This document shows, one piece after another, positions 1 through 42,929 of a stretch of 42,929 nucleotides of DNA. A model generated the notes under the pieces. It was not told where the DNA came from, ran no database searches, and saw nothing but the letters and a program-made list of their open reading frames with translations. Each line of letters starts with the position of its first letter. The first letter of the stretch is position 1. This DNA comes from a virus, in the IMG/VR virus record IMGVR_UViG_3300031951_000376, positions 1 through 42,929 of that record. One strand, written 5' to 3'. The position numbers and the translations under genes are program-made.

Positions 1-54
1 CCAGCACTGTTTCTTACATATCAAAACGTATCAGATCTTCACAAAAATCATAAT

Positions 55-319
55 GTTCGAAAGTTCGGTTTTATTTCAATGGGTTTGGACAAAATCTAAA
101 ATTCCCTGTTTTTTCCCTGCGTCTCGCGGATTTCACCCAAATTTTGCCCTTTTATCTCGCCAACCCCAAAAACCGACCGAACTTTTAGAACTTTACGAAC
201 TTACCTTAAAATTCAAGCACTTACTCAAATTTTAAAAACCGAACACTTCAGAACATTAAGAACTTTACACACGTGCCCAACACGTTGAAATTTTAAATCT
301 AAAACCGAACTTAACGAAC
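55..319. repeat. AT-rich non-coding region with clustered GAAC repeats
   Basis: The first 350 bases hold no convincing gene. GAAC words occur in three groups with about 9-base spacing: positions 179, 188, 197; then 241, 251, 260; then 307, 316. Groups are about 62-66 bases apart and each starts with CCGAAC. AAAACCGAAC occurs at 235-244 and 301-310 and in reverse complement at 63-72; further GTTC words are at 55 and 63. Helically phased short repeats in AT-rich DNA resemble iterons of replication origins or binding arrays for a regulator. Which of these it is cannot be told from sequence alone. Confidence 0.5.
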
Positions 320-350
320 ATTATACTTTCCTACCATACTTTGCTAAACA

Positions 351-379
351 TTGACAAATCACGCATCCTGTGGTAAACT
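351..379 (+). promoter_or_regulatory. sigma70-like promoter of the first early operon
   Basis: TTGACA at 351-356 and TAAACT at 374-379 are separated by 17 bases, with a TGG just before the -10 that gives an extended -10 element. It lies upstream of the palindrome at 418 and of the gene at 465. The -35 is a perfect consensus, so early transcription by host RNA polymerase is likely. Confidence 0.75.
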
Positions 380-417
380 GTAATCTGTTGGCTGGGAAAA
401 GTAACAACCCGACAACA

Positions 418-439
418 TTGTTATACAGTGGTATAACAA
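418..439. promoter_or_regulatory. palindrome copy 1 (operator or RNA hairpin)
   Basis: TTGTTATAC-AGTG-GTATAACAA is a perfect inverted repeat with 9-base arms. It lies about 40 bases past the -10 of the promoter at 351-379 and 25 bases before the first gene. It is the first of five copies. The right arm also reads TGG-TATAAC, which could act as an extended -10 element. Confidence 0.75.
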
Positions 440-464
440 AATCACATAACCAACGAGGTGCATC

Positions 465-689
465 ATGTCAACTAACAAACCGCGAGGTCATACCGTTCGA
501 CACCAACGACGCGTTATATCCTCAGCCCAAAAGTCCGACCCACGTGCAGCGCGATACACAGACAACTTCAACGAAGCCATGAACCGCTGGCTTGCCGAGT
601 CAGTACTACATGAGTACGACGAGGGCGATGAAAAAGCTAGACAAGATTGGCGGTATAAGTTGTTAACAGAAGAAAAGATAAAGAGGTGA
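465..689 (+). CDS. hypothetical protein, 74 aa
   Basis: This is the first gene of the early operon. The ATG at 465 follows a GAGGTG ribosome site at 455-460. The product is basic at its N-terminus (several Arg and His in the first 30 residues) and mixed-charge helical after that, with no recognised motif. It sits downstream of a promoter and palindrome, as expected for an early host-directed phage protein, but no function can be assigned. Confidence 0.65.
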   Translation: MSTNKPRGHTVRHQRRVISSAQKSDPRAARYTDNFNEAMNRWLAESVLHEYDEGDEKARQDWRYKLLTEEKIKR

Positions 690-692
690 GTT

Positions 693-914
693 ATGGCACA
701 CAAATTTTTATGTACTGAATGTCTTTTTGCGCGTGTACCAGCAGCCAGAGCGCGTCGCTGTATCGACGAGAAGGTACGCATCACATGCGCCGAATGCGGA
801 GAAATGCTGGCAAGGAAAGTAAAACGGTGTGTGGTGAACATGAACAAAGTGGCTTACATGATGGTCACTGACTTAGAAACTTTGAAACAACTTAACCCAA
901 AGAGGACGACATGA
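693..914 (+). CDS. small Cys-rich (zinc-ribbon-like) protein, 73 aa
   Basis: The ATG at 693 follows GAGGTGAG three bases after the previous stop. The protein has Cys pairs at residues 7/10 and 32/35, plus Cys 23. Two CxxC knuckles about 22 residues apart are the usual layout of a zinc ribbon, so it probably binds zinc and perhaps nucleic acid or a protein partner. Its stop overlaps the next start. The family is unknown and the function is inference. Confidence 0.65.
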   Translation: MAHKFLCTECLFARVPAARARRCIDEKVRITCAECGEMLARKVKRCVVNMNKVAYMMVTDLETLKQLNPKRTT

Positions 915-1063
915 ACAATAGCATCTGGATAATATTAACAACAATCCTATCCTGCGTTATGGTCGGATGGGCACTCGATACCGATGGGCGATACCTGCAA
1001 CAGGCGACGCTAGTAATCGCGGGTTTGTTGGTCGGTATGCTTTTGGGTGAGGGTGAGAAATGA
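911..1063 (+). CDS. small membrane protein, 50 aa
   Basis: ATG at 911 overlaps the end of the preceding gene (ATGA-type). Translation gives 50 residues with two hydrophobic stretches, about residues 5-20 and 33-46, separated by a short polar loop with DTDGR. This suggests a two-pass inner-membrane protein. It ends in a second ATGA overlap. A holin-like or host-membrane role is possible but nothing specific supports it. Confidence 0.6.
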   Translation: MNNSIWIILTTILSCVMVGWALDTDGRYLQQATLVIAGLLVGMLLGEGEK

Positions 1064-1146
1064 ACTGGAAAAACTTTGAGCGTGGAACTATCTGCGTAAT
1101 CCGTTTGTTTAACGGTAAGCCAGAGGCGGAACTGTCAAATGCTTGA
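1060..1146 (+). CDS. micro-ORF, 28 aa
   Basis: ATG at 1060 overlaps the previous stop (ATGA), with GGGTGAG as a possible ribosome site. The 28-residue product begins MNWKNFERG and has no recognised motif. Its last codons overlap the -35 of the promoter at 1143. It may be a real coupled peptide or chance; the coupling is its only support. Confidence 0.4.
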   Translation: MNWKNFERGTICVIRLFNGKPEAELSNA

Positions 1147-1171
1147 CTTTGATAGCAAATAGTGTTATAAT
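1143..1171 (+). promoter_or_regulatory. sigma70-like promoter upstream of the 302-aa gene
   Basis: TTGACT (1143-1148) and TATAAT (1166-1171) are separated by exactly 17 bases. It is followed by a roughly 115-base leader that contains palindrome copy 2. It probably drives the genes from 1287 and perhaps the MoxR-like genes downstream. Confidence 0.8.
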
Positions 1172-1232
1172 GTGTCTTATAGTAGTAAAACGTAGTAGCA
1201 GTGGCAGCACAGTAATGCAGAGTAAATCGACG

Positions 1233-1252
1233 TGTTATACGACCGTATAACA
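1233..1252. promoter_or_regulatory. palindrome copy 2 (operator or RNA hairpin)
   Basis: TGTTATAC-GACC-GTATAACA has perfect 8-base arms. It lies about 60 bases downstream of the promoter at 1143-1171, within its predicted 5' leader, and 34 bases before the start at 1287. Confidence 0.75.
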
Positions 1253-1269
1253 ACTTAACAGCAACACAA

Positions 1270-1281
1270 ACTTATAGGTGA
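1270..1281 (+). promoter_or_regulatory. conserved leader ACTTATAGGTGA with ribosome site
   Basis: ACTTATAGGTGA ends six bases before the ATG at 1287. The same element (ACTTTATAGGTGA) precedes the genes at 2301 and 5216. AGGTGA is the ribosome site, and it decides for ATG 1287 over the GTG at 1278, which lies inside the site itself. Confidence 0.6.
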
Positions 1282-1286
1282 TTCAA

Positions 1287-2195
1287 ATGAACATTATGCA
1301 AATGACACTCGCAACTCCCGAAGTACAGTCCGTACCTTCTATCGCATCTAGTGCCATGTTCGTGGAACTCAGTATCTCCACATGGACAGGTCGCAAGCTA
1401 GACAAACGCGCCACCAAAGAAACAACCCAAGCCAACGGCGCGGATGATCGTGCTGGCTCATTCCACAAGAAACTATTGGGTGACTGCGCCGAACTTGATG
1501 CGATCCACAAGTTCGCTGGCAACGTGCGTACCTTCCACTACCACAGCACGATGCCGTGGTCTGACATGGGTATGCGTCTGCTACCGACAGCAGCGTACAT
1601 GGACTACCACAACGAGATCACGCGACTAGAGCAGGAGTTTCACCGCTTGGTCGGGGAGTTCTTGACAGCGTACCAGTGGGCACAGACTGAAGCACAGGTA
1701 AAGCTTGGTAACTTGTTCAGCACCGACGACTACCCGCTTGCCGACGTGCTGGCTGGTAAGTTCAAGTTCCGCTACGCCTACCAGATCATTCCAGATGCTG
1801 GCGACTTTCGTCTTAACGTAGCAAACGATGCGGCGACGTACCTGCAACAGCAGTACCAGCAGCACTACACGCAGCAGCTAACTAACGCGATGAACGACGT
1901 GTGGCAGCGCACGTATGACTCGCTTAAACACATGAGCGAGAAGCTTGACTATCCAGACAAGGATGACAAGTCAACACGTAAGATATTCCGCGACTCGCTC
2001 GTTGATAACGTCAAGGACATGATGAACTTGCTGATCAAGTTCAACATAACCAACGACGCCAAGATGGACAACATGCGTCTGGCTTTGGAAGATGCCATGT
2101 TCGGTGTATCGCCCGAAGCACTGCGCGAGGACGATGACTTCCGCGCCGAGACTAAGCGCAAGGTCGATGCCGTACTGTCAAACATGAAGTGGTAG
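1287..2195 (+). CDS. conserved phage protein of unknown function, 302 aa, in the MoxR-VWA gene set
   Basis: Start ATG 1287 is chosen from the AGGTGA at 1276-1281. The product is soluble, mostly helical and acidic near the C-terminus, without catalytic motifs I recognise. Glutamine-rich helical sequence lies around residues 180-200. Position and size resemble the DUF3150-type proteins that I recall beside AAA+/VWA genes in some phages, but the match is from memory and tentative. It is followed by a MoxR-like ATPase and a VWA-like metallopeptidase, so it may be the third partner or substrate adaptor of that chaperone set. It carries its own promoter, palindrome and leader. Confidence 0.75.
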   Translation: MNIMQMTLATPEVQSVPSIASSAMFVELSISTWTGRKLDKRATKETTQANGADDRAGSFHKKLLGDCAELDAIHKFAGNVRTFHYHSTMPWSDMGMRLLPTAAYMDYHNEITRLEQEFHRLVGEFLTAYQWAQTEAQVKLGNLFSTDDYPLADVLAGKFKFRYAYQIIPDAGDFRLNVANDAATYLQQQYQQHYTQQLTNAMNDVWQRTYDSLKHMSEKLDYPDKDDKSTRKIFRDSLVDNVKDMMNLLIKFNITNDAKMDNMRLALEDAMFGVSPEALREDDDFRAETKRKVDAVLSNMKW

Positions 2196-2207
2196 TAGCA
2201 AGTGGTG

Positions 2208-2233
2208 GGTTGTTATACGGTGGTATAACAACC
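2208..2233. promoter_or_regulatory. palindrome copy 3 (operator or RNA hairpin)
   Basis: GGTTGTTATAC-GGTG-GTATAACAACC is a perfect inverted repeat with 11-base arms in the gap between the 302-aa gene and the AAA+ gene. The outer GG/CC pair replaces the AA/TT pair of copy 4, so symmetry is kept while the bases change. The right arm with TGG-TATAAC could also serve as an extended -10. Confidence 0.75.
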
Positions 2234-2282
2234 TTCGATTCCCGTGGTGTATTTATATTTCTGTAGTTATTAACCCTCAATA

Positions 2283-2295
2283 ACTTTATAGGTGA
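2283..2295 (+). promoter_or_regulatory. conserved leader ACTTTATAGGTGA with ribosome site
   Basis: This is the second copy of the leader element, ending five bases before the ATG at 2301. It supplies the ribosome site AGGTGA and argues against the in-frame GTG at 2292, which falls inside it. Confidence 0.6.
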
Positions 2296-2300
2296 ATAGC

Positions 2301-3404
2301 ATGACAAACGTAGCCAAGCTTTACGAAGTATCAATCAATCAGTGCGCCAACATGATGCTGGCAAACCGTGGCCGTACTACCCTAGTGCAGGGTCACATGG
2401 GTTCAGGCAAGTCATCGATCCTGAAACTGTTGGGTAGTCGTCTGCCTAACCATGTCATGGTGTACTTCGACTGCACGACAAAGGACTTGGGTGACATGGC
2501 CCTGCCTGTACTGCAACACGTTGATCGTGATGGGTGTGTGCGGTTCATACCTAACGAAGAACTGGGTATTCACTTGGGCAAGCCTGTGATCGTGATGATC
2601 GACGAGTACGGCAAAGCTAACCCTTCCGTCAAGAATGCACTGTTGCGCTTCATGTTAGAGCGTGAGTTCGCAGGTCACAAGCTTCATCCTGACAGCGTAA
2701 TCTTTGCGACTACTAATCTCGGGGCTGAGGGCGTAGGTGACTTGCTGCCGCCACATGCACGTAACCGCATCACTGTATTGCGTATGCGTAACAGCACGAC
2801 CGAAGAGTGGGTAGAGAACTTTGCTATCCCCAATGGCATTGACCCTGTGATGATTGCGTTCGTACTGGATGATCGGTACAAGCACGACTTGTCTGCTAAG
2901 TTCGACGAGGTGGAAGATCCTAAGACTAACGAGTATATCTACCACCCCAAAGACAAGGGGCGCGAAGCATTTTTTACATGGCGTTCGTGCCATGCGGCAA
3001 GCGATTGGCTGAAGGTACGTGATCAGTTGTCAACACATGAGTTGACCGCAGCGTTGATCGGTACGATAGGCGGCAAGGCTGCTGCTGAGTTGGCTGCGTT
3101 TGTTGCAGTGGGTGATCAGTTGCCAAGCTTGGAATCCATTAAGAAAACACCGCTTACTGCTGAAGTGCCGACAGCTCCAGTGGCTTGCAGTATGGTGGTC
3201 TATCGCACGTTGTCATGTATCGAGCGTAGTTGGATGGATTCATGGATGGACTACCTTGCACGTCTGCCGCGTGAGTTGCAGGTTATGTTCGCCATGCAGG
3301 TACGTAAGAACAGCTACGCCAAGCGTGACGAGGTAATGAGCAATGCCAAGTTCACCAAGTGGTGCTTGGACAATAACTTCATCGCTGTCACTGATAAGAA
3401 ATAA
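2301..3404 (+). CDS. MoxR-like AAA+ ATPase, 367 aa
   Basis: An AAA+ ATPase of the MoxR/CobS type. Walker A is G31-H-M-G-S-G-K37-S38; Walker B is VIVMIDEYGKA with D101 and E102; a sensor-1 region VIFATTNLGA lies at 133-142 and is followed by ARNR (153-156) as a candidate arginine finger. In this family the ATPase remodels protein complexes together with a VWA-domain partner. The next gene encodes exactly such a partner, 10 bases downstream. Start ATG 2301 is set by the AGGTGA leader. The client in the infected cell is unknown; the N-terminal AAA+ assignment is secure, the C-terminal third (about 230-367) is not recognised. Confidence 0.88.
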   Translation: MTNVAKLYEVSINQCANMMLANRGRTTLVQGHMGSGKSSILKLLGSRLPNHVMVYFDCTTKDLGDMALPVLQHVDRDGCVRFIPNEELGIHLGKPVIVMIDEYGKANPSVKNALLRFMLEREFAGHKLHPDSVIFATTNLGAEGVGDLLPPHARNRITVLRMRNSTTEEWVENFAIPNGIDPVMIAFVLDDRYKHDLSAKFDEVEDPKTNEYIYHPKDKGREAFFTWRSCHAASDWLKVRDQLSTHELTAALIGTIGGKAAAELAAFVAVGDQLPSLESIKKTPLTAEVPTAPVACSMVVYRTLSCIERSWMDSWMDYLARLPRELQVMFAMQVRKNSYAKRDEVMSNAKFTKWCLDNNFIAVTDKK

Positions 3405-3414
3405 GGGGATCGAC

Positions 3415-4602
3415 ATGCTAATGATCGGTAAAGAAATTAGTCCGCGTGATCGCGTACTGAAGGGCGTGGCTGCAATCATGGGCAACAATGATTACGACGG
3501 TATCAATGGCTTGTTAATGATTGGTGACCATACTGTTGTCAGTGCCGGTAACCCGAAGGGTATACGTACTGCTGCAACTAATGGCAAGCATACGTGGTAT
3601 CTGGACGACTTTGTTGCGCAGCTAAACGATGCAGAGTTGCGGTTCCTTATCCTGCATGAGGTATTCCACATACTACTGAAACACCTTAGTACGTATGACT
3701 ACCTGCACAAGCTAGATGCGGATAGGTGCAACCGTGCCTGTGACTACGTGATCAACGGTATGTTGATTGACTACGACGCGGGTAAGGGTTTCATCACTAT
3801 GCCTAAGATGGGGCTGTACGATCCCAAGTACAAAGGCATGGACGCGGATGCTGTGTTCAAGTTGTTAGCCAGTGATGACAATGGTGGCGGCGGTGGTGGC
3901 GGGTCTATCGATGACCATGATTGGGATGGTGCTGAAGAGATGACCGAAGCCGAGCAGGTAGAACTCGAACAGGCTATTGACCAAGCATTGCGTCAGGGTG
4001 CGTTACTCGCAGGTAAGAATGGGTCGGGCGGTGCGCGTCTGATCGAGGACTTGCTTGCGAGTAAGGTGGACTACAAGGCTGCCTTGCGTGAGTGGGTATG
4101 TGATACGTGCGCAGGTAATGATTACTCGACATGGACTCGCCCCAACCGTAGGTATCTATCGCATAACATGGTAATGCCAAGTGGCGTGTCCGAAGTTGTC
4201 GGTGAACTTGTTATCGGTAACGACATGTCAGGTTCTATCGGTGCGCGTGAGGTGGCACAGATACTGGGCGAGGTGGCAAACATTGCTGACTCTGTTAATC
4301 CGTCTGGCATTCGTCTGCTGTACTGGGACACGGCTGTGTGCGGTGACGAGTACTACGAGCAAGGGGACTATCAGAACATGTTGCAGTCTACTAAACCTGT
4401 GGGCGGTGGTGGCACTGACGTGCGCTGTGTGTCTGACTACCTGCGTGACAAGGCTATAACTCCGCAAGGTGTAATCATCATTACCGATGGCTACTTGGGT
4501 GGCGATTGGGGTGATTGGTCTGTGCCTACCCTGTGGGTGATAGTGGGCAACCCGCACACGACCGCTCCGTTCGGGCATACCGTGCATGTGGAAATAGACT
4601 AA
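3415..4602 (+). CDS. putative metallopeptidase / VWA-like protein (DUF2201 type), 395 aa
   Basis: The N-terminal part has a zinc-type HEVFH motif (residues 81-85), then H90 and the NRACDYVIN segment (106-114), the usual layout of the DUF2201 putative metallopeptidase domain. A Gly/Asp-rich linker (about 154-172) and an acidic helical stretch follow. The C-terminal part is VWA-like, with a MIDAS motif DMSGS (270-274), GGGTD (331-335) and ITDG (356-359). In this family such proteins pair with MoxR AAA+ ATPases, and the ATPase is immediately upstream. ATG 3415 follows AAGGGGAT. The metal sites look intact, so metal-dependent adhesion to a client, and possibly proteolysis, is plausible. Confidence 0.88.
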   Translation: MLMIGKEISPRDRVLKGVAAIMGNNDYDGINGLLMIGDHTVVSAGNPKGIRTAATNGKHTWYLDDFVAQLNDAELRFLILHEVFHILLKHLSTYDYLHKLDADRCNRACDYVINGMLIDYDAGKGFITMPKMGLYDPKYKGMDADAVFKLLASDDNGGGGGGGSIDDHDWDGAEEMTEAEQVELEQAIDQALRQGALLAGKNGSGGARLIEDLLASKVDYKAALREWVCDTCAGNDYSTWTRPNRRYLSHNMVMPSGVSEVVGELVIGNDMSGSIGAREVAQILGEVANIADSVNPSGIRLLYWDTAVCGDEYYEQGDYQNMLQSTKPVGGGGTDVRCVSDYLRDKAITPQGVIIITDGYLGGDWGDWSVPTLWVIVGNPHTTAPFGHTVHVEID

Positions 4603-4626
4603 TTGTTATACGGCGGTATAACAATT
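4601..4626. promoter_or_regulatory. palindrome copy 4 (operator or RNA hairpin)
   Basis: AATTGTTATAC-GGCG-GTATAACAATT has perfect 11-base arms. It begins at the stop codon region of the VWA-like gene and precedes the next gene group by about 40 bases. A TTTT follows closely, but the stem is too AT-rich for a typical intrinsic terminator. Confidence 0.75.
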
Positions 4627-4667
4627 TTACAGAACTTAACTGAAACCAGTGACTAGGGAGATACGAC

Positions 4668-4856
4668 ATGAAAACATTAGATGAAATTAAAGAACGCGCA
4701 CAAGCTATAGCTGAGATGCACTTTTATGCTGACCTTGATGACAATACACTATGGGAACCGTTCGAGAACTATAACGACGAATGGATAGCAAAAGAAATTG
4801 AAAACATGGCAGATATGCTCACGCGCAATATGCTTTGGGCGCAAGGGGAGAAATGA
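4668..4856 (+). CDS. hypothetical acidic protein, 62 aa
   Basis: ATG 4668 follows AGGGAGATACGAC. The short product is acidic and mostly helical, with no motif. It is the first gene after palindrome copy 4 and is followed one base after its stop by the next start. No function is assigned. Confidence 0.65.
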   Translation: MKTLDEIKERAQAIAEMHFYADLDDNTLWEPFENYNDEWIAKEIENMADMLTRNMLWAQGEK

Positions 4857-4857
4857 C

Positions 4858-5046
4858 ATGATCGACGATACAAACTTAGCGCAGTGCCAGTACTGCAAGG
4901 TTGTTATTAACTGGGAAGATGTTGAGTACGTAGGTGATCCGTATTGCAGCGATGGTACGGTGACACGATGCGCTGAATGTAACGAAGGCGAGAGCTTTAA
5001 TAACTACAAGGGAGACAAGCATGATTCCGCGTTATCGCAAGTATAA
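4858..5046 (+). CDS. small Cys-rich (zinc-ribbon-like) protein, 62 aa
   Basis: The start ATG 4858 uses the GGGGAG at the end of the upstream gene; an in-frame upstream ATG at 4798 would overlap that gene and lacks a site. Cys residues at 10/13 and 38/41, with Cys 30, form two CxxC knuckles typical of a zinc ribbon. It probably binds zinc and nucleic acid or a protein. It resembles the product of the gene at 693 in cysteine layout only. Confidence 0.65.
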   Translation: MIDDTNLAQCQYCKVVINWEDVEYVGDPYCSDGTVTRCAECNEGESFNNYKGDKHDSALSQV

Positions 5047-5122
5047 CGTACACCATCGAAGTGTATACGCACGATTGCTTCGCCATTTAAAATTTGTTCG
5101 GGGAGCTAAACATGGACATTGA
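5021..5122 (+). CDS. small basic ORF, 33 aa
   Basis: The ATG at 5021 lies inside the end of the preceding gene, seven bases after AAGGGAGA. Translation gives a strongly basic 33-residue peptide (MIPRYRKYNVHHRS...) that overlaps the next start. A good ribosome site and chain overlap support it; small size and unknown family count against it. A nucleic-acid-binding role would fit the charge but is a guess. Confidence 0.45.
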   Translation: MIPRYRKYNVHHRSVYARLLRHLKFVRGAKHGH

Positions 5123-5183
5123 TGATTGGATGATGGTATTTTATATCTGTTGCATAGTAGTGCTGTTCATAATTGGTATTTAA
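5112..5183 (+). CDS. single-pass membrane micro-protein, 23 aa
   Basis: ATG 5112 follows CGGGGAGCT. The peptide MDIDDWMMVF... has an acidic N-terminus and one hydrophobic stretch (about residues 7-23) running to the C-terminus. The composition is that of a small membrane peptide, and the strong ribosome site supports translation. Confidence 0.5.
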   Translation: MDIDDWMMVFYICCIVVLFIIGI

Positions 5184-5197
5184 TTTAACTACACATA

Positions 5198-5210
5198 ACT
5201 TTATAGGTGA
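5198..5210 (+). promoter_or_regulatory. conserved leader ACTTTATAGGTGA with ribosome site
   Basis: This is the third copy of the leader element, identical over 13 bases to the copy at 2283-2295 and ending five bases before ATG 5216. There is no palindrome just upstream of this copy. Confidence 0.6.
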
Positions 5211-5215
5211 AAACT

Positions 5216-6145
5216 ATGTCAAGCTATTCGCACATACCCACAGCAGCAATGGGCAAACTCGAAGTGCCGCAGATGGTAGAGGAGGGCATACCACGCGTCG
5301 ATGGTATTCCCATGTCGCATTCGCTGCATGAGTTCTGTACTGAACTGCGCAAGAAGTTCCCGAAAGTAAAGTTCCATGCAAATTCGGACTACAACAAAAT
5401 AAACAGAAACACATTGATGGTGTCTGACGTTCTGGTATACACGGACGATTGTGACTATGTGATAGGACGCATAGGCTATGGCAACAGTTACGCTATGGGT
5501 TCTGATGAGTCGGTGTTCATGGTCGAGAGCCGCAAGATACAAAATGAGAAGTACGCCGAGTATCGTGATCAATACTTTCGTGTGTTTACAAAAGATATTA
5601 ACAAGGCACTGAAAAATGCGCAGCGGTATCTGCTACCGTATTCATCTGCCGAGTTACTAACAACAACATACGGTACGTTTAAAAACGCGTTGGAAACTAG
5701 GCGGTATGTCGCAGACCGAGAGTTTGATCAGGCCATTGGTCGCGTTTCTCCGAGCGTCATACTGGGTGCAGAGATAGAAGCGTTATTCAGTAAGGGCGTG
5801 GAGTTCACTACTTCTGACTTCCAGCTACACGTGCAGGAGATTGTCGATAAGTACCGCCGTCGCCAGCAGGTGTTTCGTAAGGATAACCGCTCGTACTTTA
5901 TTACTTTGCGCGTATTGGGTGACAATCAGGTAGCGGAGATTGCTACGTGTAAAGACCCTAAAGGTAGTAATCCAAAGCTGCATGACTTCTACGACGAGCC
6001 GAGCAAAACTGTACGCGTGGATAGTTTGCCTGAAGATATTACTGCGAAGATTGCTACGTTGATGTTGGTTGACGTAAGTGAGCATATCGAAGGTGTAGGT
6101 CTACGTGCAAGTACTCGTTCATTCTGGATTGAAAGGGGCGCGTGA
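5216..6145 (+). CDS. hypothetical protein, 309 aa, with C-terminal motif shared with the next gene
   Basis: The start ATG 5216 is set by the AGGTGA leader. The protein is soluble with mixed alpha/beta character and a basic middle (RRRQQ near residue 227). I do not recognise the family. Its last 45 or so residues contain SLPEDITAKIATLMLVD, a GVG and a final FWI, which line up with the end of the neighbouring product: SVDELPEWMKLKLATLMLLD, GVG and YWI. The two genes therefore share a C-terminal module. The stop overlaps the next start (TGATG), so the two are translationally coupled. Confidence 0.7.
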   Translation: MSSYSHIPTAAMGKLEVPQMVEEGIPRVDGIPMSHSLHEFCTELRKKFPKVKFHANSDYNKINRNTLMVSDVLVYTDDCDYVIGRIGYGNSYAMGSDESVFMVESRKIQNEKYAEYRDQYFRVFTKDINKALKNAQRYLLPYSSAELLTTTYGTFKNALETRRYVADREFDQAIGRVSPSVILGAEIEALFSKGVEFTTSDFQLHVQEIVDKYRRRQQVFRKDNRSYFITLRVLGDNQVAEIATCKDPKGSNPKLHDFYDEPSKTVRVDSLPEDITAKIATLMLVDVSEHIEGVGLRASTRSFWIERGA

Positions 6146-6639
6146 TGGAAGAAGTACCGATTGAAGACGTACAAACAAGAGTGCGCAAGACTAATGCAAA
6201 CTGGAAACGCAGCACTGCGATGGAGAGGGGCGTGAGAAACGGATCGTTCGACGTGATTAGTTCAATCGAGATCATTGTAACCAATGATTTATTTACGGAT
6301 GATCTTCAGGTTATCCGCACACCATTAGACGTTATAGAAGCGCAAATTACTATGGCACTAGACATACCAACAATAAGACTATTGATTAGTCCTGATGGAT
6401 TGGTAAATACAATGACGTGGCCTATTCAATCTGGTATGGTTACCGAGTGTACGTATGACAGCGTAGACGAACTACCTGAATGGATGAAGTTAAAACTTGC
6501 GACGTTGATGTTACTTGATGCAAACGAGCCTAACAAAAAAGACGTAGTAGGAGTCGGTAGGCGCATCAGTGAAAACGTTTATTGGATATACCTAGATGGC
6601 AGCGACACCGGAAAAGAAAGTGAAGGTCAAAGTACGTAA
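6145..6639 (+). CDS. hypothetical protein, 164 aa, C-terminal module shared with upstream gene
   Basis: ATG 6145 overlaps the previous stop as TGATG, after AAAGGGGCG. The C-terminal 50 residues repeat the pattern of the upstream product (ATLMLLD, GVG, YWI); the N-terminal part is different. That fits a shortened paralog or a partner with a shared interaction module. The family is unknown. Its end overlaps the nuclease gene by 44 bases in another frame. Confidence 0.65.
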   Translation: MEEVPIEDVQTRVRKTNANWKRSTAMERGVRNGSFDVISSIEIIVTNDLFTDDLQVIRTPLDVIEAQITMALDIPTIRLLISPDGLVNTMTWPIQSGMVTECTYDSVDELPEWMKLKLATLMLLDANEPNKKDVVGVGRRISENVYWIYLDGSDTGKESEGQST

Positions 6640-6904
6640 GTGCTTAGACGAGTTAGGCGCATACTATTCTATGCCTGTCACAAGCGGGTATGGGAACTCA
6701 GGTGCGCCTGACTTTCTTGTTTGCTTCAAGGGGCGGTTCATCGGCATTGAGTGTAAAGCCAATGGTGGTAAGCCGACCCCACTACAAGAGAAAAACCTAC
6801 GTGCTATTGAGAAAGCTGGTGGGTGCAGCTACGTGGTAGATGAAACCAACGTGGACTTTTTATTACCAATGTTATACCGCTGTATAACAAATGAGGGGAA
6901 ATGA
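6596..6904 (+). CDS. VRR-NUC family nuclease, 102 aa
   Basis: A stand-alone VRR-NUC domain of the PD-(D/E)XK superfamily. Residues 36-55 carry GAPDF with D39 and the IECKA pair E52/K54, followed by the usual GKPTPLQ with Q64. Short phage versions of this family are metal-dependent DNA nucleases, often proposed to resolve branched DNA during replication or packaging. The ATG at 6596 is inside the preceding gene (44-base overlap) and has no clear ribosome site, so coupled translation is likely. Palindrome copy 5 lies inside its last codons. Confidence 0.85.
   Translation: MAATPEKKVKVKVRKCLDELGAYYSMPVTSGYGNSGAPDFLVCFKGRFIGIECKANGGKPTPLQEKNLRAIEKAGGCSYVVDETNVDFLLPMLYRCITNEGK
6870..6889. promoter_or_regulatory. 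palindrome copy 5, inside the end of the nuclease gene
   Basis: TGTTATAC-CGCT-GTATAACA has perfect 8-base arms. It is the only copy within a coding sequence: it encodes residues near the end of the VRR-NUC protein and sits 17 bases before the start of the HTH-like gene at 6906. Keeping the palindrome inside codons argues for selection. Confidence 0.75.
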
Positions 6905-6905
6905 C

Positions 6906-7319
6906 ATGACTACTATGCGCAGACGTAAGTCAAACAGCAAATCCAAAGCTGCAAAGATTAGGAAGTTACTTGTTCAAGGTGAACTCACGTCAACCGAGAT
7001 CGCCAACAAGGTCAAGGTGTCAGCAAATTATGTATACATTATCAAAGGGCAGATGAAGCAGAAAGGGTTGATTGGCGGTGCGCAAGAAGAAATGTCTCGC
7101 GTTCACCCACCCGCAGACCCTACCGCGATACCAGTGCCTACAAGCAGCGGGAAGCGTGGCCGTCCACCAAAAAGAATCGAGCCAAAACTGGAAGGGTTAT
7201 CGGAGCCGCTACCTGTGTATATACCGGCTGCGAGGCAAAACCCATTTGGTATCGAAGCAACCCCGCCTGTTGGTTTGTGGAACACATTCATTGCTAAGTT
7301 GAGGAAATGGTTAGCATGA
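6906..7319 (+). CDS. putative DNA-binding protein with HTH, 137 aa
   Basis: The start ATG 6906 follows GAGGGGAAATGAC. The N-terminal 20 residues are Lys/Arg/Ser-rich. Residues about 20-50 (KIRKLLVQGELTSTEIA, then VSANYVYIIKG) look like a helix-turn-helix of the MarR/GntR-like or sigma-region-4-like sort. A second basic patch GKRGRPPKR resembles an AT-hook. Palindrome copy 5 lies directly upstream, so this is the best candidate within the window for a protein that binds the palindromes. That link is inference. Confidence 0.7.
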   Translation: MTTMRRRKSNSKSKAAKIRKLLVQGELTSTEIANKVKVSANYVYIIKGQMKQKGLIGGAQEEMSRVHPPADPTAIPVPTSSGKRGRPPKRIEPKLEGLSEPLPVYIPAARQNPFGIEATPPVGLWNTFIAKLRKWLA

Positions 7320-7492
7320 GGGAAGATTCTATAAAAGTAATGCTGGACAAAGCAGAAAGAAATGACAAGTTGTACAGCAACTGGCAAGCAGCTCGAATAC
7401 GCAAATACTTAGCGGCGAAGATCGTTGAAGCTAGACGTACCGCAGAAGATATAAAACAACTTAAAGAAGAAAGGAGCAAAGATGTTACGTGA
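7316..7492 (+). CDS. hypothetical helical protein, 58 aa
   Basis: ATG 7316 overlaps the previous stop (ATGA), with GAGG at 7301-7304; the in-frame ATG 7307 is too close to that site. The product is highly charged and helical (many Lys, Arg, Glu), perhaps a coiled coil. The next start lies 11 bases before its end. Family unknown. Confidence 0.6.
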   Translation: MREDSIKVMLDKAERNDKLYSNWQAARIRKYLAAKIVEARRTAEDIKQLKEERSKDVT

Positions 7493-7706
7493 CGGTAAAT
7501 TCATTAAAGAAGACCCGCCCAAGATAGGCGCACACTACCTACCTACCGCGCAACACAAAGACTTCACCGAGGAAGAATGGCGCACTCAGATGTTGTTGCT
7601 TGGTGATACCGAGCGAAAGGAAGGTTTGATAAGTGACGTAGTCGTTTGGGCAGCGGTGTTCCTTCTCACCGTAAATATACTTTATTTGATTATCAAAGGT
7701 TTCTAA
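7482..7706 (+). CDS. small protein with C-terminal membrane anchor, 74 aa
   Basis: ATG 7482 follows AAGGAG. The first 48 residues are polar and the last 23 (about 50-72) form one hydrophobic segment, giving a tail-anchored topology. Similar small anchored proteins are common in phage early regions. Function unknown. It ends in a TAATG overlap. Confidence 0.6.
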   Translation: MLRDGKFIKEDPPKIGAHYLPTAQHKDFTEEEWRTQMLLLGDTERKEGLISDVVVWAAVFLLTVNILYLIIKGF

Positions 7707-7954
7707 TGGCAAACGACAATCTAGCAGAGAAAGATATTTATACGGTGTACGAGCTACGCGGTATTACGTACATACCGCATTACACTGAGCCGTCTCACTA
7801 CGTAGGCCCCGGATATGGAAGTTTGAATTACACCATATACTACGCTACCACGTTATTAGCAGCAGGTGCAGTGCCGAGACAAGAGTACTTGCTGAAACGT
7901 GCACGTGAATCCGCTAACAAAAAGATGAGGGCTTATGAACGAGCAAAAGCGTAA
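7706..7954 (+). CDS. hypothetical protein, 82 aa
   Basis: ATG 7706 overlaps the upstream stop (TAATG), after AAAGG. The product is Tyr-rich in the middle (about residues 12-47) and ends in a basic helix. No motif is recognised. The next start lies 20 bases before its end. Confidence 0.6.
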   Translation: MANDNLAEKDIYTVYELRGITYIPHYTEPSHYVGPGYGSLNYTIYYATTLLAAGAVPRQEYLLKRARESANKKMRAYERAKA

Positions 7955-8102
7955 CTACGCATCCGAAGCGCAGCGTCAACTACAGGAGACGCGAGTACAT
8001 GTACCAGAAGGAATGTATAACGTGTTGGAGCTTTACAAGTACATCGACGAGTTGCACATCCGTATAGGTAGAGAAGGGATGAAGGAGATGGGTGATGAGT
8101 GA
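7935..8102 (+). CDS. hypothetical protein, 55 aa
   Basis: ATG 7935 follows GAGGG inside the previous gene. Translation gives 55 residues (MNEQKRNYASEAQ...), charged and helical, with a YNVLELYKYIDELHIRIG stretch in the second half. It overlaps the next start by eight bases. Support comes from the ribosome site and gap-free packing; function unknown. Confidence 0.55.
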   Translation: MNEQKRNYASEAQRQLQETRVHVPEGMYNVLELYKYIDELHIRIGREGMKEMGDE

Positions 8103-8367
8103 CGCGAGTATGAGTAAGGAAGATCATCGGCACATATTTGGATCAGAAGTGCCAATAATTAACATCGCAAGAGGCATAGCACACGACGTGATACGCATGG
8201 ACTTGGGGGATTGCCAAGTGGACAGACTCGCTCGAATGTCGCTTGAGTTCATTGACGTGTTCGAAGCGGCGCATGACATGGTACATGCCAAGACGGATAC
8301 AGCCAGCAGACGCGCATACGTTGAGTTGTTTAGGATGGTCAGAGAACTTGAAAGCAAGGTGCGATGA
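8095..8367 (+). CDS. hypothetical protein, 90 aa
   Basis: ATG 8095 follows AAGGAG at about 10 bases. The product is an acidic helical protein without motif; a central stretch (residues 35-65) is predicted helix. Its stop TGA at 8365-8367 overlaps the next start. No function assigned. Confidence 0.6.
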   Translation: MSDASMSKEDHRHIFGSEVPIINIARGIAHDVIRMDLGDCQVDRLARMSLEFIDVFEAAHDMVHAKTDTASRRAYVELFRMVRELESKVR

Positions 8368-8465
8368 TGGAAACTTTTACTATGTATTGCTTCATTGGTG
8401 GATTCCTATGCGGTATGGGATTCTGTGTCGCCATAATGGGTGCGTGTATTTATTTTTTAGGGTGA
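8367..8465 (+). CDS. small Cys/Gly-rich membrane protein, 32 aa
   Basis: ATG 8367 overlaps the stop of the upstream gene; an adjacent ATG at 8364 is in frame but closer to the AAGGTG site. The peptide METFTMYCFIGG... is one long hydrophobic stretch with four Cys and several Gly, so a single membrane-spanning peptide. It lies just before another membrane protein gene, and the two could work as a pair. Confidence 0.5.
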   Translation: METFTMYCFIGGFLCGMGFCVAIMGACIYFLG

Positions 8466-8468
8466 CAA

Positions 8469-8672
8469 ATGATAATCGATACGATTGACTACAGAAAAAT
8501 CTTTACGTGGATCAACGACGTGTGGGCGAAATCTTTAGCGGCGGTGGTTATGTTTTTCATCGGGTTATATACAGGGCAAGTACAGACAGAGAGCCGAGTG
8601 ATTGGTGACTGCAAGTACGCTGGAGCCTTTCGCGTAGAGCAACAAGCCTTTACATGTCAACGGAGAATTTAA
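8469..8672 (+). CDS. small membrane protein, 67 aa
   Basis: ATG 8469 follows AGGGTGACAA. One membrane span lies at about residues 18-38 (KSLAAVVMFFIGLYTG), with a short N-terminal part and a C-terminal domain containing two Cys (C48, C63) that could form a disulfide if periplasmic. An i-spanin or holin-like role could be imagined, but no endolysin is nearby, so I leave it unassigned. Confidence 0.6.
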   Translation: MIIDTIDYRKIFTWINDVWAKSLAAVVMFFIGLYTGQVQTESRVIGDCKYAGAFRVEQQAFTCQRRI

Positions 8673-8673
8673 A

Positions 8674-8931
8674 ATGAACAAAACTGAAGCGGAAAAGTTT
8701 GTAGAACAGGTAGATAACTTGTGCGAAAAAGTTGATGGCGTACTGGTGGCAAATAATCCACTTGCTTGTTTACTTGCGCTATCGCGTTTATTAGGTTCTG
8801 GTCTGGCTATTGACATAGTAGGGCATTATCCTAGTTTTGATACTTTAGATAATGCCATGACCCTTATTGATGGGGCTATCCGCGCAGCATATAACGATAT
8901 GGAACGCGCAAAAAGGGAGGGCATACAGTGA
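8674..8931 (+). CDS. hypothetical protein, 85 aa
   Basis: ATG 8674 starts two bases after the previous stop, with CGGAG upstream. The product is helical, with a moderately hydrophobic middle (about residues 26-50) that looks like a buried core rather than a clear membrane span. The stop overlaps a GTG start. Function unknown. Confidence 0.6.
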   Translation: MNKTEAEKFVEQVDNLCEKVDGVLVANNPLACLLALSRLLGSGLAIDIVGHYPSFDTLDNAMTLIDGAIRAAYNDMERAKREGIQ

Positions 8932-9089
8932 GTGACTTCGTAACACCCGCCGATGTTAATGCGATGAAGACTGAGATCGCAGCTTTGAAGCGTGAGAACG
9001 AAATACTGTACAAGTGGTTAGCCGAGCAGAAAGCACACGTCGATGAACTGCGTAAGATGATGTTGCAGAACAGAGGGGACGCCAAATGA
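8928..9089 (+). CDS. small coiled-coil protein, 53 aa (GTG start)
   Basis: A GTG start at 8928 overlaps the upstream stop (GTGA), with a strong AAGGGAGGG site. Residues 11-50 form a Leu/Ile heptad-like helix with charged flanks (KTEIAALKRENEIL...), typical of a short coiled coil. It ends in an ATGA overlap with the next gene. It may dimerise; role unknown. Confidence 0.55.
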   Translation: MSDFVTPADVNAMKTEIAALKRENEILYKWLAEQKAHVDELRKMMLQNRGDAK

Positions 9090-9247
9090 AATACGAAGTC
9101 TATGACGAAGAAGGCAAACTCTTCCGCAAGTTTTGGGATCGCACTGAGGCGCAGAAGTTCTTACAAGACGGATGGAAACTTGTAACTAAAGCCAAAGAGA
9201 AAGAAGTTAAGCCAACACCTGAGACGCATGGCGAGGCGCTGATATGA
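9086..9247 (+). CDS. hypothetical protein, 53 aa
   Basis: ATG 9086 overlaps the upstream stop and follows GAGGGGAC. The product starts MKYEVYDEEGKLFRKF, which suggests a small beta-sheet unit, then becomes Lys/Glu-rich. Its stop overlaps ATG 9244. Family unknown. Confidence 0.55.
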   Translation: MKYEVYDEEGKLFRKFWDRTEAQKFLQDGWKLVTKAKEKEVKPTPETHGEALI

Positions 9248-9621
9248 ATAAAGATGACATTATCCGCATGGCGCATGAGGCCGGGCTAACCCGCAAATAT
9301 AGAGAAACCGATTTAGATGTTGTGGCACATAGTTTTACGCAAATTGAACGATTTGCCGCCCTAGTCGCAGCAGCAGAGCGCGAGAAGGTAGCTCAATGGA
9401 TGATGCAACGCGGGTACGCCACTGGTCACGGCGACACGACAGAGGACTTGCTGGCTGAACTGGATTGGCAGATTGTTGAGAACTGGACGCGGGCAATGGT
9501 CAAGGGAGTGGAAACAGAGCGCGAGGCTTGTGCGAAGGTGTGTGATGCGCTTGGCGATGAATACGCCGATGCAAACCCTGCTGACTGCGCCGCCGCTATC
9601 CGCGCAAGGGGGCAGGAATGA
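9244..9621 (+). CDS. conserved hypothetical phage protein, 125 aa
   Basis: ATG 9244 follows GCGAGGCGC and overlaps the previous stop. The end of the protein carries the pattern EREACAKV...CAAAIRARG, which I know as a recurrent C-terminal pattern in small phage proteins of unknown function. The next gene has the same ending, so the two are partial paralogs side by side. The N-terminal half is helical (MNKDDIIRMAHEAG). Confidence 0.65.
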   Translation: MNKDDIIRMAHEAGLTRKYRETDLDVVAHSFTQIERFAALVAAAEREKVAQWMMQRGYATGHGDTTEDLLAELDWQIVENWTRAMVKGVETEREACAKVCDALGDEYADANPADCAAAIRARGQE

Positions 9622-9863
9622 ATGACGAACAAAAGCGTGAAGCTGCCACTGATCTAAGCGCGAATGTATTGTGGCTCATCGAGCAAGTGTTGGTAAAACA
9701 TAACATTGCCATTATCGAGGCATCAAAGGAAGCAATTGATGATGCAGTGGCAAAGGAACGAGAGGAATGCGCAAAGATTGTTGACAAATGGTTTAACAGT
9801 ATGTCCAGCGAACCAGAAATGGCAGAGATCGCGGCAGAGATAAGAGCAAGGGGTGCGCCATGA
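9618..9863 (+). CDS. hypothetical protein, 81 aa, paralogous tail with upstream gene
   Basis: ATG 9618 follows GGGGGCAGGA and overlaps the upstream stop. The sequence EREECAKIVD...AAEIRARGAP matches the tail of the preceding protein, whereas the first 45 residues differ. It is probably a shortened duplicate. Function unknown. Confidence 0.62.
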   Translation: MNDEQKREAATDLSANVLWLIEQVLVKHNIAIIEASKEAIDDAVAKEREECAKIVDKWFNSMSSEPEMAEIAAEIRARGAP

Positions 9864-10099
9864 GCAAATGGGTTGTCCATACAAAAGGTGGATATACAAC
9901 AGATAGCTTTGAGGTTTGCGTCATCCGCGCCGACAACAAGCACGGTAAAGAGTCTTACGGCTGGTTTGACAAAGACAAAATATACATCAGCGGTTCTGGT
10001 GGACCATGTCACCACAAGATTGTCAGCAAAATGATATGGGTCGGATTGGTTGAATTGGCGCACAAAGTGGCAGATAAGATGAATGAGGAAACCAAATGA
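9860..10099 (+). CDS. hypothetical protein, 79 aa
   Basis: ATG 9860 overlaps the previous stop (ATGA), with AAGGGG upstream. The product is basic, with a beta-rich first half (WVVHTKGGYTTDSFEVCVI) and a helical end; a CHH triplet sits near residue 50. No family recognised. Confidence 0.6.
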   Translation: MSKWVVHTKGGYTTDSFEVCVIRADNKHGKESYGWFDKDKIYISGSGGPCHHKIVSKMIWVGLVELAHKVADKMNEETK

Positions 10100-10503
10100 C
10101 AATCACACTAACACGCGAGGAAGCGCAGCAGATGCTGAAAGTTCTGGAATATCCCGGTCCATCTTGGCCTGAGTCTCGTACAGAACTTGCGGTCGCACTC
10201 CGCTACAAGCTAAGCGCACCTGAACCGGAGCCGGTGGCGTGGCAGTCAAGAATGCGCCCCGATTGGGAAGAAAATGGTTGGACTCAATGGAAAGAATGCC
10301 CAAAAGAACAAGCAGATGATTTCTGGAAAGTTCTCTATCTTCATGATTGGGTTTATGAAGCTCGTGCACTCTACACCGCCCCACCAAAGCGCGAATGGGT
10401 CGGACTGACGGATGAGGATAGACAAGAATTAGCGGCAGAGCAGTACGGTTGGGAAGGCTTATGTTCTGCGGTAGAAGCCAAGCTGCGGGAGAAGAACACA
10501 TGA
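10096..10503 (+). CDS. conserved hypothetical phage protein with YTAPP-REWVGLT motif, 135 aa
   Basis: ATG 10096 overlaps the previous stop. The protein has an N-terminal helical part, an EPEPVAW linker, the motif ALYTAPPKREWVGLTDED and a final helix ending EAKLREKN. This ending recurs in the gene at 11087. The pattern is common in small phage proteins of unknown function. The last codons, ribosome site and next start form a junction sequence that is repeated downstream. Confidence 0.68.
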   Translation: MTITLTREEAQQMLKVLEYPGPSWPESRTELAVALRYKLSAPEPEPVAWQSRMRPDWEENGWTQWKECPKEQADDFWKVLYLHDWVYEARALYTAPPKREWVGLTDEDRQELAAEQYGWEGLCSAVEAKLREKNT

Positions 10504-10853
10504 AAGTCGTTTTCCATCGATCCGGTAAGCTTCCTTTGAATGAGATGACCATCGAATGGTTCGCGGACCGATTTGATCTTTCCTTGCAGGTCTATGAACG
10601 GGACCCGGACCTCGCTGCGAAAAAAGGCAGATTCTTTTGTTACTTCGCGAACGTAGAAGTGCAAGAGCAAAAGGGATTTCTCACTTCTGCGACAGGAAAT
10701 GGAGAAACGATCCTTATCGCGGTGGATGATTACTGCAAAGAGATCAGCAACAAGACGCTAGTTATTAATGCCATGGACCCTGAATCACGGACCGAGGTGA
10801 TGACCAGCAAGATTACCCCTCAATGGACCATGGAGGCTGTTTTTGAAGAGTAA
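10500..10853 (+). CDS. hypothetical protein, 117 aa
   Basis: ATG 10500 overlaps the upstream stop, seven bases after GGGAGAAG; an upstream in-frame ATG at 10449 would lie deep in the previous gene. The product is alpha/beta, starting MKVVFHRSGKLPLN, with no recognised domain. With the next gene it forms a pair sitting between two paralogs that end in the same junction sequence, so it looks like an inserted cassette. Confidence 0.6.
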   Translation: MKVVFHRSGKLPLNEMTIEWFADRFDLSLQVYERDPDLAAKKGRFFCYFANVEVQEQKGFLTSATGNGETILIAVDDYCKEISNKTLVINAMDPESRTEVMTSKITPQWTMEAVFEE

Positions 10854-10865
10854 GGAGAAGAACAC

Positions 10866-11090
10866 ATGATCGCGCATCTTGATAATGGCAAATCAACAGA
10901 GATTCGCCCCGGAGCCGCAACGATGGGACTGTCTGTTGTTCGTTGGGAGTTTGATTACAACGACATGATTTGGCTGCTGGATAATCCTGAATCATTGGCA
11001 ATACTTGCTACCCGTATGCCGCCCACATTGAAGGAGAACAACATGAAGAAGTATTTAGCAAGTCCTAATCCTTGGAAGTTGATGCCATGA
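10866..11090 (+). CDS. hypothetical protein, 74 aa, with internal relic of a gene junction
   Basis: ATG 10866 follows AAGGAGAAGAACAC, a copy of the local junction sequence. The first 58 residues form one unit; then the gene reads in frame through a second junction-like sequence (AAGGAGAACAACATGA at 11031-11046) into a 15-residue tail starting MKKYLASPNP. It therefore looks like two former genes fused, or a gene with an internal restart. Function unknown. Confidence 0.55.
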   Translation: MIAHLDNGKSTEIRPGAATMGLSVVRWEFDYNDMIWLLDNPESLAILATRMPPTLKENNMKKYLASPNPWKLMP

Positions 11091-11425
11091 ACGACAGAGA
11101 ACTAATGCAGCAGGCGCTTGATGCGTTAATAACAGCGGAACTTGATGGAAATTGTGAATACGGCGTGACTGATGCCCTACGCACTCGATTAGCGCAGCCA
11201 GAGCAGGAGCCGGTGGCGCAAGTGAACTACAACGAAAGGCAAAACATTGCTTGGTTGTTTGGAAAGCAACTGCCAGATGGAACGCTACTTTACACCGCCC
11301 CACCACAGCGCGAATGGGTTGGGTTAACACCAGAAGAAGCAAGAGAAATATCACTAGCTAACAGACCATACGTTATCGACATGGTGTATGCGCTTGAAGC
11401 CAAGCTCAAGGAGAAGAACTCATGA
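11087..11425 (+). CDS. conserved hypothetical phage protein, paralog of the 135-aa product, 112 aa
   Basis: ATG 11087 overlaps the previous stop. The second half (LLYTAPPQREWVGLTPEE) and the last helix (ALEAKLKEKN) match the gene at 10096, and an EQEPVAQ linker matches its EPEPVAW; the first 35 residues differ. This is a clear partial paralog. Its stop sits in another copy of the junction repeat. Confidence 0.65.
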   Translation: MNDRELMQQALDALITAELDGNCEYGVTDALRTRLAQPEQEPVAQVNYNERQNIAWLFGKQLPDGTLLYTAPPQREWVGLTPEEAREISLANRPYVIDMVYALEAKLKEKNS

Positions 11426-11607
11426 CGCGAGCAACCACAGACGATGTAATCATAGCCGTTCGCATAGCTAGTTTTTACCCTTTAAGTAGTGCAGCAAAGC
11501 AAGAAGTGGTAACAGCTATTTCTGAAGAAATGGTCAAGCTTGGACATAAGCATAACTTTATAGTTTACAGAGCAAGTATGGAAAGTAAATTAGGGGGTAA
11601 CATTTGA
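11422..11607 (+). CDS. hypothetical protein, 61 aa
   Basis: ATG 11422 overlaps the previous stop in the junction AAGGAGAAGAACTC. A small helical protein without motif. Its stop overlaps the TTG start of the DNA polymerase, so it feeds coupled translation of that gene. Confidence 0.58.
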   Translation: MTRATTDDVIIAVRIASFYPLSSAAKQEVVTAISEEMVKLGHKHNFIVYRASMESKLGGNI

Positions 11608-13445
11608 AACTAATAACCGTTGACTTTGAAACTTACTTCAGCAAAGAAGTAGGTTTTGCAAAGCAAACTACAGAAGAATATATACGTGATCCACAGTTTC
11701 ACGTTATCGGCGTATCAGTTAAGAACGGCGACGCCCCTGCCGAGTGGGCATCTGGTACAGCACATCAGCTTAAGCAATGGTTGGACACATTTGATTGGGA
11801 GAACTCTGTCGCACTGGCGCATAACGCTATGTTCGATGGGGCGATACTCAATTGGCACTTCGACATAAAGCCTAAGTTCTGGATGGATACCCTGTGCATG
11901 GGTCGGGCGATTCATGGGGTCGAGGTGGGCGGGTCGCTTGGCGCACTGACTGAGAGGTACGGTCTAGGGCAAAAGGGTGACGCTACTAAGTGGGCGTTGG
12001 GTCTGCGCCGAGAGGACTTCACCGAGCAGCAGTTGTCGGACTACGGCGACTACTGTGTGAATGACGTGGAGCTAACTTATAAATTATTTAACAAGATGCT
12101 CCCCGGGTTCCCGAAGAAGGAATTACACCTTATCAACCTAACGCTAAGGATGTTCACCGAGCCGGTGCTGCGCTTGGACATTCCTATGTTACAGCAGCAT
12201 AAAGCCGACATCTTCAACAAGAAGGAAGCCCTCTATGACAAGCTTAAGATTCCACGTCATGAGGCACAGGAAGTATTGCTATCCAATAACAAGTTTGCAG
12301 ATGCACTACGAGCGTTAAAAATTGAGCCACCAGTAAAAATCAGTGCAACAACTGGAAAGGAAACACTCGCGTTGGCAAAGAATGATGAGGAATTCAAAGC
12401 TTTGGCATCTCACCCGAAGCCCGAAGTACAGGCGTTAGTAGCAGCGCGGCTAGGGGTCAAGAGTACCCTAGAGGAAACACGTACCGACAGGTTCATAGGA
12501 ATTGCTTCACGTGGAACGCTGCCCGTGCCAGTTAAGTACTACGCGGCGCACACTGGGCGGTGGGGTGGCGATGACAAGATCAACCTACAGAACTTGCCGA
12601 GCCGAGGGGAGAACGCGGGTAAGCTGAAGATGGCTATCAAAGCACCGCCGGGGCACAAGATAATAGACGCCGACTCTTCTCAGATCGAGGCGCGGGTGCT
12701 GGCATGGCTGGCAGGGCAGGATGACATCGTGCGTTCGTTCGCCAACAAGGAAGACGTGTACCGCAAAATGGCGGCGACGATCTACGGCAAGAAGGAAGAG
12801 AACATTACCCCACAGGAGCGGTTTGTCGGAAAGACAACAATCTTGGGCGCAGGGTATGGGATGGGCGCGGTCAAGTTCCAAGCCGCACTGAAGAACTCCA
12901 ACCCGCCTGTAGAGTTGCCGTTGGATGAGTGCCGCAGGATCATTGACGTGTACCGCAAGGCGAACTTCGCCATATCGGCGTTGTGGAAGGAAGCCCAACA
13001 GGCAATCGTTAACATGTCTAGGGGAGAGGGCGCACCGCTAGGGCGGGCCGGGGTGTTGCAGATCATCCCCAAAGAACGCGCCATCATGCTGCCAAGCGGT
13101 TTGTTGTTAAGGTATGACGACCTCAAAGCAGAAGCTGGAGAAAACGGCGTCGAGTTTACGTATAAAACACGTAGGGGTAGAACACGTATTTACGGCGGAA
13201 AGGTGATCGAGAACGTGTGTCAGGGAATAGCACGTTGTATCATCGGGGAGCAGATGCTGCGTATTTCTAAGAAATACAGGGTTGTGTTGACAGTACATGA
13301 TGCGATAGCATGTGTGGTGCTAGATAAGGAAGTAGAGGAAGCGCGACAGTACGTCGAGGACTGTATGCGCTGGACGCCCGATTGGGCTGCGGGACTACCT
13401 GTTAACTGCGAAAGCGGTGTGGGAGTCAGTTACGGAGAGTGCTGA
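11604..13445 (+). CDS. family A DNA polymerase with 3'-5' exonuclease, 613 aa
   Basis: Replicative phage DNA polymerase. The N-terminal DnaQ-like exonuclease has D7/E9 (VDFET), HNAMFD with D78, and ND154. The polymerase part carries motif A DSSQIEAR (D357), motif B RFVGKTTILGAGYG (R406, K410, Y418) and motif C VHDA (H565, D566). There is no 5'-3' exonuclease domain, and the thumb-like insert between about 170 and 310 is short. The start is TTG 11604: it overlaps the upstream stop (TTGA), has AGGGGGT at the right distance, and leaves the exonuclease motif complete. The weak start may limit expression relative to upstream genes. It heads the replication block. Confidence 0.93.
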   Translation: MKLITVDFETYFSKEVGFAKQTTEEYIRDPQFHVIGVSVKNGDAPAEWASGTAHQLKQWLDTFDWENSVALAHNAMFDGAILNWHFDIKPKFWMDTLCMGRAIHGVEVGGSLGALTERYGLGQKGDATKWALGLRREDFTEQQLSDYGDYCVNDVELTYKLFNKMLPGFPKKELHLINLTLRMFTEPVLRLDIPMLQQHKADIFNKKEALYDKLKIPRHEAQEVLLSNNKFADALRALKIEPPVKISATTGKETLALAKNDEEFKALASHPKPEVQALVAARLGVKSTLEETRTDRFIGIASRGTLPVPVKYYAAHTGRWGGDDKINLQNLPSRGENAGKLKMAIKAPPGHKIIDADSSQIEARVLAWLAGQDDIVRSFANKEDVYRKMAATIYGKKEENITPQERFVGKTTILGAGYGMGAVKFQAALKNSNPPVELPLDECRRIIDVYRKANFAISALWKEAQQAIVNMSRGEGAPLGRAGVLQIIPKERAIMLPSGLLLRYDDLKAEAGENGVEFTYKTRRGRTRIYGGKVIENVCQGIARCIIGEQMLRISKKYRVVLTVHDAIACVVLDKEVEEARQYVEDCMRWTPDWAAGLPVNCESGVGVSYGEC

Positions 13446-14125
13446 TGAGCCAGATACAAGCTATAGAAACAGAGTACAAAGGGTACTTATTTCGTTCTAG
13501 GCTGGAAGCTAGGTGGGCGGTGTTCTTTGATACGTTAGGTATCGAGTGGAAGTATGAGAGCGAGGGGTACAAAACAGCCAATGGGGAGATGTACCTACCT
13601 GACTTTGTGCTGCCCGGGTACGGTGGTCGCCACTGGACTAAAGCCGGGGTCGAGCTTGGAGATATATTTGTCGAAGTCAAAGGCGATCCTCATGGGTTGG
13701 TAAAGGACTTTGAGCGGCAAGTGCGCCTACACGATTGGGGTGGCGTACTCCCTAATTTCGCGGACTCTTACGGCGCACACCCAGTTAATGGGTTATTGCT
13801 ACTGGGGGAAATCCCAGAAGCTTCGCAGAGTAATGCGTACTTTCATCCTATTATTCAGCACTACAAAGGGTTGACTAGGTCGTGGGCTATGTTTACCCCG
13901 CACTATATGGACGTGCTGCGGCAGGGGAATTCCCTTACAGAGTTACTAACCTTAGAGCCAGATTGTGGAGCGGACACCGATCCTAACCTTTGGCGGGTAG
14001 AGACGCGGCGAGTACACGTGTACAAGTATTACCACAAGGTATACGATGCCTACGCAGCAGCCCGATCAGCTAGGTTCGAGCATGGGCAGTCTGGAAGAGT
14101 TACCAAAGGGGGGTTTCGTCGATGA
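13445..14125 (+). CDS. putative PD-(D/E)XK-like phage nuclease, 226 aa
   Basis: ATG 13445 overlaps the polymerase stop (TGATG) after GGAG. The N-terminal third has the pattern FRSRLEARWAVFFDTLGI (E21), then YLPDF (D53) and FVEVKG (E77/K79). E...D...ExK with this spacing is what I know from small phage endonuclease-like proteins of the PD-(D/E)XK superfamily. The C-terminal 130 residues are not recognised. It sits between the polymerase and another nuclease, so a role in recombination, host DNA breakdown or replication intermediates is likely. Confidence 0.75.
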   Translation: MSQIQAIETEYKGYLFRSRLEARWAVFFDTLGIEWKYESEGYKTANGEMYLPDFVLPGYGGRHWTKAGVELGDIFVEVKGDPHGLVKDFERQVRLHDWGGVLPNFADSYGAHPVNGLLLLGEIPEASQSNAYFHPIIQHYKGLTRSWAMFTPHYMDVLRQGNSLTELLTLEPDCGADTDPNLWRVETRRVHVYKYYHKVYDAYAAARSARFEHGQSGRVTKGGFRR

Positions 14126-14790
14126 CTATCAAGTGGTCGTACAGCAGCATCAAGTTGTTTGAGCAGTGTCCTCGTAAGTACTTTCATCTTAGAGTACTGA
14201 AGGATGTGGTCGAGCCTGAGACTGAAGCTATGCTGTACGGCACAAGGTTCCACGAAGCAGCAGAGAATTACATTAAGAACGACGAGCCTTTGCCCGCTGC
14301 GTTTTCTTTTGTGAAACCAGTGCTTGATAACCTCAAGCAGATTCCGGGCGAGAAGTTGTGCGAGTACGAGATGGGCATCACGGAAGACTTGCAGCCTTGC
14401 GCCTTTGACGCTGAGAACGTCTGGTTCAGGGGGATTGCCGACTTGTTGATACTGGATCGGGGGAAAGGCGAAGCGCGGGTAGTCGATTATAAAACTGGCA
14501 AGTCAGCCAAATATGCTGACCCTGACCAGCTAGAACTTATGGCATTATGTGTGTTCAAACACTTCCCTGAAATCAAGAAGGTCAAAGGGGGGCTGGCGTT
14601 TGTAGTATGTAACGCGTTTGTTAAGGGTAAGTACGATTCTGCGAACCAAGACGCCACGTGGTCTAAGTGGGTTAAGTCGCATAGCAGGATTAAGATCGCA
14701 TACGATAATGACGTGTGGAACCCTAAGCCGAGCGGCCTGTGCAGGAAGCATTGTTCGGTACTGAGTTGTTCCCACAATGGGAGAGCGTAA
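14122..14790 (+). CDS. Cas4/RecB-like exonuclease with probable Fe-S cluster, 222 aa
   Basis: PD-(D/E)XK exonuclease of the RecB/AddB/Cas4 group. H44 (GTRFHEAAE), D107 (GIADLLI), D122-Y-K124 (VVDYKTG) and Q136 form the nuclease core. C16 near the N-terminus and C207/C211/C216 at the C-terminus give the one-plus-three cysteine pattern that holds a 4Fe-4S cluster in Cas4 and AddB. Phage members act as single-strand exonucleases in recombination-linked replication. ATG 14122 follows AAAGGGGGG and overlaps the previous stop. No CRISPR genes are near, so a CRISPR role is not suggested. Confidence 0.85.
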   Translation: MTIKWSYSSIKLFEQCPRKYFHLRVLKDVVEPETEAMLYGTRFHEAAENYIKNDEPLPAAFSFVKPVLDNLKQIPGEKLCEYEMGITEDLQPCAFDAENVWFRGIADLLILDRGKGEARVVDYKTGKSAKYADPDQLELMALCVFKHFPEIKKVKGGLAFVVCNAFVKGKYDSANQDATWSKWVKSHSRIKIAYDNDVWNPKPSGLCRKHCSVLSCSHNGRA

Positions 14791-15038
14791 TGCCTTATAC
14801 GAAGAGTCCAAGACCGTACAAGCACGAATACGAGATGCAGAAAAAGCGCGGGGAACTACCTGACCGCATGGAGCGTCAACGTGCACGTAGAGCGTTGGAC
14901 AAGAAAGGCGTAAGTCGTAAAGGCAAAGATGTATCGCATGTTAAAGCGTTAGCAAAAGGGGGTACGAACGCTGATGGATACTATCTCGAAGCGCCGTCAA
15001 AAAATCGTTCGCGTAACGGACATAAAAAAGCAAAATAG
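14790..15038 (+). CDS. HNH-like small nuclease, 82 aa
   Basis: ATG 14790 overlaps the upstream stop (TAATG), with GGGAG six bases before. The product is very basic. The segment GKDVSHVKALAKGGTN (residues 45-60), with D47, H50 and a downstream NRSRN (72-76), follows the HNH pattern DxxHxxPxxxGGxN...N of short phage proteins, although the first His of the classical motif is replaced by Asp and no zinc Cys pairs are present. It is probably a DNA-nicking protein or a structural relative. Last gene before the promoter at 15042. Confidence 0.7.
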   Translation: MPYTKSPRPYKHEYEMQKKRGELPDRMERQRARRALDKKGVSRKGKDVSHVKALAKGGTNADGYYLEAPSKNRSRNGHKKAK

Positions 15039-15041
15039 TTG

Positions 15042-15070
15042 TTGACGCAGGCTTAGTTCGAGAATAAATT
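15042..15070 (+). promoter_or_regulatory. sigma70-like promoter for the helicase-primase transcript
   Basis: TTGACG (15042-15047) and TAAATT (15065-15070) are 17 bases apart, immediately after the stop of the HNH-like gene. It would make a leader of about 200 bases before the helicase start. A second TTGACA at 15181 has no matching -10. Confidence 0.6.
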
Positions 15071-15184
15071 AGAGTTCGCAAGGCTGCTACTTGGGTACTT
15101 GCTGAAGAATACGGCTATCGTAAGGTACGAGTGGATAGTCGGGGGCTAGTTACGAAGTCTAAACCCTATAACCGTACCAGTTGA
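15068..15184 (+). pseudogene. possible 38-codon gene remnant or non-AUG ORF in the leader
   Basis: From ATT at 15068 an open frame of 38 codons reads to TGA at 15182 (IRVRKAATWVLAEEYGY... ending KSKPYNRTS). The composition looks like real protein, but no ATG, GTG or TTG lies near its start and the frame overlaps the -10 of the promoter. It may be the remains of a small gene whose start was lost when the promoter arose, or start at ATT. Low certainty. Confidence 0.3.
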
Positions 15185-15231
15185 CACGCGGACACCTACG
15201 CGGGAATCAACGAATTTAATTGTTGTACGTA

Positions 15232-15257
15232 GGCAGAACTGGACACCCGGTTCTGCC
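15232..15257 (+). promoter_or_regulatory. stem-loop in the helicase leader
   Basis: GGCAGAACTGG-ACAC-CCGGTTCTGCC forms an 11-pair RNA stem (one G-U) with a four-base loop. It ends 20 bases before the helicase ATG, and the spacer is pyrimidine-rich with no Shine-Dalgarno. A long U run is missing, so it is more likely a translational or RNA-stability element, or a weak attenuator, than a full terminator. Confidence 0.6.
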
Positions 15258-15277
15258 TATTCCTCTTTATCTAAACT

Positions 15278-16816
15278 ATGCAAATAATAGAAAACAAAGC
15301 ATTACTCCTACAGCTACGCAACCCAGACAAAGTCACGTCCGTGATACCAAAGAGCAAAGAACTCGGAGGGGGCAAGGTGCTTGTACACTGGGGTCTGGAT
15401 GAAGCGCAGGTGCTAAAGAATTTAAAGATCAGGAATGTACCAAGCCCCATCATTTCCCAATACAACTGGCCGGGGCTACACAAGCCTTTTGAACACCAGA
15501 AAACAACGGCGTCGTTCCTTACATTACACAAAAGGGCCTTCTGCCTGAATGAGCAAGGCACAGGTAAAACCGGTAGCGTGATATGGGCTGCGGATTACTT
15601 GATGAAACAGAAGAAAGTTAGGCGCGTATTAGTTATCTGTCCTTTGTCTATCATGGACTCTGCATGGCGTGCCGATCTGTTTAATTTTGCCATGCACCGT
15701 TCAGTGGACATCGCCTACGGCGCGGCGGAAAAACGCCGAGAAATAATCAATGGTACGTCTGAGTTCGTCATCATTAACTACGATGGCGTTGAGATCGTGT
15801 CCGATGCGATTGCGGAAGGTGGCTTTGACCTTATCGTGGTCGATGAAGCTAACGCCTACAAGAACTCCCAGACAGTGCGCTGGAAGACATTGAACCGCCT
15901 AGTCAAGCCAGACACATGGTTGTGGATGTTGACAGGTACACCTGCTGCACAGTCGCCAGTAGATGCGTATGGCCTAGCCAAGCTGGTTAACCCCAGCGGC
16001 GTACCGCGATTTGCTACAGCGTTTAAAGATATGGTGATGTACAAGGTCGGGCAGTTTAGATGGATTCCAAAGCCGACAGCATTGCAGACAGTGTTCAATG
16101 CTTTACAACCTGCTATCAGGTTCACCAAAGACGAGTGCCTTGACCTGCCTGAGATGACCTATGTCAACCGAGAAGTGCAGCTAACTAAACAGCAACAAAA
16201 GTACTATGCGTTGATGAAGAACCGCATGACTATGGAAGCGGCAGGAGAAGAAATAACTGCTGTGAATGCTGCGGTCAACCTCAATAAGCTACTGCAAATA
16301 TCTTGCGGGGCGGTGTACTCGGACAATAAAGAAACTATTGAGTTCGACATCAAAAACCGTTACGCTGTGCTGAAGGAAGTCATCGAAGAGGCGAACAACA
16401 AAGTCCTTGTGTTCGTACCATTCAAACACGCTATTGATTTAATCACTGCCAAGCTTATCGAAGATGGTATCAGCGCAGAGATAATTCGCGGCGATGTTTC
16501 AGCAGCAAAACGCACCGACATCTTCAAACGATTCCAAGATACACCGGAACCGAGAGTCCTCGTAATACAACCACAGTCCGCTGCGCATGGTGTCACGTTA
16601 ACCGCTGCGGACACAGTTGTTTGGTGGGGGCCGACGAGTTCGCTAGAGACGTATGCACAAGCTAATGCGCGAGTGCATAGGCCGGGTCAACGACACCCAT
16701 CAGTCGTTATTCGTCTGCAAGGTTCTAATGCAGAAAAATATATTTACAAAATGTTAGATAGTAAAATTGATATTCACACAAAGATTGTAGACCTTTACAA
16801 AGAATTGCTTGACTAA
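15278..16816 (+). CDS. SNF2/superfamily 2 helicase, 512 aa
   Basis: Superfamily 2 DNA helicase/translocase of the SNF2-like phage type. Walker A is NEQGTGKT (91-98), motif II is DEAN (189-192, in place of DEAH), motif III is TGTP (219-222), and the second RecA-like domain ends with QANARVHRPGQ (R465-Q471, motif VI). ATP-driven remodelling or unwinding at forks or branched DNA is expected. The start ATG 15278 has no Shine-Dalgarno: the 20 bases upstream are pyrimidine-rich and preceded by a strong stem-loop, so initiation may be unusual. The N-terminus from this ATG reads naturally and no better start is present. Confidence 0.9.
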   Translation: MQIIENKALLLQLRNPDKVTSVIPKSKELGGGKVLVHWGLDEAQVLKNLKIRNVPSPIISQYNWPGLHKPFEHQKTTASFLTLHKRAFCLNEQGTGKTGSVIWAADYLMKQKKVRRVLVICPLSIMDSAWRADLFNFAMHRSVDIAYGAAEKRREIINGTSEFVIINYDGVEIVSDAIAEGGFDLIVVDEANAYKNSQTVRWKTLNRLVKPDTWLWMLTGTPAAQSPVDAYGLAKLVNPSGVPRFATAFKDMVMYKVGQFRWIPKPTALQTVFNALQPAIRFTKDECLDLPEMTYVNREVQLTKQQQKYYALMKNRMTMEAAGEEITAVNAAVNLNKLLQISCGAVYSDNKETIEFDIKNRYAVLKEVIEEANNKVLVFVPFKHAIDLITAKLIEDGISAEIIRGDVSAAKRTDIFKRFQDTPEPRVLVIQPQSAAHGVTLTAADTVVWWGPTSSLETYAQANARVHRPGQRHPSVVIRLQGSNAEKYIYKMLDSKIDIHTKIVDLYKELLD

Positions 16817-16865
16817 AGTAATAGGCGGCACTAAATTACAAAGCCCAACAATAGGGAGAAGCGAG

Positions 16866-17270
16866 ATGGAAAGTGAGAAGCCTACCGTACCCGTAGAAAA
16901 ATTAGTTCGTGTGTATCTGAAGATGCGCAATGCGAAGAACGAGATCGCTGCGGAGTACGACAAGAAGCTGGAAGAAATCGACGCCCAAATTGAACAAGTC
17001 AAACGTGCCCTGCTTGACTATTGCAAAGAACAAAACTTAGAAAGCGTTCGTACCGAATCTGGTTTGTTCTACCGCACTATCAAACGAAGGTACTGGACTA
17101 ACAACTGGGAAGCGATGGGGCAGTTTGTGTTGGAGCACAAAATTCCTGAAGTGTATGAGAAGCGGCTGCATCAAGGGAACATCCAAGCATGGATAGAACA
17201 AAACCCGGATAAGTTGCCACCCGGCTTGAACATTGACAGCGAATATCAAATTACGGTGAGGAAGAAATAA
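16866..17270 (+). CDS. hypothetical phage protein with N-terminal coiled coil, 134 aa
   Basis: ATG 16866 follows AGGGAGAAG; about 50 bases separate it from the helicase stop. Residues 10-55 are a charged helix with heptad-like spacing (AAEYDKKLEEIDAQIEQVKR); the second half is globular with YWTNNWEAMGQFVLEH. Proteins of this type are often found beside phage replication genes; a Gam-like nuclease inhibitor could be considered because of the helical hairpin, but I cannot support it. It ends in a TAATG overlap. Confidence 0.65.
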   Translation: MESEKPTVPVEKLVRVYLKMRNAKNEIAAEYDKKLEEIDAQIEQVKRALLDYCKEQNLESVRTESGLFYRTIKRRYWTNNWEAMGQFVLEHKIPEVYEKRLHQGNIQAWIEQNPDKLPPGLNIDSEYQITVRKK

Positions 17271-17524
17271 TGGAACAACACTACGTAACAATAAGCGAAG
17301 TAGCGAAGTACTTTAACGTGTCGGTATCGACCGTCAGAGGCTGGATACGAGGGGGCAGCATCCCTCCAAGTACATACCTGAAGTTGGGTAACACATACCG
17401 CTTCAGGCTTCCTGAGATCGAGGCAGCGTTGCGCAACGAAGCACCGCAACCTGAACCGAAAGTAGCAGTAGTAGCCAACCCTAATCAATTAGAGTTGGAT
17501 TTTAACCCCGATGAAGACATCTAG
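17270..17524 (+). CDS. small MerR/excisionase-like HTH protein, 84 aa
   Basis: ATG 17270 overlaps the upstream stop. Residues 6-55 read YVTISEVAKYFNVSVSTVRGWIRGG, then LKLGNTYRFRLPEIEAAL: the winged helix layout of MerR, excisionase and helix-turn-helix group 17 domains. It probably binds DNA as a regulator or architectural protein for replication. The C-terminal tail contains QLELDF, which fits the QLxLx(L/F) bacterial beta-clamp-binding pattern, and then an acidic end. No integrase is present, so a true excisionase role is unlikely. Confidence 0.75.
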   Translation: MEQHYVTISEVAKYFNVSVSTVRGWIRGGSIPPSTYLKLGNTYRFRLPEIEAALRNEAPQPEPKVAVVANPNQLELDFNPDEDI

Positions 17525-17535
17525 GAGAAGCGAAG

Positions 17536-18423
17536 ATGAGTGATATAGCTCTGTTTAAAGGCGGTGTTCCTGCCTACCTGAAGGAACTGCAAGACGATAG
17601 CACGAACGCAATTGCTGGCGGCGGTGATGATCTTGGTCAGTACCGTATCTCTATCAAAGGCGGCGCATTCCGCGAGATGGTGGGTAACAAAGAAGTACGC
17701 GTCAGCGAAGAACGTGCGATGAATGTGATTATCGTCAAAGCCGCACCGAATGTGTACCGTTCATATTACGAGGGCGCATACGTTGAAGGTCAAAACGCTT
17801 CGCCAACATGCTGGTCTGTGAACAACCAGACCCCCGCTGATGTCGTACCTGCGGAACAAAAGCAAGCTAACCGCTGCATGGACTGCAAGCAAAACATCAA
17901 GGGTTCGGGTCAAGGCGAAGGGCGAGCCTGTCGTTACCAGCAGCGTATTGCTGTGTTGGTAGAAGGTGAGACAGATCGTCGTAAAGTCGCACAGGTTATC
18001 CTGCCTGCTACGTCGGTGTTTGGTGAAGGCGAGAAAGGCAAGCTGCCGTTGCAAGCTTATGGTCGTCACTTGAAAGCGCACAACACACCAGTGGTCGGCG
18101 TGGTTACTGAGATGCGTTTCGACATCAATAGCCCGACACCTAAGCTGTTCTTCAAGCCAGTACGTCCCATTACTGAAGAAGAGTTTGAAGCAGTCAAGGA
18201 TGTAAAAGACTCCCCCGAAGCTGAAAAAGCTGTGTCGTTTATCGTCGCGCCACCTAAAGCTAAAGAAGAGGGCGCGGACGAAGAGTTCGAACAGAAGCCG
18301 AAAGTCGAGACTAAGGCTAAAGCCGAAGCAGAGAAAGTTGAAGAGCCGAAGAAAGCTGCATCCAAAAAGTCAGCCGAGCCAGCACCTGAGTTGGCGAATC
18401 TGGTCGATAACTGGGACGACTAA
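17536..18423 (+). CDS. candidate single-stranded DNA-binding protein, 295 aa
   Basis: ATG 17536 follows AGGAGAAG. Residues 30-190 look like a beta-rich core with four Cys (C92, C114, C117, C132) that could bind zinc. Residues about 230-283 are a low-complexity Lys/Glu/Ala linker, and the end is LVDNWDD. A basic beta core, flexible linker and acidic aromatic tip are the marks of phage ssDNA-binding proteins such as T7 gp2.5 and T4 gp32, whose tails contact polymerase and helicase. It lies between helicase and primase genes. Sequence homology to a named family is not visible to me, so this is inference. Confidence 0.6.
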   Translation: MSDIALFKGGVPAYLKELQDDSTNAIAGGGDDLGQYRISIKGGAFREMVGNKEVRVSEERAMNVIIVKAAPNVYRSYYEGAYVEGQNASPTCWSVNNQTPADVVPAEQKQANRCMDCKQNIKGSGQGEGRACRYQQRIAVLVEGETDRRKVAQVILPATSVFGEGEKGKLPLQAYGRHLKAHNTPVVGVVTEMRFDINSPTPKLFFKPVRPITEEEFEAVKDVKDSPEAEKAVSFIVAPPKAKEEGADEEFEQKPKVETKAKAEAEKVEEPKKAASKKSAEPAPELANLVDNWDD

Positions 18424-18445
18424 TCTTCATGGGGGAAAGCGGATG

Positions 18446-18482
18446 CTGCCAATTTGATTAACACGGTCTGTGATCAAGGCAG
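18446..18482 (+). promoter_or_regulatory. stem-loop in the primase leader
   Basis: CTGCC (18446-18450), TTGAT (18454-18458) and CAC (18462-18464) pair in order with GTG (18470-18472), ATCAA (18473-18477) and GGCAG (18478-18482), around a GGTCT loop with small left-side bulges. It lies in the 98-base gap between the ssDNA-binding candidate and the primase, followed by a pyrimidine-rich stretch and a poor ribosome site. Confidence 0.5.
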
Positions 18483-18521
18483 ACGCAGCGAGTACCCCAC
18501 CTTTTCTTTCTCTGGACGGAC

Positions 18522-21377
18522 ATGCAAACAATAGAATTCTTAAAGTCAGTCCTGAGTGATGAAGGTTACTACTGCACTATCAGTATCAATCTTGAGACTG
18601 AGGAAACAGTGCGGAAGTTGCATTCGTCTATCGAGGAAGCGTATGAACGGGCAAAAGAAATATCGGAGAATGGGTTAAATGCGTACTTCTCAACCGCCAC
18701 GTTCGAAACTGATAAATCGAGTAAGGCTGCTAATGTAAAACACAAGAAAGCGTTCTATCTGGACATCGATTGCGGCCCGACAAAGGCTGTACCGAATCAA
18801 TACGGTAGGATCGAAGGGTACATAGACCAAGCGACAGGACTCGCCGAACTACGCAAATTTTGCAAAGTAATGTCCTTACCTAAACCCACACTGGTCAATT
18901 CCGGTAGGGGTATTCATGCGTACTGGGCGTTGACCGAAGTTATATCGGTAGATGATTGGTTACCTATAGCGGAGAAACTTAAGGAAGCATGTAAGCTAAA
19001 CAACTTAATAGTTGACCCCGCAGTTCCGTCGGACGCAGCACGTATATTGCGTGTGCCGGGTACGCTGAATTACAAAGACACGCCGCCGTCAAACGTAGAT
19101 GTATTAGGGGAATTTGCTCCCTCCGTATCTTTGGAGAAGTTCGCTGAGTGCTTCGAAGATATTACCGTAAGCGGCGGTAAGTATGTACCGAACGTAATGG
19201 ATGACGTTACCAATGCGTTAGCAGGTAGCTATAGTAATTCGTTCAAGCTGATTATGCAGAAGACCGCAGCGGGTAAAGGCTGCGCACAGTTGGGGTACGC
19301 GTACACTAATCGAGACAAGATTAGCTACCCACTATGGATCGCTGCATTATCGGTAGCCAAGTTCTGTACAGATGGTGAGAAGGCAATACATAAAATATCG
19401 TCGGGGCATCCTGACTACGATCCAACAATAACTGAGAAGCGTGTAGCACCAATCAAAGGGCCATACCGGTGCACAACGTTCGATGAGTATAACCCCGGGG
19501 TGTGCGGCAATTGTCCGTTTAAAGGCAAGTTTGGTAGTCCGATTGTGCTCGGACGTGAGGTTCAAGAAGCAAGCGAAGAAGACAACATTGTTCAAGATCG
19601 CCCAGAAATAAACACTGAGATACCGCTACAGACTTACGTAATACCACAGTATCCAGCCCCTTACTTCCGTGGCAAGGCGGGGGGAGTGTTTAAGAAAGCC
19701 AAAGATAAAGAGGGTGATCCTATCGAAGTGGCCGTGTACCACAATGATATGTACATCACTCGGCGCTTGAACGACCCGGATGTTGGAGAGTCAGTTGTTA
19801 TGCGGCTGCATCTACCCAAAGATGGCGTAAGAGAATTTACGGTGCCATTGGTTAACTTGCTATCTAAAGATGAGTTTAGAAAGAGTGTCGCCCCTAAAGG
19901 GGTTGCGGTGTTGGATATGGGAGAACTTATGTCGTATACAAATTCATGGGTGAATAAGCTGCAAGCTACGACATCCGCAGATATAGCACACCGTCAATTT
20001 GGTTGGACAGATGATCGTAAAGTTGCATTCATAGTAGGTGAAAAAGACATTCGTGGCGACCGCGTGGACATAAACCCACCGTCAAAATCCACGGCTACAT
20101 TGTTCCCGGCGTTTGAAAGTAAAGGGACTATTGAAGGGTGGCGAGGGATCATGGAGTTCTATAACCGTCCCAAAATGGAGCTTCATCAATACGTTATTGG
20201 GTTGAGTTTTGGATCGCCGCTGGTAGCGTTCACCCCGGTCAATGCAAGCCTGTTTCACATGTACAGTAAAGATACAGGTGTGGGTAAAACCACCGCATCG
20301 AAAGCAGCACTTGGTATCTGGGGGAACCCTGATCAACTGATCATGCAGGAGCGAGATACCCCTAACTCTAAGATGAACCGCCTTGAGATGTTGAAGAACG
20401 TCTTTGCCGTGTTCGACGAGTTAACCAACATCGAGCCTAAAGACGCAAGCGATATGATGTATCAGATCACTGGCGGCTTGCAGCGTAACCGACTATCTGG
20501 TGAGGGTAATAAAGAAAGATTCCGTGGAGCGCCGTGGCACACAAACGCGGTCAGCACAGGGAACACCAGCTTGCTAGAGCGTGTCAGCTTGTACAAAGCA
20601 GTACCGAAAGCAGAAGCAGGGCGTGTACTTGAGTACCGGGTTGAGCCGCATAAGTTTGATTCCAAAGCAGAAACGGACGACCTGAGCGTGGCAATCACTC
20701 AGCATTACGGTCACGCGTGTATGCCGTACATGCGGTATGTGATCGAAAACTTATCTGAAGTTCAGGAGCTATTTAAAGACACGCAAAGACGTATTGACAT
20801 TGCAGCAGGGCTGTCCCAACCACACCGGTTCTGGTCAGTTCAGGCAGCATCGAGTATTACAGGATCGATTATCGCCAAACGAGTCGGCTTGGTTAACTTC
20901 GACATCCCCGCGCTTGTGGCATGGGTCATTGAAATGTTGATCACGGCGAAGGGCGAGATTGAGCAAATGAGCGGCACGGTCGAAGACCTCCTAGCCAGCT
21001 TTTTGTCCGAGAACTATAACAACGTATTGCGTATACGTAGCACTGACGACGCCCGTGGTTCCAACGCAGATGCGCTAGAACATCTTATTGTTCCAGACGC
21101 TACGCCGAGGATGACGCTGGTCGCCCGATATGAGTACGACGTTAAGAAAATGTACATCCTGCCAAAACCATTAAAGCAGTGGTGTGTTCGTAACCAACAC
21201 AACTATTCGGCGCTAGTAAATGGGCTGAAGGAAGGTAAGACTAAGGCGGTGTCTAAAAAGATACGTATGGGTAAAGGTACCAACATGAACTTGCCCTCCG
21301 CCGACGTCTGGGTTCTGGACTGCACTGAGTTTAGTGATGACGAACTACCGGTTATAAATGTCGCCGATCCAACCTGA
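18522..21377 (+). CDS. primase-helicase fusion (AEP-like primase + DUF927-like helicase), 951 aa
   Basis: The N-terminal part has archaeo-eukaryotic primase features: DID (D81, D83), SGRGIH (S127-H132), and DPAVPSDAARILRVPG (D165-G180). Cys 317, 328 and 331 (CTTF..., CGNC) suggest a zinc finger around 310-335. From about 500 the protein resembles DUF927-type phage helicases, with Walker A DTGVGKTT (584-591) and Walker B VFAVFDE (D632, E633). It should prime and unwind DNA for the family A polymerase. ATG 18522 has only a weak upstream GGAC, and the leader shares features with that of the helicase gene. The last 20 bases overlap the next gene. Confidence 0.87.
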   Translation: MQTIEFLKSVLSDEGYYCTISINLETEETVRKLHSSIEEAYERAKEISENGLNAYFSTATFETDKSSKAANVKHKKAFYLDIDCGPTKAVPNQYGRIEGYIDQATGLAELRKFCKVMSLPKPTLVNSGRGIHAYWALTEVISVDDWLPIAEKLKEACKLNNLIVDPAVPSDAARILRVPGTLNYKDTPPSNVDVLGEFAPSVSLEKFAECFEDITVSGGKYVPNVMDDVTNALAGSYSNSFKLIMQKTAAGKGCAQLGYAYTNRDKISYPLWIAALSVAKFCTDGEKAIHKISSGHPDYDPTITEKRVAPIKGPYRCTTFDEYNPGVCGNCPFKGKFGSPIVLGREVQEASEEDNIVQDRPEINTEIPLQTYVIPQYPAPYFRGKAGGVFKKAKDKEGDPIEVAVYHNDMYITRRLNDPDVGESVVMRLHLPKDGVREFTVPLVNLLSKDEFRKSVAPKGVAVLDMGELMSYTNSWVNKLQATTSADIAHRQFGWTDDRKVAFIVGEKDIRGDRVDINPPSKSTATLFPAFESKGTIEGWRGIMEFYNRPKMELHQYVIGLSFGSPLVAFTPVNASLFHMYSKDTGVGKTTASKAALGIWGNPDQLIMQERDTPNSKMNRLEMLKNVFAVFDELTNIEPKDASDMMYQITGGLQRNRLSGEGNKERFRGAPWHTNAVSTGNTSLLERVSLYKAVPKAEAGRVLEYRVEPHKFDSKAETDDLSVAITQHYGHACMPYMRYVIENLSEVQELFKDTQRRIDIAAGLSQPHRFWSVQAASSITGSIIAKRVGLVNFDIPALVAWVIEMLITAKGEIEQMSGTVEDLLASFLSENYNNVLRIRSTDDARGSNADALEHLIVPDATPRMTLVARYEYDVKKMYILPKPLKQWCVRNQHNYSALVNGLKEGKTKAVSKKIRMGKGTNMNLPSADVWVLDCTEFSDDELPVINVADPT

Positions 21378-21564
21378 TGGAGTTCCTATCTTCGTGGCAT
21401 GGCACGACCTTGTTATCGGAGGATCAGTTTTCATTCCAGCAATAAACCTGACCAAGCTGCGTAAGCAGATGACAAAAGAGGCCGAGCGGCGTGGGTTCAG
21501 GGTTGTTGGATGGGAGCGGATTGAATCGGGGAAGTTGGGTATGCGGTTCTGGCGAGTTCTATGA
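21358..21564 (+). CDS. small basic hypothetical protein, 68 aa
   Basis: ATG 21358 lies inside the end of the primase gene (20-base overlap) without a clear ribosome site. The product has a hydrophobic first part (GVPIFVAWHDLVIGG) and a helix-strand second part rich in Arg (AERRGFRVVGWERIESG), ending FWRVL. I know similar short proteins near phage replication genes but no function. It is the last plus-strand gene before the terminator. Confidence 0.6.
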   Translation: MSPIQPDGVPIFVAWHDLVIGGSVFIPAINLTKLRKQMTKEAERRGFRVVGWERIESGKLGMRFWRVL

Positions 21565-21599
21565 TAGGATCAAATCGACGGCGTGGCCGTCTCTCGCTT

Positions 21600-21645
21600 C
21601 TCCTCACCCCGAGGAGTTTCCCCGGCCTAGAGCCGGGGTTTTTTT
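21600..21645. terminator. tandem hairpin terminator between converging operons
   Basis: A first hairpin CTCCTC-ACCCC-GAGGAG (21600-21616) is followed three bases later by CCCCGGC-CTAGA-GCCGGGG (21620-21638) and seven T (21639-21645). The second is a textbook intrinsic terminator for the plus strand. The T run overlaps the stop codon of the minus-strand gene; on the minus strand the same stems follow an A run, so leftward transcripts also pass through strong hairpins but without a U tract. Confidence 0.92.
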
Positions 21646-24600
21646 AGTCCTCATCAAACGGGTTGATAACGTCCTCGTAGATGTCGCCGTAGCCTTCATC
21701 GAACTCACGAGCGTTCTGTAGCAACTCACTCCGCATACCTTTACTTAACGTAATCCCGTGGTACATGGTAGCGGACGTCTTAGCGTGTTGCCGCATCGAA
21801 GTGATAATCGTGTCGGCGTCAATCCCAAGTCCGGGGTGTTTCTTCTGTAGCTTCATCAAATCTTGGAGGGCCTCCTGTGCTTTGGAGGTATCGCCAAAAC
21901 GTGTTGCCACATAGAACTGTCGGAGCAGCTTAGTCTTCTTCTCGTTAACCGACTTGTCTAAACCTTTCTCGGTCGCGTTGATTTCAAGCTGGCGAGTGTA
22001 CTCTGCGGGGGCAAAACCGAACGCTTGCGCGAATACGTTCCAAGCCCCTACGTCCCCAGTAATAGGGTCACCCCGCAAGGTAGTTGTACCTTCAGTGGCG
22101 TAACGGTGGGCTTTTAGTATATTGGCGATGGCCGAGGGCAGCATAGCCTCAATACCGCGCTCGGTATGCCCTTCGGAAATAAGTTTCAAACCTCTTTCCA
22201 TGCGGCTGGCTACACCGAAAACCGGGCCGCCCATCGTCTCGGCTAACGAGGCAACAACGGAAGTAGACTCAGAGTATTTCTGGTCACGGAAGATCAAGTC
22301 ACTCAAGCCAATACGAGATGCAATATCTAGCCCAGTGGTGGCGTTGATTGCCCCGCTGTACACACCCTCACCCAAGAACTTACGGGTGGCTGTGTCGAAG
22401 TCATCTTCGTCATCATCCTTAAACATGTTGTATAGCATGGCTACCATGCCGAACATTGGCAGGCCACGTGCACCAGCAAACAATGCAGCCGAACCATATA
22501 TGCCTGCGATCTGCCGCATAGCCGCTGCGCGGGTTTGACCGTCGGCACCACGGAGAGCATCCCTAGCAGTCTTGAACAACAAGTAGTACATGGACGCGCC
22601 GTAGCGTTTGAACATGAACATAACTGCGCCTAAACCGCTTTGTGCAATCCGGGGGGCAGCAGCGGCAGATGTACCGCCATTAGTCATTTCAGTCATGTAC
22701 ACGGCATTCTCAGCCGCTTCAATCATAGCCGCTTCGTCTATCTTACGGCCACCTGCTTTCATCTTGTCCAGCTCTAGGTTGTATGCCGCGATCATTGTGA
22801 TCTGGCGGTTCATACGTTCGCCGTGATGGAAGACAAAGCCAGACGCGGCGTTGATCCGATCCAACATACTGCTTTTTGAATCAGTAACTTCTAACGTATC
22901 GTAAAGTTGTGAGCGGTTAAGCTGCCCAAGTCTGCCTGCGACGTCCGACAAAACTTTCAAACGTTTAACATCTTCAGGTGTATCTTTGGCATCGAAGTTA
23001 TAGTTATCCAAAGAAGGGGCGGCGTTGACGGTGGTCTTCTCTTTACCATCTACAGGTACAAACGTTTTAACGTCACGCTGGAACCCACTCTGAGTATAAA
23101 TACGTGTAGCGTTAGCAAGAGCTTTTGTTGCAGCTACCGTACCGTACTTACCACCAAGATAAGGAGCTACGATCAACGGTACTTGTGCCACGTTGACTAC
23201 GGCTGACGATACGTTAAAGCCCAACGTCATATTAAAACCGAACGACCTAGCAATCTTTGACCACTTAGGAATCTGTGGGCTGATAGCAAACTGAATGTGT
23301 TCGTTTAGCGCATCAACGTATGGCTTGGCATCTTCAGGCTGACCGGCGGCTCTAAACTCTTTCTCTATATCGTCACGGAGTTGCGATAACTTCGCACCAT
23401 ACTCCATGTTGGCAAGCTGGCGAGAGATGCTAATAGTCTTCTGGCGCAGCGCACGAACCGCATCTTCCTTAAAGCCCAACGTACCTTTACGTGCTTGGAA
23501 AGCTTTAGCGAATGAAGTCTCTGGCAGCGTAGACAAGAAGAACCGCATAACTTCTTCGGTTACGTCCGCGTTTACCTTGTTGGCTTCTAGCGTTTTCAGT
23601 ACGCCGTTGATAAACGACGTGGGCGGGGCATTACGGTAGTTAATGCTGGATAGGTTAGCAAACTTCTGGACGTTCGTAGCGCCAGCAGCTTCGTACTCTT
23701 TTATTGCCCGCTCACGCCCGCGCTTGGTTTCAAACGCCTCCACATACAGTTCCATCGTATTAGTACGTGGGTTCTTGGCGTGGTACGACAGCCAGTACTG
23801 ACCTTCACGGGTCAGCGGGAAGTATGGATCGAGTCCACCCCGTTCCGCCAAGCGGCTATAGATTTCGGTCTTGACAGCTTTTGCGCGTTCTTTGTCTTCA
23901 GTAGTGGCATCAATACGAGCATTAACAATACGTACAATCTCATCGTACAACTTCTTGTACGTGTCCCGCATAGTCTTATACAGCGCTACACCGTCAGGGC
24001 CAATAGCCTTGAGGTTGGCTTGCATTGCATCCCACTCTTTTTGCTGTTCTGGTTCTTTGTACGCGTCTCTTGGCTTGGTTGGGTCAACTTGTGCCAGCGT
24101 ACTATCGTAGACAGTGGCGTTAAACGCATCGAGCTTGCCGGGGTTTTTGGTAGCCCATGTCTCAACTTTAGCCAGAATCGGTTCAATAGACTGATTACGT
24201 AAGCTTTCGCTTCCCGCACGTTCAGACACTAAGCGATCTACCAGTGGGGCTTTTGGTATATAGGTCTTAGCTACGTCAACGAGCGCGTGCAAAGGTAGTG
24301 CAGAACGCACAATATCTTTTACTTTATCAGATACTTTTCCGGTCAAGAACTCATGGATACCGTCTATGTTCTCTTGTAGGCGGGGGGAGTTCAAGTACGC
24401 CGCGTCTAGGTTCTTAAACACTTGCCCGCTGTTACCTGTAACAGATGCCATGTACAACGCACCAGCGTTACGCCTATCAGGAGCCGGAGCCAATATAGAA
24501 ATAACTAAATCGTCTGTAGCATCTAATGCCGAACCTAATGGTTTGGTATCCATGCCGACCATGCGACGCAGGAAGTTACCAATCGTATTTACAAACCGCT

Positions 24601-27600
24601 GCCATGCAGTGATCTTGTCGCCTTTAGGATTGATAGCTTGCAGTTTGGCTTGGAACTCAGGGTTCGACATAGCCTCAGATACAAACTCATCCAAAGATGT
24701 TGCACCGTATGCAGTATCAAGCCAACCCTTAACATCATTATAAAGTTGGGTTAGTTGCTTGGTAACAGGATGTGACTTGTTTGCGAGTGTGTTTGACGTA
24801 GCTGCGTGGACTGCCTCATGCAAGAACGTATGCACATTGAGGCCAGTGCTTTCGCTTAAACTAATCGTGTTTGTCTTAGGATCATACATACCCGCAACAG
24901 ACTGACCAGATTCATTCTTTAAGTTCTTAACGAACTTAACTTTAGTCTTACCGATTACACCTGCCAACTTATCTGCAACAGTAGACGCACGGCCTAGATT
25001 CTGGTTAGCGATAATACGTAGAGCTTCAAGTACATTACCGGCGCGTAGCGCGTCAACCGCAGCAGGGTGCAGTTGGCGAGTTAATTCAGCACTAACAAGT
25101 AGATCAAATTCATCAGGCGGCTCAACAGACTCTTTTTCTGCGCGAGCTATGTTTTGTTGCTTGTTAAACTTAGCAAGCGCAACCGCAGCTTTAGATTCAG
25201 TAGTAACAAAGTAATGCTCAAGACGTTTGATCAGCGCCGCTTGGTCAGCTTCACTTAATGACTCGTAGAACGCCTTACCAAACTTACCGCCAGTACCGGG
25301 GGCAAAGTCGCCTTCAGTACCGAATTTGACCTTTTCAAACATTTTGCCAGCTAAAAGGTCGCTCGTTATACGGCGTAGTTCGGCTGCCGCATTTTTCTGT
25401 GGGTACGAAGCGTTGTATATATCGGCAGCAAGGAAGTCGATAGCTTTGGCTTTGTCCTCACCAGCCACTGCCATATAGGCGTAGGTGGCTAGTTTTTGCA
25501 TAGGGTTCTTAGCTGCCTTTGGCTTCTCTTCTTTCTTCTCCGTTGGCTTGGTTTCTTTTGGTTTGGAAGGTTTAGATTCTTTTTTCTCTTCTTTCAGTGC
25601 AGCAAGCTTCTTTCCTTTTCCAGTTTTAGGCTGTGTAGTAACATCTCCAGCGCCGCCCACTCCATCACTTGGAGGTGTTGTAGTTCCTTCGGTACCTCCG
25701 GGAACTCCTGTTCCAGTATCAGCAGTGCTAGTTCCAGTTGGGGTAGGCTTAGGTTTGGTAGTTGGAACATTTTTAGTCTCCTGTTTAAGCACTCCACCTT
25801 TAGGGCCAAACATCTCACCCTGTGTGCGGAACAAGGGAGAAGCTAATAGATTTTGTAGCTTAGTACGTGTACCCGCAGCAATTCTTGGATTCTCCATGTA
25901 CTGCTGGAATTCCTGCCGGATAAGTTCACGATCCGCAGCCACGCTGAAGTCTTTACCTTCTAGCCTCTGCCGCAGCGGCGCGGCTTTAGTAATTCCTAAG
26001 ATGTCAAAGTGCTTTTGCGCAAGCGGTGCGGGGGCTTCTGGTTGTTCTTCGACCGCAGCAGGAACTTTAGGTTTAGGTACTCCGGGCAGTTGTAGCTGCT
26101 CTGGCTGACGTACCTTAGCTTGTTTCTCCTTGACCTCGCCTTGAAGCTGGGCCTCAGTCTCAGTTGACGGAGCGGAAGGCTCTACCTCCGGGGCTTCAGG
26201 TTCGGCTTTACGTACATCGTATGCACGTTGTATCAGATTGCGTTCACGCTCAGTAAATTGTGTGTTTGGGTATCCAGCTTTAAGAAGCGCTCCTTTGAAT
26301 TCGCCGGGGATGTTTTTAATTTGGGCGTCTTCTATGATCGGCAACAACAGGGCAAGACGCTTTTCTTCAGCAGTCTTAACCTCAGAAGCCTTCAACCTAC
26401 CATCTAGTTCGGCTAGGTCAGATTCAAATTTGAGGCGCTCCTGCTCTTGTTTAGCCGCATTGGCCTCACGTACCCTCTGGAGTTCCGCTTCGTTTTTAGC
26501 CGCAACTTCGGGGGCGATCTTTTCCGTCCGCATCATCTCTTCGATCTGCGCTGTTTCTGCTTGATCGACTAGATCGGGTTGCTGCATCGTGCGGGTTTCT
26601 TCCGCAGGGGGCGTAGCAAACAAGTCGCCCTGTCCGGGCTGTCCGTATTGTTCGGTTTTTATTTCTGGTACAGGAGCCTGCTCTTGTGTAAACAACTCAC
26701 CCTGTGTACCAACAGGGGGCGGCGCAGGGGGCATAGCTGCCGTTTCAGCAGCGCGTAATTCACTTGGGAACAAGTCACCCTGTGTTGCGGTAGGCGGCAG
26801 GCCCGCCGGTGGAGGTTGTTCACCTACTGGTTCTTGTCCTCCGGTAGTACCACGTCCATACCTACCACGCCGACCAATCGCAGCATCAACCAACAAGCTC
26901 GCCAACGCACCAACGCCAGCACCGTACGCGCCTTCTTCGCCAGACCCGGCAAGGATAGGCTGACTTGGGTCGTATATACCTTTAGCGATAAGGTTTTGCG
27001 CAACCCTTTGCGCGGCTTCCGTAGCACCTTCAACGCCACCTTTAACTAGAGCGCGTTTAATGAAGTTACCTGCTACCCGAAGTTCAGGAGCAACAACGTC
27101 TATCAGACCGGGCGCAATACCCAGCGCCGTAGCAAGACCACGTTCTTCCCCAAAAACACCTTTAGCTTCCGCAGCTTGTCTAGCTTCACCTGCACCCGCT
27201 GCACCTGCCACACCAACGGAGGCAAGCCTAGCCGCAGGGCCGAGCGCACCAAGCATGAAGAACGGGATGGTTGAGCCAAGTCCCTGACCAATGTTGCGGC
27301 CTATCGTGTCTTCGTACCCAGCTTCAGGGGCAAACGGATCAGACACCGACTTGACTATGTCATGTAGTTTAGAGCGGGCAGCTTTTTCTAAATCTTCAGG
27401 CAGCAACGCGGCAATACCTGCACCCGCAGTTTCTACCAAACCCGCCGCGCCGGGGATGATACCTTTAAAAGCTTCTTTGACTTGCCCACCAACGGTAGGT
27501 TCTTTGGGCGGTTCTGGTATGGGCTGACGCAAAGCAGCTATTTCTGCTTGTATCTTGGCGTACCTATCTTGCTGGGTTTGTTTTTGTACCGCCCGGATCA

Positions 27601-27679
27601 GGTCTTCTTGACGAGCGTTTTCAGGCCCGGTGATTCGGTATACCGCACCATCGGGGGCAGTGATCTGATAGACCGCCAT
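21644..27679 (-). CDS. giant virion-associated polyvalent-type protein with HEAVH motif, 2011 aa
   Basis: A probable internal virion protein ejected with the DNA. Residues 60-270 are Gly/Ala-rich with membrane-active-looking helices. Residues 270-720 are a long low-complexity Pro/Glu/Lys region carrying QG(D/E)(L/M)F at 300-304, 326-330, 350-354 and 620-624. HEAVH (954-958), preceded by a strand-like segment, is a zinc metallopeptidase signature. About 1470-1930 is hydrophobic and helical and resembles the C-terminal domain of large polyvalent proteins (LPD38 type, from memory). ATG 27679 follows AGAGG. It is the last gene of the leftward late unit, in the position of the large internal proteins of podoviruses. 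Enzymatic activity is untested inference. Confidence 0.75.
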   Translation of the reverse strand: MAVYQITAPDGAVYRITGPENARQEDLIRAVQKQTQQDRYAKIQAEIAALRQPIPEPPKEPTVGGQVKEAFKGIIPGAAGLVETAGAGIAALLPEDLEKAARSKLHDIVKSVSDPFAPEAGYEDTIGRNIGQGLGSTIPFFMLGALGPAARLASVGVAGAAGAGEARQAAEAKGVFGEERGLATALGIAPGLIDVVAPELRVAGNFIKRALVKGGVEGATEAAQRVAQNLIAKGIYDPSQPILAGSGEEGAYGAGVGALASLLVDAAIGRRGRYGRGTTGGQEPVGEQPPPAGLPPTATQGDLFPSELRAAETAAMPPAPPPVGTQGELFTQEQAPVPEIKTEQYGQPGQGDLFATPPAEETRTMQQPDLVDQAETAQIEEMMRTEKIAPEVAAKNEAELQRVREANAAKQEQERLKFESDLAELDGRLKASEVKTAEEKRLALLLPIIEDAQIKNIPGEFKGALLKAGYPNTQFTERERNLIQRAYDVRKAEPEAPEVEPSAPSTETEAQLQGEVKEKQAKVRQPEQLQLPGVPKPKVPAAVEEQPEAPAPLAQKHFDILGITKAAPLRQRLEGKDFSVAADRELIRQEFQQYMENPRIAAGTRTKLQNLLASPLFRTQGEMFGPKGGVLKQETKNVPTTKPKPTPTGTSTADTGTGVPGGTEGTTTPPSDGVGGAGDVTTQPKTGKGKKLAALKEEKKESKPSKPKETKPTEKKEEKPKAAKNPMQKLATYAYMAVAGEDKAKAIDFLAADIYNASYPQKNAAAELRRITSDLLAGKMFEKVKFGTEGDFAPGTGGKFGKAFYESLSEADQAALIKRLEHYFVTTESKAAVALAKFNKQQNIARAEKESVEPPDEFDLLVSAELTRQLHPAAVDALRAGNVLEALRIIANQNLGRASTVADKLAGVIGKTKVKFVKNLKNESGQSVAGMYDPKTNTISLSESTGLNVHTFLHEAVHAATSNTLANKSHPVTKQLTQLYNDVKGWLDTAYGATSLDEFVSEAMSNPEFQAKLQAINPKGDKITAWQRFVNTIGNFLRRMVGMDTKPLGSALDATDDLVISILAPAPDRRNAGALYMASVTGNSGQVFKNLDAAYLNSPRLQENIDGIHEFLTGKVSDKVKDIVRSALPLHALVDVAKTYIPKAPLVDRLVSERAGSESLRNQSIEPILAKVETWATKNPGKLDAFNATVYDSTLAQVDPTKPRDAYKEPEQQKEWDAMQANLKAIGPDGVALYKTMRDTYKKLYDEIVRIVNARIDATTEDKERAKAVKTEIYSRLAERGGLDPYFPLTREGQYWLSYHAKNPRTNTMELYVEAFETKRGRERAIKEYEAAGATNVQKFANLSSINYRNAPPTSFINGVLKTLEANKVNADVTEEVMRFFLSTLPETSFAKAFQARKGTLGFKEDAVRALRQKTISISRQLANMEYGAKLSQLRDDIEKEFRAAGQPEDAKPYVDALNEHIQFAISPQIPKWSKIARSFGFNMTLGFNVSSAVVNVAQVPLIVAPYLGGKYGTVAATKALANATRIYTQSGFQRDVKTFVPVDGKEKTTVNAAPSLDNYNFDAKDTPEDVKRLKVLSDVAGRLGQLNRSQLYDTLEVTDSKSSMLDRINAASGFVFHHGERMNRQITMIAAYNLELDKMKAGGRKIDEAAMIEAAENAVYMTEMTNGGTSAAAAPRIAQSGLGAVMFMFKRYGASMYYLLFKTARDALRGADGQTRAAAMRQIAGIYGSAALFAGARGLPMFGMVAMLYNMFKDDDEDDFDTATRKFLGEGVYSGAINATTGLDIASRIGLSDLIFRDQKYSESTSVVASLAETMGGPVFGVASRMERGLKLISEGHTERGIEAMLPSAIANILKAHRYATEGTTTLRGDPITGDVGAWNVFAQAFGFAPAEYTRQLEINATEKGLDKSVNEKKTKLLRQFYVATRFGDTSKAQEALQDLMKLQKKHPGLGIDADTIITSMRQHAKTSATMYHGITLSKGMRSELLQNAREFDEGYGDIYEDVINPFDED

Positions 27680-27688
27680 GAGCGCCTC

Positions 27689-29941
27689 TTATTTAACTCG
27701 TTCTACTTTAAACCCACTTACGTCTGCACCGTCGCCGCCAATCATTAATTTTTCAAAGCGGTCATTGATCTCCATGTTCTTAAGCTCAATTGTTTTTTCC
27801 AGTGCTTTTATGTCTGCCGTCTGCTGCGGAGTTAACTTACCACCACTTAGAGTGTTGTAATCTGCTTGCATCTTAGCTAACGCTGTCTGCAATGGGGTTA
27901 TGACTGCACGTAAAGTTTGTGCTCTTGCAGCCTCCAGCCGTGCTTGGCGCAGCCCTTCATTCTGGACTTTAGTAGCCGCCAGTTGTGCGTCACGAAGCAT
28001 CTCGTTAGAGCGTATAGTAGCGTCGTTAGTCAGTCGCGCAGTCTCTGCGGACATACCACGGCCTAGCGCCAATCCAGCTTCAGTTAGGGCTTTCTCTTGC
28101 TGTCCTTCATACTCTTTACGTGCGCCAGTTTGTGCGCCGTATGTGCCTTTCTTAACGTCCAAACCAATATTGGCTAGTTCGTCCTTAGCTTTGTTAGCTT
28201 CGATCAGACGTTGGCGCAAAACATCAGCATTACGACGTTCAGCCGCAAGTCCAGCGCTACCAGCAGAACCAAGAGCTTGTTGCCACGAACTACCTCTAGC
28301 GCCCAACAAAGCTTCTATGGTTTCGTTCTCACGCTCACGTTTAGCCCGTTCAGCGTCGAGTGCCTCAAGTCCAGCAAGGCGTTTGGCGGCGTCCGCAGCA
28401 TTCCGTTCAGTAGGTACGCCTACTTGTTGGTAGTACTCAATACCACGCTGGCGGGCCATCTCTTCTGGGTCAACACCTAGCCGCTGCCCAAGAACTTTGT
28501 TTTGCTGTGCGGCAAGAGTTTTATATTCTCTAGGTACAACCGAGGTAATACCTCCCACTGGGGTAGGAGCCGGAGCCGGTACAGGAGGGGCTTCAGGTGC
28601 AGGGGGCGCAGGAGGTACCGCCATCGCACGAACAGACTCCTCAGTAACAGGCTGACCTGCTGTCGGATCTACTTCACGCCCCACCATACCTTCAGGATAC
28701 GGCATTGATTTTCGTTGGTCGTTAGCAACGCCCGGTTCCGGGTAAGGCATGGATTTAGGCGGTACAGGAGTTTCTAGTTTAGGTTTACCCTGCAATACGT
28801 CTAGTATAGGGTTAGGTTCGTATGGCTGACCTTTTTTAACTGTACGCTGGTACGGTTTAGGTTCAGGGCCATACATGTACACACCTTCTGGGCTATACAC
28901 GGCTTCCTCTTCCACCGGAGCCGGAGCTTTTAGTTTTGCTCCTCTACCCGTATCCAAGGGAGGTAGTTGCTGTAAGCCGTTTTTATCGCCAGCGTAAGCC
29001 GACGGGAACAAAGACGTAATGCCTTCTGCTAACTTCTCACCAAGACCCTTCTCTTGCTGTGCCATATACGTTTTAACCCGTGGAATATACGCACGGGTTT
29101 CAGCAGGAAGCTTGGTGCGGTCGCCGCCAGCAGCGAGCCACTTGTTCACGTTACCCGGCCCCCAGTTGTAGGCAGCCAAGGCTAGGTCAACATCTTTGTA
29201 CTTACGTAACATCGCATCAAGGTACTCTTTACCGACGCGCTCGTTTTCTTCTGGGCTATTATCACGTGCCGGACGTACGCCAAAGCCCGGGTCACGCGAA
29301 GTTTTAGGCATAACTTGAGCCGCGCCCTGTGCGCCTTTTTTGGAGGTTAGTACGTTGCCTTTGGTATCAAGATGTTTACCACGACTTTCGGCTTGGATTA
29401 CAGCCGGGAACAGACGATCAATTAAGCGCTTACGTTTAGCAGCCTCCTCGTCTTCAATCCCTTTATTGCCGCCTTTAACAAACGCAACGATGCCGCCAGC
29501 AGCCATACCCCCTTGGTCTTCGTTTCTTTCGTACTCTGCCGAGTCTGGGAAGTCTAAAATGCCACCCGCAGCCATAGCTTTAGTGGGCATCAATCCGGGC
29601 GCAGGCAGGCCAGCCACACCTTGCTCTTGAGTTTGTACCGCTTGCTGAAGAGCTTTTTGTTTCTCTATAGCTTCTTGCTGCATGGTGCCTGCAAGCTGCT
29701 GTTGTATTTCTTGCTTGGTTCTACCTACAACTTCTTGCTGAAGTTGTTGTGCAATAGGCGGCCTTTTACCTGTCTGCGCCATTCGGAGTTTCATCTCACG
29801 ATCTTTGGCGTCCATCTCGGACTTAATTTTTTGAAGTGCGAGCAAGTCTATTAGCTGTTGGCTGACAGCATACTTCTGCTGAAGTGCTTGAGGGTTACCT
29901 CTGTAGGCGGCTACAGTCTCTTCAACTCGTGGATCGATCAT
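27689..29941 (-). CDS. virion lytic transglycosylase (SLT domain), 750 aa
   Basis: An SLT-type lytic transglycosylase domain spans about residues 175-295: catalytic E185 in VIQAESRG, GAQGAAQVMP (203-212), ALAAYNWGPGNV (254-265) and AYIPRV. It would open a local hole in peptidoglycan during DNA ejection, as T7 gp16 does. The N-terminal 110 residues are Gln-rich helix; residues 123-158 carry AAGGILDF and AAGGIVAFVKGG. A Pro-rich linker (about 305-470) leads to long coiled-coil helices to the end. ATG 29941 follows AAGGAAT. It sits next to the giant virion protein, supporting a shared ejection role. Confidence 0.87.
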   Translation of the reverse strand: MIDPRVEETVAAYRGNPQALQQKYAVSQQLIDLLALQKIKSEMDAKDREMKLRMAQTGKRPPIAQQLQQEVVGRTKQEIQQQLAGTMQQEAIEKQKALQQAVQTQEQGVAGLPAPGLMPTKAMAAGGILDFPDSAEYERNEDQGGMAAGGIVAFVKGGNKGIEDEEAAKRKRLIDRLFPAVIQAESRGKHLDTKGNVLTSKKGAQGAAQVMPKTSRDPGFGVRPARDNSPEENERVGKEYLDAMLRKYKDVDLALAAYNWGPGNVNKWLAAGGDRTKLPAETRAYIPRVKTYMAQQEKGLGEKLAEGITSLFPSAYAGDKNGLQQLPPLDTGRGAKLKAPAPVEEEAVYSPEGVYMYGPEPKPYQRTVKKGQPYEPNPILDVLQGKPKLETPVPPKSMPYPEPGVANDQRKSMPYPEGMVGREVDPTAGQPVTEESVRAMAVPPAPPAPEAPPVPAPAPTPVGGITSVVPREYKTLAAQQNKVLGQRLGVDPEEMARQRGIEYYQQVGVPTERNAADAAKRLAGLEALDAERAKRERENETIEALLGARGSSWQQALGSAGSAGLAAERRNADVLRQRLIEANKAKDELANIGLDVKKGTYGAQTGARKEYEGQQEKALTEAGLALGRGMSAETARLTNDATIRSNEMLRDAQLAATKVQNEGLRQARLEAARAQTLRAVITPLQTALAKMQADYNTLSGGKLTPQQTADIKALEKTIELKNMEINDRFEKLMIGGDGADVSGFKVERVK

Positions 29942-29950
29942 AGTAATTCC

Positions 29951-30760
29951 TTAGCCCGGAGGGGTTGTTGTTTTTGGCCCAAAGAACATATCCCATAGTT
30001 TCTGTGCGCCGCCAGCAGCGTTCATCAATTCAGTCAGTGCGCTAGGCGGTTGGTACGAGTAGTTCTGGGTCGCAACCGGCAAGCCCTGCAATAGTGACTG
30101 CTGGTACTGTACTTTCTTGAAGGGGTCGTCACGTGCGGCTTCGAACTCTTTACGACGTGCGGCAATATCTTCAGACTCAATAGCACGTTGCGTAGCTCCA
30201 AGATCAGCTTGTTTCTGTAACGCCGCAAGGCCGTACTGGTTTATTTGGTTCTGCTGCTCTACAGCTCTGTCGTAGGCTGTGGCGTAACCTTTACCAGTAA
30301 TATCAGCGATCTGTTGGTTCAAATTACGCTGCGCCTCAGACTCCATTAAAGCTTGGCGTGAACCACCAAACGCGCCAGTTTGAGCAAGGCGTCCAGCATT
30401 TTGAGCGCGTATCAGTTCGGCTTGGCGGTTGGCCTCGTTGATCTGGGGCTGCAAAGAAGCCATCAAATACGGGTTCATCAACTGCTGGATACGGGTAGCG
30501 TCAAACCCGCCCATTTGGTTAGTAGGTACAGTCAACCCAGCTAGACCAGAAAAAGCTTTAGTTTGCAGTTCCGATGGCCCTGCTGTAAGCGACCCGCCGT
30601 AACCTTGGTATGGGGTATTGGACAGCGCTTGACCTTTAGCCAGCATGTCCGTTACGTATGGGCCTACCCAGTTAGATAGGGATGATTCCTGCCCTGTAAG
30701 GGAGCCAGTTAAATCGCCGGGGTTTGTAGTCCCAGTGCTTCCAGTTGTACCGTTAGCCAT
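29951..30760 (-). CDS. probable internal/injection virion protein, 269 aa
   Basis: ATG 30760 follows GAGGT. The N-terminus is Gly/Thr-rich; residues about 95-215 are long, Ala/Gln-rich helices (NPYLMASLQPQINEANRQA) of a kind I know from phage internal or tail-assembly proteins. No enzymatic motif. Its place between the transglycosylase and other late genes suggests an ejection or tail-channel component. Family assignment is from general appearance only. Confidence 0.65.
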   Translation of the reverse strand: MANGTTGSTGTTNPGDLTGSLTGQESSLSNWVGPYVTDMLAKGQALSNTPYQGYGGSLTAGPSELQTKAFSGLAGLTVPTNQMGGFDATRIQQLMNPYLMASLQPQINEANRQAELIRAQNAGRLAQTGAFGGSRQALMESEAQRNLNQQIADITGKGYATAYDRAVEQQNQINQYGLAALQKQADLGATQRAIESEDIAARRKEFEAARDDPFKKVQYQQSLLQGLPVATQNYSYQPPSALTELMNAAGGAQKLWDMFFGPKTTTPPG

Positions 30761-30768
30761 GTTTTACC

Positions 30769-31839
30769 TCACGCGGGTATATATTTGTTCGGGTCAATTT
30801 GCTTGCCTTGCTTCTTAGTGCCTGTGCGGGCTTGGCGTACTTTGTCCATCATGGCGTAGAGCCGCTGTGCGCCAGCTTCAGAGTTGCCATTACCCAGATG
30901 ACTCACTACGTCCGCAGGTACAACAAACTCGCCGTGGCTTAGTGCAGCAGGCTGCCCGCCATCAATCTTGGTACGTAGTTTGTCAGCCATACCATCAGTA
31001 CCGCCGCGTAGATACGTACCTTGTTTTAAGTTTGCCAAACCACCCGTTGCCATTGTAGTTACCGGCATTACCGGCTTTGGGTTTAGAGCCTCCAAACCTT
31101 TAGCTTGTGCCTGTGTAGCGGCTTGCGCTGCGGCAGCTTTGTCAGGGGTGGCGTATACAAGATCAGAGAAGTAAACGCGGTTAGGGTCACCCGCTTTAGT
31201 CGGCGCAAACGCCCCAGCTACTGGGCTACGTACCGCTTGATAAGTTGGTATCTTGCCTTGGTATCCGCGAGGTTGGCTGCTAGTACTTTTATCTCCTAGC
31301 CAGCCCATACTTTTAGCGGCGGACAACATCCCTGCACCAGCACCCACTACCTTCTTCCAATTAACGTTACCTTTGTCATCAGTAAACGTTTTCTTTAGGA
31401 GGTCAATACCCGCGCTACCCAGTTTAGCTAACGTACCTCTGTTAGAAGTGGGGTCATAAACTAACGCCCCATTATGGTAGTACTTACCATCGGGAGATAT
31501 GGCAGTGCCGTTGTCGTAGTACTTCCACCCATATCCGGCTTCGCCTTCTTTGGCGAGGTTAGGGATTTCGGAAGTAGTGCTTGAATCAAAGTCCTCAAGC
31601 CCAGATAGATCAAATCCTTCGGTGTCAAACCAACTTGAGTCGCCTGTATCCGCGCCACCGCTTAAAGCTTCAGTGTCGAGGTAATCAAAACCGGGGGCGT
31701 ACCCGTAGTCGCCGCCAAGATCGCCGATGTTGTAGTAGTCGCCTAAATCTAAATCGGCTATGCCGCCGCTACCAGAATCATAGGTATACACGGGGTCAGA
31801 ATCAATTCTAAAATCGTAACTCAGCTCTTCATCATCCAT
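30769..31839 (-). CDS. virion structural protein with GGTDGM...GEFVVPADVV domain, 356 aa
   Basis: ATG 31839 follows AAGGGG, next to the stop of the upstream gene. The first 100 residues are Asp/Tyr/Gly-rich and strongly acidic. The C-terminal 75 carry GGTDGMADKL, AALSHGEFVVPADVVS and LGNGNSEAGAQRL, a recurrent domain near the C-termini of phage structural proteins. A TGGLANLKQG motif just before it resembles the AxGGIVxF motif of neighbouring virion proteins. Likely a virion component; role not known. Confidence 0.7.
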   Translation of the reverse strand: MDDEELSYDFRIDSDPVYTYDSGSGGIADLDLGDYYNIGDLGGDYGYAPGFDYLDTEALSGGADTGDSSWFDTEGFDLSGLEDFDSSTTSEIPNLAKEGEAGYGWKYYDNGTAISPDGKYYHNGALVYDPTSNRGTLAKLGSAGIDLLKKTFTDDKGNVNWKKVVGAGAGMLSAAKSMGWLGDKSTSSQPRGYQGKIPTYQAVRSPVAGAFAPTKAGDPNRVYFSDLVYATPDKAAAAQAATQAQAKGLEALNPKPVMPVTTMATGGLANLKQGTYLRGGTDGMADKLRTKIDGGQPAALSHGEFVVPADVVSHLGNGNSEAGAQRLYAMMDKVRQARTGTKKQGKQIDPNKYIPA

Positions 31840-31840
31840 A

Positions 31841-34834
31841 CTAACCCCTTAGAATTCTTAACAGATCGTCTACCGTACCGCCTGTAGAGTACAACTGCCT
31901 GAACGTACCTTCTTGTGCTTTATTTTTACTCTGAGCGGGAGCAAATATATCCTCCCCACCAATATCATAAAAATACCCTATTTTCGCCAGTTCAGGGGGA
32001 GTTATATTCTGGGCAGGAGCCGGTTGTTGTCCTTGTAACAACGACAGCAACGCCATAGCGTTAGACCCCGTTTGGGCAGGTTTTGGCGGTACGACAGGGG
32101 GTTTAACGATTGGAGGTTTTACCCCACCGCCGCCTGTAGTTCCACCGCCCGTAGTCCCGCCACCTGTAGTTCCTCCACCCGTAACACCACCCGGGCCTGC
32201 TAAGTCATCGGCGTTTACATCAATTTCCCCATCGGTTACCCCTGCGTTAGGGTCTTCCGGTATGTCTTCCGGGTTGATTGTGTCTACGTCTGGGTCTAGT
32301 AACTCTGGGTCAACATCAATCTCCCCTTCAGTTACCCCTGCGTTCGGGTCTTCCGGTATGTCTTCCGGGTTTATCACCCCTACATCCGGGTCCAACAAAT
32401 CCGGGTCTACGGTAATTTCTCCGTCAGTTACCCCTGCATACGGGTCTTCTGGGATGTCTTCAGGGCGTATTACCCCTACATCCGGGTCCAACAAATCCGG
32501 GTCTACATCGATTTCCCCCTCGGTTACCCCTGCATACGGGTCTTCTGGGATGTCTTCTGGGTTTATGCCAACTTCGTCTTGTATTATGTACGCAAGGGTA
32601 CCGTCAGGTAGACGACTAGCTATTAGGTTGTTGTCTTTTATCTCTTTATCTGTAGCAAGATGGTACCCCTCTGGGATGTCCAAATCTATTACATCTGTCC
32701 CCGTGCCTAAGTCTTTGAGCGGTTCGGAGCCGGGAGGGTTTAGCGCATTAACTTGATCTAGCGGCAGCGCGGGGCCTTTTGACGGTTTAAGTTCATCTAA
32801 CATACTCTCGCCGTAGTTTTGGACGCGGTTGGCAATAATGTCCGCTCCGTATTTTGACCAAGCTTCGTCCAAACTCATACCGTTAGCCAATGCAGAAGCG
32901 CTTAGATTAGCGAAGTCTCCTGCTACTCCTGAGAAGAAGTTAATACTCTTTTTGTCTTGCCCTTCTAAAAATTTGGCTACGTTGTTAGAAGTAACCGCCC
33001 CAGCAAACTGCGCGGCAATCTGAGAAATAAATTGATTTGGATCACCGTTCTTTGTGGCGGTTACGCCCGCGTTTTCAATAATTCTGTACGCTTGGGTCGG
33101 AGTAACTCCTCCGGCTATGGCTAAGTCTTTTACAAATTTAGCCCCTTGTACAGGATCGCCTAGACCTACAATATTGTTAACGACTGTAGGGGTGTAGTAA
33201 TTAAACACTCCGGCGGTAGCGCCAGAAATCAATGACTTCTCAAAGTCTCCTTTAGTAGCTACTAAGTTAGTGCCAAAGTTTACAAGCCCTTTAGCAATAG
33301 CCGCAGCAGCTTCCTTACTTAATTGCGTACCTAACTGTTCGGCGGCAAAGGTTTGAAGCCCTTTAGCTAACTCTCCAGTGCCGGGGGGTGAAGCGAATAA
33401 CAACGCCATCTGGACAGGCGGCATAGACAACAGGTCACCCGCAAACGAAGCGAGATCGCTAAATAGCTCTCCGTACCACGTGCTTGTTGCGTTCCTAACT
33501 GCGCTGTATGATTTTGAATACGCTTGCCCAGTATCTGGGTTTACGATAGGGATGAGGTTACCTTCATCATCGCCACGATAAAGTATCGCCAAGTGATTGG
33601 CTTTTTGGTTGTGTCCAGAACCTTGAGTAGCGTTAGCAACTAAATAAAGGTCTTTAGTCTTATCGTAGATGTCGTTGTATAGTTTGACACCGTCAATCTG
33701 ATATACAGGTTGCTTTTTGACAGGGTCGTACTGAGCAATGTACCGTTCTCCTGTATCAGGGTCGGTGTAGATTGTGGCGTTTTGGCCTAACACTGGGGTT
33801 GTGTTTGTAGCCGCGCCCATCCCTCCAGAAACTGGAGTTGCTTCCCAGCGAGCCGGTTTAGCGTACTGCTCCAAATCCATACCAAGAGACTTTGCCGCAG
33901 CCTCGTAGTTACCTTGGATGCCGTACCCCGGGCTACCCATCATACCTTGAGACGGAAGTGGGCCATAAGTCAACCCAAAGATAGCTGGGCCATGTAAAGC
34001 ACTAGACGCATCGGATTTTGTGTTCCACCCATAGACGTTCCAGTTGTCTCGTAGCGTTTGGGCGTCTAATGACGTAGTGCCTTTTGCGTTAAATACCGCA
34101 TCTAACCCGTTACGGTTTAGTATAGGTAACCCAGTTCTAGGATCGACCCTGTCGTACATTTCCTTAGACGGATTATTTTTTGGCGGGACGTAGCCTTTGG
34201 TTACAGTATTGAACGAAGTTATTAAGTCCCCCATATCTTTATGTGCACTAAGATACGTAGCTGTACCAGCGTCAAAAACTTCTGCTAGTTCCGGGTTTTG
34301 TTTATACCAAGCTTGGCCTTTGATATGCCCAAGGGGGTCCCACAAAGGCTTGGTAGTTTCCCGACGAAAATTATTTAATTCGGTGGTGAGTTGTTTAGCT
34401 TTAGCGACTTCCGCAGCACTAGCCGTACCGTTTGCGACTCGGTTTAGGATAATTTCTAGCGGTTTTTCTTTGTCGTATGCAGCTTGTGCCGCACGGTCAA
34501 AGTAGTTTTTTATGTTCGATAGCGACGTAGATTTCAGTATCTCGTAAAATTCTCGCTGCTCTGGTTTGAGGTTTGTTTTCTTTAACTGCGTAACCGCGTT
34601 AGTGTAGTCCGAGATTGAAGGTAATTGGTACTGTATTGGGGTGCTAGAAATTTTATACTGTGGGGCGGTATTCCCCCCAGCGGCAAAACTAACCAACCCC
34701 CCGCCCGCAAGTTTAGTGGGCGCGAGATACGACTTATACTGGTCTTCAGGAATATTGTTGGCAGCCGCGTAGAACTTGACCGCTAAAGGGTCGTCCTTGT
34801 GCGCCTCAAAAAATGCGTTGGCTTCAGTAGTCAT
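31841..34834 (-). CDS. large virion protein with 32-residue acidic repeats, 997 aa
   Basis: ATG 34834 follows AGGG. Residues 43-53 carry AGGGLVSFAAGG, a motif shared with the transglycosylase protein. The middle (about 430-680) has Ala/Gly-rich helices. Four 32-residue repeats with PEDIPEDP and VDPDLLDPDV follow at residues 757-884, then a GGGTTGGG run and a Pro-rich linker, and a C-terminal domain with LLSLLQGQQP. The Asp-rich repeats could bind calcium or act as a flexible spacer. Its position among late genes suggests an internal or tail-linked structural protein; no family recognised. Confidence 0.68.
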   Translation of the reverse strand: MTTEANAFFEAHKDDPLAVKFYAAANNIPEDQYKSYLAPTKLAGGGLVSFAAGGNTAPQYKISSTPIQYQLPSISDYTNAVTQLKKTNLKPEQREFYEILKSTSLSNIKNYFDRAAQAAYDKEKPLEIILNRVANGTASAAEVAKAKQLTTELNNFRRETTKPLWDPLGHIKGQAWYKQNPELAEVFDAGTATYLSAHKDMGDLITSFNTVTKGYVPPKNNPSKEMYDRVDPRTGLPILNRNGLDAVFNAKGTTSLDAQTLRDNWNVYGWNTKSDASSALHGPAIFGLTYGPLPSQGMMGSPGYGIQGNYEAAAKSLGMDLEQYAKPARWEATPVSGGMGAATNTTPVLGQNATIYTDPDTGERYIAQYDPVKKQPVYQIDGVKLYNDIYDKTKDLYLVANATQGSGHNQKANHLAILYRGDDEGNLIPIVNPDTGQAYSKSYSAVRNATSTWYGELFSDLASFAGDLLSMPPVQMALLFASPPGTGELAKGLQTFAAEQLGTQLSKEAAAAIAKGLVNFGTNLVATKGDFEKSLISGATAGVFNYYTPTVVNNIVGLGDPVQGAKFVKDLAIAGGVTPTQAYRIIENAGVTATKNGDPNQFISQIAAQFAGAVTSNNVAKFLEGQDKKSINFFSGVAGDFANLSASALANGMSLDEAWSKYGADIIANRVQNYGESMLDELKPSKGPALPLDQVNALNPPGSEPLKDLGTGTDVIDLDIPEGYHLATDKEIKDNNLIASRLPDGTLAYIIQDEVGINPEDIPEDPYAGVTEGEIDVDPDLLDPDVGVIRPEDIPEDPYAGVTDGEITVDPDLLDPDVGVINPEDIPEDPNAGVTEGEIDVDPELLDPDVDTINPEDIPEDPNAGVTDGEIDVNADDLAGPGGVTGGGTTGGGTTGGGTTGGGGVKPPIVKPPVVPPKPAQTGSNAMALLSLLQGQQPAPAQNITPPELAKIGYFYDIGGEDIFAPAQSKNKAQEGTFRQLYSTGGTVDDLLRILRG
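32183..32566 (-). repeat. four tandem 96-bp repeats inside the 997-aa gene
   Basis: Four in-frame units of 96 bases each encode 32 residues starting (I)(N/R)PEDIPEDP. The two inner-most differing positions are Y/N after EDP and E/D before GEI. The fourth unit degenerates in its last ten residues. The perfect 96-base phase points to recent unequal recombination or replication slippage. Confidence 0.9.
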
Positions 34835-34845
34835 AGCAAACCCTG

Positions 34846-36255
34846 TTAGAGCAATAGATCGTAGAAACCAAACGAGCCATACATAGTATTAGCAGTACCG
34901 GACGCCCCAATAGTTCTAGCACATAGCGTGAGCACGTCACTAACCCCGGCGAGGGATACTCCAAGCTGCAAGTCCCACTTGTACCCCAAGCTAGTCAGTA
35001 TATTACTGGACGACTGAGCCGTAGCAGATACGTAATCAACTTGGCAGATTTGCGTACCGGTCGGCTGAGTACCAAACGCGGTAGCAGATACATCGTAATC
35101 AACATCAGCAAAAACGCCAGTTACCCATGACGCGCCGGTTAAGGCAACGTTTCTTACAATAGCTACTTCATAGTTAGCCGAAGTAATAGGGAACACCGCA
35201 AACTGTGCAGGGAGTACAACTGCTCCAAGACGGCTAGAATTTAATCTAATGCTTACCAGTGGGACAAAAGTATTGCTGGTAGGTATATTACCTAACGTTC
35301 CAGACGTTCCCGCCATCCTAGCCCAGAATTGTTGGGATACTTGTTCGTAGCCGCCCTCAGAAATAACAGTGGCGCATATTTGAGTTAACGAACTAGCGGT
35401 CGTGGCGTTGTTAGTTATTTCATACCGTACAGGAAGTACTGCTGTGGTCATATAGACCGTAGTTAGGGTGGAGTTGGCGTTATAAAAAGTGTGGCAGTTA
35501 ATGTACTGCCCATCAACGACAAAACCGGTCCTTACAATACCTACACCTAACCATTCTAAGTCAACGTAAAAAATTTGAGTTTTAGTAGGGTCAAGGGTGT
35601 AGCCAGACGGACCCGCCCCATTCATTTTATCGCCGTTCCATGCACTTTGGGGGATAACGGTATTAACAGGCGCTCCGCTAGTACTGGAACGAACCACCAT
35701 ATTTAATGTAGCGCCGTCTTGCTCAAAATATATCCCGTTGTTTGCGTCAAAATATCCCACACGTTTTACCACTCCAGCAGCCCCGGCACCCATCACAAAA
35801 GTGCACATTATTAATAAACTCTTGCCGGGTTGATACGGAAAATACCTAAACGTTTGCCGGATTGCTTGCGACCCTATAGTGGATGTTACATTTAACGTAG
35901 TGGAACTTTGGTTTGAGTTAAACGTGGCGGTGCCGCCTGAAGTGGTGCTTGTGTCAAACGCTGTGTCACTCGTATATCGAGATTGACTATCGAACAGCGT
36001 ATACGGATTACTAACCCGCAAACGGTTAAACGCATCTACCGAACCATCGGTAAACGATACTGGAATTGATCCGGTTGTAGAGGTCATAAGCGTAAGCTGA
36101 CTTATTAGTTTATCAACCTGATTAAAATACAGGCGCAATATACTGTTTAGCTGGTCGTGGTAATTCTTTTGGTACTCGACCGGCGCGACCGGCAACGCGG
36201 GCGCTACCGTTTTTAACAGGCTTGTATCGTTCGTAACAACAACTGAAGAGGTCAT
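34846..36255 (-). CDS. phage structural protein, 469 aa
   Basis: The start at 36255 overlaps the upstream stop by four bases; only a GC-rich GGACGG precedes it. A beta-rich protein with many Thr/Ser/Gly; segments FNRLRVSNPYTLFDSQSRY (about residues 75-93) and FRYFPYQPGKSLLIM (about 135-150) are typical of a conserved phage virion protein that I have seen in podovirus tail regions without function. It has no signal peptide or enzyme motif. A tail or head-decoration role is likely. Confidence 0.65.
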   Translation of the reverse strand: MTSSVVVTNDTSLLKTVAPALPVAPVEYQKNYHDQLNSILRLYFNQVDKLISQLTLMTSTTGSIPVSFTDGSVDAFNRLRVSNPYTLFDSQSRYTSDTAFDTSTTSGGTATFNSNQSSTTLNVTSTIGSQAIRQTFRYFPYQPGKSLLIMCTFVMGAGAAGVVKRVGYFDANNGIYFEQDGATLNMVVRSSTSGAPVNTVIPQSAWNGDKMNGAGPSGYTLDPTKTQIFYVDLEWLGVGIVRTGFVVDGQYINCHTFYNANSTLTTVYMTTAVLPVRYEITNNATTASSLTQICATVISEGGYEQVSQQFWARMAGTSGTLGNIPTSNTFVPLVSIRLNSSRLGAVVLPAQFAVFPITSANYEVAIVRNVALTGASWVTGVFADVDYDVSATAFGTQPTGTQICQVDYVSATAQSSSNILTSLGYKWDLQLGVSLAGVSDVLTLCARTIGASGTANTMYGSFGFYDLLL

Positions 36256-38426
36256 CGCCGTCCGTCCGCTCTGAGGTTAATTCGTGGCGCACCTAACTGC
36301 CATTGGGTACCTAACGAGTTGCAGTCCACTTTGAACGCCATCTGGCGGCCACGGATTCGTGTGTACACAATCTCAGTAAACTGCTGCACGTTATACGTTT
36401 GTTGGGTAGCGTACGATAGCGCAGAAGTAACTGTCGGCTCATCCGCCACGCCGTAGTTTGACCCCGGGTTCTGTCTTGGGCGGACAATAAAGTCCACGTT
36501 GGGATAGTTTGGCGCAGGAGTAGTAGACCCGTCAAACGTAATATCCGGCACTATCTGCCAAACAAAACCGTAGTTATGCCCTTCACCGATGTCAAAGTCT
36601 GAAGATTGGATGTAAGAATATATCGGACTTGGAGGGTTAGTTGTGCCATTATCAACTGCGGCTTCGTGATACACAACATAGTTAGTGTTTGTATCAGTTA
36701 CATAAGAATTTATGTCATGGGACGCCGCAATGGTGTTGTTGTACCCACGAACGCACCCGGTAAACGACGCAGTGGTTACGCCTGTGTACGCAATAAGCTC
36801 GCTGTCGATTTGTATAACGCCGGTGTTAGGGTAACTAAGTGCGCTGTTCACCGGAATAGTCGTAGCAGTGCTATTTATAGCCGCCGCCAAAGTAGTGCGC
36901 TGCACCCCTAACGCCGCTTGCGGATATGGCCTTAGTGCACTATCCAGCCAAGCAGTACGGTTTAACGTGCCGTAATACCAGACGTGGTCTAGGTAATTAA
37001 ATATGACGTAGCGGTCGATTACATTGCTGTTCTTTGAGCAATAGAACCACCAAACTTCACTGTACCCTTCGTTAGTCCCGGCAAAAAATTGCGCGGATTG
37101 GGTCATGTTTATATTGCTAAACACATATTGGCGCAACGTAGAAGGTAGAGTTTCAACTCGGCCCGAGTACATATAGAACTTATCTATACCCATCCAGTAT
37201 GTGATACCGTTTGCGGTAACCATAGAATTAGGACTAGCTATAGATATGTTGTCGGCCAACAAAGTAAATCCGTACACCCCGCCAGAAATTCCTAGGTATT
37301 GCATGGAGTAAATAGCGGAATCGGTCCACACCAAAATTTCTTGGCGGGTCTGTAATGCGCTCATAATGAATGAGCCATGCGATAGTCGGTAGTCACCAGC
37401 TTGACTTCCAACAGAAGACGCCGGGTTCCAGTTTGTGTAGCTCTCTTGGTCTGACCACCGAATCTGCATCGGGTCTAACACAGTTGTGGCATACGTGCCA
37501 GACGGGTCGTTACAACCAAAAGCGATAGTAATCCGACTAGCGTCAGACACCATAATTTTATTTATTAGGCTAGGCACATACGTACCGGATACTACTGTAC
37601 CGCGAGTTGCATATGCCGGTACCGCAGCCGAACCGGGGTCCCAAACATAGAAAGGTCCACCACGCGGGCAAAACAGTAGGCGCTCACCAAAGTTTGATTG
37701 GCTCCACAAACGTAACTGCTGCCCTATCCCTGTGGTGTATCCAGAACCCCATCCACCTCGGCTCCACGGACCAGTACTCCAGCCAGTACCAATTGAATAC
37801 ACGGGTTCGCCGGGGGCTATTTGATATGCGGCACTAGCTGATGCGCCACCACCCGAAGCGGTAGATAAAGACGTAACAAACGGCCCGGGAGTAGTTATAG
37901 ATGTCCCTGCGGCCCGAGCGTAGATAGTATACGTAGTGGCGGTTTTATAGACAATCTCGTATTCTTGGTTTAGCACCCCTGCGGTAATCTCTGCGTTGAT
38001 GCCAGTTGCTCCGCTAAAAGTAACGTAGTCCCCGGTTTGAAACCCAACAGCGGCGGCATCGGTTACCGTTATTTCATACGAACCTGTTGTAGCGGCAAAC
38101 GCAACCGCCGTAGTAGGCACCGGCGCTGATGGCCCCGTGGAGATACGCAAAGGAGTGATGTCGTAATATACGCCACCGTTCTCAACATAAAACTTAAGAT
38201 TAGTGCCTACCCCTAGTAAGTTATAGCTCTTTAGCGTTATCCAATTCCACAACGACCGCGCTGTGCCTAAATACTTATTGTAAGAAAGTACTGCCCATCC
38301 CCCGATTTTCTCTGGGAAACCGGAACGAAAACGAACTTTGTCGCATTCAAACCAACCACCTTCGTTGGCGAGCGTAGTCCCCTCTCGATTTACCCCGGGC
38401 TTAAAAAGTAATTTCTGTAAAGGCAT
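36252..38426 (-). CDS. phage tail/connector structural protein, 724 aa
   Basis: ATG 38426 follows AAGGA. The N-terminus MPLQKLLFKPGVNREGT, then ECDKVRFRSG and PEKIGGW, is a conserved start of tail-region proteins in podovirus-like phages, in the position of a tail tubular protein B (T7 gp12-like). The body is beta-rich, as expected for a propeller/nozzle protein. About residues 509-569 form an inserted beta module (TTIPVNSALSYPNTGVIQI), recalling small domains added to tail proteins. Function by position and appearance, not by close homology. Confidence 0.7.
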   Translation of the reverse strand: MPLQKLLFKPGVNREGTTLANEGGWFECDKVRFRSGFPEKIGGWAVLSYNKYLGTARSLWNWITLKSYNLLGVGTNLKFYVENGGVYYDITPLRISTGPSAPVPTTAVAFAATTGSYEITVTDAAAVGFQTGDYVTFSGATGINAEITAGVLNQEYEIVYKTATTYTIYARAAGTSITTPGPFVTSLSTASGGGASASAAYQIAPGEPVYSIGTGWSTGPWSRGGWGSGYTTGIGQQLRLWSQSNFGERLLFCPRGGPFYVWDPGSAAVPAYATRGTVVSGTYVPSLINKIMVSDASRITIAFGCNDPSGTYATTVLDPMQIRWSDQESYTNWNPASSVGSQAGDYRLSHGSFIMSALQTRQEILVWTDSAIYSMQYLGISGGVYGFTLLADNISIASPNSMVTANGITYWMGIDKFYMYSGRVETLPSTLRQYVFSNINMTQSAQFFAGTNEGYSEVWWFYCSKNSNVIDRYVIFNYLDHVWYYGTLNRTAWLDSALRPYPQAALGVQRTTLAAAINSTATTIPVNSALSYPNTGVIQIDSELIAYTGVTTASFTGCVRGYNNTIAASHDINSYVTDTNTNYVVYHEAAVDNGTTNPPSPIYSYIQSSDFDIGEGHNYGFVWQIVPDITFDGSTTPAPNYPNVDFIVRPRQNPGSNYGVADEPTVTSALSYATQQTYNVQQFTEIVYTRIRGRQMAFKVDCNSLGTQWQLGAPRINLRADGRR

Positions 38427-38435
38427 TTTTAATCC

Positions 38436-38813
38436 TTACGGAAGAATGCTGACCGTAGCAAGACGACTCATGTCACCACCGCCCCCGACCCCGTACGGGC
38501 TGTTTTCTTGGCTATAGACGTCTACTACTTCCCCGTCCACATCTCTCATAGCAAAAACACAGTACCACAAAGTGTCATCTTCTAGGGCTTGGAACGCGTG
38601 TTCAAACTCTTTCTTAATCACTATGAAAGTAGGCGCAGTAAATTCTTTTGGTTCATGTCCAGTAACCGTGACTTTAACCTTTCCTTTGGCTAACAAAGTC
38701 ACATGGTCAAAACTGTGCGCATGGCCTTGCTGCTTATCGCCAGCTTTAGCCAGTACGTTCTGGCGCACCCAGACGTTTCCAAAAAAAGCAAGGCGCTGAT
38801 TGTCTACGCTCAC
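38436..38813 (-). CDS. cupin-like protein B, 125 aa (GTG start)
   Basis: GTG at 38813 overlaps the upstream stop (GTGA), with GAGGT at the right distance. The protein has GHAHSFDHVTLLAKG (about residues 30-44) and TAPTFIVIKKEFEHAFQAL (about 58-77), a one-domain cupin layout with metal-binding-type His residues. It is a clear tandem duplicate of the next gene upstream. Cupin-fold proteins can be enzymes or sugar/metal binders; here, beside fibre genes, a structural or glycan-related role is possible but unproved. Confidence 0.72.
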   Translation of the reverse strand: MSVDNQRLAFFGNVWVRQNVLAKAGDKQQGHAHSFDHVTLLAKGKVKVTVTGHEPKEFTAPTFIVIKKEFEHAFQALEDDTLWYCVFAMRDVDGEVVDVYSQENSPYGVGGGGDMSRLATVSILP

Positions 38814-39190
38814 TTTGGTACCTCGATAGACGTGTTTTCCAGCACAGTAAAATCCCCCTCGGCTGAACCATAAGGGCTGTTGTCGCCGCTGTATATGTCT
38901 GTGACGTTACCGTCAATATCCCGCAAAGCAAACACACAGTACCAAACAGACTGATCTTCTAGTGCTTCAAAGTGGTGCTCGTATTCTTTTTTTATGACGA
39001 TGAAAGTCGGCGCAGTGAATTCTTTAGGTGGATGACCAGCAACCGTTACGCGCACTTTTCCTGTGCACAACAAAGACACGTGATCAAAATGATGTTTGTG
39101 CCCACGCGTTACGTCACCTGCTTTAGCCAGCATGTTTTGGCGTACCCAGATGTTTCCGAAATAACCTAACGTGTTTTCCTCTACCGTCAC
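38810..39190 (-). CDS. cupin-like protein A, 126 aa (GTG start)
   Basis: GTG at 39190 overlaps the upstream stop, after GGAGGTG. It carries GHKHHFDHVSLLCTG, TAPTFIVIKKEYEHHFEAL and SPYG, matching the downstream copy at most positions over the whole length. Two or three His and a Glu could bind a metal. Duplicate copies with retained His residues suggest both are functional. See the downstream paralog for possible roles. Confidence 0.72.
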   Translation of the reverse strand: MTVEENTLGYFGNIWVRQNMLAKAGDVTRGHKHHFDHVSLLCTGKVRVTVAGHPPKEFTAPTFIVIKKEYEHHFEALEDQSVWYCVFALRDIDGNVTDIYSGDNSPYGSAEGDFTVLENTSIEVPK

Positions 39191-39543
39191 GGCATCACCT
39201 CCACTTTAGTGGTTATTGTATAAGGAGGGTCGTACGCTTCTTCCACATATCTTTCAACCAACACAGCGCGTTTAGAAAGCGTCTCGGCTGCCGTGCCTTC
39301 TGATTCGTGCGTTCCAGTATAGTAATTAAACACACTGTAAACGCCTTCGGTAGTTTCTAACAAATCAAAAACACGTGACCAAGTGGTATCCGCGCCATGC
39401 TGTTCTATTTTTACAATCGGAAAGTACTCGACACATTTTTGTCGCAGCTTTGCTTTGAACAGCGCGAGGGTATCTAACAACTGTTCTTCCGATACTGATA
39501 CAGTTTCATCAGTCGTATAGTCGGTTATGTAGTATGTCGTCAT
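39187..39543 (-). CDS. hypothetical protein of the fibre cluster, 118 aa
   Basis: ATG 39543 overlaps the upstream stop, with GGAG ten bases before. The product is acidic, starts [20 protein letters not shown] and has mixed alpha/beta character. No motif. It lies between the glycine-rich adhesin and the cupin pair, so a fibre chaperone or an assembly factor is conceivable. Confidence 0.6.
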   Translation of the reverse strand: MTTYYITDYTTDETVSVSEEQLLDTLALFKAKLRQKCVEYFPIVKIEQHGADTTWSRVFDLLETTEGVYSVFNYYTGTHESEGTAAETLSKRAVLVERYVEEAYDPPYTITTKVEVMP

Positions 39544-40583
39544 GCCACGGCTCCATACGCTCTGCCAGAACTAGCTGTACCGCCAACCCATGTAACTGTC
39601 TTGGTAGATGTGTTAATTGCTTTACCGCCCGCCAACGTAGTAGAACTAGGATTGGGGGAACCGTCGCCGCCCGCGTTTCCAGCAGAACCCCCGGCACCCG
39701 ATGTGCCTGACGATGTTGCGCCTGATCCCCGACGACCACCTGCCGCGCCGTAGCCACCACCTCCGCCTCCCCAATATAAGCTTCCACCATCTTGGCCTGT
39801 GCTACCGCTACCGCCAGCGCCCCCACCAAGACCAAAATTGCGAACACCGGGGCCGCCAGCTACGCTTGCCCCGCCTGTACCGGGCATGATACGGCCACCA
39901 TTACCACCGGTAGAGTTGTTAGCATTTAGGTTCGTTCCATTCGCCCCTGTAGCGCCCGGAGAAGCTGCGGCTGCTGCATTATTTCCGCCAGCACCGCCGC
40001 CTGCCCCACCACCTCCACGACCAACAGCACTGTAGGAAGCGCCGCCGTTCCCGCCCCCACCACCGCCACCAATATATCCGTTTTGATTATTGATCGTGAT
40101 ACTTGTCGTACCAATACCGGAAATATTTAGTGCGGGGCCACCAGCAGTAGCAGCAAGCGTGTTGTGGTACCCACGGCCCCCCATACCCATAATGAACCCG
40201 TCGTTCACAAGAGTGATGGTGTCACCTGTCGTACCGCCGGTAATGGTCAAAGCGTAAACTGCTGTGTCTGTAGAATACACATAAACACCGGCGTTGACTG
40301 TGATGGTGACGTCTGTGCTGCCTGCCACATACCCAGAAAGTGCAGAAACGTTTATAGTCGCGCCTGTTGTGTTAGCGCTGTATGTTTGAGAAGCGGTGGG
40401 CCTGTTGGATTTGCCATATGCCGCACTCATAGAGATTGCGCCACTAGGTACTTGCAGCAATGTGCGTACGTTAGCGTCATTCAGGCTGATCGTAGCGGTG
40501 GCCGACTGCCCTAATTCAAGGTTAATCGACTGACCGACAGTTGAGCCGCCCATACTGAGCGGACCAGTGCTGTTCATCGTCAT
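39540..40583 (-). CDS. glycine-rich tail fibre adhesin-like protein, 347 aa
   Basis: ATG 40583 overlaps the fibre stop, with TAGGAG upstream. Residues 1-60 ([20 protein letters not shown] ... [13 protein letters not shown]) match a known N-terminal pattern of phage tail proteins. About 170-320 is dominated by Gly runs (such as GGGGGGGNGG and [12 protein letters not shown]) with interspersed Asn/Ala/Ser loops. This recalls the polyglycine sandwich of gp38-type adhesins of T-even-like phages (S16 gp38), which sit at the fibre tip and bind the host receptor. Its gene directly follows the fibre gene, as gp38 does. Function is inference from composition and order. Confidence 0.75.
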
Positions 40584-42883
40584 TTGACTTGGCTCCTAAG
40601 TTCAGCAACTTCGGCCTGCAATTCTTTAACTGCCTCAATAAGCAGCGCTACTATACGGTCGTACTTGACTGCTTTAAATCCGTCTTCTCGTTCGGCAACA
40701 ACTTCAGGAAGAACCACTTCAACTTCTTGGGCGATTACACCAACATCATGCTTACGTACAAAGTACCCGTCCTCACCGCCACCGCGTTCGATTTCTTCTT
40801 GCGTCCAATCAAAAGTAACTCCGCGAATTTGCGACAGTTTGTACAACGCATTGGATATTGGCTGGACGTTCTCTTTTAGCCGCGCATCCGATGAGTAGTA
40901 AGCAGTGATGTTGTTAGTAGCTCTAATCTCACCGCTTGTCGCGCTGGCTGCTGTACCTACGCCAAGTGCTCCAAATTGAACCCCGGAAGTCGTCGTTATC
41001 GCTTGCGGGATTGAGATGCTAATAGACCCAGCCCCGTTAGATATTGTGACGCCCGTACCTGCTGTTAAAGTAGTGCGGGTGAAGCCGCTTGTAGTACTGT
41101 TGCCAATATCTAACACGCCGTTAGTTGGGGCTGAAGAAAGTCCCGTGCCGCCATTAGCAATAGGTAGGACTCCAGTAACGTTGGTAGTCAAGTTACAGAA
41201 AGTTGTTGCTGTGCTTCCTGTACCACCGTTAGAAGTTGGGAGCGCTGTGCCAGAGAACGTAACTGCAAAAGTTCCAGACGTAGTAATCGACGAAGGCGAT
41301 ACTGCTAGGAACGCCGGTACTGTCATACCTACAGAAGTAACCGTGCCGGTACCGGCTGCCGGGGTTGCCCACGTACCATCGCCACGCCAAAATGTAGTGG
41401 CTGATGCGCCGGTGCCACTGTTCAAGTTCGATACAGGTAAGTTGCCCGACACATGGGTGGACAACCCAATCTTACCCCAGCTAGGAGCAACACCAACTCC
41501 GCCAGAAATTAGCGCATTACCTGTAGCGACGTCAGCTAAAGATGCCCAAGTATTTGAACCAGAAGCGTAAAGCAGGTCGCCCGTAGTAGCCGAAGTTAAG
41601 CCGGTGCCGCCATTAGCAACAGGTAGCGTACCTGATACGTGGGTAGTCAGCCCAACTTTGCCGTAGCTAGGGGCTACACCTACACCACCAGAAATTAATA
41701 CGTTGCCTGTAGCTACATCCGATAGTTTAGATATAGTAGTGGCGGCAGACGCGTATAGCAGATCGCCAACTGCATAGGATGTTTGCCCAGTGCCCCCATT
41801 AGCTGCGGCAAGAGTCCCGCTAACAGACACCGCGCCAGACGTAGCGGTTGAAGGGGTAAGTCCAGTGCTACCAAAAGTAATAGATGTTACGCCAGACGTA
41901 ATAGTGCCAGACACCACGCTATTCCATGTCATCGCGGTAACGCCTACCGTGTCGGTAGATTTGAACGTAGTTACATACTGAGTACCACCGTTAGCGGAAC
42001 CAGATTGAACATTAACAAACGAACCGGCAATCTCTGCGGCAGTGCTCGCGTCATCCGCCCTAGACCAAGACCCGGCAGCAACTACATATATACCGTTGTT
42101 CGCCGCAGTTGTTTGATCTTTAACCAGCACCCGGTTGCCAGCCACAACAGCTATACCGTCAATAGTAGTGGTACCGGCTAGGCTGGTAAGGTTAGCGGTG
42201 GTAGCGCACAGTACTGTTTTGACTCCGGGCACTGCCCACGAAGTGCTAGTCCCATCCGTGGTTAGAAATGACCCCGCATTACTTGTTTGTGTGGGGATTA
42301 TTGAGGCCCAAGAAGTGTTAGTCCCGTCAGACGACAACACCTTACCATTTGCTCCACTCTGCGATGGAAGTAGTGCGTTTATTGCAGCGTTAGCTGTAAC
42401 TTGCCCAGTACCGCCAGAAGTTATGGGGAGAGGGGTTCCAAGTGCTAGGGTGCTTGCATAATCTAAAGCTACGCGCACATTGTTAGCGTCGCAGAAAATC
42501 GGCATTGTTTTCCCGGCGGGAATTGTTACTGTAGTGCCGCCAGTTGGTGTGGTGCCGTTAAGCGCAGTCGCCGCCGAAATGGTAACTGCGTAAGTTAAGT
42601 TTGAGTTATAGATTACGTAATATTTTTCAGCCGGGGGGATATAAACGGTATACGCTCCTGCATGAGACGTATCCAGTTTAATAACCATGTTGCGAGACTG
42701 ATCGGCTCCGCCGTTAACTGCGGTCAGCGCTTGAGACGCACTTGTAGTCGTAACCGCTACATACCCGGCAACAGCGTCTTCGATTAACGTACCAAGGTTG
42801 GTGTTTGTTGTATCGCCCCAAACACCGGATTGATCGCCGTTGGCTATAAGTTCGATACGTAAGTTGGGGGAGTATGTTGACAT
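40580..42883 (-). CDS. tail fibre with C-terminal S74 intramolecular chaperone, 767 aa
   Basis: ATG 42883 follows AAGGAA. The N-terminus [17 protein letters not shown] is the usual attachment domain of phage fibres. A module at about 221-325 ([18 protein letters not shown]) and several NGGTG turns form the shaft; residues 355-478 are two 62-residue repeats. The C-terminal 104 residues are a peptidase S74 chaperone: [10 protein letters not shown] (664-673, Ser plus K669 as candidate dyad), [15 protein letters not shown], then a coiled-coil tail. In this family the domain trims itself off after trimer assembly. It is the first gene of the visible leftward unit. Confidence 0.9.
41450..41821 (-). 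repeat. two tandem 186-bp repeats in the fibre shaft
   Basis: Residues 355-416 and 417-478 align end to end: both read [33 protein letters not shown] and THV in register. Partial units with NGGTG follow downstream in the protein. The pattern is typical of fibre shafts, where copy number sets length. Confidence 0.85.
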
Positions 42884-42929
42884 TTTGGTTCCTTAACTAA
42901 GGTATAGTGCACGCTCGTCGTTGCGTCTG

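Follow-up and report, generated by a model that had tools for sequence, protein, structure and literature searches.

Recurrent palindromes in the early region of an environmental phage group suggest a fast-diversifying repressor system that changes in step with the first early protein

The window, meaning the whole stretch of DNA that was analysed, is an entire IMG/VR record of 42,929 b. The record is probably incomplete. Its plus strand carries early and replication genes (AAA ATPase, DUF2201 metallopeptidase/VWA, DNA polymerase, helicase, and primase-like), and the late genes lie on the minus strand. Rfam families and tRNAs were sought in the window and none was found; megablast of its first 25 kb against cultured phages gave no matches. 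Five perfect TGTTATAC-N4-GTATAACA palindromes are present. Copy 1 (TGTTATAC-AGTG-GTATAACA, 419-438, with 9-base arms at 418-439) lies 27 nt before the gene at 465-689, and copy 2 (centre GACC, 1233-1252) lies 34 nt before the plus-strand gene 1287-2195, which encodes a conserved early protein of 302 aa with no assigned function. Copy 3 (centre GGTG, 2211-2230; 11-base arms at 2208-2233 with outer GGT/ACC) is located 70 nt before the AAA ATPase gene (phrog_1297, 2301-3404, plus strand), and farther downstream of it is the gene for a metallopeptidase/VWA-like protein (DUF2201, 3415-4602, plus strand). Copy 4 (centre GGCG, 4604-4623; 11-base arms at 4601-4626 with outer AAT/ATT) stands between the genes 3415-4602 and 4668-4856, and copy 5 (centre CGCT, 6870-6889) within the 3'-terminal part of the VRR-NUC gene (6596-6904), 16 nt before the plus-strand gene 6906-7319.

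According to a mismatch scan, the window has no further matches at up to 3 mismatches, and TGTTATAC occurs in it solely as the ten palindrome arms. The chance expectation from dinucleotide shuffles is 0.23 copies, and 5 copies were reached in no shuffle. Scan and shuffles thus confirm the sequence-only reading, which had described five identical arms around mutually unrelated centres and no other copy in the window. Its 11-base arms with different outer bases (GG/CC versus AA/TT) hold for copies 3 and 4, and the short gap it saw before each next gene is 16-70 nt (gene starts 465, 1287, 2301, 4668, and 6906). The promoters it placed upstream of copies 1 and 2 correspond to plus-strand promoter-like sites: TTGACA-17-TAAACT at 351-379, with an estimated start site ~30 nt upstream of copy 1 and equal spacing in relatives, and TTGACT-17-TATAAT at 1143-1171, with an estimated start site ~55 nt upstream of copy 2.

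Relatives were gathered by an AAA ATPase search (92% down to 47% identity), and additional related contigs, mostly fragments, were brought in by terminase profiles. None of the AAA ATPase relatives repeats the window palindrome, and the majority carry one of their own: CTTATAC-N4-GTATAAG, TGTTAGGGA-N3-TCCCTAACA, TGTTAGTC-N4-GACTAACA, TGTTAGCC-N4-GGCTAACA, WTTTCCTAC-C-GTAGGAAAW, or GTTATTATCGATAATAAC. The closest long relative, G001 (AAA ATPase 92% identical), has CTTATAC-N4-GTATAAG at all five equivalent places, i.e., at the same five gene boundaries, as well as at one further site and at three sites upstream of the point that matches the start of the window. In G001 the exact arms are absent, with a different palindrome at the same positions. 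Absence from close relatives, named beforehand as grounds for refutation, would have misled here, since G001 has another palindrome at the equivalent sites. The exact window palindrome was found in 47 contigs, only four of which are clear family members; the remaining ones look like chance matches. One of the four, L046, was fetched solely for holding the palindrome and turned out to belong to the relatives, two of its copies flanking a homologue of the first gene at locus L093:5847-6386; L023, L011, and L031 are relatives as well.

Almost every phage among the >100 related contigs carries a palindrome of its own, with ~30 different half-sites by hand count. Under a single detection rule, a recurrent palindrome is present in 84 of the 94 early segments (at least 3 copies in 68), while late segments of similar total length contain 2 copies in 13 of 85 cases and 3 copies in none, and shuffled segments have 2 copies in 5/94 and 3 or more in 0/94. 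In this phage group the palindromes are confined to the early region.

The sites of one phage also change together. G004 and G005/G008 are ~90-100% identical over most early and replication genes, yet they carry TGTTAGTC and TGTTAGCC sites, respectively. At orthologous sites, mostly with near-identical flanks, both members of a T-A pair differ, C replacing the T in one arm and G the partner A in the other. The same two-arm change is seen inside the DNA polymerase gene, where VSQLTNGR becomes VSQLANSR and the protein itself is altered from T to A. Half-switched sites are few, e.g., G005 5828 and G007 9031.

An RNA stem should favour wobble pairs and compensatory changes, whereas DNA half-sites should not. 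Over 393 sites in 76 phages, arm deviations are divided equally between the five-prime (71) and the three-prime (69) arm, transitions comprise 25 that preserve a G-U wobble and 35 that break the pair, and both arms deviate at only 3 positions versus 140 single deviations. There is no G-U preference, and therefore the palindrome is read as DNA; the sites are very probably DNA operators. The multi-site operator for a phage regulator suggested by the sequence-only reading gains support from this half-site behaviour and from the confinement to the early region. Its other suggestion was an RNA hairpin in the leaders. Such hairpins could be the target of an RNA-binding protein of the phage, acting in antitermination, as in N/boxB, or in translation control. 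In lambda, N is the first early gene, its sites lie in the early leaders, and specificity differs between relatives; the loop of the boxB RNA hairpin is conserved. The phages studied here also combine a first early gene, early-leader sites that stand 20-60 nt past early promoters like nut sites, palindromes capable of folding, and specificity that varies among relatives. However, loops vary here (five centres in one phage, free to change within the window), pairing is not specially preserved according to the above counts, complementarity extends into centres of 0-2 nt that RNA could not pair across, and some sites lie mid-gene in the DNA polymerase. An RNA hairpin is thus disfavoured and appears rather unlikely.

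As for the protein that reads the sites, the first early gene adjoins the first palindrome and is divergent from the terminase genes. In GTC and GCC phages, wherever a record includes this gene, it changes along with the palindrome class. Across 41 phages, palindrome similarity follows first-gene similarity once terminase similarity is removed (partial r 0.37, permutation p 0.0005), while no dependence on terminase similarity is left with the first gene removed (0.02, p 0.32). Two pairs, L121/L122 and L161/L174, have terminases that are 99% identical, together with different palindromes and unrelated first proteins. An HMM built from 19 first-gene proteins, whose starts were called mechanically, recovers 27 of 37 other first genes and, at E<0.05, nothing else among 2,812 ORFs; iteration adds 2, and the family then includes 48 of 56 first genes, with 8 left unjoined. 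The proteins are mostly 160-250 residues long. In Pfam, PHROG, and NCBIfam they have no family match at a meaningful level and no known DNA-binding domain. Two AlphaFold2 models are helical (pLDDT 81 and 88, pTM 0.58-0.59); a fold search of PDB and BFVD at E<0.001 gave no match, and a PDB sequence search no credible one. The co-variation is correlational, and the first early protein is likely, with good confidence, to be the reader of the palindromes. The window's cognate reader gene lies past its left end; the contig starts only after this gene, which is why the window lacks it.

Two other genes had been named as candidate regulators, and neither is supported. Outside the window, the product of 6906-7319 (plus strand) has its sole homologue in the closest long relative and therefore is not a general reader. 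The HTH_17 protein encoded at 17270-17524 (plus strand) is 100% identical in G005 and G007 despite their different palindromes and shows no co-variation with the palindrome.

Within the first protein, comparison of phages with TGTTAGGC sites (L115, L148, and L179) and those with TGTTATAC-N3 sites (L134 and L137) reveals seven fixed differences, four of which fall at positions 99-105 (alignment positions 99, 101, 102, and 105) in the segment KRWxxQQxGxxLxxV; the other three are conservative. In the second AlphaFold2 model this segment is located within a long helix (residues 81-113). First proteins of phages with TTAGGG half-sites have in common [GN]SxxxD[ILMVA][RK] in the segment. The pattern was found in 7 of 9 TTAGGG phages and 0 of 29 others in the first set, and in 10/11 and 0/28 in the second, on which it had been widened (17/20 and 0/57 for both). 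A stricter code, GS[KRT][ILM]KD[ILM][RK], failed on the majority of TTAGGG phages in the second set and was widened before the third. For new contigs, with the rule fixed in advance, the result is 1/1 and 0/10 (p 0.09), a single positive and too small a set to decide. When compared in a simple end-anchored way, that positive, L360, has at most 16% identity to the first proteins of the earlier sets. Over all sets the rule holds for 18 of 21 TTAGGG readers and 0 of 67 others.

Regarding the likely action, the start sites of sigma70-like promoters are concentrated 20-60 nt upstream of palindromes other than the first, and on the plus (coding) strand only (34 hits, 144 sites). The first palindrome is instead followed, 60-99 nt downstream, by the first gene's promoter (18 hits, 38 sites), and a leftward promoter sought there is not enriched. 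The scan was strict and detected no promoter at most sites. Where promoters are seen, most sites are thus so placed that a protein bound to them would halt polymerase during elongation. The regulator's own gene would often be spared from such a block, and in G005, G008, and G011 a palindrome is also found in the leader of the first gene. Since promoters precede many sites by 20-60 nt, a stoperator-like transcription block is the most likely action, at somewhat better than even odds. The roadblock proposed by the sequence-only reading is supported by the many sites downstream of promoters. That reading is therefore partly supported: its operator and roadblock gain support, its RNA hairpin is disfavoured, and both named regulators are unsupported.

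The same co-variation with the first gene and its segment would be expected if the regulator were not a repressor but a DNA-bound antiterminator or an activator, and in about half of the phages the first site lies 60-99 nt upstream of the regulator's promoter, an activator-type position. However, where promoters are seen most sites follow the start site, a position from which bound proteins usually block transcription; several early promoters are near consensus to begin with, and some sites lie deep within genes, so that activation or antitermination is unlikely. Partition, packaging, or self-marking sites (ParB/parS-like, or protecting from a phage nuclease) would also be multi-copy palindromes, and at 16-21 bp some of those found here are parS-like in shape. 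Promoter spacing and confinement to the early region are unexpected for such sites, and family searches revealed no ParB-like match for the first protein, which makes this explanation quite improbable. Recurrence by chance or through mobile repeats without function is contradicted by the shuffles, the concerted change of sites, the co-variation with the first gene, and the comparison of early and late segments; nothing emerged in its favour, and it is hardly credible.

The preferred reading, for which the probability as a whole is roughly 0.6, is that the five palindromes are the window phage's DNA operators for a first-early-gene regulator that acts as a roadblock. Early in infection host RNA polymerase would make the first early protein. 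As its level rises, a symmetric dimer of this protein would occupy the palindromes, most of which lie at gene boundaries and 20-60 bp downstream of early promoters, and transcription would halt there in a stoperator-like manner. The block would shut off the early operons and also silence a second incoming genome with the identical palindrome. Protein and all its sites are proposed to change together because of selection to escape the regulators of relatives. The evidence is that of sequence: recurrence, early confinement, two-arm change, DNA-type symmetry, promoter spacing, first-gene co-variation, and the class-specific segment; binding by the first protein, dimeric binding, repression by binding, and exclusion as the driver we infer. 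Superinfection exclusion is a plausible driver. A search for the tyrosine integrase family (PF00589) alone found none in 17 records, which are mostly incomplete.

Such data suggest a fast-diversifying repressor system, in which each phage has a private palindrome set that changes in step with its first early protein, and through which related viruses may be able to exclude one another. Tentatively, and at rather less than even odds, the first proteins could form a new helical DNA-binding family, always encoded by the first early gene of a large group of ~60-kb environmental phages, having a residue-to-base code ([GN]SxxxD[ILMVA][RK] for TTAGGG) and at least ~30 specificities, and providing phage-versus-phage exclusion without lysogeny. 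If true, the group would amount to a natural collection of tens of operator specificities, each with its matched regulator; sets of 5-16 dispersed sites would switch as a whole, half-switched sites are still visible, and specificity residues can be read by comparison. It would then be testable how a phage re-specifies numerous scattered operators simultaneously and whether immunity-like repressors allow lytic environmental phages to exclude one another. Candidate orthogonal repressor-operator pairs would also be available as a ready-made set.

No description of this combination of operators and first gene was found in the open-access literature. Stoperators of cluster A mycobacteriophages (L5, Bxb1, TipsytheTRex) are asymmetric, orientation-dependent 13-bp sites bound by a monomer with an HTH; each phage has many copies of its specific site, intergenic and near promoters, and an elongation block has been proposed (PMC6550527, PMC9283540). 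They are the closest working parallel, with many phage-specific sites at gene boundaries and with site and regulator diverging together between relatives. In contrast, the palindromes described here are 16-21 bp long with arms deviating equally (71:69), first-gene proteins match no HTH family, no tyrosine integrase was found in the 17 records searched, and the candidate regulator is the first early gene. Since stoperators are asymmetric, oriented, and read by an HTH monomer, membership in the cluster A type fails on the tested features. The C1 repressor of bacteriophage P1 is likewise a single regulator with many dispersed operators on a phage genome; however, these operators are asymmetric 17-mers, and P1 is temperate. 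KorA and KorB of IncP plasmids exert global repression through small palindromes repeated at many operons, as is proposed here, but belong to known DNA-binding families, to which the first protein has no match.

Among cultured phages, no such recurrent palindrome was seen in the stretches examined of the marine isolates 023Pt_psg01, HTVC027P, and HTVC023P, of DSL-LC04, and of Pseudomonas phage Rollin. Planktothrix phage Pag-Yong1 contains ~30 copies of GGTTCAG-N-CTGAACC (up to 2 mismatches) and Rhizobium phage RHph_TM3_14A ~39 copies of GTTACCT-N4-AGGTAAC (up to 3 mismatches), both in a similar kind of layout with more copies, which occupy early and late regions alike.

The related contig L011, found among those carrying the exact window palindrome, has TGTTAGAC and TGTTATAC half-sites mixed within one phage (positions 1966, 3224, 3352, and 4278). 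Its set of operators thus appears to be partway through a transition.

Two cultured phages of similar layout carry more palindrome copies. In Planktothrix phage Pag-Yong1 (OL906435; loci L185/L186), GGTTCAG-N-CTGAACC is present in ∼30 copies, many of them within short intergenic gaps and located in both early and late regions; the order of the ATPase and VWA genes is common to this phage and the window group (the window phage and its relatives). As for Rhizobium phage RHph_TM3_14A (MN988472; L098), ∼39 copies of GTTACCT-N4-AGGTAAC, with up to 3 mismatches, are spread across the early and late regions. Its protein EVB41_076, annotated as “putative integrase,” is a homologue of the window primase-like protein (18522-21377).

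Many phages also have a conserved G-rich element similar to GGGGGGTNGGGTACGGGTGGGGTC between the first palindrome, i.e., the copy beside the first early gene, and the divergent terminase small-subunit gene, 20-60 bp from the palindrome on the terminase side. Possible readings of this element are a site for packaging, a G-quadruplex, and a leftward leader rich in C.

Regarding other window features, the strongest terminator-like hairpin within positions 1-18000 is a 14-pair stem (GTAGGCAGAACTGG...) at 15229-15260, directly upstream of the helicase gene at 15278. The 2011-aa protein encoded at 21644-27679 on the minus strand matches DarB-like antirestriction families (phrog_10089) in its C-terminal part.
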